Source: Phycisphaerales bacterium (GTDB lineage: Bacteria; Planctomycetota; Phycisphaerae; Phycisphaerales; UBA1924). Taken from it: a stretch of 64,000 nt of DNA. Below, piece after piece: positions 1-64,000 of the stretch; positions within the stretch are counted from its first letter, which is position 1; each line of letters opens with the position of its first letter. The stretch lies in contig JAVJVK010000001.1 in NCBI GenBank assembly GCA_040221175.1, forward strand, positions 372,001 through 436,000, in the 5' to 3' direction. The position numbers and the translations under genes are program-made. The notes beneath the pieces were generated by a model. It saw only the letters and a list, made by a program, of their open reading frames with translations, ran no database searches and was not told where the DNA came from.

Positions 1-476
1 ATGTGTCCGTTGCGGCACGCGAACACGAATCGGACGGGATTGACCGGCGGCGATGTGCCCGACGCCTTGGAGCAGTTCTCATGCACGTAGTGAGTCTCAT
101 CCGGTCGTCGGGGGTTCGATCGCAGCTTGAACACGCCGAAGTCGAGAGGCGCCAGGAGTTCGCATCGGGGGCAGCGAGCCCAGTGCGGGAACGTCCGCAC
201 TGGGATCCCGTGTGGCTGCAGATCGTCTCCTGAGTCATCGCTGGTAACCGGAGGTCCGGTCAGCTGCTTCAGCTGCGGCCCGACGAACGTGCGAACGAGG
301 GCGAGCAATCGTTCCTCGTCGATTGCATTAGCTGGACTCGTCGGATCCCAATCGGGCTGAGCCCAGTCCTCGAGCCCAAGCACCGTCGCCGTGAAGTGTG
401 GAAGATCGACGGAACTGCCGATCCCGAAGGTATGCACGGCCTGGCTACGTCGGAGATCTCCAACTGGCTGTCTCAT
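1..476 (-). CDS. drmB: DISARM protein DrmB (DUF1998), N-terminal part, cut by window edge
   Basis: The frame is open from an ATG at 476 down to position 3 (158 codons, no stop), so the gene continues beyond the left edge. The start follows a clear ribosome-binding site (GAAGGAGA) 11 bp after the drmA stop. The protein opens with LRRSQAVHTFGIGSSVDLP, the usual DrmB/DUF1998 start (RRSQ..x..FGxGS). It then shows a CPRCELL zinc-binding element near residues 101-107 and ends at RFVFACRNGH, where family members continue into a second Cys/His cluster. DrmB is a core DISARM component that works with the DrmA helicase in phage-DNA restriction. Its position directly after drmA is the canonical order. 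drmC, a PLD-family protein, would be expected further left but cannot be seen. Confidence 0.85.
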   Translation of the reverse strand, partial: MRQPVGDLRRSQAVHTFGIGSSVDLPHFTATVLGLEDWAQPDWDPTSPANAIDEERLLALVRTFVGPQLKQLTGPPVTSDDSGDDLQPHGIPVRTFPHWARCPRCELLAPLDFGVFKLRSNPRRPDETHYVHENCSKASGTSPPVNPVRFVFACRNGH

Positions 477-487
477 GGAAGTCTCCT

Positions 488-3400
488 TCAACCGTGTGGG
501 CGAGTGGCATCCTCGATGAGGATCAAACGAGAGCTCGGTTCGACATCACGCAACGAGTTCAAGCAGGTGAACGGCTGCCAATCCTGTTCTTCCGGCGCTC
601 GGAGCAGTGGAACCGAGACGTCGTCTCGGCCACGCCGTCGGTACACGAGCGTTGGCGTGTTGCTGGCCTGGCTCGCCCATTCGTGAGCCAGATTGCCAAG
701 GCGTGCCTTCACCACTTCGGCGAGGGCTGCATCTTCGATGTTCTCGACCCTCCTGCGGATCGCCTGGATCGCCGTCTCGGCAAAGCCAGGCAGCCCATCA
801 ACCTCGCGTGCGGCCAGGTTCGGATTGAGCTGTTGCTCGCCATGTCGGACGAGAGTGACAAGCAATGCCGCTAGGCCGCGGTCGATGGCTCGCGCAGCAA
901 ACGGGGTGACCGAGAGTGCCTCGACGTGCTGGTAGAACGTGGCGTGGTAGTGCCGAAATCGCTCATAGTGCGACAAGTCGCGAGGACGGGCCCAGTTGTA
1001 TACGGTACAGACGAGACCGGGATGTCTGCGGCCAACACGGCTCGTAGCTTGGATGTACTCCGATGTCGCCTTCGGTTGGCCGCCGACCACCATCAGACCC
1101 AATCGGTCGATGTCTACACCGACGGAGATCATGCTGGTCGCCAGCATGACGTCAATCGGACGCGGAATCGGCTCGAGCCCCTCCTTAGCGTTCTTCTCAC
1201 GAAGACGATCTCGCTCTTGAGAGAACTTCGTCTCGAGTCGATCGAGGATGAACGGTATGTCGGCGGAGTGCTTGCGTGAGGTGAGCTCTTCGATCTTGTG
1301 GAGTATGCGCCGCGACAGCCCGCGACGATCCATGTGGCGGAGTCGATTCCGCACATCCTCGTCGATCATCCGACGCATGCCACCGAGCTCACGGAGGGAA
1401 TTGAAGTACCCCACGGCCGTAAGCCATGCATCTGCATCCGTGTCGTACTTCTCGTAGAGGTGAGCACCAGCCGAGAGGAAGGCAACGAACGTGCGGATCA
1501 AGGAGGCCTTGAGGCTGCGTCCGGGCGCACAGATACCGATGTACTGTCGTCCCGGCAGCTCTGACACCTCTCGACGCTTCGAGAAGAAGTTCCCTGAGGC
1601 GTCGATACCCGGTGGAGGAAAGACACTGAGCCGGCGACAGAACAGCTCGTGAACCTGCTGTTTTGCATTGCGGACCGTTGCCGTAGAGGCCACGACTTTG
1701 GGGCGCACTCGCTGACCATCGACCTCCCATGAGCAGAGTTCGTCGATTGCCGTCTCGTAGAGGCCCACCATGCTGCCGAGAGGACCGCTGATGAGGTGCA
1801 GTTCGTCTTGGATGATGAGATCCGGTGGGCGAAGCTCGGCGTGTGGAACGGAGTTCGTTGCGGGAAGCGGGCCTCGACGATTGTGCCGGTCCTTGTCATC
1901 GGTATCCGGCGATCGGTACCCGTGACGCGGACAGAACTTGTCCACGCGCCCGAAGAGCATCTCGGTCAGTCCGTTCCAGGGCATCTGAGCGAACTTGTCG
2001 ACTGTCGCAATGAGGAGCGATGGCAGACGACGATAGATCTCCTCATCGACGACGAGAACGGGAAGTCCTTCGGGCGCATGTCGCTTGGCGAATGAGCAAT
2101 CGGGATCATCGCAGAACGTGAACGTACTGCCTCGTCCGCCAGCGACGGTCTCGACCTCGAGGTTTCGTGGTCGTAGCTCCGTCCCGCACCATGGGCAGTT
2201 CGTGAGCTGACGAGGCGAGCCCTTGCCGGCCACTGAGAAACGGTCGCCCTGTCGAAGGGCGTCAACGACGGACTTGCTGTCCTTCGTCCAGTTTGGCGTC
2301 GATTTGGCCCCGACCCATAGGCCGATCGAGAACGGTTGATCGGCAGTCCCCCAGCGGGTATCTCCTTCTTCGACTGTCCGGCGGCGGATCATCTCCATCG
2401 CGCAGAGCAACGCCGTAGCTCTCTGGAACTGCTGAAGCGTGAGCAGTCGGAGTGTGTACCGCATCAAGACGGTGACACCCGCGTGCCCCGCCCGTCCCTC
2501 GATCGTGCCTTGCAGTCGCCGGAGCCCCATGGCGTAGGCCGCGAGCCCAAGGTATGCCTCGGTCTTGCCGCCACCCGTCGGGAACCAGAGCAAGTCGGCG
2601 ATGGCATCGGTCGGATGGCTCCGATCGGGGTGGTGGAGATCCGAAAGACTCTCCAGATTCAGGAGGATGAAGGCGAGCTGAAATGGACGCCAACTCTTGT
2701 TCCGCGGATCGGCATCGATCTGTTCGAGCGTCGCACAGTCATCAGGGTTGCGGCGCCGCCCAAGCGAGTAGATCGAATGAACCCGCTGCTGCCACATGGC
2801 TTCGTTGGCGAATCTGAAGGCATCGGCGGCCTGCGCATCGTCACGGAGCAAGTCGATGCCACGGCGGATCCTCGCGCTTGTCGCCTGGCAGTGCTGAACT
2901 GCTCTGGTGGCGACATCCTGATACTCCTGCAGCCCTTCTGATGGATCCGCGATCTGTGCTTGTAGACGAGCTATCCACTGGTCATATGCATCAACGAGAG
3001 GTGTCAACAAGCCGAGAAGCTGGTTGGCATCCGACTTCGCGAGCGTGTCCATGCGAAGCTCGAGCGTCGCGAGCCCTTCGTGCCCAGGGTCTTCTGGTGT
3101 GGGGGGCGTCTGTTGACGCACTTCGTACGATGGAATCGCCACTGTCCGAACGTCCAGGGCGCGACTCGGGTCGTTGTCGTCGACTGTCCAGTCAACTGCA
3201 ATCCCATGGCCGACAGCAAACTCTTGCTCATGCCGAAAGAGCATCTCTAGCTCGCGTTCCTCGCGACGCAAGTCGTCGTCAGGATCGCCTGGGCCGCGGT
3301 GTCGAGTTCGACGTCGGAATGCTGATGTGCCATCTGGCGCAGTCACTCTCAAGTCGACCTGGAACAGCCAGAATCGATCCTTGAGCTGTGTCTCCTTCTC

Positions 3401-3994
3401 GACCTCCTGACGATTCACGAGGAACAGCGTGACGGTGCGCTCGCCACTACCCTCCCGGACGAGTCCCCTGACGATGACATCCGGCTCCGACGCATCTGCA
3501 ACGGTGGGGCCGACGGGACCAGGCGTGACATCGATCGTCACGAGACCGCCCTTGGGCTCGCGCCTCCAAACTCGCTTTGGCGAACCGTCGTCCTTAACGA
3601 TCGTCTCGCTCTCGACTCTGTCGTACTTGCCCCATGAGGCATGGACCTCGAGCTGCTCGACGCTCTCGTCAACCACGAACGTGAGGCCAATCGACGAGGG
3701 AAGGAGGGAGTCACCTCGGTTGGGGACCGGATCTGCGCTGCCATCGTCCGACGTAGTTGGGGCTCCTGACTCCTCGAAGCTCTCGTCTCTCTCCTGTCCT
3801 ACAACGTGCTTCCGCGGAGCAAGCATGCCAACGAGGTACCGATCGATGACTCGTGACTCATCGAGCTCTTCATGGTTGCCGTCCTTCGGACCGAGCAACT
3901 CCGCCTGAATCAGATCGTGGAGTTCTGCACGAATCTCCGGAGGGGTCGGAACGGTATCTGGAGTTGCTGAGTCAATCATATCAGTTCGGTCCAT
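488..3994 (-). CDS. drmA: DISARM helicase DrmA
   Basis: A 1168-residue superfamily 2 helicase, the DNA-engaging core of DISARM. Visible motifs are Walker A FPTGGGKTEAYLGL (about 471-484), a DEAD-box equivalent IIQDELHLISGPLG (about 727-740), motif III ASTAT (about 769-773), motif V ATSMISVGVDID (about 952-963) and motif VI QATSRVGRR (about 982-990). A Cys-rich insertion (CPWCGTE...CDDPDC, about 600-632) looks like a zinc ribbon. The QDELH box followed by GPLGSMVGLYE is characteristic of DrmA. The gene starts 9 bp after the upstream HEPN gene stops, and drmB starts 11 bp after its own stop, so the three are probably one transcript. No damage is visible. Confidence 0.9.
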   Translation of the reverse strand: MDRTDMIDSATPDTVPTPPEIRAELHDLIQAELLGPKDGNHEELDESRVIDRYLVGMLAPRKHVVGQERDESFEESGAPTTSDDGSADPVPNRGDSLLPSSIGLTFVVDESVEQLEVHASWGKYDRVESETIVKDDGSPKRVWRREPKGGLVTIDVTPGPVGPTVADASEPDVIVRGLVREGSGERTVTLFLVNRQEVEKETQLKDRFWLFQVDLRVTAPDGTSAFRRRTRHRGPGDPDDDLRREERELEMLFRHEQEFAVGHGIAVDWTVDDNDPSRALDVRTVAIPSYEVRQQTPPTPEDPGHEGLATLELRMDTLAKSDANQLLGLLTPLVDAYDQWIARLQAQIADPSEGLQEYQDVATRAVQHCQATSARIRRGIDLLRDDAQAADAFRFANEAMWQQRVHSIYSLGRRRNPDDCATLEQIDADPRNKSWRPFQLAFILLNLESLSDLHHPDRSHPTDAIADLLWFPTGGGKTEAYLGLAAYAMGLRRLQGTIEGRAGHAGVTVLMRYTLRLLTLQQFQRATALLCAMEMIRRRTVEEGDTRWGTADQPFSIGLWVGAKSTPNWTKDSKSVVDALRQGDRFSVAGKGSPRQLTNCPWCGTELRPRNLEVETVAGGRGSTFTFCDDPDCSFAKRHAPEGLPVLVVDEEIYRRLPSLLIATVDKFAQMPWNGLTEMLFGRVDKFCPRHGYRSPDTDDKDRHNRRGPLPATNSVPHAELRPPDLIIQDELHLISGPLGSMVGLYETAIDELCSWEVDGQRVRPKVVASTATVRNAKQQVHELFCRRLSVFPPPGIDASGNFFSKRREVSELPGRQYIGICAPGRSLKASLIRTFVAFLSAGAHLYEKYDTDADAWLTAVGYFNSLRELGGMRRMIDEDVRNRLRHMDRRGLSRRILHKIEELTSRKHSADIPFILDRLETKFSQERDRLREKNAKEGLEPIPRPIDVMLATSMISVGVDIDRLGLMVVGGQPKATSEYIQATSRVGRRHPGLVCTVYNWARPRDLSHYERFRHYHATFYQHVEALSVTPFAARAIDRGLAALLVTLVRHGEQQLNPNLAAREVDGLPGFAETAIQAIRRRVENIEDAALAEVVKARLGNLAHEWASQASNTPTLVYRRRGRDDVSVPLLRAPEEQDWQPFTCLNSLRDVEPSSRLILIEDATRPHG

Positions 3995-4003
3995 CGATCA
4001 GTG

Positions 4004-4714
4004 TTAGGGTGCACCAGCCCTCGCGTAACCGTTGCCGGCTATGTGCTTCTCCACATTCTTCAGGATTCCACGGACGAAGATCTCTGCCTGACGCGCGGTT
4101 CGCACGAGATCGTCCACGGTAACCTCGCGGCCGACCTCAGAGAATGACCTGTTCCCGTGTGCGAGCGCGTTTCTCTGCCGCTTGACGATCTCCAAGTCAA
4201 TGCCGCCCCGGGCCGCTCGGTGCACCCCTACGCCGACACCGTGGTTGCGGCATACTTGTCTGATATTGTCCGCGTCGAGATTGCCAGACACCGGCAAACG
4301 CGACGCTTCAAGACGAACGACTGTTTGGTCAAGCGCCGCGAGGACCATGCGTGCTGCAGATTCCCGGTACTTCTCGGGCGACGCAGTTTCTCGCGTTAGC
4401 TTTCTATGCTCGCTGACGATCCATGTGTCTCGTATCTCGGTGCTCACCGACTGCAACGACCGCCCCTCCCTGGCGATGGTCTCGTAGAGCTCGCCAAAGG
4501 CGGAACGAATCGCAGCCTCTACCAGGTTGTAGATCAACAGGTAGACCGTAGCCTTCGAGACAGTCCGCCAATCGTCTTCGACCGGCGTTGCCTTGTAGCT
4601 TGCCTTGCTTTGTGAGCGAATCACAGCGTCTGGACGATCCAGCGCCTTCAGCATTCTGAGGTACTCGGATACCTCCGTGACCCTCTGCTCAAAGTCGGCT
4701 ACCACAGCCTGCAT
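4004..4714 (-). CDS. HEPN-domain protein (MAE_28990/MAE_18760-like), putative RNase
   Basis: This all-helical protein of 236 residues carries the HEPN RNase signature Rx4H as RQRNALAHGN (Arg181 and His186). HEPN proteins of this type usually act as RNA-cleaving toxins or effectors. The start at 4714 was chosen because it lies 4 bp beyond the end of the DUF262 gene, whereas the longer reading frame from 4858 would run 140 bp into that gene. MAE_28990-type HEPN proteins are often encoded next to DUF262 proteins, so the pair may be an effector with its sensor or regulator. It sits immediately upstream of drmA, apparently in the same transcript. Family is assigned by motif and context; the target is unknown. 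Confidence 0.75.
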   Translation of the reverse strand: MQAVVADFEQRVTEVSEYLRMLKALDRPDAVIRSQSKASYKATPVEDDWRTVSKATVYLLIYNLVEAAIRSAFGELYETIAREGRSLQSVSTEIRDTWIVSEHRKLTRETASPEKYRESAARMVLAALDQTVVRLEASRLPVSGNLDADNIRQVCRNHGVGVGVHRAARGGIDLEIVKRQRNALAHGNRSFSEVGREVTVDDLVRTARQAEIFVRGILKNVEKHIAGNGYARAGAP

Positions 4715-4718
4715 CTCG

Positions 4719-5771
4719 TCAATCTCCTGATCCGAGCAGACGATCACGGACGAACTCGATTCGGCCTCGAAGACGAGGGCCAGAGTTGCTGGCGTGGGTC
4801 GTTGTGTGTGTGCGGAACTCCTCCGAGTCCAGCCAGCTCTGAACGGAACGCGGCTCAAGGCCCGGTTGATCGCGAAGGGCTAGGTTCGTACCGACCGCGA
4901 GTGCCTCGAAGCGCACACGAGGCGTGGCTCGAGAAGTGTCTCCCTTTGCGAAGCCATGGGGGAAGTGCTTCTCGACAAAGGCCATCGTGGCGTCGAACTC
5001 CGAGCGCATTCGGTCCTGTTCGAAGTCATCGCGATGGTCCTTTGCAAACTTGTCTAGGAACTTATCGACGTCATGCTGGAACTTCTTGTATCGGTCTGAG
5101 TATGCGAAGAACCGAAGGACGAGCTCCTCGTCTTCTCGGCGTTGCCGCATGCGGTCGCTGATCGGACAGAGGCGGGCAAAGCGCTCGTCTTGAGCACGGT
5201 CGCGGATGAAGTCCATGAAGGGTCCGGTGAATGTGCCTCGTCTGATCTCGCTCGCCTTGGCCTTTACGCCACTCGTGTTGACGCGATCAAAGATCTCCTG
5301 CCGGAGCTCCGGGGTCGTCGAATCATCGAGAACGACGAGCCTCATGGCCTTCGTGCCGAACTTCCGCTGCTGAGCCTTCGGTAGGTCACCGTGTCGGAAT
5401 CCATTCAGCGATGGCAATCGCAACAGTCCATCAAGGACCAGGTCGTTGTTCACGAACTGCTCGAGGCTCTGTATGCGCTGGGCGCCATCGACGATCTCTA
5501 GCCGGCCGTCCTCCATGTCGGCAACGAACATCATGGGAATCGGCAAGCCGAGAATCACGGACTCGATGAAGCGGCGCTTGTGCGGCTCATTCCAGATGAA
5601 CTCACGCTGATAGGGCGGCACGTAGAAGAGCCCATTCTGGAACTCTTGAACGATGTAGTCGATCGTGAAGTCCCGAAGGTCGTACCGAACCTCGTGCTGC
5701 TTAGTGCGGATCTCCGCTTCGGCCGCCGACCGATCGACGTCACTGATCTCAAAGAGCTGGTCTGGTGGCAT
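4719..5771 (-). CDS. DUF262 (GmrS/ParB-like) domain protein
   Basis: A 350-residue protein with the DUF262 fold found in GmrSD type IV restriction enzymes and BrxU. It has FYVPPYQREFIWNEPHK (about 49-65, with the family YQRxFxW motif) and LEIVDGAQRIQSLEQF (about 91-106, with the DGxQR nucleotide-binding/catalytic motif). The C-terminal half is charged and helical, and I see no DUF1524 HNH domain, so it is a stand-alone S-type subunit. It is followed 4 bp later by the HEPN gene and starts 57 bp from a divergent HNH nuclease gene. It may sense modified DNA or nucleotides and control one of these nucleases; that role is inferred. Confidence 0.8.
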   Translation of the reverse strand: MPPDQLFEISDVDRSAAEAEIRTKQHEVRYDLRDFTIDYIVQEFQNGLFYVPPYQREFIWNEPHKRRFIESVILGLPIPMMFVADMEDGRLEIVDGAQRIQSLEQFVNNDLVLDGLLRLPSLNGFRHGDLPKAQQRKFGTKAMRLVVLDDSTTPELRQEIFDRVNTSGVKAKASEIRRGTFTGPFMDFIRDRAQDERFARLCPISDRMRQRREDEELVLRFFAYSDRYKKFQHDVDKFLDKFAKDHRDDFEQDRMRSEFDATMAFVEKHFPHGFAKGDTSRATPRVRFEALAVGTNLALRDQPGLEPRSVQSWLDSEEFRTHTTTHASNSGPRLRGRIEFVRDRLLGSGD

Positions 5772-5828
5772 GGCCTACCTCCGCGGTCAAGCGAGTGTCG
5801 CGTATGCTACGACAGGAACGGTTCTGGA

Positions 5829-6692
5829 ATGAAGGTCGAGTGCGGTGGACGACGAATGAGAGCGAAACACCTGGGCAGTGATGGCGAGCTTCGAGCGGAC
5901 TTCGACCTGGCGTTCGAGGCGGACACTGTGCGCATCACCGTACACGCTCGTGGAGGATCTGAATCGGCAGGCAATCAGACCAACCCGGACTATGAGAGCC
6001 TGGTCCAGATTCTCCTTGAGCGACTGGCTGGGTGTGGTGCGGCACTGCTCAACGTGCGGCTTGCGAGCAAGACCGTTGCCCACCTTCCTGCGAGCCAGCG
6101 GCGCGTGCAGCTTCCGAAATACCAACTCCCGCTGCCATTGATCTCGGTTCCGCAACTGACGGATCTGCGATACGCGATTCGTAGAGCTGTTGCTGCTTCC
6201 CACACGACTTCGGCAACGGCTGGGCACGGCAACGCAACGAAGAGAATTGAGCTGATTGCGTCGCGTCCGATGCCAGCCGCCGATATGGCTGCAATCCTCG
6301 AATGGGGTGTGGCAGAGTCCCCGGATGGCGGGGACCGGACAGACGCCGACGAAGGCACTGGGTTCAGCGAAGGAAGGCTCTTGCTTCGCATTCACCTGCA
6401 GAGGGAGCGCAACCAAACGCTCGTCAGACTTGCCAAGGATGCGTTCGTCAGCCAGAACGGCCGGTTGTATTGCGAATCGTGCGGCTTTGACTTCGAAGCG
6501 GTCTATGGGAACTTGGGGGCCGGATACATCGAAGCCCACCACGAAGAGCCTCTCGGAGCACGCAGGGAGGAAGGCGTGACCCGAGTCGAAGACTTGAGAA
6601 TGGTCTGCGCGAATTGCCACCGCATGCTGCACAGGAGAATGGGTGACGATCCGCTCACGGTCGAGGGGCTGCGATGCCGTCTGCGCTCGTGA
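5829..6692 (+). CDS. HNH endonuclease
   Basis: A 287-residue protein with a C-terminal McrA-type HNH domain: CESC (215-218), YIEAHHEEPLG (about 233-243, His237/His238) and VCANCHRMLHRR (about 259-270). The Cys pairs should bind structural zinc and the His residues form the catalytic core. The N-terminal 190 residues match nothing I recognise and could be a DNA-recognition region. I chose the ATG at 5829; a longer frame from 5580 would overlap the divergent DUF262 gene by 190 bp. It is the only plus-strand gene in the first 21 kb, sharing a 57-bp intergenic space with the DUF262 gene and converging on the CBS-HEPN gene. Likely a restriction nuclease. Confidence 0.75.
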   Translation: MKVECGGRRMRAKHLGSDGELRADFDLAFEADTVRITVHARGGSESAGNQTNPDYESLVQILLERLAGCGAALLNVRLASKTVAHLPASQRRVQLPKYQLPLPLISVPQLTDLRYAIRRAVAASHTTSATAGHGNATKRIELIASRPMPAADMAAILEWGVAESPDGGDRTDADEGTGFSEGRLLLRIHLQRERNQTLVRLAKDAFVSQNGRLYCESCGFDFEAVYGNLGAGYIEAHHEEPLGARREEGVTRVEDLRMVCANCHRMLHRRMGDDPLTVEGLRCRLRS

Positions 6693-6742
6693 GTGGGCGG
6701 TTGCTGTAGTTGGTCGAGCGCTTAGGGCAATCCGGGTGGCTG

Positions 6743-7567
6743 TCATGATGCGGCCTCCGGCTGCCTAGTCGCTGAGGTCACACGGCCTATGAGGTCCAGC
6801 AACTTGTCAAGGCGTTCGACGAGCTTTGCCAGATCGTCCAGATTCGAAACCAGCGGGCGGACTGGATGCATGATGCTGTGACGCTGCTCGTTGAGGCCAT
6901 TGAAGGTCTCCTCCCATTGCCTTCTGCTCTCGAAGCTGAGTTTCGACCGGAGTGGCTCGTGCTTGGCAACGACGCCGCCAAGTTCGCTGAGCATGGCGCC
7001 GGCGATCGGGCCAATGTCGACGTCGTCGCGCTCGGATATCTTCCAGTAACCGACGAGCGCCGCGCGGCGATCCTTCGGCACGAGCTCAAGCCACTCCCAC
7101 GGATCCTTGAAGGAGGAACCGACTAGGATGGCAAGCTCGGCCTCGAGCTCGGCGAACAGGGGGTAAAGCGCCGCTCGTACCGGATGCCGGTTCAGATCGG
7201 AGAGAGTGAAGAAGCCAAGGGCACGTCCATTCTCGTCCCGCACGATGCCGGCGGGTTGGTCGAGTGTGAAGCGGAGGAGTTCATCGACTGTCGGCTCGGC
7301 GCCGAGCACCTTGGTCCAGAGGCCGGGGGTCGAGGCGGCGAGGTGTTGGCCGTTAGCCGCGAGCTCTGCGAGCAGCGGAGTCGGGACGAAGCCGATGAGC
7401 TTCTCCTCGGCGTCCAGAACCGGAGCGCCGTCGAAGCCGTGCGAGCGGAGAGTCTGGATGAGCTCACCGTCGACCGGGCCGACCTGAGCGGGGAGGGCCC
7501 CATCCAGCGATGTGACGACCTCGCGCATCGAGACTCGTGGCATTCGGACCGGCTGCTCTTGGTTCAT
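6743..7567 (-). CDS. CBS-pair / HEPN fusion protein
   Basis: A 274-residue protein. Residues about 15-130 look like a divergent CBS pair, with segments such as LRSHGFDGAPVLDAEEKLIG and GIVRDENGRALGFFTLSDL, a fold that typically binds adenine nucleotides. Residues about 135-262 are helical and contain NEQRHSIMHPVRPL, an Rx4H HEPN RNase motif (Arg229, His234). A nucleotide-sensing domain fused to a putative RNase suggests a ligand-gated effector. Its ATG overlaps the drmMI stop by 4 bp (ATGA), so it is translationally coupled to the DISARM methylase. The next gene on its right-to-left path is the oppositely oriented HNH gene, so the HEPN transcript may end nearby. The CBS call is moderate; the HEPN call rests on motif and length. 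Confidence 0.65.
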   Translation of the reverse strand: MNQEQPVRMPRVSMREVVTSLDGALPAQVGPVDGELIQTLRSHGFDGAPVLDAEEKLIGFVPTPLLAELAANGQHLAASTPGLWTKVLGAEPTVDELLRFTLDQPAGIVRDENGRALGFFTLSDLNRHPVRAALYPLFAELEAELAILVGSSFKDPWEWLELVPKDRRAALVGYWKISERDDVDIGPIAGAMLSELGGVVAKHEPLRSKLSFESRRQWEETFNGLNEQRHSIMHPVRPLVSNLDDLAKLVERLDKLLDLIGRVTSATRQPEAAS

Positions 7568-10500
7568 GTCGCAGAGCCCTTGAACAGCCCGGATTCGCCT
7601 GCGACCTTGTCTTTCTTGCTCGTTCGCTTGGCTGATTTCTTCTTGGCTTTCGAGTTGGACTTCTTGTCGTGCAGGCCGGCCTCAACTTCCTCCTTGTATC
7701 GCTGGTGGTTGAGGGCAAGGAGGCGGGCAAGAATCTCGGCACGGGCATCGGGGTGGATGGTGAAGCGTTCGCCCTGCTCCGTGGGGTAGAAGCCGTGGCG
7801 CAACTTGTCGATTAAATCGCCCCATCCATACGCCGCGACCACAGCGACATCGAGGGCGGCGTAGGCCTCGCGGAGCGACGCAACTTCCTCTACGGACTTA
7901 TTGTGCAAGAGGTTTGCCAACGATGTGAGGCCGATGTTTTGCGTGGTCATGTACGCTTGACGCCCGAGGTACAACGCCTCGCCGCGTACGGCAACGTCTG
8001 GTGTGAGCTTCGGAAAAGGGAACGTCTCGAAGCAGTCCGACGGTGTGTACCGAGCGTCCATGCGGAGACTTGGGCCGTACTCCAGGCGCCATTCTTCGTG
8101 CGTGACCGCCTGCATCGCGCCGAAGAACTCCCAAGTAGAGTCGGCAAACAGCACGGAAGTGTGTGAGTAAACGATGCCGAGCGGCACCCACGCCGGCGAC
8201 CATCTGCGGCCCGTTTGTGAGCACATCAACACGCGTGCCATGTCAGCGATGGTCGCATACAGGTCGGGCCGCTTCTCTGCATATTGCCACCATCGCTCGC
8301 GGTAGACGTCGCGATTGTTATTCTCCCGCTCGGGCTTCACTGTCTCCTCGACGACGCGCAAGCATTCCGGAAAGTCCGCCGCGACAGGGTCGGTGTAGTC
8401 CTGCGGCACGATCCCTGTCCGCAGCCACGCTTTGCGTTGCTTGTCATCGGCGAGGACCCATGACGCCTTCCCGCCCCCCGGCAGCATCAACACCTCGCGC
8501 TTAAGCGGCCAATCGCGAAAGTTGATCACCCACCGGCTGGGCGATTGATCCGGGCGGCTATTTAGGTCCTGACCATTCAGATAGGGCATCAGGACCTCGG
8601 CGTTCTTCGGATCTTTCTCAATCAGCTGTTGGGCTTCCTCCGGCGTCATCACGAAGCCCATGCCCAGCACGATCGAGCCCTGGAAGCTCTTCCCCTCATT
8701 CGCCTTGAGGCGGTACGGCTTGCCAACGACGCGGCCGGGAGGCGTGAGGAACGACGTGACCCCTTCGGCCGGCTTGTCGTCGATGAAGTACGGACCTCGC
8801 CATATCTCCTCAGTGGCTCGTATGCTGCGTCCATACACATGGGCCACCTCGAGCGATGCCCCGCCGGGCCACGGGCGGCTTGACACGCCCCGCATGAGCT
8901 GGATTCGGTCGGGATGCAACTCGGCCCCGAGCTGGTCGAGCCCGACCTCGCGTGTGTCCCCCTGGGCGATCGTGTTGGTGGCGATCAGGCCAAAGTGTCC
9001 GCCTGTCCGGAGGAGCGAGGCCATCCGCAGGAAGAAGTAGGCCACGAGGTCGGCGCTGCCGCGTTGGCCGTTGGCGAGGTGGTCGACCAAGTACTCCCGG
9101 TACGCGGTGCCGAAGATGCCGGTGAGCTTCTGGCCGCCCTTGAACGGCGGGTTGCCGATGACCGCGTCGAATCCGCCGCGCGACAGGATCTCTGGGAACT
9201 CAAGGCACCAATGGAACGGGCGCTTGCCGAGCAGTGCTCGCTGGGCATACTCGTGCATGTCTTCCGACGAGCCCGAAAGCGTGAGCTGGCCGGCCTTGAC
9301 CGTGGCGTGGCGGAGCTGGTCCTCCCGCTCACCGGCGTTCGAGGCCGGCTGGATGTACCCCGAGATGAGCATGTCGGCGGCGAACCGCAGTCGTTCGGTA
9401 CGTGCGTCGGCCTCGCCGAGCAGGCGTGCCTGGGCCTGCACATGGCCGATGGTGTCGGAGTCGAGTTGCTCGATCTGCAGACGCGTGCCCGAGGCCTGCT
9501 CGATGAGCTCGGTGATCGACATGTTGGAGAACGTGGTCTGGACCGCGCTCTCAGGGTCGAGGCTGAAGCGTTGGAGCTGGCGGATGTCGTGCAGGCCGAG
9601 GAGGGCGTCGCCGCTGCGGATGGCGTGGTCGAGGAAGGAGAACGGCTTGTCCTTGGAGAGCGTGAGGAGCCAGATGGAGAGCTTGGCCATCTCGGCGGCG
9701 ACGGGGTTGATGTCGACGCCGTAGATGCATCGCTGGGCGATGAGACGGCGGGCGGTCAGGAGGCGTTCGTCCTCGTCCTTCGGCACAAGGTCGCGTTCGC
9801 CGGAGCCCTTGGACCCGTCGTAGTGGATCGTGGAGAAGGTGAGCTTGCCGGGATTGGGGCCGGCGACTTTTGTCTCGGCGATGGCCCAGGATTCGACGAG
9901 TCGGTCACCAAGGTATCGGCAGGCCTGCACGAGGAAGGCGCCGCTGCCGCAGGCCATGTCGCAGACCTTGAGATCGAGGATCTCCTTGGGCGTGAGGAGC
10001 TGCCACTCCTCGCGGGGCTTGCCCTCGGCCGGGCCGATGTACACGAGAGGTTCAAGGGAGTGCTCGACAACTGGCTCGGTCAGGCTTCGCGGTGTGTACT
10101 GCGTGCCGGTGTCGGAGCGATCTTGGCCCTGGGTGGCGAAGAGCTGGCCTTCGTGGATGATGATGGGTTGGCCAAAGTCATCGTCGCGCACCAGCGATGC
10201 AAACGGCTCGACGCGGCCCCAGAGCTCGTCAGACCCGCAGGCTCGACGGATCTGGTCAACGCGTACTGCATCGAGTTCGGAGTCGAGGAGTTTCTCGACG
10301 GACTTCTTGCTCGACTTGATCTTTAGCTTCGCGAGGCGCTCGACGAGCTTGGCTCGGCTCTGCGAGGCGAGAGACTCGAGTTCTTCGAGTTCAACCTCTG
10401 GTTCGTCACCATCCTTGCCGTAAAGGCCAAGAGTCGGTCCGTTGGCTCGGACCGCCGTATGGTCGAGCAGGCCCTCGTAGACGTGTCCGATCTGCTCGAT

Positions 10501-11787
10501 GTCGAGCGCTCGGAAGGACAGTCGCCGAGACTCGACCTGCTGCCCGATCTTCGTCTGGAGGTACTGCAGAGACTCCAGGCAGTGGAGTACCGTGCGGTTG
10601 TCAACGGGCAGTGGATCAGCATCCGAGTCCTGCCAGGTCGTTCCCTTCGGACGCCCTTCAAGGAAGGGGAACCTGTCGGGATCGAACAGTCCGCCGCCGT
10701 ATGCTGGGATTTGCAGCCGATCATGGTGTACACCAGAGTGCACGGCTCTAAATGCCGCAAGCAGACGGCACCACGCGTCCCGGCGCCGCTCAAGAACCTC
10801 CTCGCCGTGCTGTTCGGCGACTTCCCGGAGCTGCTCGCACAAGGTCGAGACGGCGTAGTACTCGTCGAAGACCGGGTCGCCCAGTAGGAGCAAGCCGCGC
10901 TCCTCGGCCGAGAACAAGAAGACGAGCCGCATCATGACGGTGACCGCGGCCTCGTAGATCTCGCCGACCTCGAGTTCTTTCAGGAGTTCGCCGCCGAGGT
11001 CCTGATCGGCCCGGTCAAGTGTGCGGACGAGCATCTCGACGGCGCGGCGCACCTGCAGCCCGAGCTGATCGGTGACTTCGTGCTGGTTCTCTCGGCTTCT
11101 CGTCAGGAGAGATTCGAGGGTCTCATCCTCACCAACCGCAAAGAACCGGTGGCGTCCTAGCAGCGAGCGGAACGCGGCGAAGGTGTTGGGTTCGTCGAGC
11201 CACAGCTGTGCATACCAAGTCGCGTATCCAACGGTCTCATCCCGAGGTGCATCGACCAGGCACCACTGCTCTCCATTGGTGACTAGGCCGAGTCGGACGC
11301 CAGTCGCTCGGCACAGCTCGGCCATACGGGATTGGGGTGAGGCGGCCCACCGCGACCCCGCGACTCCCTTCTCAAGTTTCTGCGATCGCGGATGGATGCA
11401 CACGAGCAGGCGCGAGGTCCTCTCGTCTAGCTCGCCGGACTCATGGATGACCAGCTGTGGCCAGAGCATCTCCGCGTGCTCGTCGACGTGGTGTCGCAGC
11501 GTCTTCGGAACATCCTTCCAATCTGCGAATGAGGAGACGTAGCGATCCTCATGCTCAAGCAGCTCCCGGATGACAATGCCGAGCCACTCGGCGTGCCCGC
11601 CAGTCGGGTCGACCGACCATTCTTCGTACGCATTTCGGAGTCGCTGTTTAGCATCAGTCTCGACCGCGTCGAGACCATGGCCGAGCGCATCGACGAGCAC
11701 GGGAAGACTCAGGAATGGTCCCGAGGTCTCGATCAGATGCAGCCAGTCGGCGTGGACCGATGCGACAGAGGGTCGTCTCCTAGCCAT
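7564..11787 (-). CDS. drmMI: DISARM class 1 adenine-specific DNA methyltransferase DrmMI
   Basis: A 1407-residue N6-adenine methyltransferase of the Eco57I/PglX type, which marks host DNA in class 1 DISARM. It has SAM-binding motif I CDMACGSGAFLVQACRYL (about 609-626), an acidic GVDINPVAAEMAKLS region (about 690-704) and catalytic motif IV GNPPF (about 878-882). The first 300 residues, ending in EERGLLLLGDPVFDEYY, match the family N-terminus, and the last 400 residues should hold the target-recognition region. A Lys-rich tail closes the protein. It overlaps drmD by 8 bp at its start and the CBS-HEPN gene by 4 bp at its end, so all three are probably co-translated. Confidence 0.9.
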   Translation of the reverse strand: MARRRPSVASVHADWLHLIETSGPFLSLPVLVDALGHGLDAVETDAKQRLRNAYEEWSVDPTGGHAEWLGIVIRELLEHEDRYVSSFADWKDVPKTLRHHVDEHAEMLWPQLVIHESGELDERTSRLLVCIHPRSQKLEKGVAGSRWAASPQSRMAELCRATGVRLGLVTNGEQWCLVDAPRDETVGYATWYAQLWLDEPNTFAAFRSLLGRHRFFAVGEDETLESLLTRSRENQHEVTDQLGLQVRRAVEMLVRTLDRADQDLGGELLKELEVGEIYEAAVTVMMRLVFLFSAEERGLLLLGDPVFDEYYAVSTLCEQLREVAEQHGEEVLERRRDAWCRLLAAFRAVHSGVHHDRLQIPAYGGGLFDPDRFPFLEGRPKGTTWQDSDADPLPVDNRTVLHCLESLQYLQTKIGQQVESRRLSFRALDIEQIGHVYEGLLDHTAVRANGPTLGLYGKDGDEPEVELEELESLASQSRAKLVERLAKLKIKSSKKSVEKLLDSELDAVRVDQIRRACGSDELWGRVEPFASLVRDDDFGQPIIIHEGQLFATQGQDRSDTGTQYTPRSLTEPVVEHSLEPLVYIGPAEGKPREEWQLLTPKEILDLKVCDMACGSGAFLVQACRYLGDRLVESWAIAETKVAGPNPGKLTFSTIHYDGSKGSGERDLVPKDEDERLLTARRLIAQRCIYGVDINPVAAEMAKLSIWLLTLSKDKPFSFLDHAIRSGDALLGLHDIRQLQRFSLDPESAVQTTFSNMSITELIEQASGTRLQIEQLDSDTIGHVQAQARLLGEADARTERLRFAADMLISGYIQPASNAGEREDQLRHATVKAGQLTLSGSSEDMHEYAQRALLGKRPFHWCLEFPEILSRGGFDAVIGNPPFKGGQKLTGIFGTAYREYLVDHLANGQRGSADLVAYFFLRMASLLRTGGHFGLIATNTIAQGDTREVGLDQLGAELHPDRIQLMRGVSSRPWPGGASLEVAHVYGRSIRATEEIWRGPYFIDDKPAEGVTSFLTPPGRVVGKPYRLKANEGKSFQGSIVLGMGFVMTPEEAQQLIEKDPKNAEVLMPYLNGQDLNSRPDQSPSRWVINFRDWPLKREVLMLPGGGKASWVLADDKQRKAWLRTGIVPQDYTDPVAADFPECLRVVEETVKPERENNNRDVYRERWWQYAEKRPDLYATIADMARVLMCSQTGRRWSPAWVPLGIVYSHTSVLFADSTWEFFGAMQAVTHEEWRLEYGPSLRMDARYTPSDCFETFPFPKLTPDVAVRGEALYLGRQAYMTTQNIGLTSLANLLHNKSVEEVASLREAYAALDVAVVAAYGWGDLIDKLRHGFYPTEQGERFTIHPDARAEILARLLALNHQRYKEEVEAGLHDKKSNSKAKKKSAKRTSKKDKVAGESGLFKGSAT

Positions 11788-14700
11788 GACGCCAGCCCTC
11801 CGGAATGAGGATGGTCACGGCGAGTGGGAAGAGGCGAGGTTGGGGTGAGCTGTAGCGGCTCCGGATTGCCGACTGTTCCTTCTCGAGCTCGTCGGGCAGT
11901 GCGGCCAAACGGCGCTGGAGAGCATCTCGGTTGCGATTTAGTTGATCTTGCTCGTCGGGAGCAAGGCCCTCCAGGAACATCTGACCCTGTTCGATATCCT
12001 CGAAGCCCGAGCGGATGGCCTGCTCCAGCTCGTTGATGACCGTCTCGATGTCCGAGAGGTCCCTATCGAGCCTCTGCTCGAGCTCCCGCTCGATCGACCC
12101 AACGCGATCGCGCATGCGTGCTTCGAGTGCAGAGACGGCCCTGTCTTCATACTCACGAACCAGCCGCAGAAGCGAGTCCGCCGGCAATCCCTCGGGCATT
12201 GCAGAGCTCGCAGCCCTGAGCAGATCTTCCATCGCGGATTGCGAGAAGCGCTCCCAGCGACCGTCCTTCGTCGTACCGCCGGCGGTCAGCAGTTCCTCAT
12301 GCAGACGCTGATGGCTTGCTCCAACAACGATCAACCGACCATGCACGACGATCGCGGGTGATGTGAGAACCGAAGCCGGGACCGGCCGTGCGGTGATGCG
12401 ATGCAGCTTCTTGCGGTCCTCTGGTTGCCAGATCTCGGCCCTGAGGAGTCGGAGGCTCATCTGAACGAGACGATGATTGAGATGTGCAAGCACGACATCG
12501 GTGCGGCCATTCGCGACATCGTGGTCGAAAGTGATGGGGCGCACTCGATGGGAGACCGAATCTTCAAGACCGTCCGCGCATCGCTGCCAGCTCCCCCTTA
12601 GCGTGGGCATCTTGAAAGCGGCTCCGTCGGAGCCGGGAAGAGGCGCAGGCACGAGCTGTGGAAGGTCAGCGAGAGCAAGTGCCGTTGACACCGCGTTCTG
12701 GACATGCAGAGGATCGAGACGAAGCGTCTCCCTGGTCTCGGCCAGTCGCTCTCGAAGCCGCTGCACACGCTCTGCGACGTTTCGTTCGAACTTGAGCTGT
12801 CGGCGGACTGCGTTGGCCTCGTTCTCCGCTGCTGCCGTATCGAGGCTGCGACGCTGGCCGAGCATGGCCTCCTCGACCTGATCAGCGATGACGGGGCCGA
12901 CCTTGCCAAGGTCCTGGCGAATCGTCTCGACCTTCTCGGCAGCGCGCATCAAGAACTCGAGGTCTCCCTCCAGCTCACTCGAAGGACGGCCAGCGTTCTT
13001 GGCCACTCGCTCCTTGTATCCGGAGCCAACGAAGTGGTGAATGAGAGGTGTGCGCTTCTGGCCACGACGATCGATGCGGCCATTGCGCTGTTCGAGACGG
13101 TTCGGATTCCACGGGATCTCGATGTGAACGAGCTTGTTGCAGTGGCGTTGGAGATCGATGCCCTCGCTGGCACACTCGGTGGCGATGAGGATTCGGACCG
13201 GCGTTTCCTTGGGATCATGTTGGAAGTGAGCCTTGATCCGCTCTCGCTCGTCCTCCTTCATTCCGCCGTAGATCGTCTCCAGGCGTCCCTCTTCGGCGAG
13301 ACCGGCAGTCGCCAGGCGCTCGACGAGCCAGTTCTGCGTATCGCGGTACTCGGTGAAGATAAGGACGCGCTCTTCGTTCCACTCGCCGTTTGGGCGTAGC
13401 TGTCCCGTCAGCCACTCGATCAGCAAGTCGCACTTGGAGTCTGGGCGAACGCTTGCCCGCTTTGCCCAGTCCCGCAGTCCGTCGAGCAGCTTCTTGTCCT
13501 CGGAAGATGCGTCGAGGAGGGAAGCCGCCGACGTGAGTGCATCGTCGGTCGCCTCCTCGAACTCGAGCTCGGTCGAGAAGTCGTCATTGGTGCGAGCAAC
13601 TCGTAACTGCAATGCTCGCTCCGACGCAGCGGCCGCACGCTGGCGCTTGGCGATGGTTGCCCTGTGCTTCTCCAAGGTCTTCAGGAACGCCAGAGGGCTC
13701 GAGAACAGCCGCTTCTTCAGCGTCTTGAGCACGAACTCCGCAGCGAATCGGTCCTTCGGAGTTGTGCATGACTTGGTCAGACGAGACGCGTACTCCGAAA
13801 GTTGGCTGTGAGCATCGCGCTCTGCCTTGGAGTAGTCGACTTCTAGAGGAACGAGCTCCCGGCGTGGAAATCGGTCCGACCCATCGGGGTTTTTGATGTC
13901 GTCCTTGAGCCGCCGCACCATCACCCGCCGCAGCTGTGCTTCGTCGGGAGGCGTGCCTCGCGCGAATCGCTGGTCGTCGAGCAACTCCAGTAGCGCCGTG
14001 AAGCTCTCCTGATAGCCATTGTGGGGCGTGGCAGAGAGGAACAGCCGATGCTCGAAGTGCGGCGCGAGTTCTCGAACTGCAGTCGTGCGCTGTGAGTCCG
14101 TTGCGTACTTGCCGCGCCCTGACGGTGCACAGTTCTGAGCCTCATCTAGCACCATGAGGTCGAACCGGCGCGGGTAGGGAGATTCACCGCGTGGCGGGAG
14201 AGCCTCTCGAAAGAGCTGCAGGGGGCGATCACGCTTCAGGTAGTCGATTGACGTGATGAGCCGAGGGAAGTGCGTCCATGGGTTCGCGTGAATGCCCCGC
14301 GTGCGACGGAGTTGCCGCATGAGCTCGGAGTCGACGATGCGGAAGTCGAGTCCGAACTTCTCGTGCATCTCGTCCTGCCACTTGAGCTGAAGACCGGCTG
14401 GGCAGACGATCAGAACCCGGTTTGCTCGGTGACGAAGCATCATCTCGAGGATGATGAGACCGGCTTCGATGGTCTTTCCGAGGCCGACGTCGTCCGCAAT
14501 CAACAGATTGGCCCGCGGCATGTCGATCGATCGAACAACCGGGTCGAGCTGATAGTCGTCGATCTCGATTCCGCTGCGGAACGGTGATTGCACATTGCGG
14601 TGGTCGGCTGTCGATACGGCTGCCCATCTGACTGCGTCGAGCAACGCATCCAGTGCCTCAGGCTCATCGAGGCCAGTGGGTGCGGGCAGAGTTGAGCGTT

Positions 14701-14917
14701 CTAGGACGCGCGCGCCGGGTTCGAGCTCCCAGACCACCTGAAGCTCCTCGCCGAGGCCATCGTCCTCGACAGAGTTCAACGTGACCAGGTGTTGCCCGAC
14801 GCGATCCGGTCCGTCACCCAACGCGTCGCCCGCCACATCAGTAACAACGAAGCGACGCTCGCGTACGGAAACCAGTTGGCCCTCTTCGGGGAGCAGTGTG
14901 GCTGAGTTCGATGCCAA
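11780..14917 (-). CDS. drmD: DISARM SNF2-like helicase DrmD
   Basis: A 1045-residue Swi2/Snf2-family ATPase, the marker gene of class 1 DISARM. Motifs are LLIADDVGLGKTIEAGLI (Walker A, about 138-155), VLDEAQNCA (Walker B/DEAQ, about 256-264), FLSATPHNGY (motif III), RVLIFTEYRDTQNWL (motif IV) and NRLEQRNGRIDRRGQ (motif VI). The C-terminal 350 residues are helical and include a probable coiled coil (REYEDRAVSALEARMRDRVG onward). The start follows an AGGAG 11-12 bp upstream. It is the first DISARM gene in the row, 59 bp after an excisionase-like HTH gene in the same direction, and it overlaps drmMI by 8 bp. Confidence 0.9.
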   Translation of the reverse strand: MASNSATLLPEEGQLVSVRERRFVVTDVAGDALGDGPDRVGQHLVTLNSVEDDGLGEELQVVWELEPGARVLERSTLPAPTGLDEPEALDALLDAVRWAAVSTADHRNVQSPFRSGIEIDDYQLDPVVRSIDMPRANLLIADDVGLGKTIEAGLIILEMMLRHRANRVLIVCPAGLQLKWQDEMHEKFGLDFRIVDSELMRQLRRTRGIHANPWTHFPRLITSIDYLKRDRPLQLFREALPPRGESPYPRRFDLMVLDEAQNCAPSGRGKYATDSQRTTAVRELAPHFEHRLFLSATPHNGYQESFTALLELLDDQRFARGTPPDEAQLRRVMVRRLKDDIKNPDGSDRFPRRELVPLEVDYSKAERDAHSQLSEYASRLTKSCTTPKDRFAAEFVLKTLKKRLFSSPLAFLKTLEKHRATIAKRQRAAAASERALQLRVARTNDDFSTELEFEEATDDALTSAASLLDASSEDKKLLDGLRDWAKRASVRPDSKCDLLIEWLTGQLRPNGEWNEERVLIFTEYRDTQNWLVERLATAGLAEEGRLETIYGGMKEDERERIKAHFQHDPKETPVRILIATECASEGIDLQRHCNKLVHIEIPWNPNRLEQRNGRIDRRGQKRTPLIHHFVGSGYKERVAKNAGRPSSELEGDLEFLMRAAEKVETIRQDLGKVGPVIADQVEEAMLGQRRSLDTAAAENEANAVRRQLKFERNVAERVQRLRERLAETRETLRLDPLHVQNAVSTALALADLPQLVPAPLPGSDGAAFKMPTLRGSWQRCADGLEDSVSHRVRPITFDHDVANGRTDVVLAHLNHRLVQMSLRLLRAEIWQPEDRKKLHRITARPVPASVLTSPAIVVHGRLIVVGASHQRLHEELLTAGGTTKDGRWERFSQSAMEDLLRAASSAMPEGLPADSLLRLVREYEDRAVSALEARMRDRVGSIERELEQRLDRDLSDIETVINELEQAIRSGFEDIEQGQMFLEGLAPDEQDQLNRNRDALQRRLAALPDELEKEQSAIRSRYSSPQPRLFPLAVTILIPEGWRHG

Positions 14918-14976
14918 ATAGCAGCTCCTGTCGAGGGGAATGCACAGGCTACGTCGTGTGATTGTGCGTAAACGGG

Positions 14977-15210
14977 CTAGTGTGATGATGGACGCTGGGT
15001 ATCAAGCTCTTTGTATGTTGTGAGCCAGTTATCGATGGCCGCCTTGCTGAACCGCCAGTGCTTCCCTACCTTCTGGCCGGGGATCTTGCCCTCTTGGGCG
15101 AGCTTGTAGAGGGTCGACTTAGCGAGTTGGAGGTACGCCGCGAGCTGCTCGACGGTCATCACGTCGGGTGGCGGGTCGGCAGCGGGCTCGGGAACGCTTG
15201 GGGTGGGCAT
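14977..15210 (-). CDS. Excisionase-like helix-turn-helix protein (HTH_17)
   Basis: A 77-residue MerR/excisionase-fold DNA-binding protein. The core runs MTVEQLAAYLQLAKSTLYKL (about 18-37), then GKIPGQKVGKHWRFSKAAID, the hallmark of the HTH_17 family (helix-turn-helix plus wing with the WRF motif). The N-terminal 17 residues are Pro-rich, so translation may begin at Met1 or Met18. Proteins of this kind act as excisionases or small transcription regulators on mobile elements. It lies 59 bp upstream of drmD in the same orientation and could control DISARM expression or element excision; the sequence does not decide between these. Confidence 0.75.
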   Translation of the reverse strand: MPTPSVPEPAADPPPDVMTVEQLAAYLQLAKSTLYKLAQEGKIPGQKVGKHWRFSKAAIDNWLTTYKELDTQRPSSH

Positions 15211-15303
15211 CCCCGGATTGTACCAGTTGGTGTCAGTTCGTGAGGCGGTGAGGAGGTGGTCGAGGCCCGGTGGTGCGGCTGGACCTCGATGTGAACCGCT
15301 CGG

Positions 15304-15558
15304 TCAGGAGCCGTTCGGCTTGCCGTTCTTGCCTTCCTGGTGGATCCAGGTGTGGGCCATGTCGGCAACCTTGGCGACGACCGGCAGGTCGTCGCGTCCG
15401 AAGCTGTCGGATGATTTCCACTCGTCCTCGTCCTTGTAGAGACGGGAAAGGGTGACGTTGTGGCGGACGCCGTTCTGAGTCTCGTTGGCCCAGATGGCGG
15501 CCTTGATCGCTCCGAGCCGGATCTCGTGGACCGGCTTGGTCTTTCCGTTCGTGCTCAT
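15304..15558 (-). CDS. Small plasmid-type protein, paralogue of 38756-39001
   Basis: An 84-residue protein of unknown function. The start at 15558 is preceded by a strong AAGGAGGTG; the family fold begins with VHEIRLGAIKAAIWAN. It is clearly related to the 81-residue protein at 38756-39001, which has EYRLGNIKAAVW. Both have the pattern (E)xRLGxIKAAxW, then (L)xRLY, then a DLP-A-A motif. The size, the beta-rich beginning and the link to plasmid-like genes suggest a small nucleic-acid-binding accessory protein, but that is a guess. It lies 28 bp downstream of the DUF932 gene in the same direction. Confidence 0.65.
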   Translation of the reverse strand: MSTNGKTKPVHEIRLGAIKAAIWANETQNGVRHNVTLSRLYKDEDEWKSSDSFGRDDLPVVAKVADMAHTWIHQEGKNGKPNGS

Positions 15559-15586
15559 GGGCACCTCCTTCGTTTGTTGGAATCAG

Positions 15587-16609
15587 TCAGCACGCGAGGG
15601 CGAGCAACGAGCTCGCCTTCTCGTCCACGTCAGTCCGGTCGCCGACGTTCTTCATTCGTCCGGCGAGTCGCGTGAGCGCATCGACCACCGCGAAGATGGT
15701 CAGCCGTCCCTCCGCCTTGGCGATGCCGAGGGCGTCCTTGGCCAGCTTGCGAGTCACGCCGTGCTTGGCGAGCACCTTGAGGGCATCCTCGTGGTCCTCG
15801 CCGAGTCGCTTGCGCATCGCCTTGCGAATCACCTCCACGAATCCGTCGCGGCGGGCGTCCCGCTTCTCGACGAGTGCGTGCAGACGGCGCCGCATCTCGG
15901 GCAGCGCGTCCTCGACGCCCGCCGTGTGCTTGCGGCTGTACTCGACGACCTCCGTGGCGTCCCAGACGATGTGATTCTGGCACACGGCCTGGAACCAGAA
16001 TGTCTTGATACCGACGGAGCGCTTCCCGACCTCGGAGTTCCAGAGAAAGAAGCCGGGCGCGAACGCCTCGCCGTCGATATCCACCCAGCCGGTAGGGTCG
16101 ATCAGGAAGATGAACATGTCCTGCTCGCCCCGGTAGAGGCCGGTCGCCCCGCCGATGCCCTTCTGCGGCGGCTCGAAGTCCGTCGCGAACTCGCGGACCA
16201 TCGATAGCAAGTCGATGTCGTGGAGCCGGGTGTAGCTGGCGGGGTGGACAGCCCGCACCGTGCGGTCGCGCGAGAGCACCTGGAGAGGTTTGCCGCCCCT
16301 CGGGAGTGTCTCGGCGAGCGCGTGTGAAGCGGTCCTAGGTGACAGCCGGTTGATCGTGTCCTTGGACACGCCAGCCAGCCGGCACACCTGGCCAAAGCTC
16401 CAGGCTGTCAACTCGTGCTGGACCCCTCCGACTCCGAGGCGCAGCCGCGTGTCGTGGCCGTCGGGAACGAGGCCGTCGGGCGGAACCCACTGCACCTGGG
16501 ACTCGGACTTGGACTCCTGGCAGGCGTCGTACAGCGCCTGCATGCTCTCGAATGTCTCGTCGGGACTGCGCGCGAACAGCTCGCTGCTCGCATCGGTCAG
16601 CGTCGTCAT
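15587..16609 (-). CDS. DUF932 (phage/plasmid-like) protein
   Basis: A 340-residue member of DUF932, a family common on plasmids and phages and of unknown biochemical function. Recognisable segments are AVHPASYTRLHDIDLL (about 123-138), LYRGEQDMFIFLIDP (about 157-171), FFLWNSEVGKRSVGI (about 186-200) and FWFQAVCQNHIVWDA (about 203-217), in the expected order. An ATG with a GGAGTC element upstream sets the start. It is encoded just upstream of the small paralogous protein in the same direction. It is evidence that this segment derives from a plasmid or integrative element rather than the chromosome. Confidence 0.8.
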   Translation of the reverse strand: MTTLTDASSELFARSPDETFESMQALYDACQESKSESQVQWVPPDGLVPDGHDTRLRLGVGGVQHELTAWSFGQVCRLAGVSKDTINRLSPRTASHALAETLPRGGKPLQVLSRDRTVRAVHPASYTRLHDIDLLSMVREFATDFEPPQKGIGGATGLYRGEQDMFIFLIDPTGWVDIDGEAFAPGFFLWNSEVGKRSVGIKTFWFQAVCQNHIVWDATEVVEYSRKHTAGVEDALPEMRRRLHALVEKRDARRDGFVEVIRKAMRKRLGEDHEDALKVLAKHGVTRKLAKDALGIAKAEGRLTIFAVVDALTRLAGRMKNVGDRTDVDEKASSLLALAC

Positions 16610-16842
16610 GGTCGACTCCTTGTTGTCGTGTTGAACCTCTTGTTGAACCTTCCCGCACCACCGGGTCTCGTCGTGCGGCGCGCAGAGATAGGCCGCCCGG
16701 CTTGAGCCGGTGCTCGCTTCTGCCCTGCGTCAGTTGGTTCAATGAGCAGGCCGCGTGGCCCTCGGTCCATTACCGACAGAGATCGTCGAGAATGTCAAGC
16801 ACTACCACAACGTCTCTCGGACGATTCCGCGAATGTGAGTGC

Positions 16843-19800
16843 TTACTCCCCATCATCGGCGTCATCATGCGGTTCTTCAACGGTGACCATCTCGAACCAA
16901 TCGGCTCCGGAGCCCGCGGAGAGATCGAAGCGGGTGACCTGCCGGACAGCGTTCGAGTTCACAGGGTTGGCCAGGATTGCGACCTCAAAGCGATCGGTGT
17001 TCTCGGGGTCTCGGAAGACGCGGTAGAGGAAGTAGCGCGTTGATTCCGTCTCGGCATTTGTGAATTCATTCTCTGTGAGCTCGACTTCTCCACTGCGGCT
17101 GCTGCGGCCCTTGACCTCGATAAACCTGGCGATGTCAGAGCTGCTGACCTCCCTGTGCTCACGAGCCCGCTCGTAGGCCGAAGCGGAAGTGAGGCCGATG
17201 ATGTCGCATCCGAATCCATCAGCGCCGTGAAGGTGGCTGACTCGAACGGGGAACCTACCCTCGAGCTTCTCGTATTCCTCTACTACCCTGAACGTCACAT
17301 CCTCAGTGGCGAGTGGTCCGCGACGTCTCGTCCGCGTGCCACCGGCGCCCGTGGTGATCACAAGTCGCCGACGAGCGCCCGGCTTGCGTTTGGGCGCATC
17401 GACTGGCTTGAATTCAACATCATCGTCAGGTCCGTCACCGCTGTCGTCACCATTGGTGTCGGTCTCATCCGACGGCTCGTCTTCAGCGTCGTCATTGCAC
17501 GGATCATCGTCGTCGCGTGGCGATGGGTCGCGGGGCTCGGGCATCGGTTGAGGTGGTGCGACATCATCCTCGATCTCGGTCTCAAACCGCTCTCGGGCCT
17601 GGAGTAGTTTCGCATCGGCGTCTTCGTCGACGAGGCCGCGGACGACGTCCTCCATCTCGGCGGCTGTTCTACATCGGAGAACATTCGCCACCTCGGCCGC
17701 GACATCGGTCCCCAACAGCTCCGCCACGAGATTCGCGACGCTCTGCCAGAAGCGGACGAGGGACGCCGCTTCGCGGTCGTAGTCGTCCACGATGTAAAGG
17801 GTTCGGTCCAAGAGCAGTCTGTCGCCCTGGCCGGTGAGCTCGATCATCTGAGTCTCACCGTTCGGGAGTGTGGCCTCGGCACGGATGCACGTGCACAGAC
17901 GTAGTTCAGCCTGATGCAGGAGATTGCGTTCGCGGTTGTCCTCGTCGATCTTCTTCCCGAGTCGTATGGCATAGATGAACGGCAGCGCTCGCCGGAATGC
18001 GAGATTGGCGTCTTCGCTGGATGGAGCATACTCCGTGCCCTCGTGTTCCAGTTCGATCTGGATGTCGCGCGCGGCGAGAGGCTCGATGCCAAAGAGGTCG
18101 CGTACGAGCTTCGTGGACTTCCGCCTCGGCAGCTCAGCGATTTTGATGTGCTGCTCGATGACGCCGGGGACAGTGACATTTGCGTTGTAGCGGACATCCG
18201 AGACCGGCAGGTACTCGACAGCACCTTGGAACCGCGACCACACACGGCCGGTCTGCTGGAAACGCCGCTTCGCGAGACTGTCGTCCGTGCCAACGTTCGC
18301 CTCCACGAGCGTCCTGTAGATACCGGGTGCGTGCTTACCCTCTGGGTCATCGTGCGGGAGTCGTTCGAGGAGTTCGTAGAGCGAGTCTGTGTCGATGGCT
18401 TCGAGCGAAGAGATCGCTCCGAGGCGCGTCAGCAGACCGTTGACCGCCCTCCGCCCGCCACTGCGCTGGATGGCTGGGTCTTCCACGTGGATCGCGTGAC
18501 GGAAGTAGAGGCCTCGCAGTAGGCGGCTGCCCGCTCCGCTGAGGATGATCTGGCCGGGTGTGCAGCGGTTACCCTCCTCGGTCGGCACCCACGGGGTTGA
18601 ACGCAGGGCGAGCATCACGGGATTCGGGACGCGAACTGATTGATCGGCCCACAGCTTCTGCTCCCGAGCTTTGCGTGCGACGAAACAACCGTGCTCGTCG
18701 GTGTCGCTTGCCAGATAGGACTGGCCCTCCGAGAGCAGGAAAGCCACGAGCGCGGTCGGGTCCGCCTCCTCCAGTATCTCCTCGAAGTGTTCTGGAAGTG
18801 TGGAGTCATCGATACCAATGTCCTTGCACAACCTGAGCGCCGCAGCCGCGTCCTCGCATTCCTCCTCCCTGACAATCGTGGGATACTCGAGTTCCTCCAG
18901 CGCCCTTCGGGCAAGTTTGGAGCTCTGTTTGTAGTTCAGAGGAACGCTCTTGGGCTTGTCATTCACACCGAGCAACACGAGGAATCGAGCGGTGCGACTC
19001 GCATCCTCCTCGCTAAGTCCAAGCTGCTCGGGTGAGGCGACAAACTGCACCCCGTCGATGCGGGAGTAGATTCGATGGAGAAGGTCGCCGCCTGGGTAGT
19101 CAGGCCCGAGGTAGCACTCCTCGGGGCTGCAAACGTCACCGCCCGCTGTCAGCACCGGAACGGTGACTCCTGTTAGCTGGCCTGGCTCACCTCGCGTGGT
19201 CTTGAAGAGCCACTGCAGGAGCTCGGCTGTTCGCTGACTCTTGGTGGGTTGCTCGGCTCGTCGGGCGCGCGAAGCCAAGGCGCGAACGACTGTGTCGAGG
19301 CGGTATTCGTCGACCCGCGCGCCACGAGCCTCCAGCCGTCCGGCCAACGCCCGGACGCTCGACCCCGTGGCGCTTGATTGAAGTCCACGCTGGAACTCGG
19401 TGTGGACGAACTGGATATCACGCGCCCAATCCGGCACCGGGAAGGTCTCGGCACCTGGCGATAGGAAGCACTGCTGCTCAGGTTCCAGGAACGAATCGGA
19501 CGACGTCAGGATGAACGATCCGAGTGGAAACTTGCCTAGGCGTTCGGTCGCCAGCAACTTGCCAACGAGTTGGCCCGCAGCTTCGGGGGCCATCTCTTCG
19601 AGCTGGGTCCTGAGGCGGCGAACGAGCGCATCCTGTTCGAACCAGCCAATGTTGAACAGACCAAGAACGCCGGTGAGTCGTTCGTCGCTCCTGACATCGA
19701 GCACGGACGAGAAGTGCTCGGGATTCAAGAGCGGATGCCACGAATCGTGTGGAGTGCGGTGAGCACCTTCAGCCGGCCCGAGGCTCCCGTCAATCCGCGG

Positions 19801-21099
19801 GAAGATGTAGCGATCCTTTAATGCGGAGACCGCCTGGTCCACGAATCCGAGCCTCAGGAGTTCCGGGTCCGCGTCGTCAAGACCGTCGAGCAGCCGAAGA
19901 GCGCGCTTGGGGTGCTCATTGTCAGCCTCATCCGTCACAACATCCGCGAGGTGCGCTGCAAGGGACTGGAGCACGTGCCGGTTGTCGTCTGTGTTGTGAA
20001 CTCGGTTACGGTCGTCGCTTAGCTCCAGCGTGGCATGGAGCACAACCGGCAATGGCAACGCATCTTGTGTGGGGAAGAACACGCAGAGACATCGGTCTGG
20101 TGAAGCTGTGGGCTCGTCGGGTACCGCGATCGCGGTTTCGAAGTCCCGTTGCTTGCGAGTGCGGCTCTGCTCGGGTGGGGTAATACGACCTTCACGACGA
20201 TAGAGGGTCCACAGGGAGTCTCCCTCTGGACTCTGAATGATGAGCCGTGTGGTGTGATCGTCCACGACCTCCCGGAGAATCTCCCAGCGCCGAACCTCTG
20301 TGCCATGAAGTTCGATCTCGTTCAGCGAGCGGCAAAACAGGAGTGCCTCGGTGGGGATCGTGTCGAGTTGCCGGAGCACGTCCTCATATACCTGCTCCCG
20401 TCGCTCGTCCTCGGGCATCCGGAGAACAACCACGGTGTCGAAGCCCTGGTCCCGATACTCCAATGCCAACTGGAGGTCCCGCTTCGCTGGAACGTACGGG
20501 AACCGCATGATGGGGACAGGGAGGTGTCCTTCGGCATCGGAAAATTCAGCGAGTCGGGCGCCAATCCGTTCCGAGTCCTTTCCGAGTGCCTCAACGACAC
20601 TGTTGGCCTGTGCGCGGTCGAAACCAACGGCAAGGTGACCACTAGAGATGAGCGGGCATTCGGACCAGGTGAGCACGGACCGGAAACCGAGTCCCTTGCA
20701 ACCGATGTACCTATTGCGGTCGAGCTGCTTGGGACTGCAATCACTTATGACCAATGACTCAAGACCACCGAGCGAGAATGCCGTGCCCGAGTTGGCGACG
20801 ACGATAGAGTCGTCCCGGATACAAACCATCAATCGCGCTGGATCCGATCCCGCCGACGCATCGTCGGCGTTCTGAAGAAGCTCAAGGAGCTGCCGGCCCC
20901 GATATCCCTCAATCGCGGCTGTCTCTCTGTTGGCGTGACTAATCAGCTCCTTGGGTTGACGGCGGTACAGCTCCAACTGGTCTGCAGCGAGGTGTTCGAC
21001 CGCCGCGGCAGCCTCTGCGTTATCACCGAACCCACGACCAGACAACGAGGAGAGCCCTCGCTGTCGGGGTTGCTCAATGCTGTGAGTGGCATCGCTCAT
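16843..21099 (-). CDS. Sacsin-like GHKL ATPase with C-terminal DUF3883 domain
   Basis: A 1418-residue protein. The N-terminus has a GHKL/Hsp90-type ATP site as in sacsin: GRQLLELLQNADDAS (about 68-82, N-box with catalytic Glu and Asn), VANSGTAFSLGGLESL (about 101-116) and YIGCKGLGFRSVLTW (about 131-145). The middle 1000 residues show no motif I recognise. An acidic linker with runs such as DPCNDDAEDEPSDETD precedes the C-terminal DUF3883/NO VEIN-type domain, which has FIEVKGRSS and VELTENEFTNAE followed by YFLYRVFR, reminiscent of PD-(D/E)XK nuclease folds. Similar giant proteins are found in bacterial defence islands. The Met at 21099 was chosen because upstream codons read as low-complexity Arg/Pro. 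No strong ribosome-binding site is visible. Confidence 0.7.
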   Translation of the reverse strand: MSDATHSIEQPRQRGLSSLSGRGFGDNAEAAAAVEHLAADQLELYRRQPKELISHANRETAAIEGYRGRQLLELLQNADDASAGSDPARLMVCIRDDSIVVANSGTAFSLGGLESLVISDCSPKQLDRNRYIGCKGLGFRSVLTWSECPLISSGHLAVGFDRAQANSVVEALGKDSERIGARLAEFSDAEGHLPVPIMRFPYVPAKRDLQLALEYRDQGFDTVVVLRMPEDERREQVYEDVLRQLDTIPTEALLFCRSLNEIELHGTEVRRWEILREVVDDHTTRLIIQSPEGDSLWTLYRREGRITPPEQSRTRKQRDFETAIAVPDEPTASPDRCLCVFFPTQDALPLPVVLHATLELSDDRNRVHNTDDNRHVLQSLAAHLADVVTDEADNEHPKRALRLLDGLDDADPELLRLGFVDQAVSALKDRYIFPRIDGSLGPAEGAHRTPHDSWHPLLNPEHFSSVLDVRSDERLTGVLGLFNIGWFEQDALVRRLRTQLEEMAPEAAGQLVGKLLATERLGKFPLGSFILTSSDSFLEPEQQCFLSPGAETFPVPDWARDIQFVHTEFQRGLQSSATGSSVRALAGRLEARGARVDEYRLDTVVRALASRARRAEQPTKSQRTAELLQWLFKTTRGEPGQLTGVTVPVLTAGGDVCSPEECYLGPDYPGGDLLHRIYSRIDGVQFVASPEQLGLSEEDASRTARFLVLLGVNDKPKSVPLNYKQSSKLARRALEELEYPTIVREEECEDAAAALRLCKDIGIDDSTLPEHFEEILEEADPTALVAFLLSEGQSYLASDTDEHGCFVARKAREQKLWADQSVRVPNPVMLALRSTPWVPTEEGNRCTPGQIILSGAGSRLLRGLYFRHAIHVEDPAIQRSGGRRAVNGLLTRLGAISSLEAIDTDSLYELLERLPHDDPEGKHAPGIYRTLVEANVGTDDSLAKRRFQQTGRVWSRFQGAVEYLPVSDVRYNANVTVPGVIEQHIKIAELPRRKSTKLVRDLFGIEPLAARDIQIELEHEGTEYAPSSEDANLAFRRALPFIYAIRLGKKIDEDNRERNLLHQAELRLCTCIRAEATLPNGETQMIELTGQGDRLLLDRTLYIVDDYDREAASLVRFWQSVANLVAELLGTDVAAEVANVLRCRTAAEMEDVVRGLVDEDADAKLLQARERFETEIEDDVAPPQPMPEPRDPSPRDDDDPCNDDAEDEPSDETDTNGDDSGDGPDDDVEFKPVDAPKRKPGARRRLVITTGAGGTRTRRRGPLATEDVTFRVVEEYEKLEGRFPVRVSHLHGADGFGCDIIGLTSASAYERAREHREVSSSDIARFIEVKGRSSRSGEVELTENEFTNAETESTRYFLYRVFRDPENTDRFEVAILANPVNSNAVRQVTRFDLSAGSGADWFEMVTVEEPHDDADDGE

Positions 21100-21286
21100 G
21101 TCTTCAGAGTCTGGTGATCGGCCATGCCTCCATTCTATGAGGGGATCACCGCATGCCGGATTCTGTCGGCTCGCCGTCGCCGTCGGGGTTCGCCCAGAAC
21201 CGCCCCGACGGCAGCGGCGAGTCGGCCGGTCACCCTTCGGCCGCAGGCCTGTCGGACGACCTGAGCCCGAGGGGTTCCGGTACTGT

Positions 21287-21310
21287 GGATTCGCCAAGCC
21301 CGGCGAATCC
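21287..21310. repeat. Perfect 9-bp inverted repeat between the sacsin-like gene and the par genes
   Basis: GGATTCGCC and GGCGAATCC are separated by 6 bp. It lies about 190 bp upstream of the sacsin-like start and about 40 bp downstream of the par partner gene's stop. No T-run follows, so an intrinsic terminator is not well supported. A regulator- or partition-protein-binding site is equally possible. Confidence 0.45.
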
Positions 21311-21351
21311 GTACGCTGCACAGTCCAAGCCTCGCCGTCGCCGGCGCGGAG

Positions 21352-21753
21352 CTACGCCAGGGATCGGAGCGCCTCCGAGAGCAGTCGGGTGAGCGCCTGC
21401 TCGTACCTGATTCGGTGGTCTGCGAATCGCGGCGCGTTGTTCGGCAGGAACGTCGCCTCGGCGGGAACGGCCCTGGTTGCGAGCAGCGGGAGGCTTGGTT
21501 CCACGGCGCGGAGCAGAGCGCGCACGGCATGGCTCGTCGTCAGCCTGGTGCCCGTGACCCGACGCATCGTCTCGGTGAGTTGCTGAAGCGTTGTGTCGGT
21601 TCGCTCATCGAGGACGACCTGACGCTTTCGGTACTCGGGGTCAGTTCGCGGATGTGCCGTCCTGATCGTAGACGGCATTGTCGCCGCGTCTCCGGCTTCA
21701 AGGAGGGACACGATGGCGCTGCGCGTCGGCTGGGAGGCTCGGCGGGTCGCCAT
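21352..21753 (-). CDS. Small ParA-partner protein, possible ribbon-helix-helix DNA binder
   Basis: A 133-residue basic protein whose start overlaps the parA stop by 1 nt (TAATG), so the two are translationally coupled in the way of parA-parB operons. The stretch RQVVLDERTDTTLQQL then TRLTTSHAVRALLRAV fits a short strand followed by two helices, as in ribbon-helix-helix partition proteins. It is not a classical ParB. The protein at 39336-39644 has a similar layout and length. Its likely role is centromere binding with ParA; this is inferred from gene order. Confidence 0.55.
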   Translation of the reverse strand: MATRRASQPTRSAIVSLLEAGDAATMPSTIRTAHPRTDPEYRKRQVVLDERTDTTLQQLTETMRRVTGTRLTTSHAVRALLRAVEPSLPLLATRAVPAEATFLPNNAPRFADHRIRYEQALTRLLSEALRSLA

Positions 21754-22667
21754 TACGACGCCCTCGCCACACGCGGAGACGGCTGGATGTCTCTCCCGGA
21801 GAGGTACGACTCGAAGTCATACTCCGCGAGTTCATTCCGCCCAAACGCGCAGCAATAGTCCCGGAACGCCTCGCCATGATGGACGCGTCGTTCGACTTCG
21901 ACAGCGAGTCGGAGGAACTGGCGGGCGGCGTTGTGGTGGCGGTGCACCGGATGCGTGAGCAGCGGCCGGCCAATCATCGCGCACTCATGCACGGCTGTTG
22001 CCTGGGAGATGCGTGTGACGAATCGTCGCCCGGGCAGTGAGGCGTCGATCGCCTGCGTAATCTCGCTGCGGGTCCGCGTAGCTCGTTCGTCGACGCAACA
22101 GAGCAGGACACCGAGGATCTCGAGCCCGGGGTTGCGACGCTTGCGTACTTCGGAGATGTCTCGACATGCCTCTGTCAGGCCCAACAGCGAGAGGTGATGC
22201 GGGAGCACCGTGAGCAGGAACCACTCGGCCGAGCCGTAGGCAACGAGCGTGGTCGTGTCGGCAGGGTGCGGGCTGGTGTCGAGCAGGATGAAGTCATACC
22301 GGAGAGCCTGCTCGACGACCGGGCAGAGGAGGCTGGCGGGGTCCGCGAACCGCGCGATCCTCCTGTGAAGCGTGCTGAGGTCGTGGCGGGCCGGGATCAG
22401 GGCGACGCCCGGCGGCATGCCATCGGTGATCGCTGTTGGTTCGAGTTCCGCGTCCCCGCACAGCAGTTCGAGGGCCCCCTCGTATTCGACGCCATCGATG
22501 CCCAGGTGTCGTGTTGCCCCCGCGGCCGGGTCGAGGTCGATGATCAGAACGCGTTGGCCGCGGACGCCCAGGGCGGCCGCAAGATTGATGGCCGTCGTCG
22601 TCTTCCCAACGCCGCCTTTCTGGTTGCCGATCGCGATGACGGTCGGTCGTGTTGTGTACGTGGTCAT
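21753..22667 (-). CDS. parA: ParA-family partition ATPase
   Basis: A 304-residue Walker-type ATPase for plasmid or element segregation. The deviant Walker A is QKGGVGKTTTAINLA (about 16-30, with the signature Lys in KGG), the Walker A' region is RVLIIDLDPAAGATRHLG and the Walker B is DFILLDTSP. Length fits small ParA/Soj proteins without an N-terminal HTH. The Met at 22667 is preferred to the one at 22673 because it lies 6 nt after the GAGGGGG element. It is followed by the coupled small partner and diverges from the replication-initiator-like gene. The C-terminal tail of about 60 residues contains an unusual LAVEVERRVHHGEAFRDYC stretch. Confidence 0.85.
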   Translation of the reverse strand: MTTYTTRPTVIAIGNQKGGVGKTTTAINLAAALGVRGQRVLIIDLDPAAGATRHLGIDGVEYEGALELLCGDAELEPTAITDGMPPGVALIPARHDLSTLHRRIARFADPASLLCPVVEQALRYDFILLDTSPHPADTTTLVAYGSAEWFLLTVLPHHLSLLGLTEACRDISEVRKRRNPGLEILGVLLCCVDERATRTRSEITQAIDASLPGRRFVTRISQATAVHECAMIGRPLLTHPVHRHHNAARQFLRLAVEVERRVHHGEAFRDYCCAFGRNELAEYDFESYLSGRDIQPSPRVARAS

Positions 22668-23020
22668 AAGCATCCCCCTCTGTGTGGCCGGCGTGCGTGC
22701 CGGCGTTCACGACTCCGGATAGCGCAGTCAGCGTCACGACGCAAGAGAAGAATGCACTCCCAGCGGACGCAGGCGTGCGGGCAGGCGGGCGTGCGGGCAA
22801 GCGCGCATGCACGCCGACGCGCTTTGCACCTTGCGCAAGCGAACAAGCATCGATAGCGTGGGAGTTGCTGTTCCGCGATGTTGGGATGGTCGAATGGGTT
22901 GCGCGGAGCGGGCATCGCTGCCCGCCCGGCGCGTGGTGGGCAATGCAAGGCCAGGCTGCCATAGGTGCGGCCGAGCCGTCAATCCCCCGCGTCGATTCCG
23001 CGAGAGACAATGGGGGGAAC
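22668..23020. other. Divergent intergenic region with repeats, candidate origin or centromere
   Basis: A 353-bp gene-free region between divergent parA and the replication-initiator-like gene. It contains a 12-bp direct repeat GGCGTGCGGGCA at 22772-22783 and 22788-22799, and an 8-bp repeat GCCGGCGT at 22687-22694 and 22699-22706. GC-rich alternating purine/pyrimidine runs such as GCGCGCATGCACGC follow at about 22801. This arrangement resembles iterons or a parS region of a plasmid. Both flanking promoters must also lie here. No AT-rich unwinding segment is obvious. Confidence 0.4.
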
Positions 23021-24157
23021 ATGAACAGGAATCGGTCCGGCTATCGCCCGGCCCACGCGGTTGTTGCGTCGCATATCCCGGGCGGATTCGTGCCGGTACG
23101 AGCGGCAGACCTGCTTGTGGCGTGGCGCCTCTACGTCAGCGGAGAGATGCAGCTTCGCGACCTCCGCCTGTGGTTGGCCGCCCTGGAACTGCGGGCCCAG
23201 AGCAGGTTCCGTCGCCGTCGTCTTGGGGACAGCGAACTCGGAGAGCATCTCAAGAGCATCGCGGGCGACCAGCGGTCGGCGGTTCGAGCCGCAAGGCAAC
23301 TCCGTCGCTTCGAGGCTCGCGTCAAAGCCGAGGACGTGCCCTCATCGACGTACCTGAAGAACCTGCGACGTCGTGTGCCGGTGCCGCGGAGGTTGGTGAC
23401 TGAACTCGCGCGGTCGGGGTCACGCGCGAGCATCGCGTCCGCGGTGGGGCACCTCCTCCGTTGCATGTACTGGCGTGGTGGTTCGGTGGTCTCCGGCGGG
23501 ACCGCCAAAGCCGCCCTGCTTGCCGAGTCGCTGGGTGTCAGCCTGCGGACCATCCGCCGGGGTCGTCATGAGCTCCTGTCACGGGGTTGGCTGGAGTCGG
23601 TACCGGTGAGCCAGAACGTGCTGAACCGCCACGGGTCGGTGATGCGGGTGTCCTCTGGCGCAGCCGCAACATCCCAGATGGCACGCCCCCCGGCGGTGAA
23701 ACGACGCGATCTGGCACCCCCAAAGAACCGGGACCAGCTCCGCTGTCTCTTAAGAACCAGAACCGACCACGAGAGGGGCCAGGATGGCGATCGGTTGAGC
23801 TTTGCCCACGCGGACACCGTGTACCGGCGACTGACGGCTTCTGGGCGAATCCAGGCGAGCGACGCGATGAGGCTCGCTGTGCTGTCTTGTGCCGCATACG
23901 CGGCTCGGTGCGCGAGCCGGTCGCCCATAGGGCTGTTCCGCTACCTCGTGAACAAGCGACTCTGGACCCGACCCACATGCGGAGACGAGGACCGAGCGGC
24001 TGGCTGGCTACGAGGGTCCGACGAGACGGAGCGGCGTGGTCTCGAAAGCGTGGAAGACGTTGCGACTCGGGTTATCAAGCGACTGGCAACATTTCCGACA
24101 CGTTTGCAGCAGAATCCGCACAACGGTGATGGGACGCGTCGGTTCGCCGTGCCCTGA
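23021..24157 (+). CDS. Replication-initiator-like winged-helix protein
   Basis: A 378-residue, very basic protein I cannot place in a named family. A helix-turn-helix with wing is visible in KAALLAESLGVSLRTIRRGR then HELLSRGWLESVP (about 163-196), resembling plasmid replication initiators or phage replication proteins. The Met at 23021 is preceded by GGGGGGAAC; the longer frame from 22682 reads through the repeat region and looks non-coding. Its position divergent from parA, on the other side of a repeat-rich gap, is typical of a rep-par module. A role as a replication initiator is inferred from this arrangement and the HTH alone. Confidence 0.5.
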   Translation: MNRNRSGYRPAHAVVASHIPGGFVPVRAADLLVAWRLYVSGEMQLRDLRLWLAALELRAQSRFRRRRLGDSELGEHLKSIAGDQRSAVRAARQLRRFEARVKAEDVPSSTYLKNLRRRVPVPRRLVTELARSGSRASIASAVGHLLRCMYWRGGSVVSGGTAKAALLAESLGVSLRTIRRGRHELLSRGWLESVPVSQNVLNRHGSVMRVSSGAAATSQMARPPAVKRRDLAPPKNRDQLRCLLRTRTDHERGQDGDRLSFAHADTVYRRLTASGRIQASDAMRLAVLSCAAYAARCASRSPIGLFRYLVNKRLWTRPTCGDEDRAAGWLRGSDETERRGLESVEDVATRVIKRLATFPTRLQQNPHNGDGTRRFAVP

Positions 24158-24321
24158 GGGTCTGAGCTGGTCGCACAGACGGGCCATGAGGGGAGGGCGG
24201 ACTCGCGTCCTCTTTGCCCGCATCTCCCAGAAGGAACTTAACGGCTGTACACTATACACGTGTTTGGGTCTATAACTGCGGGCTTTGACTCGCGATCGCC
24301 GGTTGGATCAAGGAGCACCCG

Positions 24322-24690
24322 ATGGGTGAAGAAGGCATGGACGCCTTGCGCGTGAACTTCGACCGCGTACGGTCAAGCTCGAGTTCCACGCGGCGATGGT
24401 CAGCTCCGAAGCGGCCCGGGGCACGGCCGAGCAGTGGATCAAGAAGGGCAAGAAGGCGGTGAGATGGACGCGGCTACCCTTCTGCCTCTTGGACGACAAC
24501 CAGGTGCGCCTGCAGCGGCTGGCGCTGCCGACGGCGGTGAAGCACTGGTCGCTGACGACGCTGCGCAAGTAGCAGATCAAGATCGGGGCGAAGGTGGTGC
24601 GGGACGCCCATTACGTTACCATCCAATTCGCGGAGGTGGCGGTGTCACAAACGCTCCATGCGGCCATTTTTGTGCGGGTTTGGCGGTTCG
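24322..24690 (+). pseudogene. Decayed IS1380-family transposase
   Basis: Three blocks match IS1380 transposases in order. The N-terminal LRVNFDR is followed by a frameshift at about 24365 into VKLEFHAAMVSSE. This jumps directly to the C-terminal ARGTAEQWIKKGKKAVRWTR and then DDNQVRLQ. It jumps again to RLALPTAVKHWSLTTLRK, an in-frame TAG at 24571, and IKIGAKVVRDAHYVTIQFAE. The intact enzyme has about 450 residues, so most of the catalytic core is deleted. No terminal inverted repeats were recognised. It forms the left flank of the glycan operon. The recognition rests on remembered IS1380 N- and C-terminal consensus segments. Confidence 0.65.
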
Positions 24691-24950
24691 CGCGGCCCCG
24701 TCGAGAGATGTACCGGCATGATGGCCTCGCCTGTAGGTCAGACGGGCCCGACGGAGAGCGCCGTGGGTGACAGTGCCTCAAGATCCTGTGTTACTAGGTT
24801 GTTTGGTTTTCCGCAGCAGTGGGCGAACGGGCGTTGCGGCTTCTGCCGCGCACATCTCACCCGCACGTGGTCAGATCGGGCCTTTGCATCGCGAGATAGC
24901 GATACTCTGGTGGAGAATGGCGAGGCGGCCGGGCTGAGGTCAAATGCGAA

Positions 24951-26039
24951 ATGTCGGTTCTACGTAAAGACAAGTGCGTGACGTCGCTTCGGGGCCCATT
25001 GGAGCGGGTGATCGTCGCTGAGATTGCGAACAATCACCTCGGCTGCTTACGCGAAGCAGAGCGTCTCATCGATGCGGTTGCCGGGGTGTCCACTCGTACA
25101 AGCACTCCAGTTGCAGTCAAGTTTCAGCTGCGTGATCTCAACGTGCTCCTCCACAGGACATTGCAGTCCGCCCATTCTCAGCGGTACGTCCGCAAGATTC
25201 GCAGCCGCTCTCTCCCACTGGACGTCTATGGCGATCTGTCGAAGCGTGCACGTGACCATGGCCTGATTGTTGCGGCCACGGTTTTTGATGAGAGTGCTAT
25301 CGACGCGGCAGTCAACTTTGGCATTTCGATTCTCAAGCTTGCGAGCGCCGACCTTTGCGATTACCACTTGGCGACACACCTAGCTACCACACGCAGCAAT
25401 ATCGTGTTATCGACTGGAGGGGCGAGGTGGACCGATATACAGGCCGCCGTAGCACTGCTTTCTGAGTCGGCTCGCACATTGACCATCAACCACTGCGTGT
25501 CGCTCTATCCGACGCCTATCGATGCGCTTCGCCTTGGGAACATCTCGGCGCTTCGCTCGCACTTCCCACACGCCACAATCGGCTTCTCGACTCATCAACC
25601 CGACTTGGCGATCGCCAGCACCGTTCGACGCGCGTGTTGCCTCGGCGCGATGACGCTTGAACGTCACATCGCACCGACACGCTTCGGTTTCGCGCCATAC
25701 AACTCGGATCCTGATCAGTTTGCGCGCTGGAGCGAGGTCTTTCGCGATGCTGTGGGGCACACCTACGACGCTCCGCAGGTCCGCTTCGCCGGGCCTACAG
25801 AAGCTGAAGCCCAATACCTGGCACCCACTCGCCGTGGACTCTATGCGAAGAAGTCGCTTCCGCCGGGTTGCCGACTAACCGTGCACAACACCTATTCGGC
25901 CATCCCATGGTTGCCTAACTGCCTGAGTGCTGCCTGCCTCAGATTGCCTCTCGTCATAACCAACCACGTAGATGCACATGGTCCTGTCTCACGTGCCTCG
26001 GTAGGCTCCGACCTCTGCGAAGAACAGGCTGTCAGATGA
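24951..26039 (+). CDS. neuB-like: NeuB-family synthase (N-acetylneuraminate/nonulosonate synthase-like)
   Basis: A 362-residue aldolase-type enzyme. NeuB family members condense PEP with an N-acylated hexose to make sialic, legionaminic or pseudaminic acid. Visible motifs are AEIANNHLG (23-31), VKFQ (56-59), LKLASADL (128-135), STGGA (154-158), HCVSLYPTP (181-189) and GFSTHQ (211-216). The family GYSDHT is altered to GFSTHQ and EKHFT to ERHIA, so the substrate may differ. A C-terminal SAF-type (antifreeze-like) domain begins near RRGLYAKKSLPPGCRL. The start may be the ATG at 24951 or the GTG at 24977. The gene is first in a coupled operon. No neuA or neuC is present, so precursor and CMP activation must come from elsewhere. 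Confidence 0.75.
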   Translation: MSVLRKDKCVTSLRGPLERVIVAEIANNHLGCLREAERLIDAVAGVSTRTSTPVAVKFQLRDLNVLLHRTLQSAHSQRYVRKIRSRSLPLDVYGDLSKRARDHGLIVAATVFDESAIDAAVNFGISILKLASADLCDYHLATHLATTRSNIVLSTGGARWTDIQAAVALLSESARTLTINHCVSLYPTPIDALRLGNISALRSHFPHATIGFSTHQPDLAIASTVRRACCLGAMTLERHIAPTRFGFAPYNSDPDQFARWSEVFRDAVGHTYDAPQVRFAGPTEAEAQYLAPTRRGLYAKKSLPPGCRLTVHNTYSAIPWLPNCLSAACLRLPLVITNHVDAHGPVSRASVGSDLCEEQAVR

Positions 26040-26866
26040 CCGGGCTCACAGTCATCATTCCAGTCATGGATCGCCCTACTGTTGGCGAAACCGTTGCATC
26101 CGTAGCGCGTGCAGCGCCAGATGCGGCGATTCTGATCGCTGACGGCGGCACTCAATGCGCTCGCACACTCGCGTGTATACGCGACGCCGTGTCTCGATAC
26201 CCACGCGTCAAGCATGAGGTGATACCCCAGCAGCCCTTCAACAAGGCACGGCTACTCAACGCTGTAGTTTCACATGCCGGTGGCAGGCAACTGCTCTTCT
26301 CGGACGCAGACATCGTCTGGGCGTCTGACGCCGTTACCTCGCTGTACAGCGCAGCAACGTCTGCTGGCTGCGATCTGGTGTTCGTGGAGCACGTAACTGA
26401 GACACAGGCCGCAGCAGGCTGCCGCACGATTTTCGTAGCCACCGCGACCCAGACTTGCGAAGGGTTCGAGGTCTCGCTTCACTCCCAGGCAGTCGGCCAC
26501 ACGAGACCAGGCTTTGGTCTGGTGCTGGTTGGCCGAGACGTGTTCTACTCAGTCGGCGGGTTTCGAGAGGATCTGGTCGGGTACGGGTTCGAGGATCAGG
26601 ATCTTCTGCTCCGCGCTTCGTTGCTCGGCTACTCCGTCTCCTCAACGGCAGGATGCCAACACATCACCCACGCTGACACGGAACGTGGCGATCCACTCCT
26701 TCTCCGCAAGCAGCGCAACGCCAATGTGCTCAGATCGCTGTCGGCGCTAGCGCGTGGGGCGCTGCATGGCGCCCTGGCGACTAACGCTTCCCCCGTTTCG
26801 CATTGCACGCGCGTCCAGATCTGCCCAGAGTTTATGAACGAGTTGCTAGAATCCGGAGTTGGGTGA
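26036..26866 (+). CDS. Glycosyltransferase, GT2-like with GT7-type C-terminal domain
   Basis: A 276-residue cytoplasmic or membrane-associated sugar transferase. The GT-A fold starts with LTVIIPVMDRPTVGETV, and the metal-binding DXD is FSDADIV (Asp90-Asp92). A GT7-type segment GYGFEDQDLLLR follows, the acceptor and catalytic region seen in chondroitin-synthase-like enzymes. Its ATG overlaps the NeuB-like stop by 4 bp, so the two are co-translated. A probable role is adding a hexosamine or uronate to a surface glycan. The donor and acceptor cannot be read from sequence. Confidence 0.8.
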   Translation: MTGLTVIIPVMDRPTVGETVASVARAAPDAAILIADGGTQCARTLACIRDAVSRYPRVKHEVIPQQPFNKARLLNAVVSHAGGRQLLFSDADIVWASDAVTSLYSAATSAGCDLVFVEHVTETQAAAGCRTIFVATATQTCEGFEVSLHSQAVGHTRPGFGLVLVGRDVFYSVGGFREDLVGYGFEDQDLLLRASLLGYSVSSTAGCQHITHADTERGDPLLLRKQRNANVLRSLSALARGALHGALATNASPVSHCTRVQICPEFMNELLESGVG

Positions 26867-27649
26867 ATGTCAGCTCACACTAGGACGCATGCTGTATCGC
26901 TCCTCGTGGCCTATCGGGATCGTCCCGACCATCTGCACACTTTGATTAGTCGCTTGGCTCTCGACGAGAGCATTCTCGCTGGAACACATGAGCTGGTCCT
27001 AGTAGAGGGCAGCCACGCTCCGACCGCCCAGTGGGTGGAAGAGCTGCCATGGGCGCAATACAAGTTCGTCCCTCATACTGGGCCCTTCGCACTGGCACGG
27101 CTACGCAACCAGGCGGCGTCGCTAGCTCGAGGTTCGTTCGTGGTTCCGTTTGATGTAGATCTCCTGCCAACAGACGGCGTCCTTGCACGACATTACGCTA
27201 TCGCAGCGACTTCGCCGAACATTCTGGCGGGAGGATACCGCTTGCAGTTGCCAGACGATTTCTCCGCCAGCGCAGACGACTCGCTGGACCCCACCGCGCT
27301 TGGGCTGCACGCGTCCGCCCTGTGCGCCGAAGACAGCCAGAGCGCGCTCTTCAAGTACCTAGCACATGGCGAGCGCTTCGGCGTGTGCGTCCATATGCCG
27401 AGAGACCTGTTCCTTGCGGTCAATGGGTATGACGAGGCGTTTGTGGGATGGGGAGCAGAAGACGCAGACTTACTCGAACGACTGTGCATCGAGGACGGCA
27501 GGACTTTGGCACGTTGCTACGACCTGCTCTACATGCATCAGGACCACTCACTTGCCGACGATTGGAACGACCAGTCACTGACTACTGCCAACCGTGAACG
27601 CTACTATGCGAAACGGCGGGCGCGTATGCACACGGACCGGCCGCAATGA
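26867..27649 (+). CDS. Glycosyltransferase, GT2/GT7-like
   Basis: A 260-residue enzyme related in layout to the preceding one. It has VSLLVAYRDRPDHL near the N-terminus, a DVD metal-binding motif in VVPFDVDLLP (Asp96-Asp98) and a GT7-type GWGAEDADLLERL. RLRNQAASLARGS fits the nucleotide-sugar side of such folds. It begins at the nucleotide after the previous stop (TGA then ATG) and overlaps the next gene by 4 bp. Because the two GT7-type enzymes are adjacent but only distantly similar, they may add two different sugars of a repeat unit. Confidence 0.75.
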   Translation: MSAHTRTHAVSLLVAYRDRPDHLHTLISRLALDESILAGTHELVLVEGSHAPTAQWVEELPWAQYKFVPHTGPFALARLRNQAASLARGSFVVPFDVDLLPTDGVLARHYAIAATSPNILAGGYRLQLPDDFSASADDSLDPTALGLHASALCAEDSQSALFKYLAHGERFGVCVHMPRDLFLAVNGYDEAFVGWGAEDADLLERLCIEDGRTLARCYDLLYMHQDHSLADDWNDQSLTTANRERYYAKRRARMHTDRPQ

Positions 27650-28425
27650 CCCGCATCACCATCGTTGTTGCGGTTCGTAATGCCGAACGGGCTATCGCTC
27701 GTTGCATTCAGTCTATTCTGCAACAAGAAGGCGTTTCGTGGCGATGCGTCATCCGCGACGATGCCTCCACGGATCTGACTGAGCAGGCGATTCGTCGCGC
27801 GGTAAAATCAGACAGGCGCTTTGTCGTCAGCACTGCTGATCGGCGCGAATGGCCAGCAACTACACGATGGCGGGCCCTAGAGATCGCGAGTGCACTCCAA
27901 GGCGCATGTTCCAGCGACATCGTCGTGCTTCTAGACGGTGATGACTACCTCGCTGGCCCTGATAGCCTGGTTAGCATCAGAGACTTTCAGGACTCACATC
28001 AGCTGCTTGCGAGCCACGGCACATTCTGCGACGGGGACGGCACGACGTGCACTTGGTCGCGCGACTACACAGCCAGCACCAAGGCTCATGGCACTTTTCG
28101 CCAAGCCGAGTGGGTCGCCACTCATACCCGCGCCTTTCGACTGGGCCTCTACGAACATCTTGACGAGCGGGTCTACACCTACGCCGGCAGGCCGATTCGT
28201 GCGGCTACTGACTTCGCTCTCTTCGTGGCAGTTCTCGAATTGGCAGGGCGCCGCTCGATGCACTGCCCGACCGTGACCTACGTGTATGACGACAGGGGTG
28301 GGCGGGCTATGGCCGCACGTCGCCGTCAAGTGCAACAAGCCTGGAAAGAGCGCCTGGCACTTACACCCTCGTTCTCGTCGCTATCTGATGCGATCTGTGC
28401 CGCAATCCTGCTTGGACACACCTAG
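27646..28425 (+). CDS. Family 2 glycosyltransferase
   Basis: A 259-residue classical GT2 enzyme. It has ITIVVAVRNAERAIARCI at the N-terminus, VIRDDASTDLTEQAI as the nucleotide-binding loop, and a DXD in VVLLDGDDYLAG (Asp97-Asp100). No membrane helices are visible, so it probably works in the cytoplasm on a lipid-linked or protein-linked acceptor. The start overlaps the previous gene by 4 bp (ATGA), and the following gene starts directly after its TAG. Confidence 0.8.
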   Translation: MTRITIVVAVRNAERAIARCIQSILQQEGVSWRCVIRDDASTDLTEQAIRRAVKSDRRFVVSTADRREWPATTRWRALEIASALQGACSSDIVVLLDGDDYLAGPDSLVSIRDFQDSHQLLASHGTFCDGDGTTCTWSRDYTASTKAHGTFRQAEWVATHTRAFRLGLYEHLDERVYTYAGRPIRAATDFALFVAVLELAGRRSMHCPTVTYVYDDRGGRAMAARRRQVQQAWKERLALTPSFSSLSDAICAAILLGHT

Positions 28426-29295
28426 ATGATAACTTTCATAACCACACCCCCACACGCCTACACGCATTCGCTGTTTGTCGAGCATTTTGGCGATCGTGTT
28501 AACCAGCCGGTTCATGTAGCAGCCGGGATTCCCAAGCAGATTACTGACCTAAGCCAGAGCACCGTAATCTGGTGTGACCTAGAGCGATATCGTGATGATG
28601 CGGTTGGCGAACTTGAGGCCGCCCAGGCGAGCGTTGGCGCCGGCATCGCTCGGCGAAGTCTCAATGCCGCAGGGCGAGCGGGCCGGAGGCACGAGGTGGC
28701 CGCAACACTGTTTGCGTCCGGTGTCAACTCCCACCGTACCCTATCGACTCGCGAGTTTGAGGATCTGGCTGCAGACAACGCGGTGCGGTACCCGGTGTTC
28801 ATTCGTCGCATGTTTGAACACGATGGCGCGCAGTCCGGCTTGCTGACATCGTATGCCGAGGTACAGCACGCCTTGGAGTCTCTTGCGCTCGCTCAGGACG
28901 ATATTGCCGTTGTCGAGTTTGAGGATACTCGGTGCTCCGATGGTTGGTTTCGAAAATATGGGGCGTTCTATGTGGCGGGTGAGGTCATACCCAGACACTT
29001 GTTCGTTAGCCGATGCTGGCTGAACAAGGGGGCGGATGCTGATCAGCGATTCAGTGCGGAAGAACTGGAGTATGTGAATGGCAATGCCCACAGTCGCGCA
29101 ATCGCTTCTGTCTTCCAAACGTGTGGACTCGAGTACGGCCGAATCGACTATGCCACTAAAGACGACAAGCTCGTCGTATTTGAGATCAACACGAACCCGA
29201 CGGTTATCGATATCGGCGATATGAATAACCGAGCACGACTTGAGGCGACCAACGCCTTCGTGCGACGTTTTGCCATGTCACTGGATGCACTGTGA
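28426..29295 (+). CDS. ATP-grasp domain protein
   Basis: A 289-residue protein whose C-terminal half has the metal- and ATP-binding signature of the ATP-grasp fold: YGRIDYATKDDKLVVFEINT (about 237-256, with Glu253 and Asn255), then NPTVIDIGD. ATP-grasp enzymes join a carboxylate to an amine or thiol through an acyl-phosphate. A long insertion near DGWFRKYGAFYVAGEVIPR may bind the substrate. The N-terminal 90 residues are unfamiliar. It is directly adjacent to the GT2 gene and followed 6 bp later by a second ATP-grasp gene. In a glycan operon such enzymes could attach an amino acid or similar group to a sugar acid; this is inferred. Confidence 0.7.
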   Translation: MITFITTPPHAYTHSLFVEHFGDRVNQPVHVAAGIPKQITDLSQSTVIWCDLERYRDDAVGELEAAQASVGAGIARRSLNAAGRAGRRHEVAATLFASGVNSHRTLSTREFEDLAADNAVRYPVFIRRMFEHDGAQSGLLTSYAEVQHALESLALAQDDIAVVEFEDTRCSDGWFRKYGAFYVAGEVIPRHLFVSRCWLNKGADADQRFSAEELEYVNGNAHSRAIASVFQTCGLEYGRIDYATKDDKLVVFEINTNPTVIDIGDMNNRARLEATNAFVRRFAMSLDAL

Positions 29296-29301
29296 GTAAC
29301 T

Positions 29302-30186
29302 GTGGAAGCAGATAGGGTCACAATCGCCGTAGTCGATCAGTCTGCCCACGACCTGGCAGATACCTACGACTGCATACAAGCCGCTTGCAAGCGATCTGCA
29401 ATCGATCTGGTCATCTGGACTGAGCCGACATCTGCAACTGTCGACGCAATTGTCGCAATGGACCCGGTTCCACTCGCGGCGATCGCACAAGGAGTCGTTG
29501 TCCTGGGCCGCAGGACGATGAATAGGGCTGAACGGCTCATGGCTGCTGCGGAATCGGGCGTACGGACTGCTCGCTGGCAGTGCGCCGTGGATGTGGCTAG
29601 CAGCAACCACGGCGACAGATCCCTTTGCGTCCTCAAGTACGATTGGTCTTTCGGACGCCGCGGTGTGTCGCTTGTCGATTTCACAGACGACTGGCAGTCG
29701 ACCGTTGGCAACGGTGATGTCTTAATGGAGCGTCTTGCTGAAGACTCGCGAACGTTCAAGCTCGATTTGTTGTGCGGATCGACTGTAGGGTCTTGGGGCC
29801 TGAACACCCGACCGCTTGAAGACGTCGCATTTCGCGATCCGACGGGCGAGCCGTTCTTGTGGCATTGTCCAGATACCGTGAAGGCGGCTGCAGAGCGTCT
29901 CTCGCGAATGCTAATAGACCGCGGTGTCGGATACATGAGCGTTGACTATATGCGGACGCGCGGCGGGTATCGTGCGATCGAACTCAATACATGTAGCGCG
30001 GGGCGAATGATTCCTTGGTCACGGTGGGGAGCAGACTACGTAATGGGGTGCTACAGAGGTCTTCAGCGTCTTGCTCAACGACTGCGCACCTCATCGCCAG
30101 TCACTGTCTCGGTTCTTACAGCGGTGGAACGAGCAAGCCACGAAGAGTTGTCCGCAGCCGAGCCCGATGAGGATCGTGACCCGTGA
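29302..30186 (+). CDS. Second ATP-grasp domain protein
   Basis: A 294-residue protein beginning at a GTG 6 nt after the previous stop. The C-terminal signature YMSVDYMRTRGGYRAIELNT (about 210-229, with Glu227 and Asn229) is typical of the ATP-grasp core; earlier, VLKYDWSFGRRGVSLVDF (about 109-126) fits the lysine-containing ATP-binding region. It is not closely similar to its neighbour outside these elements, so this is not a recent duplication. Two ATP-grasp enzymes side by side suggest two successive ligations, or recognition of two acceptors. The last 25 residues are acidic. It overlaps a small ORF by 4 bp. Confidence 0.65.
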   Translation: MEADRVTIAVVDQSAHDLADTYDCIQAACKRSAIDLVIWTEPTSATVDAIVAMDPVPLAAIAQGVVVLGRRTMNRAERLMAAAESGVRTARWQCAVDVASSNHGDRSLCVLKYDWSFGRRGVSLVDFTDDWQSTVGNGDVLMERLAEDSRTFKLDLLCGSTVGSWGLNTRPLEDVAFRDPTGEPFLWHCPDTVKAAAERLSRMLIDRGVGYMSVDYMRTRGGYRAIELNTCSAGRMIPWSRWGADYVMGCYRGLQRLAQRLRTSSPVTVSVLTAVERASHEELSAAEPDEDRDP

Positions 30187-30392
30187 TAACTAAACGGTCG
30201 TTCAACCTACTGGCACCGCGATCCGATTCTTCTCGCTGTTGTCACCGCGGAACTCCGTCCCGCAACGCGTTGTTATCCCACTATCTCTTGCAAGCCGTGC
30301 ACTGGGCGGACTTGTCAGCTACTGAACGTCGTACTGTGCGCGCCGAATCGGTGCGTCTCAATCCCCAAGAGTCCCCATGGCTTTTCACCTAG
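30183..30392 (+). CDS. Small coupled ORF, 69 residues, unknown
   Basis: The start is a GTG that overlaps the ATP-grasp stop by 4 bp (GTGA), which argues for translation. The sequence has a basic, Ser/Cys-containing first third (SRCCHRGTPSRNALLS) and an amphipathic middle, and ends in NPQESPWLFT. No family is recognised. It may be a small accessory or substrate protein, or the surviving start of a longer gene cut by the insertion-sequence remnant that begins 144 bp later. I cannot decide which. Confidence 0.4.
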   Translation: MITKRSFNLLAPRSDSSRCCHRGTPSRNALLSHYLLQAVHWADLSATERRTVRAESVRLNPQESPWLFT

Positions 30393-30535
30393 TTGTGACC
30401 TCCGGGGTCACCTCGGGAACGCCGCTTGGGTTGGTCGATGCGCTGCCATCGCTGTGAGCGTGAAATCCGTTTCTCGGTCTATTCAGAGAATAAGGGTTCT
30501 TGAGAGAATCCGACCACTATGAGGAGACCAGGACA

Positions 30536-30692
30536 ATGAATAGGTCTAGGGTCACGGAGGAGCAGATCGTGTTCGCGTTGCCGCAGGCTGAGGGCGGGAC
30601 GGCCTCGCGTGAAAGCTCCTGAACGATGGCGATCAGCGAGCAGACGCTCTGCCGGTGAAAACGAGTTCGCAGGGATGGGTGTTCCTGGCCTT
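30536..30692 (+). pseudogene. IS3-family orfA remnant
   Basis: An ATG at 30536 opens MNRSRVTEEQIVFALPQAEG, the usual beginning of IS3-family OrfA (RxTEEQIxxALRQAE). A stop follows at 30620, then AISEQTLCR in another frame, and KNEFAGMGVPGL in a third; these match the ISEQTFYRWKxxYAGMG stretch of OrfA. The helix-turn-helix protein is thus broken by at least two frameshifts or deletions and orfB is absent. It forms the right flank of the glycan operon. The surrounding 30,393-30,747 has no other recognisable content. Confidence 0.7.
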
Positions 30693-30747
30693 GTGCCTGC
30701 AGAATCCACTATTCGTCCAAGTATGGTTCTTGTCCGAGACAGCCTGA

Positions 30748-31356
30748 TCAAGGTGCCTCTGGAGACTTCATTTCCTCCCACTGTTCCATTGTGAATATAT
30801 AGCCATCGCTGTTGATCGCCCAGCTAACGGTCTCTTCGTTCTTGTCCAGTGGGTCGTAAAACGAGGTCTTCACGATGACATGTCCGAGTTCTCGCAATGC
30901 CCTTCCGAAGTCGTCACGAATGGATCCCGCGTCATGCTCCGACCCGAAGAACAAAAAAGTGCGTGTATCGCCGTAGATTAGGTTGCTTCGGGTTCTCTGT
31001 TCATTGATGTGGTTCAATCGTTCCCCCCATGGCAATGACTGGTCGCTCGAAGCATCTGGACTCGCCGGCGCCCACGTCTGAACTCTCAAGTTCTCGATCG
31101 AAGTCTGGCCAAGGTTGATGAATCCCAATGACCAACGATGTCTTTCATTATCTCCTCCCTTGTCAAGGACTCCTCGGGACAGTCTCCCGCTGACAGGGGC
31201 GAGTCTTGGCTGGAGCAACTGCATGCTCGCTTCGCGAGCGGATTGCGCCTTGTGCTCTGCGCTGGAAGCCATCCACAGGCTGAGCGACGAAACAATTACG
31301 GCCACGACAGCGCAAGAAGCACCGACCCAATCTGTGATGCTGACCTTCTTTGTCAT
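30748..31356 (-). CDS. Membrane-anchored hypothetical protein
   Basis: A 202-residue protein with one N-terminal membrane helix (ASCAVVAVIVSSLSLWMASS, about 13-32) after a short cytoplasmic lead. The rest should be extracytoplasmic or cytoplasmic, depending on topology, and contains a beta-rich segment (RHRWSLGFINLGQTSIENLR). No family is recognised. It is flanked by the IS3 remnant and a 188-bp spacer, with no obvious operon partner. The codon and base composition by eye is more AT-rich than its right-hand neighbour. Confidence 0.6.
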   Translation of the reverse strand: MTKKVSITDWVGASCAVVAVIVSSLSLWMASSAEHKAQSAREASMQLLQPRLAPVSGRLSRGVLDKGGDNERHRWSLGFINLGQTSIENLRVQTWAPASPDASSDQSLPWGERLNHINEQRTRSNLIYGDTRTFLFFGSEHDAGSIRDDFGRALRELGHVIVKTSFYDPLDKNEETVSWAINSDGYIFTMEQWEEMKSPEAP

Positions 31357-31544
31357 GATGGATCCTCAATTGGTGCATGAGATGTCGTGACTCACTTATC
31401 TTAGAGTCAAAGACATGTTCGGGCCCTCCGGATGTTCTCGGTGATGCCTTGGCAGCGCTGCGAATCGTCGTCGCCGTGCACCTGGTCACAATGGCTTACC
31501 CGCGAACTTGTCAATCACGGTGAATGGCGGTCCGCAACTGTGGG

Positions 31545-32765
31545 TCACGGAAGTATTGGCTCCGGCAGGGGCTTGCCTTCTTGTAGCCAGCGAGCTGCGT
31601 CCTGCGCCACCGCTGGAGTGGCTCGCACATCCCCCTGAGCAATCGCCTGCATCCGTTCGATCGAGGTCGTGTACTTCTCTTGGTTCTCAGCGCTGAGCAT
31701 GAATGTACAGAAGAGGTTGTGCAGAGAGATGCCGAACGCGGCTTGGGCCTGGTTGTCGAATACCTTGTAGGCTTCGTCGATGTGGAAGGCGTCAGTTCTT
31801 TTCGTGTACCCGGTACGCTCAGCAATGCGCGGTTCAACAAGAGATTCACGGAAGAACGTATAGTCATCGAAGGCACGGCCACAGACGGACTCAAATGTGT
31901 CGTTCCTATACGTGAGGAATCCGAGGATCTTCGCGGCCATCGGGTCAGAGGCGATCGCCGCCCGGCGTTGCAGCGCTTCCTCTGCTTTCTGAAGATTGGC
32001 AAATCGTTCCTGCTCACCGCGGTGCCTGATCTCGGCGATCCGGTCCGCGTGCTCCTGAGCTCGCCTGCCACCGACTTCGTCCATCGCAGATTGAAGCGTT
32101 CCGGCGGACGGGGAGAGTCCCGAGGCGCGCTGTGTGATCGAGCGCATCGCCCGGAGTTGGTCGGTCAGTCGAGTTCGCCCGGTGTCGGCAAGCATCATCA
32201 ACTCGTCGACGGCCTCGATCAGTGAATCTGGAGCATGCACGCTCGACGCCGCGGACCGCATCTCGTCGAGAGGCTGTGCGAGGGCATCAACCCGATTGCG
32301 CAGTTGCTCGACACTGATACGAACATCTGATGGGCGCAGGGCATCGTGCAGGGCAAGGAAGTCCTGGGTCAGCGATTCATCGGCCGCGATCTTTCTGCCG
32401 TCTTCGTTCTCCAACAGTTCGGCTCGGAGCATCGCCCATTCATCTACTGCGCCCTCGAACTCGGCAACGAGCGACTCAAGCCCCTTGATCTTCCCCTCCG
32501 CTTCGGCGATCGATTCCGCGGCCAGAGCGCGCGCCTCGGCATGGGCGGCGGCGAGCGTGGCGGACTCGCGGTCCGCCGGCGAAGGCATCGACCCGCCCAT
32601 GTCGCTGGCCGGTATGGAGCCGCCTGCGGCGTCTCCCCGTCCCACACCAAAGGGCCGAGAGAGTGCGAACAGAAGCACCACGGCCACGACCAGCCCGCCA
32701 GCGATCAGGAGTCGGTAGTCGAGCCCGCGGAGCGGTCTTGCGTGTTCAACGGATTCATCGCCCAT
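31545..32765 (-). CDS. Membrane-anchored coiled-coil protein, unknown
   Basis: A 406-residue protein with a single membrane helix near residues 18-37 (LLIAGGLVVAVVLLFALSRP). A long helical region of roughly 200 residues follows, including AHAEARALAAESIAEAEGK and EQLRNRVDALAQPLDEMRS, which should form a coiled coil. The C-terminal third is more globular (LTYRNDTFESVCGRAFDDYT). It may be a periplasmic or cell-envelope protein. No catalytic motif is seen and no homologue family is recognised. Confidence 0.6.
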   Translation of the reverse strand: MGDESVEHARPLRGLDYRLLIAGGLVVAVVLLFALSRPFGVGRGDAAGGSIPASDMGGSMPSPADRESATLAAAHAEARALAAESIAEAEGKIKGLESLVAEFEGAVDEWAMLRAELLENEDGRKIAADESLTQDFLALHDALRPSDVRISVEQLRNRVDALAQPLDEMRSAASSVHAPDSLIEAVDELMMLADTGRTRLTDQLRAMRSITQRASGLSPSAGTLQSAMDEVGGRRAQEHADRIAEIRHRGEQERFANLQKAEEALQRRAAIASDPMAAKILGFLTYRNDTFESVCGRAFDDYTFFRESLVEPRIAERTGYTKRTDAFHIDEAYKVFDNQAQAAFGISLHNLFCTFMLSAENQEKYTTSIERMQAIAQGDVRATPAVAQDAARWLQEGKPLPEPILP

Positions 32766-33049
32766 GCGTGGAGTTTATCGCCGTATCGGCGAAATGGGGC
32801 CGCTATGCCGTCCGAAACGCGAACATCCTGTGAGGTCGTTGGCGTGGATCGGAGTGGCGTTGGCTGAGCGATTCTCGCATCGAGTAAAATCTGGGGCATG
32901 GATTCGTAACGCTCTTTGGCAAGTGAACAGCGATCGAAGCGGCTGCACGACAGCCGCAAGGCGTTCCCCGCATCGATTGCGACATTGCTCTGGCTGTGGA
33001 GTGTCTGACAGGTCCCGCCCCACCGGCCTGGACACTCCCTTTCGCCCGA

Positions 33050-33100
33050 CCACTATCGACGCAGTCGGCTGGGGTTTGAATCCCGTCTTTTCCGCCTAGA
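33050..33100 (+). other. tRNA-3'-like relic, possible old attachment site
   Basis: The sequence around GGGGTTTGAATCCCGTC followed by TTTTCCGCC resembles a tRNA T-arm and acceptor end, and it aligns loosely with the second tRNA-like sequence at 40,148-40,192 (shared CT(A/G)TCGA, GGGTTxGAxTCCCGTC and CGCCT). No acceptor 5' half can be found, so it is not a functional tRNA gene. On the minus strand it would translate as a DSNP-type tail, as seen where integrase genes read through tRNA targets. The rest of 32,766-33,128 holds a GCGGCTG/CAGCCGC hairpin at 32,939-32,957 and no gene that I can support. Confidence 0.35.
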
Positions 33101-33128
33101 CGTGAGAAGAACAAGGCGGCATGGCCCC

Positions 33129-33190
33129 CCTCCCGGGAGGTCAGGAAGCAGGCTCTTGCGAGCCTGTTTGTTGACCAACCACCAACAAAG
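33129..33190 (+). promoter_or_regulatory. Structured leader of the 52-residue peptide gene
   Basis: Three inverted repeats lie in 62 bp: a perfect palindrome CCTCCCGGGAGG (33129-33140), a hairpin CAGGCTC/GAGCCTG with a TTGC loop followed by TTTGTT (33149-33166), and TTTGTTG/CAACAAA (about 33167-33189) that abuts the ribosome-binding site. Overlapping structures next to the start region suggest attenuation or translational control of the small ORF. The control signal is unknown. Confidence 0.4.
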
Positions 33191-33199
33191 GAGGTGACC

Positions 33200-33358
33200 A
33201 TGAAGCGACAACAAAGCCTGTTGCAGCGCTTGAATTACAAACGTGCCAAGAACTACCCGCCCATACCACCGATGAGTATGTGGCGACCGATCCGGTTCTG
33301 GTTGTACGTGCTGATGCTCTGGGCGTGGTGGGCCTGGAACATGCTTCAAGCGTCCTAA
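33200..33358 (+). CDS. Trp-rich 52-residue membrane peptide
   Basis: An ATG directly follows an exceptionally strong ribosome-binding site, AAAGGAGGTGACC. The peptide has a basic N-terminus (MKRQQSLLQRLNYKRAKNY) and then PPIPPMSMWRPIR, ending in one hydrophobic segment FWLYVLMLWAWWAWNMLQAS with five Trp. It would be a single-pass inner-membrane peptide with the basic end inside. It has its own structured leader and two tandem terminators. The layout fits a small membrane-active peptide, such as a type I toxin or a small conjugation-related protein. No homologue is recognised. Confidence 0.6.
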   Translation: MKRQQSLLQRLNYKRAKNYPPIPPMSMWRPIRFWLYVLMLWAWWAWNMLQAS

Positions 33359-33362
33359 ACAA

Positions 33363-33419
33363 ACTCGGTTCTACTCCGAGGTTTTTGCCGGTCGATCTTC
33401 GTGATCGACCGGTTTTTTT
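33363..33419 (+). terminator. Tandem intrinsic terminators after the small peptide gene
   Basis: The first hairpin is CTCGG/CCGAG (33364-33379) followed by GTTTTT. The second is CCGGTCGATC/GATCGACCGG (33388-33412) with a short loop and a run of seven T. Both act in the plus direction; the opposite strand lacks a T-run after the second stem, so they do not terminate the minus-strand transfer operon. Confidence 0.85.
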
Positions 33420-33463
33420 GTTGGGCGATGCACCATGACAGTGCCACAGCCAACACTTGTCGG

Positions 33464-36400
33464 TCAAGGCTTCTTCTTGTTGCGCTTCTTGCCCGACTTC
33501 TTCTTCGTCGTCTTCTTGGTTGTCGCCTGTTTTTGCTGCTGACGCTTGCGCTCTGCAAGAGCTTCCGCAATGCGAGTATTGGACTTGAGCTCGTTCGAGA
33601 CCCCCGGATCGTCTCCATCGATGAATGGCGAACGGGCCCGTTTCGCCAAATCGTCCGGCGAGGGTGCCACGATCGTTTCCGGCCGATTGCGTGGCCACGG
33701 CTTCGCTTTCCAGCGGTCGAAGCGACGCTTCGACACGTGGTAATCCGTCCGCATGAGGATCGGATAGCCAGAGAACTGTGTGAGGCCGCTTCCACGGGTG
33801 ACGTGGAGCACGCACATGTCCGGGTCATCGGTCATTGAGATGATCTCGTCGTAGCCGATCTGCCCGGCGAGCACGGTCTGAGGGGGCACCTCGCTCAGTG
33901 GTCCGCGGTCGAAGTCCAGTTCCTCGATGGCGTACCCAACCTCCGCCTCATGGAGAAAGACTTCGCCACCTGAACGTTGAATGAGGTCTTGCTGGCCAAT
34001 GTCGCTCGCCGCAAAGTACTGACGCACCCGTGTGTTGGCTTGGACGGTGGCGGTCACGTCTATACCGCCGCTCTTGAGGTCGCTGATGGACTGATTCGAC
34101 AGGATGCATGAGATGTTCTTGCTGCGGGCCTGCCGGAGGACGAGTTCGAGGTTGCTCGCGATGATCTGCTGAAACTCGTCGATCACCACGTAGACACGGT
34201 GTCCGGGCCCGCGGGTCCGTTCGAGTGCATCGGCGGCAGTGAGCAGGGAGAAGAGGGCGAGCTTCGCGAGTTCGCGAACGGTTGAGGTTTCCAGGGTCGA
34301 CGAGAAATAGAAGTATCCGACCTGCGGGTCGGTCAGGAACGCGGTCATGTCGATGGCGTTGTCCACCGCGGTCTGACTGACGCGGCCCTTGGCGACGTCC
34401 TTCTGCGTGACGTTGATAGCATCGATTCTCGCGAGGCTCTCGATGACCGCGAACACATCGGTGGCGTCGCGTTTCTCGTCCGCGGTAAACCCGGTCTGCC
34501 CAGTCTGCAAGACTTGCTCAAGTTCACGGAACGATTCAAGTTCGCCAGTGCCGCCGCTCGCGTGCACCTGCATCGCGCGTTGCAGAACGCGCCGATTCAT
34601 ACGCGAGTAATGGGAGGGCCCGTACGCCTCGCCGTACTCGAGGCCGAGGCTCTGGAGAAGCACTTCAGCGAACTGGTGGGTCGAGAGTCCCTTGACGTGG
34701 CTTTGGAGGAACGGATTGAAGACGTACGTCGGCTGCCCGGTCACCGAGGTGAACCAGCGGAACGGAACGCCCGCCGCTCTCGCATCGACGCGGGTGCTGT
34801 TGAAGAAGTATGGCTCTCCCTTGAGGTCGATGACAATGACCGAGTGACCGGGATATGAGCCGGTTGCTGGGGCTGTGGCGATGAGTTGCGAGACGAGGGG
34901 CGCGAGACCACGCGATGTCTTGCCGGACCCGGTGTCGCCGAGGATATGCGCGTGTTCGTCGAGAGCTTGCCGGTGGAGCAGGATGGGGTGGTCGCCATAC
35001 TTGCTGGTGCCGAGCCAAAGGTGGTCGCGGACGATCGGGCTTGGTGAAGACTGAAGCCGTCTCGCGTATTCCCTCCACTCGGGCTCATCACTCGGCCGCG
35101 ACCGACTCGCGTTTGGGCCCTCAAACGTCTGTTCAAAGGTGCAGATTGGCTCGCCCGCAACGGCGTAGACGACGAGAAACAGTACTGCCAATGGGACGGT
35201 GATCGAGAGGATGAAAGACACGAGCAGCGACCAGATGAACACGGGTTCGAGCGTGGTCAATCCGACCACGGCGAGCACGAGCCAGGTCTCGGGCGTCCTC
35301 GTAACGTAGTTGGCAACGAGGTATGCGTCACGCGCATCTTGTTCGCCGCCACGGAAGTCGTCGAGATACGCGTTGCGAGCGGTTTCGCTTGGCAGTGCGT
35401 TGAGGTACGCGAGCTGAGCATCGCTGAGCGAGTCACGAACACGGGCTCTGCTTGGTCGCGTGTCCGCGGGCGTGTCCTGGACACGTTCTGGTAGCGATAC
35501 CACCCAATCGACCCTCTGTGCCGCTTCGCTCCACGGCCCCGGTCCCGCCGTCATGATCCCGATGGGGAAGTAGAGTGACATGGCGGGGATAGAGAACGTC
35601 AAGACGGCGAGCACGAGGAAGAGTGTGTTGAACCTCCGTCCAACGGGCCCGGCCGGGCTGCGGAAGACGCCCGGGGCCTGGTCGCGAGACGGGATCGCTG
35701 TCAGGTAACTGGCGATTGCCCGCATAACGGCGCGTGGGTTGCAGCGTCGAGGGTCTGGCGATGCGAGGGCAAGCAGGCCACAGAAGGTGAGGATGGCGAG
35801 TGTCCCGCTCAGGACGTGGCCGGACAGACCAATGGGGATGAGCCTCATCGCCGCGATCGCGGCGAAGTAGGCAATCGCAACGAAGCCAAGCCGAATGAGG
35901 TATCGATGCCGGAGCCCGCCGAGCTCGGTCGGGTCTGACCCGCTTTGCCATCGCGTCCGCCATATCCAGAGCCATCGCTGCCGACGCTCATCGGGGACGC
36001 GCGGACTGGCCGCTGTCCACGCGAGGTAGTGGTTGGCCACCGCGTCCGCAAGGTAGACGGCAGCGCAGACCGCGACCAGGAAAGGCATGCCCGCCGCGAG
36101 CAGTGGCGTGTCGAGAAGCGTGGAGAACACGATGAGCAGCCACGCCAGGGGGCCGAGTGCGGCGGTTAGCAAGAACCGTGCGACCGGCTGCGGGCCGAGT
36201 TCGCGGAGTTCCGTCGGGAACGCCGCTCGTTTCATGGCGACGCCGACGGAGATGAGCGTAAAGACCCCGAGCGCGAAGGATGACGCTGTCCAGGGGCTCA
36301 GCAGCCGAGCTGCGAACGTGACGGCCAGGACGACGAAGGGAACGGCGAGGAACTTGGTCGTCAGCAGGGAGCGGACGAGGTAGTCGGGGCTGTCCTCAGA

Positions 36401-36538
36401 TCGGTAGTCGATGCCCAGCCCAAGGTTCACACCGCTTTCAAGCAGCTCCGGCGCGTGCACACGCTCCACCCGCTCGTGGTTGTACACGTCGCGGGTCAGC
36501 GCAAAGTTTCCGAAGAACTGGTGGCGACTAGGCGGCAT
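33464..36538 (-). CDS. TraG/VirD4-like conjugative coupling ATPase
   Basis: A 1024-residue AAA-type DNA-translocating ATPase that would link a relaxosome to a secretion channel. The N-terminal 460 residues hold about six to eight membrane helices in three clusters. The ATPase has Walker A LGDTGSGKTSRG (about 533-544) and Walker B VYVVIDEFQQI (about 782-792), with KNISCILSNQSISDLKSGG downstream, as in TraG/TraD proteins. A Lys-rich tail (KKTTKKKSGKKRNKKKP) ends it. Its start overlaps the preceding winged-helix gene by 11 bp. No relaxase or mating-pair genes are seen in this window, so transfer would need functions encoded elsewhere. Confidence 0.75.
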   Translation of the reverse strand: MPPSRHQFFGNFALTRDVYNHERVERVHAPELLESGVNLGLGIDYRSEDSPDYLVRSLLTTKFLAVPFVVLAVTFAARLLSPWTASSFALGVFTLISVGVAMKRAAFPTELRELGPQPVARFLLTAALGPLAWLLIVFSTLLDTPLLAAGMPFLVAVCAAVYLADAVANHYLAWTAASPRVPDERRQRWLWIWRTRWQSGSDPTELGGLRHRYLIRLGFVAIAYFAAIAAMRLIPIGLSGHVLSGTLAILTFCGLLALASPDPRRCNPRAVMRAIASYLTAIPSRDQAPGVFRSPAGPVGRRFNTLFLVLAVLTFSIPAMSLYFPIGIMTAGPGPWSEAAQRVDWVVSLPERVQDTPADTRPSRARVRDSLSDAQLAYLNALPSETARNAYLDDFRGGEQDARDAYLVANYVTRTPETWLVLAVVGLTTLEPVFIWSLLVSFILSITVPLAVLFLVVYAVAGEPICTFEQTFEGPNASRSRPSDEPEWREYARRLQSSPSPIVRDHLWLGTSKYGDHPILLHRQALDEHAHILGDTGSGKTSRGLAPLVSQLIATAPATGSYPGHSVIVIDLKGEPYFFNSTRVDARAAGVPFRWFTSVTGQPTYVFNPFLQSHVKGLSTHQFAEVLLQSLGLEYGEAYGPSHYSRMNRRVLQRAMQVHASGGTGELESFRELEQVLQTGQTGFTADEKRDATDVFAVIESLARIDAINVTQKDVAKGRVSQTAVDNAIDMTAFLTDPQVGYFYFSSTLETSTVRELAKLALFSLLTAADALERTRGPGHRVYVVIDEFQQIIASNLELVLRQARSKNISCILSNQSISDLKSGGIDVTATVQANTRVRQYFAASDIGQQDLIQRSGGEVFLHEAEVGYAIEELDFDRGPLSEVPPQTVLAGQIGYDEIISMTDDPDMCVLHVTRGSGLTQFSGYPILMRTDYHVSKRRFDRWKAKPWPRNRPETIVAPSPDDLAKRARSPFIDGDDPGVSNELKSNTRIAEALAERKRQQQKQATTKKTTKKKSGKKRNKKKP

Positions 36539-37256
36539 AAGGCACCATCATCCGCTCCAAGCGGGGTTCGACGCTCACGCGGAACGTGACAGGCCACTGC
36601 TCGTCGTGGCTCTCCGCCCGGTCGATCGCACGCTGCACCGCCGCCTTCTTGTCCGAGTTGGGAACGACGACAGCGATGATGAAGAGTCGGTTGGGGTCTC
36701 GCAACCGCTGCCGGAACCCGGGAAGGGCAAGCCGGCGGCGGTACACCTGACGGAATCTCCGGACAAGCCGGGCTTCATCGCGGCCGCCTGCATCGACCAA
36801 GATCAGGCCGAGTCGCTCGGTCCCATGACTATCCACGTCGAGGTAGTAGTGGGAGCGAAGGAGGTGTTCGTCATAGTGGTCGGGAAACAGATCGCGGAAC
36901 TCATCGCGGGTGAAGAGGTGACGCGGCGTGGCCTGAAGGCAGCAGAACGCCAAGACGCCGAAGTGCTCGACGGCGGGGCCGAAGGTCAGCGGCTTGGCGT
37001 TGTATGGATGGAGCCCATTGGACCGGACATAGCGTTTGCTCAGGCGCCAGTACTTCGTCTGCCCGTCCGGGAGCATGCCGCCCGTGAGCAGGTCGGCCTT
37101 CGCGAGGCGAGACAGGACCTTGGTCGCCGCGTTGAGCTCGTGTTCCGGGAGGAACATGGCTTGGACCGCTTCTCTGGTGGTGATGCGATGCCGACAGACA
37201 TGCTCCATGATGTCGAGGTCGCGGTCGGTGATGCGGACGCCAGGTGACTGTGCCAT
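36528..37256 (-). CDS. Winged-helix replication-relaxation-like protein
   Basis: A 242-residue protein beginning VRITDRDLDIMEHVCRHRIT (8-27), then EAVQAMFLP and VLSRLAKADLL, a layout matching Replic_Relax-type winged helices found beside TraG genes on mobile elements. The rest contains a beta-rich domain (ERLGLILVDAGGRDE) that may bind DNA or proteins. It starts in the TAATG overlap with the upstream gene and overlaps the TraG-like gene at its end. The three genes form one operon. A role in nicking-site processing or repression of transfer is inferred from context. Confidence 0.6.
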   Translation of the reverse strand: MAQSPGVRITDRDLDIMEHVCRHRITTREAVQAMFLPEHELNAATKVLSRLAKADLLTGGMLPDGQTKYWRLSKRYVRSNGLHPYNAKPLTFGPAVEHFGVLAFCCLQATPRHLFTRDEFRDLFPDHYDEHLLRSHYYLDVDSHGTERLGLILVDAGGRDEARLVRRFRQVYRRRLALPGFRQRLRDPNRLFIIAVVVPNSDKKAAVQRAIDRAESHDEQWPVTFRVSVEPRLERMMVPYAA

Positions 37257-37927
37257 TACCAGATCTCGTAGGGTGCGGGAGTGCGACGGGGACCACCGGG
37301 CCGCAGCGGCTCGCCGGAGAAGAACTCGTGCTTCTTGCGGACCTCGCGCGCTCCGTAACGACCACCGAATTCGAGATAGAGGAGGGTCTGGTCGCCATCG
37401 CGTATCTCGGCGTCCGCCAGCTTCTCGAATCGCTCCAACTCTGGCGCGATGAGGTCTTCGCCAACCCAGTGGTTGGCGATCTCAGGCTCCTCTTGGCGGA
37501 TCCGTATGTAGAGCTCGGTTACGTGCAGGTCGTGGGTGGCTTGCTCGAGCCTGGTGTATCGGTTGCGGCCCCGGCCACCGAACGATGCCGCGGCCTTGAA
37601 GGTCGCCGCGTAGGCGCGGGTGGGTTGCTCGTCGGCGTCGCCCCATCGGGTTTGCAAGGCGTAGGCGACGGTGTCGAAGTTGGGTGCGGGGTCACCCGGC
37701 GACCACGCGAAAACCGGGCCCTCAAGTGCAAGGACCGGAGTGCTGGGAACGGTGATGGCCCTGAGCAGGCCGGCCTCGACAAGGGCTCTCAACCTGTAGC
37801 GACAGTTCCGGAGCCCGGACGGGCCGTCGGGCCAGCCCCAGCCTCGGCGAACTTGGTCCGGGGTCGCCAGCCGGACATCCAGCGACAACGACCGGAGGAG
37901 CAGTCGGTCTCGGTCTTGCAGCTGCAT
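37256..37927 (-). CDS. Winged-helix replication-relaxation-like protein
   Basis: A 223-residue protein with MQLQDRDRLLLRSLSLDVRL at its start, then NCRYRLRALVEAGLLRA, the same winged-helix arrangement as its neighbour. The C-terminal half has TLLYLEFGGRYGAREVRKKH, comparable to LILVDAGG in the downstream protein, so the two may be distant paralogues. The Met at 37927 was chosen over upstream codons because family similarity begins there. The gene overlaps the next by 1 nt (TAATG). A 24-bp perfect palindrome lies about 130 bp upstream, a candidate binding site for one of these proteins. Confidence 0.55.
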   Translation of the reverse strand: MQLQDRDRLLLRSLSLDVRLATPDQVRRGWGWPDGPSGLRNCRYRLRALVEAGLLRAITVPSTPVLALEGPVFAWSPGDPAPNFDTVAYALQTRWGDADEQPTRAYAATFKAAASFGGRGRNRYTRLEQATHDLHVTELYIRIRQEEPEIANHWVGEDLIAPELERFEKLADAEIRDGDQTLLYLEFGGRYGAREVRKKHEFFSGEPLRPGGPRRTPAPYEIW

Positions 37928-38725
37928 GTTCCTGAGAGGAGGGTATCTGGCATTCGACACCGGTACAAGAATGAAGGCGCGAATGAACGACAAGGCGGGG
38001 TCGAAGAGCCCCGCAGACGGCGATCGAAATGCCCGTTCATTCGCCTTCAGGAGGGGTAGACGGTCCATCGCGATGGACCGTCGTTGAGTGGAGCAAGGTG
38101 CCGTCTTGAGTGCCGTCTGCGGACGCTCTGAGACCTCCCCGCCAGCGGGCCCCCAGGCCCGCGGAAGCGAGGACGGCCCCAGCCGGACGAGCGCCCGGAG
38201 AACGGCAGGGAGGGTCGGAAATGCAAGGGATGCCATGGCGTCCAGCCTGGCAGCCCTTGCTTCCGACCCGAGACCGACAGCCATGAGCGGAGAGCCGTCT
38301 TCCCGCTTTAGCGGGAACGGCGATCGCTCGGTGGGGTGGGGGCGAGACGAGCGATGTCCTTACCGTTCAAGGTGAGGAATCGCGAAGGGCTCGCACCAGG
38401 CCCCGGTCGAGGATCTCCCGGTCCGAATGGGCCGGGAGTCCGAGCCGCGGCCCCAGTGTCATTGCTGAGGAGCGGAGCGACGAAGGCGCTGTTCCACGTC
38501 GGCGGCGAAGTCGTCGGGCGGGGAGGCGGCGAGGCGGGTGCGTGGCGGCGTGGCGGCGGTGCAAGCCGAGTGCCAGGCCGTAGGGAGGGGGGCGAGCGGA
38601 GGCCTGGCACGGGCTTGCCGATGCGAGGCCGCCCGGATGCCGGGCTGGGCATCCGGTGCGGGCGAGCCGAGAGGAATGGGGAGTGCCGGCAAGGCCGGCA
38701 CGACACCGCTTAGTCAGTAAATGAA
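37928..38725. other. Intergenic region between transfer operon and small plasmid gene
   Basis: No gene is supported in this stretch of about 800 bp; the frames open here are GC-rich shadows. It carries a perfect 24-bp palindrome (38059-38082), a TTCCCGC/GCGGGAA hairpin with a TTTA loop (38300-38317), a GCCGGCAAGGCCGGC hairpin at about 38686-38700, and a GCGGGC/GCCCGC pair near 38,136-38,161. The density of inverted repeats upstream of a transfer operon fits an origin-of-transfer region, but no nick consensus was recognised. Confidence 0.4.
38059..38082. repeat. Perfect 24-bp palindrome upstream of transfer operon
   Basis: GACGGTCCATCG is immediately followed by its reverse complement CGATGGACCGTC with no spacer. 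This gives a two-fold-symmetric site suitable for a dimeric DNA-binding protein, or a cruciform. It lies about 130 bp upstream of the start at 37927, where operator or relaxosome sites would be expected. Confidence 0.6.
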
Positions 38726-38749
38726 GAGAGACGGCGGACGCCGTCTCTC
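38726..38749 (-). terminator. Hairpin downstream of small plasmid gene
   Basis: A perfect 10-bp stem GAGAGACGGC/GCCGTCTCTC with a GGAC loop lies 7 bp after the stop of the minus-strand gene at 38756. The minus strand continues TTCATTT, a weak T-rich tail, so termination is likely but not strong. Confidence 0.6.
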
Positions 38750-38755
38750 GGGGTG

Positions 38756-39001
38756 CTAGTTTGCGGTCTCCGAGATGGAGACCTTCACGGGGGCAAGCTC
38801 GCGTCGGACCTCGTTGGCGAGCTCCGCGAGCGTCGGCAGGTCGCGGACGTCGAACATGCCGCTGGAGTGCCACACGCCGTCCTTGTAGTAGAGGCGTGTG
38901 AATCGGAGCGTCGTACGCGTGCGGTCTTCGTCCGCGTGCGACCAGACGGCCGCCTTGATGTTGCCGAGGCGGTACTCCTTAATGGGGCGTTGCTTTTGCA
39001 T
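38756..39001 (-). CDS. Small plasmid-type protein, paralogue of 15304-15558
   Basis: An 81-residue protein beginning MQKQRPIKEYRLGNIKAAVW after an AAAGGAG ribosome-binding site. It shares with the protein at 15304-15558 the pattern xRLGxIKAAxW, a hydrophilic turn, RLYxxDxxWxSS and DLPxxAxxA. The two copies are diverged at many positions, so the duplication is old, or two related plasmid backbones were combined. Function unknown; small size and conservation near maintenance genes suggest a nucleic-acid-associated accessory protein. Confidence 0.65.
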   Translation of the reverse strand: MQKQRPIKEYRLGNIKAAVWSHADEDRTRTTLRFTRLYYKDGVWHSSGMFDVRDLPTLAELANEVRRELAPVKVSISETAN

Positions 39002-39047
39002 GGGTCGTTCTCCTTTCTGGTTTGCATTCCCAATGGCTCGATGCAAC

Positions 39048-39122
39048 GCCCGCGAGGACGCGAGGTGTCAAAGGAGGAACGCAGCGTAGCGAGTAGTCCT
39101 TGACACCGAGCAACGAGCGGGC
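39048..39122. repeat. Long imperfect hairpin between plasmid genes
   Basis: Outer arms GCCCGC (39048-39053) and GCGGGC (39117-39122) enclose inner arms GGTGTCAAAGGA (39064-39075) and TCCTTGACACC (39097-39107). The result is a roughly 75-nt imperfect hairpin. It lies in the 334-bp gap between two small plasmid genes, which otherwise holds no gene. Possible identities are a transfer or single-strand origin, a small RNA or a long-range terminator. Confidence 0.4.
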
Positions 39123-39335
39123 AGTCAATCGAGCGGGAATGCGGGCCAGAAAGGCGACCCATGCGGGAAGGCTCAGACCCATCGGAGACCGCGGCGACGT
39201 CAGGCGGGACGGGTCGCTGGACGAACTGGCAGGCGAAGGGCTGAACACAGCGACCAAGAGTGGCGACGACCGCGTGCAGTCGAGTGCGAGCCGGGGAGGC
39301 GTTCACGGGCGTCGAGGACTCCGGGCCCGGCAGGC

Positions 39336-39644
39336 TCAGAGCGTGTGCGGTGTCCGCTTGTATGCGACGAGGAGCATGTGCGCGAGGTACTCCTCGAACG
39401 CGGCGAGCGCGTCGCGGTTGTCGTTCGGCGGGCGCTGCAACTCGGCCGCGCTTGCGACCGCGAGGATTTGCGGCGTCGCGTGATGCAGCAGCCGAAGCGA
39501 GGCACGCTGGAGGTGGCTGAGCTTGACCGGTGTCCCGAGTTCGGCCGCGATGTTGGCGACCAGCTTCGTGAGTTCTGCTTCCTCTGCGGGTGTGACCAGC
39601 ACACGCTTCGCCTTCGTCAATCGCACGTTCTCTTGGTCGGGCAT
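39336..39644 (-). CDS. Small plasmid-associated protein, possible ribbon-helix-helix
   Basis: A 102-residue protein; the Met at 39644 was chosen because MPDQENVRLTKAKRVLVTPA has the usual short strand-forming start and upstream residues read as Arg/Gly-rich shadow. The core, AEEAELTKLVANIAAELG then KLSHLQRASLRLLHHA, predicts two helices after a strand. Its layout resembles the ParA partner at 21352-21753 (QVVLDERTDTTLQQL..LTTSHAVRALLRAV). Function unknown. A TATAAT-like box at 39733-39738 stands out in GC-rich DNA but no matching -35 was found. Confidence 0.5.
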   Translation of the reverse strand: MPDQENVRLTKAKRVLVTPAEEAELTKLVANIAAELGTPVKLSHLQRASLRLLHHATPQILAVASAAELQRPPNDNRDALAAFEEYLAHMLLVAYKRTPHTL

Positions 39645-39768
39645 CGTTGGGCCGCCTGTTCGCTCGCAGGTTGAAGGCCTGAGCCTCTCGCCGCCGATTC
39701 TCGGTGCCGCCAAGCGGCACACACGTTATGGCTATAATACCATGTTGCTTGGCCGTCGTGAATGCGAC

Positions 39769-40120
39769 TCAGCCGGTTTGGTGAAGTGGCCCCGCCCCAT
39801 CGGAACCGCGACGATTGCAGCTGCGTGCTCGGTCACCGCTCGCCGACTCACTCGACTGGTTCGTGGCGGCGTTGTCGCCTTGGGCCTCGGATCCTCGGAC
39901 CGCACTTCGAATGAGTGTGAGGATGCTGGTTCTCACCTCTTGGGGCAGGCGTTGCCAAGAGGCGATCAGCGCGACGAGTTCCGCGGTCGTGGACGTTGGT
40001 GCTTGAGAAAGTGCGTCTAAAAGTGCGTCTAAACCACCCCCAAACTGCCCCTCAACCGCACCGCAACTGGGGGGAGTCAAACCGCGATCTTGAGCGTCGA
40101 AGGGCGGTTTTTGACCTTTC

Positions 40121-40140
<20 letters not shown>
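39769..40140 (-). pseudogene. Possible orphan integrase C-terminal tail
   Basis: Reading minus strand from the tRNA-like sequence leftward, the frame passes GTRTRNHRIDSLNP, which is the antisense of the tRNA-like segment, and continues into TTAELVALIASWQRLPQEV then RTSILTLIRSAV. Such tails (..xWPxLPxxVRxxIxxLV) are common at the C-termini of planctomycete site-specific integrases whose genes read through a tRNA target. The catalytic domain is absent. A detached tail at this end would be expected if the element's attP lies within the integrase gene, leaving the catalytic part at the other end, outside the window. This is inference. Confidence 0.3.
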
Positions 40141-40192
<52 letters not shown>

Positions 40193-40290
40193 CTTCGAAA
40201 GCCCTCGCGTTCCGCGGGGGCTTCTTGTTTGCGCGGATTGCTCGACGTCATCGGGTGATCCTCGTATCGCGACGGGCAACGATTGACCGC

Positions 40291-40875
40291 ATGGCCGACC
40301 AACCCAAGAAACTCGCCGATCTGATCGATGATCTGGACGACCAGGTGAAGGGCGATGATTCGCTGGCGGTCAAGGACATGCTCGATGCGTTCGGCAGCCG
40401 GGCGTTTGGTCCGTTGCTGGCGATGCCGGGGCTGATCGGGCTCAGCCCGCTCGGGGCGGTGCCCGGCGCTCCGGCGATCATCGCCATCTTCGTCGTGCTC
40501 GTGGCCGGGCAGCATCTGCTGGGGCTCGACCACCCATGGCTGCCGTCAAAGCTCACCAGGCGATCGGTCTCCAAGGACAAGTGGGATCGGGCGCGAGATC
40601 GCGTTCGGCCCTGGATGCGCCGCCTGGACGTGCTGATCCAGCCCCGCCTGCAATGGCTCACCGGGGACGTGATGCAACGCGTGATCAGCGTCGTGGTGAT
40701 CCTGCTGGCGATCTCCATGTTCCCGTTGGGGTTCATCCCGTTTGCCGTGGCCGCCCCGGCGGGCGCCATCCTTTTGTTCGGGCTGGCCATCTCGGCCCGG
40801 GATGGCCTGGCGACCCTGCTGGCGCTGCTGGCAACCGCGGGGACGGCGTATCTCCTGTGGACGTCTGTTTTCTGA
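40291..40875 (+). CDS. ExoD-family membrane protein
   Basis: A 194-residue inner-membrane protein of the ExoD family, associated with exopolysaccharide synthesis in rhizobia; the biochemical role is not established. It has a soluble start (MADQPKKLADLIDDLDDQVK), the family segment AFGPLLAMPGLIGLSPLGAV with PGAPAI after it, and about four membrane helices. The start at 40291 excludes codons that would read through the tRNA-like sequence. It is the first backbone gene right of the element and slightly overlaps the possible start of the next gene. Confidence 0.75.
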   Translation: MADQPKKLADLIDDLDDQVKGDDSLAVKDMLDAFGSRAFGPLLAMPGLIGLSPLGAVPGAPAIIAIFVVLVAGQHLLGLDHPWLPSKLTRRSVSKDKWDRARDRVRPWMRRLDVLIQPRLQWLTGDVMQRVISVVVILLAISMFPLGFIPFAVAAPAGAILLFGLAISARDGLATLLALLATAGTAYLLWTSVF

Positions 40876-42635
40876 TCGGGGCGTCGTTCCTACGCTGGTT
40901 GCACCGGTTTTCGCCCTCACCGGATCACGCCATTCATTGCATACACGAGTGCCGATTGGACGACGCCGCGCCGAACTTCCCTGATGCAGCACCGGGCGTC
41001 GGATTGGACGCTCCGGCCGTCGTCCGCGTGACGCACGAGCGCCTTGCGTGGGTCTTTGTTGCACTCGGGTGCCTGGCGTGCACGCTTCGGTATGTCCTGG
41101 GCTTTCCGCTCATTCCCGACGAGGCGGCCCTGGCGGTGAACATCGCACGCCGCGGCTACGAGGGGCTGCTGGGCGAGCTCGACTTCGGGCAGATGGCCCC
41201 GCCGCTGTTCCTCATGGTCGAGGAGTTCGCGACGCGGACCCTCGGCTTTAACGAGTGGTCGCTGCGGGCCTTCCCGTTCGTGGGCGCGCTGGGCGCCATC
41301 GCCCTGTTTCCGCTGGTTGTCCGTCGATTGCTCGAGGGCTGGGGGTACGTGCTGGCCGTCGCGGTCTTCAGCGTCTCGTACTGGCCCATCCGCTACAGCG
41401 CCGAGGTCAAGCCCTACGCCATCGACATGCTCGTCACGGTGCTCTGGATGCTGCTGGCCCTGCGATGGCGCGAGAGCCGCCGGCCGTGGGCGTGGATGCT
41501 GGCGATGTGCCCGCTGGCGCTGGTCGGCTTCGGGGTGTCGTTCCCGTCGGTGTTCGTGGGCGGCGGGGCGGTGGCGTTCATGGCGCTCGCCGGCGTTCGC
41601 CACGGCTGGCCTACGCACCTGTTCCAGCCAGGGATCGTCGGGGCGTGCCTGCTGGCGGGGTTCCTTGGTACGTACCGCTTCCTGGTGCCCGCCAGCACCG
41701 AGACGGCCGACTGGATGGCCGACTACTGGCAGAAGGCCTTCCCGCCCACCGATTCGCTCGCCTCGGCGGCGTGGTGGTTCCTGGACGTCTTCACGGGCGA
41801 GCTCATGCCCTACCCCGTGGGCGGGGAGAACTTCGCCAGCACCGCCACGCTGCTGTGCGTGGTGGTGGGGGTGGCGCTGCTCGTGCGGCGACGGAGGCTG
41901 GGCGTGCTCGTGCTGCTGCTGGGGCCGGTCGTGCTGGCTCTGGTGGCGGGCTTCCTGCACAAGTACCCCTTCGGCACGCCCACGAGGCTGCAGCTCTACC
42001 TGGCGCCGATCTTCTGCGTGCTGGCTGGCTGCGGGCTGGCGTGGTCGATGGCCCGGCTGGGCGAGGCGGTGCGGGCTCCGGCGTGGCGCAGCCCGGTGCG
42101 CGTGGCGGCGGCGGGGCTGGCGTGCATCGCCCTCGCCTCGATGGCCCGCGACCTGATCAACCCGCAGAAGTCCTCGACCGACGCCGTGCTGCGGGACGCG
42201 ACCGACGTCATCTGGGGCGCGGCGCGCTTCGATGGGCCCCGGCCGTTGTCGCTCCGCGAGGACCTTGGCGCCGCGTTCGTGCCCGAGCCCGAGGGCATGC
42301 AGAGCGAGGTCACGCGCTTCCTTGCCAACTACCACATGCGTGTGCAGCGAGAGGCCGAGGATGCCGAGCAGCGCGACGTCGACCCGGGCCAGCCGGTGGA
42401 GGTCGTGACGTTCTACGTCGATGGCTACGTCGACGAAGCGCTGCGTCAGAACTGGATCGCGACCTTCGAGCGCACGCACGGTCTTCGCCTGGCGGGCAGC
42501 GGGCTGCTGACGATTCCGCACGTCGGGAACCACGAAGACCTGATTCGCTATGACCGCATCGAGGTGCTGCGGTTCGAGCCGGTGGCGACGACGAGTACCC
42601 CGCTGGCCATCGAGGGCGATCAGCCTACGCCTTAG
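40857..42635 (+). CDS. GT39-like multi-spanning glycosyltransferase
   Basis: A membrane glycosyltransferase of the dolichyl-phosphate-mannose/ArnT type. The first periplasmic loop has GFPLIPDEAALAVNIARRGY with an acidic DE, where this superfamily keeps its catalytic Asp/Glu. Then come about ten hydrophobic helices and a soluble C-terminal part of about 170 residues. The YSAEVKPYAIDMLVT element is common in such proteins. The start is uncertain: no ATG fits, and GTG at 40857 or 41028 or TTG at 40956 are possible; the first helix begins near 41,043. Its stop overlaps that of the convergent hydrolase gene by 2 bp. A likely job is transferring sugar from a polyprenyl carrier to an outer acceptor. 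Confidence 0.65.
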   Translation: MDVCFLIGASFLRWLHRFSPSPDHAIHCIHECRLDDAAPNFPDAAPGVGLDAPAVVRVTHERLAWVFVALGCLACTLRYVLGFPLIPDEAALAVNIARRGYEGLLGELDFGQMAPPLFLMVEEFATRTLGFNEWSLRAFPFVGALGAIALFPLVVRRLLEGWGYVLAVAVFSVSYWPIRYSAEVKPYAIDMLVTVLWMLLALRWRESRRPWAWMLAMCPLALVGFGVSFPSVFVGGGAVAFMALAGVRHGWPTHLFQPGIVGACLLAGFLGTYRFLVPASTETADWMADYWQKAFPPTDSLASAAWWFLDVFTGELMPYPVGGENFASTATLLCVVVGVALLVRRRRLGVLVLLLGPVVLALVAGFLHKYPFGTPTRLQLYLAPIFCVLAGCGLAWSMARLGEAVRAPAWRSPVRVAAAGLACIALASMARDLINPQKSSTDAVLRDATDVIWGAARFDGPRPLSLREDLGAAFVPEPEGMQSEVTRFLANYHMRVQREAEDAEQRDVDPGQPVEVVTFYVDGYVDEALRQNWIATFERTHGLRLAGSGLLTIPHVGNHEDLIRYDRIEVLRFEPVATTSTPLAIEGDQPTP

Positions 42636-43363
42636 GGCGTCTGGCCGCCGAGCGAATCGAGGACTCGGTGCATGGCCGTGCCGAGCTGTTCGGGCTCGTC
42701 GAGCCAGATCAGGTGCCGCGCGCCGGTGATGACCTCGGCCGAGCCGGCGGGCAGGAGTTTGGCAAGTTGCAGAGTGGGCCACGCGGGCCTGATGTCGTGC
42801 TCGGCCAGGATAAAGTGCGCGGGCACGCCGAGCCGCGAGAGCCTTGCGAGCAACGCGGGCTCGGTGATGAACCGCCGCCACCAGGCGTTGCTCTCGGGAT
42901 TCACGCGCTCGTCGCAGGCCAATGGCTGCTCCGGCAGTGGCTCGCCCTCCGCGTCGCGGGCCGCCTTGTAGGCGTCGCTCCAGCTCCGGTCGTTGACGAT
43001 GCGCCCGCCGGCGAGCCCGATGATCGACGTCGTGTGCTTGGGTAACCGAAGTGCGTGCAGCAGGGCGAGGTCGGCCCCGGCCGAGTGACCGATGACCGTC
43101 CACTCGTCAAAGCCGTAGGCGGTGCGGATGGCGTCGAGGTCGAGGACGCTCTGCCCGAAGTCGTAGGGCGGCGTAAACGAGCTGCGCCCGCAGCCGCGTT
43201 CCTCGAAGCGGACGACGGTGTAGCGATTGGCAAGCAACTCGGCCACGGGCCCGAGATAGTCGCAGCAGCCCGGACCGCCGTTGCACAGGACGACCGGCGG
43301 TCCGTCGCCCTGGGCGCAGGTCCACAGGCTCGCGTCGCCGCTCTGGACGTACCGCTCGTCCAT
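42632..43363 (-). CDS. Alpha/beta hydrolase
   Basis: A 243-residue serine hydrolase. It has the oxyanion-hole region CNGGPGCCDYLG (about 27-38), the nucleophile elbow VIGHSAGADLAL (about 89-100, Ser in GHSAG), an Asp in AEHDIRPAWP and a His in GARHLIWLDE, giving a complete Ser-Asp-His triad. The GGPG motif is shared with proline iminopeptidase-like hydrolases. The substrate is unknown. The gene starts 6 bp after aspS and probably shares its transcript. Confidence 0.8.
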   Translation of the reverse strand: MDERYVQSGDASLWTCAQGDGPPVVLCNGGPGCCDYLGPVAELLANRYTVVRFEERGCGRSSFTPPYDFGQSVLDLDAIRTAYGFDEWTVIGHSAGADLALLHALRLPKHTTSIIGLAGGRIVNDRSWSDAYKAARDAEGEPLPEQPLACDERVNPESNAWWRRFITEPALLARLSRLGVPAHFILAEHDIRPAWPTLQLAKLLPAGSAEVITGARHLIWLDEPEQLGTAMHRVLDSLGGQTP

Positions 43364-43369
43364 CGGCCG

Positions 43370-45247
43370 CTACGTCGGATTGGCGCTGAGCTTCTTGGCC
43401 TCGACGGGCTTCGTCTCGGCTTCCATGACGCGGACGTGCAGGTCCTTGAGCTGCGCCTCGTCGACCGCCGAGGGCGCCTCAGTCATCAGGTCGGCCCCCG
43501 TCTGGGTCTTGGGGAAGGCGATGACGTCGCGGATGTTGTCGGTGCCGGCCAGGTGCATCACCAGGCGGTCCAGCCCAAAGGCGATGCCCCCGTGCGGCGG
43601 GGCGCCGTAGCGGAGCGCGTCGAGCAGGAAGCCGAACTTGGCCTTGGCCTCGTCTTCACCCAGCCCGAGCAACTGGAAGACCTTCTGCTGCACGTCGCGG
43701 CGGTGGATGCGGATCGACCCGCCGCCGACCTCGCTGCCGTTGCACACCATGTCGTAGCCGTCGCTGAGCACGCCCAGCAGCGTCTGCTTGTCCTCGGGGC
43801 TGGCGCTGAGCAGCGTGTCGGCCTGGTCGGCCCTGGGCGCGGTGAAGGGGTGGTGCAGGGCGTAATACCGCTTCGTTTCGTCGTCGTACTCGAACATCGG
43901 GAAGTCGACGACCCAGAGGAACGCCCACTGGTCCTTGTTGATCAGTTCGAGGTCCTTGGCAACCTTCTGGCGCAGCTCGCCCAGCGCCTTGGAGCAGGTG
44001 TTGTAGGCGTCGGCGCCGAAGATCACCGTGTCGCCCGGCTCGAGCTTGAGGCGCGCGGCCAGCTCGCCGGTGATGGGCTCGATGAAGCGGGCGATGCCCG
44101 TCTCGAAGCCCACGCCGTGGTCGGTGGCGACCACCTTGGTGACGGGCGCGCCGCCCGCGCCGAACTGCTTGACGAACTCGGCGTAGCCGTCGGTGAGCTT
44201 CCGCGTCAGCTTCTCGGCCCCGCCGGGCACGCGGAAGGCCTTCACGACGCCGCCGTCGCGGGTCGAGGGATGGCCGGAGCCCGGATTCTTCTCGAGCGCC
44301 TGCGTGAAGACCTTGAAGTCGGTCCTGGCCGCCAGGTCGCTGATGTCCTCGAGCTCCAGGTCGTAGCGCAGGTCGGGCCGGTCGCTGCCGTAGGTGTCCA
44401 TCGCCTCCCGCCAGGTCATCCGCGGGAACCGGGGCACCTCGACGCCCAGGACCTCCTTCCACAGCGTGCGGGCGAAGGCCTCCATCGTGTTGAGCACGTC
44501 CTCGCGCGAGACGAAGGCCATCTCCAGATCGATCTGCGTGAACTCGGCCTGCCTATCCGCCCGCGGGTCCTCGTCCCTGAAGCACCGGCAGATCTGCATG
44601 TACCGATCGGCGCCGGCCACCATCAGGATCTGCTTGAACAGCTGGGGGCTCTGCGGCAGCGCGTAGAACTCACCCGGCTGCAATCGGCTGGGCACGAGGA
44701 AGTCGCGCGCGCCCTCGGGGGTGCTCCGGCACAGGTTGGGCGTCTCGACCTCGATGAACCCCAGCGCATCGAAGAAGTCGCGCGCGATCTTGGTGACGCG
44801 GTGCCGCGTGCGCAGCACGTGCTGCATCTTGGGCCGGCGCAGGTCGAGGTAGCGGTGGCGTAACCTGAGTTCTTCGCCCGGGAGATTCTGCTCGTCGCCG
44901 GGCTGGAAGGGGGGCGTGTCGGCCTTGGCCAGCACTTCCAGCTTCTCGACGACCAGCTCGATCTCGCCGGTGGGCAGCTTGGGGTTGGGCCCGCCGTCGC
45001 GCTTGCGGACCTTGCCCTTCACGGCGACGACGTCCTCGGCGCGCAGCTTGTCGGCCGCCGCGACGATCTCCGCGGGCACGTCTTCCTTATCAAAAACAAG
45101 CTGCGTCAGCCCGGTGTGGTCGCGCAGGTCGATGAAGACCAGGCCCGTGCCGTGGTCGCGGTAGTTGTTGACCCAGCCGGCGAGGTTGGCGGGCGTGCCG
45201 GCGTGCTCGATCCGAAGCTCGCCGCAGGCGGCGGTGCGCTGAAGCAT
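43370..45247 (-). CDS. aspS: Aspartyl-tRNA synthetase
   Basis: A 625-residue class II synthetase, charging tRNA-Asp (and perhaps tRNA-Asn) in the cytoplasm. It has an N-terminal OB-fold (GTPANLAGWVNNYRDHG), motif 2 FRDEDPRADRQAEFTQ, a bacterial GAD insertion of about 120 residues (LTRKLTDGYAEFVKQFG onward) and motif 3 GGIAFGLDRLVMHLAG. Length fits bacterial-type AspRS. The Met at 45247 aligns with the family start; upstream codons read from the 21-bp repeat array. The hydrolase gene follows 6 bp after its stop. Confidence 0.95.
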   Translation of the reverse strand: MLQRTAACGELRIEHAGTPANLAGWVNNYRDHGTGLVFIDLRDHTGLTQLVFDKEDVPAEIVAAADKLRAEDVVAVKGKVRKRDGGPNPKLPTGEIELVVEKLEVLAKADTPPFQPGDEQNLPGEELRLRHRYLDLRRPKMQHVLRTRHRVTKIARDFFDALGFIEVETPNLCRSTPEGARDFLVPSRLQPGEFYALPQSPQLFKQILMVAGADRYMQICRCFRDEDPRADRQAEFTQIDLEMAFVSREDVLNTMEAFARTLWKEVLGVEVPRFPRMTWREAMDTYGSDRPDLRYDLELEDISDLAARTDFKVFTQALEKNPGSGHPSTRDGGVVKAFRVPGGAEKLTRKLTDGYAEFVKQFGAGGAPVTKVVATDHGVGFETGIARFIEPITGELAARLKLEPGDTVIFGADAYNTCSKALGELRQKVAKDLELINKDQWAFLWVVDFPMFEYDDETKRYYALHHPFTAPRADQADTLLSASPEDKQTLLGVLSDGYDMVCNGSEVGGGSIRIHRRDVQQKVFQLLGLGEDEAKAKFGFLLDALRYGAPPHGGIAFGLDRLVMHLAGTDNIRDVIAFPKTQTGADLMTEAPSAVDEAQLKDLHVRVMEAETKPVEAKKLSANPT

Positions 45248-45374
45248 TGGGTGGCTCCCTCTTGGATGCCCCCGGCGATCCGATCTCGATCGGCCGGCGG
45301 GCGGCAACTGTAGGGAACGAACCAACGGGGCCCCTCGGAGGCCATCCATGGAGTTCCGGGTGCCTGCCACACGG

Positions 45375-45509
45375 CTTCGAAGGCCCGCGAAGGCGTTTCG
45401 AAGGCCTCTCAAAGGGTTTCGAAGGCTTGCGAAATAGTCTCGAAGGCCCCTCAAAGAGTTTCGAAGGCTTCCAAAACCACTTCGAAGGCCTTCGAAATGA
45501 TTTCGAACA
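45375..45509. repeat. Array of 21-bp tandem repeats upstream of aspS
   Basis: Six consecutive 21-bp units start at 45375, 45396, 45417, 45438, 45459 and 45480, with a partial unit at 45501. The shared core is TTCGAAGGC, varying at the first base and in the following dozen positions. The plus strand would encode heptads such as FEGLRNS, but no credible gene start is seen. The 376-bp gap between aspS and the zinc-ribbon gene also holds a 13-nt G run at about 45,588-45,600. Confidence 0.85.
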
Positions 45510-45623
45510 AGGGTTATGCGGACGCTTTGGCCGCGTAAGTCGTGTTACAGGCGTTGTTTAGACCGTCACGGCGTTTGTTGGGGTGTCGGGGGGGGGGGGG
45601 TTGTTCGGGTATCGCCCAGCCGC

Positions 45624-46820
45624 TCACTCGAAGCCGAGTTCCTCGAGCACCTCGTCGATGGGGCGGACCGTCTGGGCCGGGAGCCAGTGCTCGAACAGGG
45701 GGCGGCGCTCCTTGCCCCACTCGGGCAGGAGGGCGGCGGTCAGGGCCGGGCGGCGGCCGACGAAGCGAAGGGCCTCCCATCGCTCCTCGTCGGTGCCCTC
45801 GCGCAGGCGCTGGCGGCAGGCCTCGACCAGCTCGTCGCCCTGGAGCAGCGCGAACAGGCCCGCGTCGCGGGCCCGGGCCACCGCCTCGTCACGCGGCCGC
45901 AGCGACTTGAGCGGGGCGAGGAGGCTCGCGGGCAAGGCCGAGTGTTGCGCGATCCTTCGCAGCAGCCGGGCGGCCTCGGCTCGCACGCCCGCGTCGTCGT
46001 CGTCGAGCAGGGCGACGAAGGCCGCGCCATCGCCCTGCCCGCGTCGCAGGTGCATGAACACGGCCTGCGTCGCCGCATGGCGCACGCGCGGGTCCTGGTC
46101 CTGGGCCGCAGCGACGGCCGTTGGCAGCGTCGACGCGGGATCGTGCCGGTCGCAGGAGAGGCCCGCCGCCGTGTGCCGGGCGCCGGGATCGGGATGGATG
46201 AACAGGGGCGGCATCGCCGCGGCGACGCGGGCGCTGAAGGCCGGGTCGGTCGGCGCGTTGTCGTGCAGCGACAGGATGCGAAGGTCCAGCGGGTCGACCG
46301 CTTCGGAGCGGCCGCGTGCGTTGGCCGCCTCGATCCGACGGATCGCGCCCTCGGCCAGCGTGCGCGTATCGGCGGCGCTGTAATGGATAGTGCCGGTGGT
46401 CGAGGGGATGCCGATGCGGCCCTGCACGATGTCGCGGGCGTAGGGGTCGTCCCAGTTCGCGTGCAGGTGGGCGATGGTCGCGTCGGACAGGCGGTCGTAC
46501 ACGCGGCGGGTGTTGCCGAAGACCAGCGGCTCGACGAGGATGGCGATGCCAAGGAAGGCCAGCGGCAGCCACGCCGGCCGACGCTTGCGGCGGAAGAACT
46601 GCATGCGCTTGCGTGCCGCATGGCCGCACTCGGGGCAGGTGACCGGCGCGTATTGGTGGCCCTCACGCTCGACTCCGCGCAGACCCGCCATGGCGTACCC
46701 GCACGCGGGGCACGTGGGCTCGGCCGAGCGCCTGCCGCTGCGGAAGAGCAGCAAGCCCGCCACGAAGAGCAGCAGGCCGACGGACGAGACACCGACGCTG
46801 ATGAGGTCGGCCAGCGCCAC
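45624..46820 (-). CDS. Membrane-anchored zinc-ribbon and HEAT-like repeat protein
   Basis: A 398-residue protein. It has an N-terminal helix (SVGVSSVGLLLFVAGLLLF), a zinc ribbon CPACGYAMAGL...CPECGH (four Cys, about 37-66) and a second helix (WLPLAFLGIAILVEPLVFG). A soluble helical domain with HEAT-like repeats follows (DPRVRHAATQAVFMHLRRG; DDAGVRAEAARLLRRIAQ). The CPxCGYxxxGL...CPECG ribbon is a planctomycete hallmark. Its function is unknown, perhaps as a membrane scaffold. It starts 3 bp after the lipid kinase stop. Confidence 0.7.
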   Translation of the reverse strand: MALADLISVGVSSVGLLLFVAGLLLFRSGRRSAEPTCPACGYAMAGLRGVEREGHQYAPVTCPECGHAARKRMQFFRRKRRPAWLPLAFLGIAILVEPLVFGNTRRVYDRLSDATIAHLHANWDDPYARDIVQGRIGIPSTTGTIHYSAADTRTLAEGAIRRIEAANARGRSEAVDPLDLRILSLHDNAPTDPAFSARVAAAMPPLFIHPDPGARHTAAGLSCDRHDPASTLPTAVAAAQDQDPRVRHAATQAVFMHLRRGQGDGAAFVALLDDDDAGVRAEAARLLRRIAQHSALPASLLAPLKSLRPRDEAVARARDAGLFALLQGDELVEACRQRLREGTDEERWEALRFVGRRPALTAALLPEWGKERRPLFEHWLPAQTVRPIDEVLEELGFE

Positions 46821-46823
46821 GGC

Positions 46824-47852
46824 CTACCCGCCCGCCATCGCCGGCTTGGCCCCACGGCGGCGATCGGTCCTGGCCTCCTTCGCCGCAGGCATGATGAGCG
46901 GCAGCGCGCTGGGCATCGTCTCGATGACCATGCGGCCCTGCGCATCGCACGCCACGCGTTCGATCTCGCCGTCGATCTGGAGGGTCTCGAGCATCTCGGC
47001 AGTGGGATCGTGGTCGTGCATCGTGAATTCGATGCGGGTGCCTTGCGCATAACGGGCCTGCGGGTGGCGGACGTGCAGGCCCAGGCGGGCCATCGCGGCC
47101 CAGCCGACGAGGCTCGCGGTGGTGCTGGCGGGCAGGAACATCGCGTCGAGCAGGCCATCGGTGCGGCTGGCGTTGCGCGCGAGGTCGAGCTTCAGCGGGT
47201 AGCGCGGGCCGACGGCGACGATGAGGCAGCCGCGGCGGTCCTTCGCGAGTTGCTGGCCGTCGACGGTGACGCTGAGGCGCCCGACCCTGGGGCGCAGCGC
47301 TCGCGTGAGCGTGGGCACGACGTAGTCGAGCTTGCTTGTGGTGCCCACGCGCTGCCGGGCGACGCGGTGCAGCACGGCCGCGTCCGGGCCGGTGGTCAGC
47401 ATGAGGGCGAAGGGCGTGCCAGGAAGGGGCCCGTCAGCCGCCGAGGCGTCCGGATGGTGCACCAGGCCCAGATCGCTGCGCACGGTGGGGGCGCCATCGC
47501 GGAAGGCCTCGAGCGCCGCCAGCACGCGCGACACGCGCGGGGTCAGGCCGAGTTCCTTGGCCACCACGTTCTCGGTGCCCAGCGGGGCGATCAGGGTTGG
47601 CACGCCGCGGCCGTTCTTGGCCTGCGTGAGGGCGGCCAGGGCGTGGTGCACGGTGCCGTCGCCACCGACGATGACCACCGCGTCGAGCGCATCCAGGGCG
47701 CCCTCCGAGAGCGCGAGATCGAGGGGCAGATCCACGAGATCGAGCCACGCCAGCGGCTCGGCCCGAGATCGCAGGCGCGCGACGAAGTCCGGTCCCCGGC
47801 CCTTGCCCGAGAAGCGGTTGTGCACGAGGCCCACGCGGATGCGCTCTGGCAT
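46824..47852 (-). CDS. Diacylglycerol/lipid kinase family protein
   Basis: A 342-residue member of the DAGK/sphingosine-kinase catalytic family. It shows LVHNRFSGKG at the N-terminus (nucleotide contact), VVIVGGDGTVHHALAAL (the GGDGT ATP-binding loop) and PLGTENVVAKELGL, where the family normally has GTxND; here Glu-Asn replaces Asn-Asp, as in some bacterial members. It would phosphorylate a lipid at the inner membrane. The Met at 47852 fits the family start and lies 55 bp from divergent mntR. The zinc-ribbon gene follows in the same operon. Confidence 0.75.
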   Translation of the reverse strand: MPERIRVGLVHNRFSGKGRGPDFVARLRSRAEPLAWLDLVDLPLDLALSEGALDALDAVVIVGGDGTVHHALAALTQAKNGRGVPTLIAPLGTENVVAKELGLTPRVSRVLAALEAFRDGAPTVRSDLGLVHHPDASAADGPLPGTPFALMLTTGPDAAVLHRVARQRVGTTSKLDYVVPTLTRALRPRVGRLSVTVDGQQLAKDRRGCLIVAVGPRYPLKLDLARNASRTDGLLDAMFLPASTTASLVGWAAMARLGLHVRHPQARYAQGTRIEFTMHDHDPTAEMLETLQIDGEIERVACDAQGRMVIETMPSALPLIMPAAKEARTDRRRGAKPAMAGG

Positions 47853-47907
47853 GGCCGCAAGGATAGCGGCCGCGGCCGGGCGCACGGCCCGGGGCCTACG
47901 TTGCCCC

Positions 47908-48402
47908 GTGGCCAACCCCAAGAAGCAGCCCGGCACCCCCACCCCGCCACGCCGCGGCCACCAGCGCACGCGCGACGACCACGCCAGCGAGACGGCCGAG
48001 GACTACGTCGAGGCCATCGCCGAGATCGTGGAGCGGCTTGGCCAGTGCCGCGTGAAGGACCTGGCCGACCGCTTCGGGGTCAGCCACGTGACGGTCGTGC
48101 GAACGGTCTCGAGGCTGGCAGAGGGCGGGCTGGTGACCACCGAGCCCTACAAGCCCATCGAGCTGACCCCCAAGGGCACGCGGCTGGCCCGGGCCTGCCG
48201 CGAGCGGCACGAGGTGGTCTACCGCTTCCTGCTGGCCATCGGCGTGCCCGAGAAGGTGGCGGCGGTCGATAGCGAGGGCCTGGAGCACCATGTCAGCAAG
48301 GCCACGCTGGCGCGGTTCAAGGCGATCGCCGAGGGGGCGGGTGGTAGGCGGCAGGCGGCGCGCGACGGCGGAGGTGGCGGTGGAGGTGGCGGGCAACCGT
48401 AG
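47908..48402 (+). CDS. mntR: MntR/DtxR-family metal-dependent repressor
   Basis: A 164-residue regulator beginning at a GTG. The N-terminal winged helix has KDLADRFGVSHVTVVRTVSR; metal-binding residues fit the MntR pattern, with AEDYVEAIAEI at the start and RHEVVYRFLLAIGVP and EGLEHHVS further on (His and Glu ligands). It lacks the SH3 domain of DtxR proper and ends in a Gly-rich tail. It directly precedes the metal ABC operon in the same direction, with a perfect inverted repeat overlapping its stop. It probably represses that operon when Mn2+ (or another metal) is plentiful. No ATG alternative exists nearby. Confidence 0.85.
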   Translation: MANPKKQPGTPTPPRRGHQRTRDDHASETAEDYVEAIAEIVERLGQCRVKDLADRFGVSHVTVVRTVSRLAEGGLVTTEPYKPIELTPKGTRLARACRERHEVVYRFLLAIGVPEKVAAVDSEGLEHHVSKATLARFKAIAEGAGGRRQAARDGGGGGGGGGQP

Positions 48403-48412
48403 CCAAGGCTAC
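48399..48412. promoter_or_regulatory. Perfect inverted repeat, candidate metal-repressor operator
   Basis: GTAGCC-AA-GGCTAC overlaps the mntR stop codon and lies 36 bp before the ABC operon start. Position and symmetry fit an MntR-type operator, and a second half-site-like TTAGGCC follows at 48,416-48,422. The match to a known consensus was not established. Confidence 0.4.
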
Positions 48413-48447
48413 ACTTTAGGCCTCGCACGCTCGCCAAGGGAGGCGCC

Positions 48448-49428
48448 ATGGCTCGAGGATGCTGGTTCGGATTGTGCGCAGTTCTGCTCGGCTTTCTCGC
48501 GGCCTGCGGACCGCAATCGGAACCCGCGGGCTCGTCGGCGATTGACGAGAAGCTGGCGATCGTCGCGACCACCGGCATGATCGGCGACGTGGTCGAGCGC
48601 GTGGCCGGCGAGCGCGGCGAGGTCGACGTGCTCATGGGCGCGGGCATCGACCCGCACCTGTACCAGCCCACGCGCGACGACATGGCCGCCCTCCTGGCAG
48701 CCGACGTGGTCTTCTACAACGGGCTGCTGCTCGAGGGCCGCATGACCGATGCCCTCGTACGCGCCGCCTCGGCCGATCGCGGCGTGTTCGCCGTCACCGA
48801 GTTGATCGACCCCCAGTACCTGGTGCAGCCCGAGGACATGGAGGGCAAGGACGACCCGCACGTGTGGATGGATCCCACGGCCTGGGCCAAGGCGGTCGAG
48901 GTCGTGCGCGATCGGCTCATCGAGCGCGACCCCGATGGCGAATCGGTCTACACCGCCAACGCCGCCGCGTTGCTCGACGAGATCGCCGAACTGGACGCGT
49001 ACTGCCAGCGCGTGCTCGAGAGCGTGCCCGAGGCCCAGCGCGTGCTGGTGACCGCCCACGATGCCTTCGGCTACTTCGGCCGGCGGTATGGCTACGAGGT
49101 GCTGGGCATCCAGGGGCTGAGCACCGAGAGCGAGGCGGGCGTGCGCGACGTCGAGCGGCTCGTGGACGTGCTGGTCGATCGTCAGGTCGCGGCGGTGTTC
49201 GTGGAATCGACGGTCTCGGAGCGCAACATCAAGGCGCTCATTGCCGGGGCCGCGGCCCGCGGGCACACGGTCGCCATCGGGGGTGAGCTGTTCAGCGACG
49301 CCATGGGGCCGGCTGGCACGTTCGAGGGCACGTACGTGGGCATGATCGACCACAACGCCACCACGATCGCGCGCGCCCTGGGCGGCGAGGCGCCCGAGGG
49401 GGGCATGCAGGGAAAGCTGTCTCCGTGA
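48448..49428 (+). CDS. Metal ABC transporter substrate-binding lipoprotein (ZnuA/MntA-like)
   Basis: A 326-residue cluster A-I solute-binding protein that captures Mn2+ or Zn2+ outside the inner membrane. A lipoprotein signal ends in LAAC (Cys20). Metal ligands are expected in GIDPHLYQPTRDD (His), HVWMDPTAWAK (His), TAHDAFGYFGRRYGY (His) and the distal MIDHNATT (Asp). It lacks the His-rich loop typical of ZnuA, so Mn2+ is somewhat favoured, which agrees with the neighbouring mntR. Its stop overlaps the ATPase start by 4 bp. Confidence 0.85.
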   Translation: MARGCWFGLCAVLLGFLAACGPQSEPAGSSAIDEKLAIVATTGMIGDVVERVAGERGEVDVLMGAGIDPHLYQPTRDDMAALLAADVVFYNGLLLEGRMTDALVRAASADRGVFAVTELIDPQYLVQPEDMEGKDDPHVWMDPTAWAKAVEVVRDRLIERDPDGESVYTANAAALLDEIAELDAYCQRVLESVPEAQRVLVTAHDAFGYFGRRYGYEVLGIQGLSTESEAGVRDVERLVDVLVDRQVAAVFVESTVSERNIKALIAGAAARGHTVAIGGELFSDAMGPAGTFEGTYVGMIDHNATTIARALGGEAPEGGMQGKLSP

Positions 49429-50270
49429 GTACGCCGGCCGGTCAGAGCGTCGTGCATTCAGGCCGGCAGCGGTCGAGCCTGGCCGAGCTTCCCGAGCACT
49501 CGGCCGACAGCCCGCTGTCGATCCACGCCATGACGGTGGCGTACCAGCGCAAGCCCGTGCTGTGGGACGTGGACTACGACGCGCCAGCAAACGCCCTCGT
49601 GGCCATCGTGGGGCCCAACGGGGCGGGCAAGAGCACGCTGATCAAGGCGGCGCTCGGGCTGGTGCCTCGTGCCAGTGGGCTGGTGGAATTCTGGGGCGAG
49701 CCCTACAAGCGCATGCGCGACCGCGTGGCCTACGTGCCCCAGCGAGAGAGCGTGGACTGGTCGTTTCCCGTCAGCGCCCTGGATGTGGTATGCATGGGTC
49801 GGTATCGGCGCATCGGCTGGTTGCGGCCGGTGGGGCGCTCGCATAAGCGAGCCGCGCTGGAGTGCCTGGACCGCGTGGGCCTGGCGGACCTGGCGCACCG
49901 GCAGATCAGCCAGCTCTCGGGCGGGCAGCAGCAACGCGTGTTCCTCGCCCGCGCCTTGGCGCAGGAGGGTGACCTGTACGTCATGGACGAGCCCTTCGCG
50001 GGCGTCGACGCGGCGACCGAGCGCGCCATCGTCGCGCTGCTGCGAGAGCTGCGCGACGCGGGCAAGACTGCCATCGTCGTGCATCACGACCTGCAGACCG
50101 TGCCGCAGTACTTCGACCATGCCCTGCTGCTCAACATGCGCGTCGTCGCGGCCGGGCCGGTCGAGGAGGTCTTCACCGAGCCAAACCTGCACAAGACCTA
50201 TGGCGGCAAGCTCACGCTGCTGAGCGAGGCGGCCGAGGCCGTGGCCCGCTCGGGCCTGAGGGTGCGATAG
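49425..50270 (+). CDS. Metal ABC transporter ATPase
   Basis: A 281-residue ABC ATPase powering Mn/Zn uptake. It has Walker A GPNGAGKST (63-71), signature LSGGQQQR (164-171), Walker B LYVMDEP (184-190) and a His switch in AIVVHHDLQTV. It begins at a GTG in the GTGA overlap with the binding-protein gene and ends one base before the first permease gene. Residues 1-30 are an extension before the usual start. Confidence 0.9.
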   Translation: MSTPAGQSVVHSGRQRSSLAELPEHSADSPLSIHAMTVAYQRKPVLWDVDYDAPANALVAIVGPNGAGKSTLIKAALGLVPRASGLVEFWGEPYKRMRDRVAYVPQRESVDWSFPVSALDVVCMGRYRRIGWLRPVGRSHKRAALECLDRVGLADLAHRQISQLSGGQQQRVFLARALAQEGDLYVMDEPFAGVDAATERAIVALLRELRDAGKTAIVVHHDLQTVPQYFDHALLLNMRVVAAGPVEEVFTEPNLHKTYGGKLTLLSEAAEAVARSGLRVR

Positions 50271-51599
50271 ATGGCCCTGGCCCGGCCCGAAGCGTTGACC
50301 GCCCGCGACGTTGTGGAGGTACTCAGCTTCCAGGGCGGGTACAACACCAACGCGGTGCTCGTCGGGGCGGCGTTGCTGGGCTTGTCTGCGGGAGTGGTGG
50401 GGGTGTTCGCCCTGCTGCGCAAGCGATCGCTGGTTGCCGACGCCATCGGGCACGCGACGCTTCCGGGCATCGTGACGGCCTTCCTGTTCGCCGTTTCGCT
50501 GGGCGGGGGTGGACGGTCCTTGCCGGTGCTGCTGCTGGGCGCGGCGGCGTCGGGGGCACTGTCGGTGCTGTGCATCTTTGCGATTCTTCGTTTCACCCGG
50601 CTGCGCGAAGACGCGGCGATCGGCATCGTGCTGGGCGTGTTCTTCGGGCTGGGCGTGGTGCTGCTCAGCTACGTCCAGCGGCCCGAGAACGTCGCGGCAT
50701 CGCCCGCCGGGCTGCACCACTTCATCTATGGCCAGACCGCGGCCATGCGGGCGGGTGACGCCATGCTGATGGGGGGCATCGCGCTCGTTGGGATCCTGTC
50801 CACCGTCGTGCTGTTCAAGGAACTGGCCCTGGCCAGCTTCAACGACGAATATGCGCGCGTGGCGGGGTATCCCGTCGGGCTGCTGGACGGCATCATGCTC
50901 CTGCTGGTGGTTCTGGTCACGGTGGCGGGCTTGCAGGCCGTCGGGCTGATTCTGGTCATTGCGCTGCTCATCATCCCGCCCGTCGCCGCACGAATGTGGA
51001 CCGATCGCCTGGGCGTGCTGGTGTTGGTGGCGGGAGGGTTGGGCGCCGTGAGCGGCTACCTCGGAGCGGCGACGAGCGCGCTCCTGCCGCGCACGCCGGC
51101 GGGATCGGTGATCGTGCTGTGCGCGGGAGCGGTGTTCGTCGTCAGCTTGCTGGCGGCGCCGCGACACGGGGTGGTTGCCGTAGCCGGGCGGCGGGGCCTC
51201 CAGCGGCTCCGCATCGCCGGTGAGCACCTGCTCGAGGCTGCCTACGAGCACGCCGTATCGCGGCGAGGCGTGCCGACGATCTCGGCGCGCACGCTACGGG
51301 CTATGGAGAAGCTCTGGGGCTGGCCCGCGTGGCTGGGCCCGGTGGTGCTGGCGGGTCTACGGCGGCGCGGTTACATCAATCGCGTGGAACTTGGGTATGA
51401 ACTGACGCCCAGCGGCGTCGCGCGCGGCGCCCGCATCGCCCGGAACCACAGGCTCTGGGAGCAGTACCTGCAGACCTATGCCGACGTGGCGCCCGGCCAC
51501 GTCGACTGGTCGGCCGACACCGTCGAGCACGTGCTCAGCCCCGAGTTGGTTGCCGAACTCGAGGCGGCGATTCTCAAGGCCGAGAGGGGCAGGCCATGA
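50271..51599 (+). CDS. Metal ABC permease fused to repressor-like C-terminal domain
   Basis: A 442-residue ABC-3 family permease. Residues about 25-300 form seven or eight membrane helices, starting TNAVLVGAALLGLSAGVVG, with the KRSLVADAIGHATLPGI segment shared by Mn/Zn permeases. The last 130 residues are soluble, with RAMEKLWGWPAWLGP, VLAGLRRRGYINRVE and ARNHRLWEQYLQTYADV, then a DTVEHVLS element; this matches the winged-helix and dimer-metal region of DtxR/MntR. The transporter may thus carry a cytoplasmic metal sensor. It overlaps the next permease gene by 4 bp. Confidence 0.8.
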   Translation: MALARPEALTARDVVEVLSFQGGYNTNAVLVGAALLGLSAGVVGVFALLRKRSLVADAIGHATLPGIVTAFLFAVSLGGGGRSLPVLLLGAAASGALSVLCIFAILRFTRLREDAAIGIVLGVFFGLGVVLLSYVQRPENVAASPAGLHHFIYGQTAAMRAGDAMLMGGIALVGILSTVVLFKELALASFNDEYARVAGYPVGLLDGIMLLLVVLVTVAGLQAVGLILVIALLIIPPVAARMWTDRLGVLVLVAGGLGAVSGYLGAATSALLPRTPAGSVIVLCAGAVFVVSLLAAPRHGVVAVAGRRGLQRLRIAGEHLLEAAYEHAVSRRGVPTISARTLRAMEKLWGWPAWLGPVVLAGLRRRGYINRVELGYELTPSGVARGARIARNHRLWEQYLQTYADVAPGHVDWSADTVEHVLSPELVAELEAAILKAERGRP

Positions 51600-52858
51600 C
51601 GCTCTCGCCGGCGCTCGACCTCTTTCCGCTGCTTGCCGCGGTGCTCGCCGCGGTGAGTTGCGGCTTGCTTGGCAACTTCCTCGTGCTGCGCAAGCTCAGC
51701 CTGATGGGCGACGCGATGAGCCACAGCGTGCTGCCGGGCCTGGTGGTCGCCTTCATGCTCACGGGCGTGCGCACGGCTCCGGTGATGTTCCTGGGGGCAA
51801 CGCTGGCGGGTATCGCCACGGTCGTGCTCGTCGAGTTGATCAAGCGGATGGGGCGTGTCGAGCCGGGCGCGGCGATGGGCGTGGTGTTCAGTGTCATGTT
51901 CGCGCTGGGCGTGCTGCTCATCGAGCGTGCGGCGCGCAACACCGATCTCGACGCGGCCTGCGTGCTGCACGGACAACTCGAGTCTCTCGCTTGGACCAGT
52001 GGCGCTCCCGCGTCGTGGTGGGGCGTCTTCGGGTCGGCGACGATCCAGGCAGCGCCGCCGCAGGTTTGGACGCTGCTCTTGACGGCCGGTCTGTCGATCG
52101 CGCTGGTCGTGGTGCTATTCAAGGAACTGCGCCTGGCCGCGTTCGATCCGGCGATGGCGACGGCCCAGGGGTTCAGCGCTACGGCGTTGCACTACCTGCT
52201 GATGATCTTCGTCGCAGGCGCCACGGTGGCCTCATTCGAGGCGGTGGGGTCCATCCTGGTCATCGCGATGCTGATCGTGCCCGCTGCCACGGCTCGGTTG
52301 CTGACCGATCGGCTGCCCTCGCAGTTGCTCGTCAGCATGGCGGTGGCCATCGGTGCTGCCGTGTTGGGGTACCTGGGCTCAATCGGTGTGCCGCAGTTCT
52401 TCGACAAGCGCGAAGTGAACGCGGCGGGCTCGATGGCCGTGGCGCTGGGCTGCCTGCTCGTGCTTGCCGCCGTGTGCGGACCACGCTATGGCGTGCTGGC
52501 AACCGCCGTCCGCCGCACACGCCTGGCTCGGAACGTGGCGCTCGAAGACCTGCTCGGGCGCTTGTACCGCGGCCAGGAGGATGAATCGGTGCCGGGCCGG
52601 GTCGATCCGCGTGTACTCCGGAGGGGGCGCCGGCGCGGCCTTGTCGAGCGCAACGCGCTGGCCCTGACCGAAGAGGGGCGGACCCGGGCAGCGATGATCG
52701 TGCGGCGGCACCGCCTGTGGGAGTCGTATCTGGTCGAGCGGGCGGGCCTGGCGGCGGACCACGTGCACGTCACCGCCGAGAACCTGGAGCACCTGCCCGA
52801 GACGCTGCCGCCCGATGTCCCGACCGACCCGCATGGGAAGCCGATCCCTCCGGCATGA
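51596..52858 (+). CDS. Second metal ABC permease with repressor-like C-terminal domain
   Basis: A 420-residue ABC-3 permease partner. Residues about 5-280 carry the membrane part, with LRKLSLMGDAMSHSVLPGLV, and the C-terminal 120 residues again resemble MntR/DtxR: LRRGRRRGLVERNALALTEE, IVRRHRLWESYLVERAGL and AENLEHLPETLP. The two permeases differ in sequence, as expected for a heterodimer. Fusion of such domains to both subunits suggests they face each other in the complex. Confidence 0.8.
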   Translation: MTLSPALDLFPLLAAVLAAVSCGLLGNFLVLRKLSLMGDAMSHSVLPGLVVAFMLTGVRTAPVMFLGATLAGIATVVLVELIKRMGRVEPGAAMGVVFSVMFALGVLLIERAARNTDLDAACVLHGQLESLAWTSGAPASWWGVFGSATIQAAPPQVWTLLLTAGLSIALVVVLFKELRLAAFDPAMATAQGFSATALHYLLMIFVAGATVASFEAVGSILVIAMLIVPAATARLLTDRLPSQLLVSMAVAIGAAVLGYLGSIGVPQFFDKREVNAAGSMAVALGCLLVLAAVCGPRYGVLATAVRRTRLARNVALEDLLGRLYRGQEDESVPGRVDPRVLRRGRRRGLVERNALALTEEGRTRAAMIVRRHRLWESYLVERAGLAADHVHVTAENLEHLPETLPPDVPTDPHGKPIPPA

Positions 52859-52966
52859 GGGGAGGCCCCAGCATGCACGTGATGGATATCCGGACCGTGC
52901 AGGGCCGGGCGTCGAGAACGGGGAGACATAGGATCGCTGATCGCCGATAGGAACGGCGTTGGGCGA

Positions 52967-54781
52967 ATGTTGCGAGAGGGGGACGGCGTGGTTGCGAACG
53001 CGAACGGGACCAGCGGAAACGGCATGCATGAAGTTGCGTGCGACGTGGCGATCATCGGCGGTGGGCCCTCGGGCAGTACGTTGGCGACCTTGCTGCGCAA
53101 GTACAACCCCGGCCTGAAGGTGCTGGTGCTCGAGAAGGAGGTCTTTCCTCGTGAGCACGTGGGCGAGAGCCAACTCCCGGCCATCAGCCCGATCCTGCAC
53201 GAGATGGGCGTGTGGGACAAGGTCGAAGCGGCCAACTTTCCCGTCAAGCTCGGGGCGAGCCTGACGTGGGGCCGCGACGGCGAGCGATGGGACTTTGACT
53301 TCTACCCCGTCGAAGAATTCAAGGACGAGCCCAGGCCGGCGAAGTTCGAGGGCCAGCGCCAGCGCACGGCGTTCCAGGTCGAACGGTCGATCTACGACAA
53401 GATCCTGCTCGATCATGCCCAGGAGAACGGCGCCGAGGTGCGCCAGGGCACGCAGGTGCGCGAGGTCTTGAAGGACGGCGACAAAGTCGAGGGCTTCAAG
53501 CTCGACGACGGCACCGTCGTGCGCGCGAAGCACTACGTCGACGCGAGCGGCACGCACGCGCTCCTGCGCCGCGCCATGGGTGTGGAGAGCGATGCGCCAA
53601 AGAGCTTGCGCAACGTCGCGTTCTGGAGCTACTGGGACAACGTGCAGTGGGCCGTCGAGATCGGCGTGGGGGGCACGCGCGTGCAGGTTCGCAGCCTGCC
53701 TTACGGCTGGATCTGGTTCATCCCCCTCAGCCCAACGCGTGCAAGCGTCGGCCTGGTGTGCCCGGGCGAGTATTACAAGCAGACCGGCCTGTCACCCGAG
53801 GAGATCTACCACAAGGCCCTCAAGGAGCAGGAAGAGATCGCCGGGTTGATGGCCGAATCAAGGCAGACCGACCAGGTGCACGCGACCAAGGACTGGTCGC
53901 AGGTGGCCGACCGCGTGACGGGCGAGAATTGGTTCGTTTGCGGCGAGGCCAGCGGTTTTGCCGACCCGATCCTCGCCGCTGGCATGACACTGGCCCACGG
54001 CTCGGCCCGCGAACTGGCGTACACCATCCTGGAACTGGAACGCGGCGAACTCGACAAGGGGTGGGTCAAGCAGAGCTACGACGACAAGACCCGCAAGAAC
54101 ATACGCCAGCACATCCGCTTCGCGCAGTTCTGGTATGCGTCCAACGGCTGCTTCAAGGACCTGCAGGAGCACTGCCAGAACATCGCCGAGGAGGCCGGCC
54201 TGTCGCTGACGCCCCAGGAGGCCTGGCGCTGGCTGGCCCAGGGCGGCTTCAGCAACCAGACGCTCGACTCGGCCAATCTCGGTTCGTTCGACCTGGCGAC
54301 CGCCAAGCAGATCGTCGGCAAGTTTGGCGACGAGGACATCGACCTGGAGAGAGAAACCCTGAGCTTCATGCAGTACAACAAGCTCACGCTGGACCTGCGC
54401 GAAGCCAAGGACGAGCAGGTTGCCGAGTATCGCGACGGACGCGTCGTGCCCGTGCAGTGCGTGACGCGCAACGGCAAGATCCTGCCGAAGATCGGGCCCT
54501 ACCCGGTGCTCGTGAGTATGCTGCTGAAGAGTAATGACCCGAACCAGATCTTCGGCTACCTTCAGCAGCAGATCAATGCATCGCAGCCCAAGGACAAGGC
54601 CGCGGCACTGATGCGACAGCTCGTGCAGGCTATGGAGGTCATGGTCGTCGATGGGTGGGTGATCTGTGAGAACGATCCGAACCGACCACAGCCCAAGTGG
54701 ACGCTGGGAAAGAACCGTCAGCTACGCACTACTGCAGAGGGCTTGGAGGCCTACCAGGCGTCACGCACGACGAGCAACTGA
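52967..54781 (+). CDS. Halogenase-like FAD-dependent oxidoreductase
   Basis: A 604-residue flavoprotein of the tryptophan-halogenase/geranylgeranyl-reductase superfamily. It has a dinucleotide fold GGGPSGSTLATLL (31-43), the PREHVGESQLPAISP segment typical of FADH2-dependent halogenases (where GES replaces GEA/GES), and the halogenase tag WIWFIP in PYGWIWFIPLSP. The FADPILAAGMTLAHGSARE segment closes the FAD site. About 200 extra C-terminal residues are unfamiliar. The start may be the ATG at 52967, the GTG at 52988 or the Met at 53024. Whether it halogenates or reduces cannot be told; no flavin reductase gene is adjacent. Confidence 0.65.
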   Translation: MLREGDGVVANANGTSGNGMHEVACDVAIIGGGPSGSTLATLLRKYNPGLKVLVLEKEVFPREHVGESQLPAISPILHEMGVWDKVEAANFPVKLGASLTWGRDGERWDFDFYPVEEFKDEPRPAKFEGQRQRTAFQVERSIYDKILLDHAQENGAEVRQGTQVREVLKDGDKVEGFKLDDGTVVRAKHYVDASGTHALLRRAMGVESDAPKSLRNVAFWSYWDNVQWAVEIGVGGTRVQVRSLPYGWIWFIPLSPTRASVGLVCPGEYYKQTGLSPEEIYHKALKEQEEIAGLMAESRQTDQVHATKDWSQVADRVTGENWFVCGEASGFADPILAAGMTLAHGSARELAYTILELERGELDKGWVKQSYDDKTRKNIRQHIRFAQFWYASNGCFKDLQEHCQNIAEEAGLSLTPQEAWRWLAQGGFSNQTLDSANLGSFDLATAKQIVGKFGDEDIDLERETLSFMQYNKLTLDLREAKDEQVAEYRDGRVVPVQCVTRNGKILPKIGPYPVLVSMLLKSNDPNQIFGYLQQQINASQPKDKAAALMRQLVQAMEVMVVDGWVICENDPNRPQPKWTLGKNRQLRTTAEGLEAYQASRTTSN

Positions 54782-54810
54782 CCAAGGCCGACCTTTTGCA
54801 TACGACAAAA

Positions 54811-54835
54811 CGCCCGGTTCGACCCGGGCGTTTTT
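54811..54835. terminator. Bidirectional intrinsic terminator
   Basis: CGCCCGG-TTCGA-CCCGGGCG is followed by TTTTT on the plus strand and preceded by AAAA. It can terminate both the flavoprotein gene on the left and pckA on the right. Confidence 0.85.
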
Positions 54836-54857
54836 CGTAGTTATTCCGTGTCTGGGA

Positions 54858-56453
54858 TCAGCCCTTGGGGCCGCTGTCTCGCACGGCCTGTTCCATGTCG
54901 TACTTCGCGTCGTTGTCGCGGAAGCGACGGGCCAGGTCGCGGGCCTTCTCGTCGTAGGCCGAGCCATCGCTCCAGGTGTTGCGCGGGTGCAGCACCTCCT
55001 GCGGGACGCCTTCGACCACGGTGGGCATGTGCAGGCCGAGGATTTCGTGCTCGACGTAGTTGGCCTTGGCCAGGCTGCCGTTGAGGATGGCCGACACCAT
55101 GGCGCGGGTGTAGCCCAGCTTGAATCGGCTTCCCACGCCGTAGGGCCCGCCAGTCCAGCCGGTGTTGAGCAGCCAGACGTTGGCATCGTGCTTCTTGATG
55201 CGGTCGACGAGCATCTGGGCGTACTCGGCCGGCGGGCGGGGCATGAAGGGCGCGCCGAAGCAGGCGCTGAAGTTGGGCTGGGGCTCGGTGACGCCGGCCT
55301 CAGTGCCGGCGAGTTTGCTCGTGTAGCCGTTGATGAAGTAGTACATCGCCTGCTCGGGCGTCAGCTTGCTGACCGGGGGCATGACGCCAAACGCGTCGGC
55401 GGTCAGGAAGATGACGTTGCGTGGGTGCTGTCCGATGGAAGGGATGACCGCGCCGGGGATGTACTCGACCGGATAGGTAACGCGGGTGTTTTCGGTGATT
55501 GACCCGTCGTCATAGTCGGGCTCGCGGCTCTGGTCGTCGATGACCACGTTCTCGAGCACGCTGCCGAACTTGATGGCGTCCCAGATCTGCGGCTCGCTCT
55601 CGCGGCTCAGCTTGATGCACTTGGCGTAGCAGCCGCCTTCGAAGTTGAAGACGCCCTTGTCGCTCCAGCCGTGCTCGTCGTCGCCGATGAGGGCGCGGTC
55701 GGGGTCGGCACTCAGGGTGGTCTTGCCGGTGCCGCTCAGGCCGAAGAACAGGGCCACGTTGCTGGCGTCGTCCTTGGCGACGTTGGCCGAGCAGTGCATG
55801 GGGAACACGCCCGCCTCGGGCATGTCGAAGTTCATGGCGTAGAAGATGCTCTTCTTGATCTCGCCGGCGTACTCGGTGCCAAGGATGACGACCGTCTTGC
55901 GCTCCAGGGACTGGGCGATGATGATCGGGCCCTTGACACCCAACTGCTCGGCCTCCTCTGCGGTCAGCTTGTGCTTGCCGGCGTTGAGGATGGTCCAGTC
56001 GTGGTTCCAGTCGGTGCTGTTGCTGGCCGCGCGGGTGCCCTGGCGGATGAACAGCGTGCTGGCGAAGAGGCTGTGCCAGGCCTGCTCGGTCACGACGCGG
56101 ACACCAAGGCGGTAGGCGGGATCGGCGCCCGCGAAGCCCTCGAAGCAGAAGACCTTTTCCTGGGCGTTCAGGTGGTCGATGGCGATCCGCTCGGCCAACT
56201 CGAATCGCTCGGGTGTCAGGGGCTGGTTGACCTTGCCCCAATCGATCTTGTCGTGGATGGCCGGGGTGTCCTCGAGGTACTTGTCCGTCGGGCTGCGTCC
56301 GGTGCGGTCGCCCGTAAGGCAGACCAGGGCGCCCTCGGCGGCCAGGCGGCCCTCGTCGGCGGCCAGGGCCATCTCGACGAGCCGGGCGGGCGGCAGGTTA
56401 CGAAGGGTGCGAGCGGCGGAAAGATCGAGGGTGGCGAGCGTCTGGCTTGGCAT
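54858..56453 (-). CDS. pckA: ATP-dependent phosphoenolpyruvate carboxykinase
   Basis: A 531-residue gluconeogenic enzyme converting oxaloacetate and ATP to PEP, ADP and CO2 in the cytoplasm. It has the oxaloacetate site TGDRTGRSPTDKYLEDT near the N-terminus, kinase P-loop LSGTGKTTLSADP (about 240-252) and the metal-site GDDEHGWSDKGVFNFEGG. The ARTLRNLPPARLVEMAL start and the length match bacterial ATP-type PEPCK (E. coli about 540). The Met at 56453 follows a GGAGATG element. It converges on the flavoprotein gene. Confidence 0.95.
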   Translation of the reverse strand: MPSQTLATLDLSAARTLRNLPPARLVEMALAADEGRLAAEGALVCLTGDRTGRSPTDKYLEDTPAIHDKIDWGKVNQPLTPERFELAERIAIDHLNAQEKVFCFEGFAGADPAYRLGVRVVTEQAWHSLFASTLFIRQGTRAASNSTDWNHDWTILNAGKHKLTAEEAEQLGVKGPIIIAQSLERKTVVILGTEYAGEIKKSIFYAMNFDMPEAGVFPMHCSANVAKDDASNVALFFGLSGTGKTTLSADPDRALIGDDEHGWSDKGVFNFEGGCYAKCIKLSRESEPQIWDAIKFGSVLENVVIDDQSREPDYDDGSITENTRVTYPVEYIPGAVIPSIGQHPRNVIFLTADAFGVMPPVSKLTPEQAMYYFINGYTSKLAGTEAGVTEPQPNFSACFGAPFMPRPPAEYAQMLVDRIKKHDANVWLLNTGWTGGPYGVGSRFKLGYTRAMVSAILNGSLAKANYVEHEILGLHMPTVVEGVPQEVLHPRNTWSDGSAYDEKARDLARRFRDNDAKYDMEQAVRDSGPKG

Positions 56454-56628
56454 CGGCAATGCATCTCCGGCTCGCCTGCGCCCTGCAACCGAGCCCAATT
56501 TTCGAGGTAATAGCGAGGGTAGGTCGCCCCGCCTCGCGCGGCCACGACCGATCCGCACTTGCCACGGGCCAGCAGCGTGCTAGCGTTACCGCTCGGCGGG
56601 CCCGGCATGGGCCCTCCGTCCGTCAGAC

Positions 56629-56703
56629 GGTGGCTGTAGCTCAGTTGGTTAGAGCACCAGGTTGTGGTCCTGGGGGTCGCGGGTTCGAATCCCGTCAGTC
56701 ACC
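56629..56703 (+). tRNA. tRNA-His (anticodon GTG)
   Basis: A complete cloverleaf. The acceptor is GTGGCTG/CAGTCAC with the expected extra G-1 opposite C73, the D-arm GCTC/GAGC, the anticodon stem CCAGG/CCTGG with loop TTGTGGT, and the T-arm GCGGG-TTCGAAT-CCCGT. The CCA end is not encoded. G-1 and C73 are the HisRS identity elements. Confidence 0.97.
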
Positions 56704-56742
56704 CTTTCCCGTCCAGATCCTTGCCAGACTCGGTGGGGCGTC

Positions 56743-57609
56743 TCAGGTTGCCATCGCGCGTTCCATGGCGCTGACGGCCTGGCGGCCATAACCGCCGCCG
56801 AAGAGAATCGCGTGGACCAGCAGCGGGTAAGCTCGGTACATCCCCTGCCGACGCTCGAAGAAACCCGGCTGGATCGGGCGCAGCTCGTGGTATCGCTCAA
56901 AGAACGGGCGACCAACGCAGCCAAACAGGCCCATGAAGGCAAGTTCGATCTCGCGGTCCGCGTAGTAAATGGCAGGATCGATAAGCCCGGTGATGCGGCC
57001 GCGATCGCTCAGCACGTTTCCCGACCAGAGGTCTCCGTGGATGAGCGCGGGCGGCTCATCGGCGGCGAGGAATCGGGACGGCTCTCGCTCCAGGGCGTCG
57101 GACAGGCGGTGTGCGACTTCCGCACCGCCGGGGGGCAGGGCAGACCGCTGCTCTGCAAGCGTGGCGAAGTGCACCAGCCGATGGCGCCCGAAGAAGCGAG
57201 CCCAACTCTGTTCAGCCGGGTTGGGCTGGGTCAGTGGCCCGATGAGTGTGTCCCGCTGGTAACCAAAGGACTGGCCCTGCACCCCGTGCGCTTCGGCGAG
57301 GAGTTCGGCCAGGTGCCGCTGGGCGGTCGCATCAGCGCCCGTTGAACCGTGAAGTCGTTCCATGACCAGCAGGTCGCGTTCGGCGTGCCACACGGTTGGG
57401 ATGGGCAGGGCCGTCAGCCGGTGCAGGTCTTCGAGCATCGCCGCCTCGATGCGGAGATCGCTGGAGCCATCGCCGATCTTGGCGACGAACTCGCCCATGC
57501 CCTGAGCCAAGCCGCCCACGACGCGGGCGATGCAGCCGCCCTGGAGCTCGCGCACGTTGGTCACCGGGGTGGACAGGGCGCTCTGGAGGTTGTCTTCGAT
57601 GGAAGCCAC
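56743..57609 (-). CDS. Fructosamine kinase family protein
   Basis: A 288-residue protein of the fructosamine-3-kinase family, which phosphorylates ketosamines on glycated proteins and triggers deglycation. It has an ATP-binding glycine region (NVRELQGGCIARVVGG), an FVAKIGDGS segment with the catalytic-type Lys, the catalytic loop LIHGDLWSGNVLSD, and GLIDPAIYYADREIELAFMG as the metal-binding Asp motif. The start is a GTG (57609, VASIEDNLQ). It is the last gene in a minus-strand row with the receiver and PilZ genes. Confidence 0.85.
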   Translation of the reverse strand: MASIEDNLQSALSTPVTNVRELQGGCIARVVGGLAQGMGEFVAKIGDGSSDLRIEAAMLEDLHRLTALPIPTVWHAERDLLVMERLHGSTGADATAQRHLAELLAEAHGVQGQSFGYQRDTLIGPLTQPNPAEQSWARFFGRHRLVHFATLAEQRSALPPGGAEVAHRLSDALEREPSRFLAADEPPALIHGDLWSGNVLSDRGRITGLIDPAIYYADREIELAFMGLFGCVGRPFFERYHELRPIQPGFFERRQGMYRAYPLLVHAILFGGGYGRQAVSAMERAMAT

Positions 57610-57646
57610 GCCGCATTGTCGGCGCGTCGCCCGTTGAGGGAAAGAC

Positions 57647-58459
57647 TCAGGCCGCGCGGACCATCTTGCACATGCTCGTGAGGGTGTTAATCGCTTCCTG
57701 GGCGCTCTCGATGGAACCGCCTTCGGCGTCGAGCATGGAAAGGACGCGGCCCGCGGCGTCGGCGACCGAGGCGTGGCCCAGCAGCGGACCCGTGCCACGG
57801 ATGCGGGCGCAGATGTACCGCAGGTTCTTCTCATCGCCAGACTTGCATGCGGTGGCGATCTCGTCGGCGAACTTTGCCAGGTCTTGGGCAAACAGATCGG
57901 CCAGGGCCTTCAGCGATGGATCGGTCTCTTGTTGGGTCGAGGCAGCCGGCAGATCGTCTCCCGCGCCACGGCCGAGGAGGATGAACTCGGCCAGGGCTCG
58001 CAGCAGAGCGGCCTTCGTAATCGGCTTGCGCACCATCGCGCTGACGCGAGAGCCGCGGATGGTTTCTCTGCTCGGCTCGGACAGGTCGCCGGCGAGGGCA
58101 ATGACGGGCACGGCATAGCCGGCGGACCGAATCCCGCGAACAGCTTCGCAGGCGGTGGCGACGTCCTTATCAAAATCGCAGAGGATGGCGTCGACCGGTT
58201 CGGCCAGGGCGCCGATCACCTCGTCGTATCCCTGCACGTGGATCATGCGGATCGACGTATCCGAGAGGTAGGCTTCGACCAGCTTCCGGTCGATGTCGTT
58301 GGCCGTGACCAGCAGCACGCGACCTTCGAGCTTGCTTGCTTCGACGGTTTCCAGAGAGAAGTTGTCACCCAGCGGATCGAGCCGGACAAAGTCGTTGACG
58401 TCGATCTCCTTCTCGAACCGAAGCCCTACATCGTGAATGCGTCCGGTTACGTGACGACA
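57647..58459 (-). pseudogene. Receiver-Hpt part of a PilZ gene split by an amber codon
   Basis: The frame continues without stop from codon 58459 (directly after a TAG) to 57647. It first encodes the C-terminal end of a PilZ domain (CRHVTGRIHDVGLRFEKEID), then a receiver with VLLVTANDIDRKLVEAYL, a phosphoacceptor-type Asp in AILCDFD and a KP pair in MVRKPITKAALL. An Hpt-like helical bundle follows, in which the HxLKG His is replaced by Arg (CARIRGTGPLLG). A GTG at 58318 could restart translation of the receiver and Hpt part (223 residues). The Hpt is probably not a phosphotransfer site. Confidence 0.65.
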
Positions 58460-58801
58460 CTAAACGACGGTGGCATTGATCCACATCGGCCCGTCGGAAT
58501 GGTGCTCGAGTCTGACGCGGCACTTGGTTCCGACGTGCATGTACGAACTGTGCACGAGGCTCAGGCCACCCCGCGAGAGGTTCCGGCAGGCCACGCAGAA
58601 CTGCACGCTGCCACCGCTGGGCTGGAAGATCTCGACCTCGACGGCATGCAGGCGAAAGCTCACTCGAGCGTGCGTGCGGCGCGTGCGACCACCCTCGCCC
58701 GCCTCGTCGAGTTGGTCCATGATGACGCTCAGCTGTTCGGCCGAGAGGTTGAGCGTGTTGTGTCGGCCAGAGGGGCCGGGCGATCGCGTGCCCATTCGCA
58801 T
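58460..58801 (-). pseudogene. PilZ N-terminal part, ending in an internal amber
   Basis: A 113-residue frame carrying a PilZ domain with c-di-GMP motifs GGRTRRTHARVSFRL (RxxxR-type) and CRNLSRGGLSLVH (N/DxSxxG). It ends at TAG (58460-58462) after INATVV. The next codons continue the same domain in the same frame (CRHVTGRIHDVGLRF), where PilZ proteins normally have a Trp or other residue. So the original gene ran 58801-57647 (about 384 codons). It could be a recent nonsense mutation, readthrough or a sequencing error. Confidence 0.7.
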
Positions 58802-58909
58802 CTCCCACGGATCCTGGGTCTCTTCCGGAGATGTATCGGATCATCGCGTGGGCGACTTTCGTCGGGCAGAGCCGAGAATTGCGCAAGACGTGCGATATCG
58901 GACCGAGGC

Positions 58910-63012
<4,103 letters not shown>

Positions 63013-63077
63013 GCGACCTCCCTGCGTGCTGCGTGGGGGCTTCGTGCCCGCCACCGATCCGAACAGTTCGTTCCAGG

Positions 63078-63746
63078 TTATTGCGGCCCCCGGCGGGCCT
63101 CGGCTTCGAGCACCGCGGCGATCCGCGGGCCGTTGAACTCCAGCAGACGTCGCTCGGTGGCCAGGGCGTCCAGCCTGGCGTCGTGCGGCTCGGTTGGCAC
63201 CCGCGAGGCTAGTTGGGCCTCGAATCCGAACCCCAGCGACAGCCCCGTGCGGCGCTTGTCGGCCAGCAGCCGATCGTAGAACCCTGCGCCGCGTCCGAGG
63301 CGGAATCCGCGAAGATCAAAGGCCATGGCGGGCACGAGGATGACGTCGATCGTGTCCAGGGGCACGCCCGGCGCCGACGGGGCCGGTTCGGGCACACCAA
63401 GGTTTCCTTCGACGACGTCGGACATCGGGTCGGCGATCAAGGCCGGCGTGATGGTGCGGGTGTCCCACTCCACGCGGGGGCCGGCAACCTCGACGCCAGC
63501 CTCGAGCAAGCGCTCGATCAGGGCGCCCGTGCCGGCTTCGCCCGACATGGAGAGGTACACCATGACACGCGTTGCGCTGGCCATGGGAGCCCACGCCAGT
63601 ACGCGTTCGGCCAGAGCCTTTTCCTTCGTGCGCGCTTCGGCGGGCGCCATGCTCTCCATGGCGTGGCGCATCTTCTTCCGCAACGCGGATTTCTCGAGCG
63701 ACAACTCGTTGCCGGCGTCGGGCTTGCGTGTGGGCTCGTCGCGCAT
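63078..63746 (-). CDS. 5-formyltetrahydrofolate cyclo-ligase
   Basis: A 222-residue enzyme (MTHFS) converting 5-formyl-THF and ATP to 5,10-methenyl-THF. It shows LEKSALRKKMRHAMESM at the N-terminus (substrate-side Lys/Arg), VMVYLSMSGEAGTGALIERL, and the C-terminal ATP loop GFRLGRGAGFYDRLLADKR. The Met at 63746 is chosen; a longer frame would start with a GTG at about 63,800. Length is typical (about 190-230). Confidence 0.9.
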   Translation of the reverse strand: MRDEPTRKPDAGNELSLEKSALRKKMRHAMESMAPAEARTKEKALAERVLAWAPMASATRVMVYLSMSGEAGTGALIERLLEAGVEVAGPRVEWDTRTITPALIADPMSDVVEGNLGVPEPAPSAPGVPLDTIDVILVPAMAFDLRGFRLGRGAGFYDRLLADKRRTGLSLGFGFEAQLASRVPTEPHDARLDALATERRLLEFNGPRIAAVLEAEARRGPQ

Positions 63747-63954
63747 GCGGTGGATCGTCGCAGAGGGATCAGAGTTGGACGCCGGGGCAATGGTGCTCAC
63801 ACCAAGCCTATCGGAACAGTACACGGGGTGACTGAAGCATCTCTTGGACGTGCCACGCAAAGTTCGCGACGGTCGCAAGCGACGCAAACCGCGTCGAGAC
63901 GACAGGAACCGACGCGTTATGCACGAGGTTGCTGGAGAGAGACCGCCAACGAAA

Positions 63955-63988
63955 GACCCCCGGCAGGCTCCTCCGCCCGTCGGGGGTC
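63955..63988. other. Stable hairpin near the right edge
   Basis: GACCCCCGGC and GTCGGGGGTC pair over 10 bp with one G-T wobble. There is no T-run on either side that would fit a strong intrinsic terminator. The rest of 63,747-64,000 shows no gene that I can support. Confidence 0.4.
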
Positions 63989-64000
63989 CATCCCATCCCG

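Follow-up and report, generated by a model that had tools for sequence, protein, structure and literature searches.

What could a planctomycete make with a NeuB-type synthase, three glycosyltransferases and up to two ATP-grasp proteins encoded side by side? Such a gene run is found on a mobile island of contig C1 of the host, within the window, i.e. the whole stretch of 64,000 nucleotides that was analysed. A preliminary description of the sequence suggested that it is an operon for decorating a sugar acid by amide or ester bonds.

Layout of the gene run and its surroundings

According to the ORF list and translations, the run (positions 24951-30392) consists of six long ORFs and one 69-codon ORF, all on the + strand. 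These and the two flanking transposase remnants are as follows:

24375..24569, +, IS1380-family transposase remnant (tested stretch; tblastn, 65 residues)
24951..26039, +, NeuB-type synthase, 362 aa (Pfam NeuB 5e-36; 3g8r E 3.5e-40; motifs; tree)
26036..26866, +, glycosyltransferase 1, GT2 type (PF00535 1.6e-11 and PF02709 1.5e-6, over cut-off; DAD by eye)
26867..27649, +, glycosyltransferase 2, Glyco_transf_7C type (PF02709 6.5e-10, over cut-off; DVD by eye)
27646..28425, +, glycosyltransferase 3, GT2 type (PF00535 4.5e-14, over cut-off; DGDD by eye)
28426..29295, +, AG1, ATP-grasp protein whose family has no Pfam model (homologues, structure model, fold search, conserved residues)
29302..30186, +, AG2, candidate ATP-grasp protein, GTG start (motifs by eye; hhalign E 0.014)
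30183..30392, +, 69-codon ORF, doubtful gene overlapping the end of AG2 (translation)
30536..30661, +, IS3-family transposase remnant with two internal stops (tested stretch; tblastn, 42 residues)

The six junctions measure, in order, -4, 0, -4, 0, +6 and -4 bases, which bears out the closely packed, single-strand operon described previously and makes translational coupling of the ORFs plausible. The span ends at 30392 because the 69-codon ORF ends there. This ORF has no family match in Pfam or NCBIfam and a base composition of GC1 56.5, GC2 55.1 and GC3 58.0; as judged from its sequence, it looks non-coding. Each of the three glycosyltransferases scored above at least one curated Pfam cut-off, in line with GT2 membership, and DxD-type motifs were recognized by eye in all three. 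Pfam detected no flippase, polymerase or cytidylyltransferase inside the cluster, and no TPP enzyme, reductase or methyltransferase. NeuA and NeuC are missing from the cluster, as had been stated, and related enzymes are encoded on other contigs of the genome: a PseF-like cytidylyltransferase (70.1 bits vs a cut-off of 205.7), KdsB, an Epimerase_2 protein and a second NeuB of ordinary type, itself also below the equivalog cut-offs (267.8 for TIGR03569 and 189 for TIGR03586). Promoter-like sites at the cluster numbered 0 against 1.9 expected by chance, and planctomycete promoters may differ.

The two flanking transposase scars proved to be real, with an IS1380-family remnant upstream and an IS3-family remnant downstream. 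The former matched 162 plasmid records by tblastn; the best match (E 4e-9) is an unannotated place and the next ones (E 8e-7) are annotated as IS1380 family / IS1247. The best match of the latter (E 8e-6) is annotated as an IS3 family transposase. DISARM-like defence genes are present on the same island, together with ParA and a coupling protein of VirD4 type. The seven cluster ORFs have a GC3 of 58.0 to 65.6%; the corresponding values are 68.8 to 79.1% for eight island genes next to them and 86.9 to 90.8% for three genes located at 48-55 kb.

The NeuB-type synthase

The predicted synthase belongs to the NeuB family (PF03102, 124.8 bits vs a cut-off of 22.1). It does not reach the equivalog cut-offs for N-acetylneuraminate synthase (TIGR03569, 114.1 vs 399.65 bits) or pseudaminate synthase (TIGR03586, 104 vs 340.25 bits). 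Its nearest solved structure is 3g8r, annotated as Probable spore coat polysaccharide biosynthesis protein E, with which it has in common the STH motif and the lack of the KRPG arginine in the SAF segment. The ANNH, STH and A-x-P motifs, the profile and the tree all place it in the 3G8R-type (ANNH/STH) subfamily. A leave-out subfamily profile gave it 226 bits and 13 other NeuB proteins at most 137; this profile drops the cluster protein only, and another includes it together with 7 of the 21 members. The tree, rooted at the midpoint, groups it with the subfamily at a support of 100/100, on a long branch (1.71) and at no more than 33% identity to any protein included.

The motifs GFSTHQ and ERHIA, from which another substrate had been proposed, are present exactly as noted earlier. 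The substrate does probably differ, as the loss of an arginine described below suggests, but these motifs do not support the proposal: GFSTH is a mark of the subfamily (the fixed pattern STHE matched 20/21 relatives), and the ERHF of meningococcal NeuB shows that ERH is ordinary. In the meningococcal N-acetylneuraminate synthase, whose active-site residues are listed in PMC6795526, the R314A mutant is inactive. By numbering, the KRPG arginine of chain 2wqp is Arg314. The cluster protein has SAIP, with Ile318, at this position and so lacks this mark of N-acetylneuraminate synthases. Arg314 is absent in the subfamily, and its equivalent is kept in the four ordinary NeuB proteins inspected, that of the remaining nine being missed by the pattern or outside the match. 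It helps to hold the N-acetyl group of ManNAc in the meningococcal enzyme, and because its equivalent is missing in the subfamily, a substrate other than ManNAc is likely. A standard pathway to sialic or pseudaminic acid was rejected on account of the missing arginine and the low equivalog scores.

The cluster protein nevertheless retains its metal ligands and most of the listed active-site residues, and the loss of catalytic residues that the preliminary description had named as a possible objection was not found. The counterparts of Glu25, Gln55, Thr110, Phe112, Lys129, Tyr186, Ser213, His215 and Glu234 are kept, as is the second metal His; residue 184 is Ser for Asn and residue 134 Asp for Glu. 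Loci of the subfamily are glycan loci in which TPP enzymes occur along with cytidylyltransferases and methyltransferases (57/82 listed ORFs scanned, NeuB genes and doubtful frames excluded). A TPP enzyme adjoins NeuB in 7/13 of them and the cupin part of the subfamily profile is spanned by 11/12 matches, whereas both are absent at the cluster.

AG1, AG2 and the distribution of the gene set

In Pfam, AG1 matched Dala_Dala_lig_C alone (E 0.072), and no Pfam model fits the family members tested. Models of the ATP-grasp R2K clade (CDC123-like), a clade described in PMC4431377, were listed neither for AG1 (E up to 1) nor for five relatives (E up to 0.1). The family is represented by 204 matching stretches in genome contigs from many phyla, and D241, E253 and N255 are among its invariant positions. 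The structure model of AG1 has a pLDDT of 92.3, and among the fold matches listed the top nine are all RimK, LysX or ArgX amide ligases (Z 15.3-17.0, about 250 residues, 12-17% identity), including RimK at Z 17.0 (rmsd 3.8 over 254). Foldseek matched ArgX at E 7.5e-12. On the basis of this predicted fold and the conserved acidic and Asn residues, AG1 is confirmed as an ATP-grasp protein with a RimK/LysX-like fold; it differs from these ligases by its low identity, its own conserved residues and the lack of a Pfam model. The fold alone is no proof of a ligase, because the ATP-grasp kinases PPIP5K2 and ITPK also match the model (Z 14.1). The peptide-modifying ATP-grasp protein PsnB matches at Z 13.4.

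Of the two ATP-grasp enzymes initially proposed, AG1 thus stands and AG2 is unproven. Searches of Pfam, NCBIfam and PDB sequences yielded no ATP-grasp match for AG2; its residues 5-68 gave a NonGDSL match below cut-off (E 6.7e-5), and hhalign against the AG1 family gave E 0.014 over 35 columns. Its single-sequence model (pLDDT 36.3) was unusable for fold comparison. Motifs resembling those of ATP-grasp proteins were seen by eye, and AG2 is possibly such a protein. Neither AG1 nor AG2 matched a known defence protein in PADLOC.

Relatives of AG1 occur in exopolysaccharide loci, e.g. on a Paracoccus plasmid, and non-glycan genes also adjoin them. In a rough census of their neighbours (93/162 listed scanned; long ORFs and doubtful frames excluded by eye), flippases and GNATs accounted for 5/93 each, four of the five flippases coming from Paracoccus records, as judged by identities and record titles; P450, SnoaL-like and FAD enzymes and, by eye, NRPS-like ORFs were also present. 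Paired AG1-type matches were observed in 4/90 loci (L043, L059, L083 and L099; adjacent and co-directional in L043 and L099) and in one of six viral contigs (L136).

Conserved co-occurrence of ATP-grasp proteins with NeuB, suggested earlier as a check, failed to appear. NeuB was found in 0/90 AG1 loci, a set in which at least three contigs are counted twice (L012/L033, L013/L027, L014/L070) and many reach less than 10 kb per side, and AG1 or AG2 in 0/23 NeuB loci (0/10 and 0/13). ATP-grasp_4 matched in 10/11 genomes (those of ten NeuB relatives and the host), never on the NeuB contig. AG2 was restricted to the host among 294 genomes of the phylum and was not found in plasmids, phages or viral contigs. 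Among 397 genomes of the class, the host was joined by one weak match (E 9.3e-4, residues 15-111) on L131, which was rejected as chance; the 492-codon frame resembles an ABC-type permease by eye. AG1 was not found in phage records or, with a single-protein query, in viral contigs; its profile gave six viral matches, 0/6 with NeuB or AG2. A first scan of genome contigs with NeuB confirmed no relative, its patterns probably being too specific. None of the listed members of the genus and family gave a match to AG1, AG2 or NeuB at the thresholds applied, and glycosyltransferases 1 and 2 had no match in plasmids. Within the sets searched, the cluster is so far unique to the host genome, an outcome that the preliminary description had set against its own proposal. 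The parts are known enzyme types, and their combination was found nowhere else among the genomes searched.

Possible function of the cluster

This gene set was absent from the literature searched, as had been claimed, but the pairing of NeuB with an ATP-grasp protein has a precedent. As described in PMC3765264, sfmABCDE of Shewanella oneidensis is a five-gene flagellin-modification operon with a NeuB-domain and an ATP-grasp protein; its likely product on flagellin is a nonulosonic acid of 274 Da that bears a further group of 236-264 Da, and the authors of that study saw no clear orthologues of PseH, PseG, PseI and PseF. NeuA and NeuC are likewise not among the five genes. The operon has a TPP enzyme, a reductase and a methyltransferase, no glycosyltransferase is among its genes, and its single ATP-grasp protein (412 aa) is of ATP-grasp_4 type, whereas the cluster has three glycosyltransferases, AG1 and the candidate AG2, and no Pfam match to a TPP enzyme, reductase, methyltransferase or ATP-grasp_4. 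In the type B flagellin glycan of C. difficile, the excerpts of PMC5207246 and PMC5207245 report that the ATP-grasp protein CDR20291_0245 is needed for a terminal amide-linked glycine/alanine/taurine cap. That locus also combines three glycosyltransferases with an ATP-grasp protein, but these excerpts name no NeuB, and CDR20291_0245 belongs to Pfam 13535, a family to which AG1 and AG2 gave no match.

Taken together, these features are best explained, though tentatively, by a horizontally moved glycan-decoration cassette in which an unusual sugar acid is made and an amine or amino acid is linked by an ATP-grasp enzyme. The NeuB-type enzyme would condense PEP with an aldose lacking the usual 2-N-acetyl group into a 3-deoxy-ulosonic acid. 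Activation of this acid may fall to a cytidylyltransferase from another part of the genome, for instance the PseF-like enzyme. The three glycosyltransferases would then add it, with other sugars, to a cell-surface carrier or flagellin. AG1, and possibly AG2, might use ATP to form an amide bond between an amino acid or amine and the sugar-acid carboxyl or a sugar amino group; for AG1 the model gives the fold, and we infer reaction and substrate. Such a cassette would work like the Shewanella operon and the C. difficile ATP-grasp step, without belonging to either. Counted in its favour were the packed ORFs, the NeuB residues kept and Arg314 lost, the amide ligases as best folds for AG1, relatives in glycan loci, the host's flagellins, PseF-like cytidylyltransferase and KdsB, and the published precedents. 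Counted against it were the gene set's absence elsewhere, the missing flippase, polymerase, cytidylyltransferase and promoter-like site, the unproven AG2, the long branch and substitutions of NeuB, the kinases matching AG1, the non-glycan neighbours of AG1 relatives, and glycosyltransferases 1 and 2 unmatched in plasmids.

The main rival, doubtful but a real possibility, is that the cluster is a decaying or cut-off piece of a larger, IS-borne polysaccharide locus, whose proteins may fold and yet yield no product. The IS remnants at both ends, a GC3 below that of the island and of the 48-55 kb genes, the absent transport and activation genes and promoter-like site, and the lack of matches in the listed genus and family members are all consistent with decay; the six long ORFs, however, are intact and packed, and the DxD motifs and conserved residues of NeuB and AG1 are kept. 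The neighbours of AG1 relatives (P450, GNAT, SnoaL-like and FAD enzymes, NRPS-like ORFs by eye), the paired AG1-type matches and the similarity to PsnB could also suggest a small diffusible product, in which amino acids are linked by ATP-grasp proteins, decoration comes from the sugar acid and the glycosyltransferases, and a peptide substrate might be encoded by the 69-codon ORF. This is unlikely: three glycosyltransferases and NeuB indicate a glycan, the short ORF has no family match and looks non-coding, and PsnB ranks below RimK, LysX and ArgX. By analogy with Shewanella sfm, the cluster might serve flagellin glycosylation specifically, the NeuB and ATP-grasp precedent being flagellar and the host having four flagellin-domain matches over cut-off; we consider this very unlikely, as the flagellins are on contig C4, away from the mobile island, and the TPP enzyme, reductase and methyltransferase are missing from the cluster.

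In a bolder form of the glycan-decoration reading, which is rather unlikely, the product would be an ulosonic acid glycan with amide caps that represents a class of its own. The NeuB subfamily member, lacking the arginine that holds the N-acetyl group, would supply a non-N-acetyl 3-deoxy-ulosonic acid. AG1, from a so far unnamed ATP-grasp family, and AG2, as an orphan ligase, would attach two amino acids or amines one after the other, and the cassette, travelling with the anti-phage DISARM-like genes, might change the phage receptor.

Beyond this locus, the analysis points to a NeuB subfamily that is widespread and probably uses a substrate other than ManNAc, and to an ATP-grasp family, that of AG1, which is common in genomes and whose tested members fit no Pfam model. 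Should the cassette be functional, amide-capped ulosonic acids would join bacterial surface chemistry, and the island would provide an example of such chemistry moving alongside defence genes.

The packed gene run and its mobile surroundings

The window lies on a contig (JAVJVK010000001.1) of a 3.44-Mb genome. Within it, ORF calling and translation gave a run of seven ORFs, here called the cassette, whose six junctions are, in order, -4, 0, -4, 0, +6 and -4 bases. Pfam assigned one NeuB protein and three GT2-type glycosyltransferases; neither of the following two ORFs, AG1 (28426-29295) and AG2 (29302-30186), was named as ATP-grasp above the cut-off. A remnant of an IS1380-family transposase lies upstream and a remnant of an IS3-family transposase with two internal stops lies downstream, so the closely packed run between two transposase scars was found as the preliminary description had it.

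Features of the cassette and its surroundings
491-3994, minus: DrmA, DISARM-like (PADLOC), left of the cassette
4722-5771, minus: GmrSD/NsnA-like protein among the DISARM-like genes (PADLOC), left of the cassette
7567-11787, minus: DrmMI, DISARM-like (PADLOC), left of the cassette
11783-14917, minus: DrmD, DISARM-like (PADLOC), left of the cassette
16846-20580, minus: Tiamat (TmtA)-like protein, NO VEIN domain at its C-terminus (PADLOC and domain match), left of the cassette
21756-22673, minus: ParA (domain match), left of the cassette, between it and the defence genes
24951-30392, plus: cassette of seven ORFs, six of them long and the last of 69 codons
33467-36538, minus: VirD4/TraG-type coupling protein (domain match), right of the cassette

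The GC3 values of the seven ORFs (58.0-65.6%) are below those of eight island neighbours (68.8-79.1%), and three genes at 48-55 kb reach 86.9-90.8%. By this composition the cassette looks foreign even inside its own island. The flanking ParA and coupling protein suggest an integrative or plasmid-like element, and we take the cassette to be carried by a mobile defence island, to which it is linked by position only. AG1 and AG2 matched none of the PADLOC defence models. Two minus-strand ORFs (30748-31356 and 31545-32765) separate the cassette from the coupling protein; by eye, each begins like a membrane anchor, and neither matched a Pfam family. A tRNA-His gene (56630-56704) could be a candidate integration site.

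The NeuB-type protein and its subfamily

The closest solved structure to the NeuB-type protein (24951-26039) is 3g8r, annotated as probable spore coat polysaccharide protein E (E 3.5e-40, query 20-327). SpsE (1vli, 3.9e-17) and meningococcal NeuB (2wqp, 1.8e-16) are weaker relatives. In an alignment of the window protein with 12 others, eight of the latter have STH together with A-x-P, where ordinary members have RP; seven of these eight also carry ANNH, the eighth being cut at a contig end. A profile of this subfamily, built with 7 of the 21 members that it scores, gave these members at least 484 bits and 13 other NeuB proteins at most 149, and a fixed-pattern search found STHE in 20 of the 21. 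When left out of the profile, the window protein scored 226 bits and the 13 others at most 137. In the tree it groups with the 21 members (100/100), its exact place being unsure because of a long branch (1.71) and the midpoint root.

GFSTHQ and ERHIA had been taken as signs of another substrate. In the alignment 3g8r has STHE and EKH, and meningococcal NeuB has ERHF; GFSTH is thus a mark of the subfamily, while ERH is ordinary. Loss of catalytic residues, named beforehand as speaking against the proposal, was not seen, since on alignment the listed residues are mostly kept: the equivalents of Glu25, Gln55, Thr110, Phe112, Lys129, Tyr186, Ser213, His215 and Glu234 are present, as is the second metal histidine, which we take to be His236. 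Asn184 is changed to Ser and Glu at residue 134 to Asp. The Arg of KRPG in chain 2wqp is Arg314 by residue numbering, with Ala and Lys there in entries 4ipi and 4ipj. Arg314 helps to position the N-acetyl group of ManNAc and R314A is inactive (PMC6795526). At this position the window protein has SAIP (Ile318) and the subfamily FAMP, MAIP, FAFP and similar; the Arg is kept in all four ordinary NeuB proteins examined there, from a wider set of 13.

A TPP enzyme stands beside the subfamily gene in 7 of 13 loci. Three subfamily proteins (L120:9162-10685, L123:8470-10002 and L167:9137-10654) bear a C-terminal cupin domain, D-lyxose isomerase-like. Contig C19 of the host encodes another NeuB, of the ordinary type (L020:8558-9622), and some 84 kb away from it a PseF-like cytidylyltransferase (L105:1363-2115).

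The ATP-grasp proteins and their distribution

The structure model of AG1, made from 45 sequences (pLDDT 92.3), has the ATP-grasp fold. RimK is the best match (Z 17.0, with an rmsd of 3.8 over 254 residues), together with LysX and ArgX; DcsG, glutathione synthetase and inositol phosphate kinases follow (Z 14.1-14.4). AG1 and five relatives matched no Pfam family at E 0.01. Fifteen positions are invariant in 81 family sequences (D51, N80, R88, P123, F125, R127, W198, G238, R239, D241, E253, N255, T256, N257 and P258). AG2 shows by eye ATP-grasp-type motifs: a glycine loop with a lysine ahead of it, MERL, and VDYMRTRGGYRAIELN. Of these, VDYMRTRGGYRAIELN can be aligned to its counterpart in AG1, though only across 35 columns and with an hhalign E of 0.014. 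No AG2 relative was accepted by sequence among phylum and class genomes, plasmids, phages, viral contigs and PDB sequences. Of the two ATP-grasp enzymes proposed earlier, AG1 is borne out by model and fold search, and AG2 is a possible to probable ATP-grasp protein.

Among 294 genomes searched in the host's phylum, Planctomycetota, 7 have AG1 or a relative, this one included; relatives also occur in two plasmids and six viral contigs, and none was found in phage records. With tblastn (E up to 1e-3), 204 stretches were found in a collection of 84,980 genomes, of which the best 80 were kept (L024-L103). Two AG1-type copies are present in L043, L059, L083 and L099, and in viral contig L136. The neighbours are mixed (flippases 5/93, GNATs 5/93, SnoaL-like proteins 3/93), so AG1 looks like a member of a ligase family of general use, present in exopolysaccharide loci as well as elsewhere.

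Conserved co-occurrence of NeuB with the ATP-grasp pair, proposed as support, failed in all the genome sets searched. With profiles for both families, NeuB was found at none of the 90 AG1 loci (a figure that counts at least three contigs twice), AG1 at none of 10 NeuB loci (8 of the subfamily), and AG2 at none of either. Among 43 AG1-bearing genomes, 21 had a NeuB-profile match at 1e-10; only one, G703, reached a subfamily-level score (692 bits, the next being 149), with NeuB and AG1 on separate contigs (23,191 vs 46,835 bases). The subfamily is present in 12 of 398 genomes of the phylum of Lysobacter chinensis (L045), and neither AG1 nor AG2 was found at these 12 loci or at the subfamily locus of G703 (0/13). 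The NeuB matches of two AG1-bearing genomes (L139 and L143) have one in-frame stop each.

Precedents and proposed working

The preliminary description knew of no pathway with this gene set. Literature searches on ATP-grasp with NeuB, nonulosonic acid, sialic acid or glycosyltransferase gave no description of it, nor did any of the 20 titles listed, out of 27 on NeuB with ATP-grasp, name a cluster of this make-up. The kind of system is already known. Shewanella sfmABCDE comprises a NeuB-domain protein, a TPP enzyme, a reductase, a methyltransferase and an ATP-grasp protein, and takes part in modifying flagellin with a likely nonulosonic acid (274 Da) and a further group (PMC3765264). Like the cassette, it joins a NeuB-type and an ATP-grasp protein. 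In the case of the C. difficile type B flagellin glycan, an ATP-grasp protein is needed for an amide-linked glycine/alanine/taurine cap (PMC5207246, PMC5207245). Where ATP-grasp ligases are linked, they frequently work one after another (PMC4431377).

The main rival to a working cassette sees in it a piece broken from a larger locus that has lost its function. It stays close, since relatives are lacking, IS scars are present and transport genes are missing. In a working cassette, the NeuB-type synthase would use a substrate other than ManNAc, its product would be activated by a cytidylyltransferase encoded far away, an amide bond would be formed, and the glycan would be borne by an acceptor. 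From its residues we infer that the window protein is active in PEP condensation and takes a substrate other than ManNAc; the same is likely for the whole subfamily.
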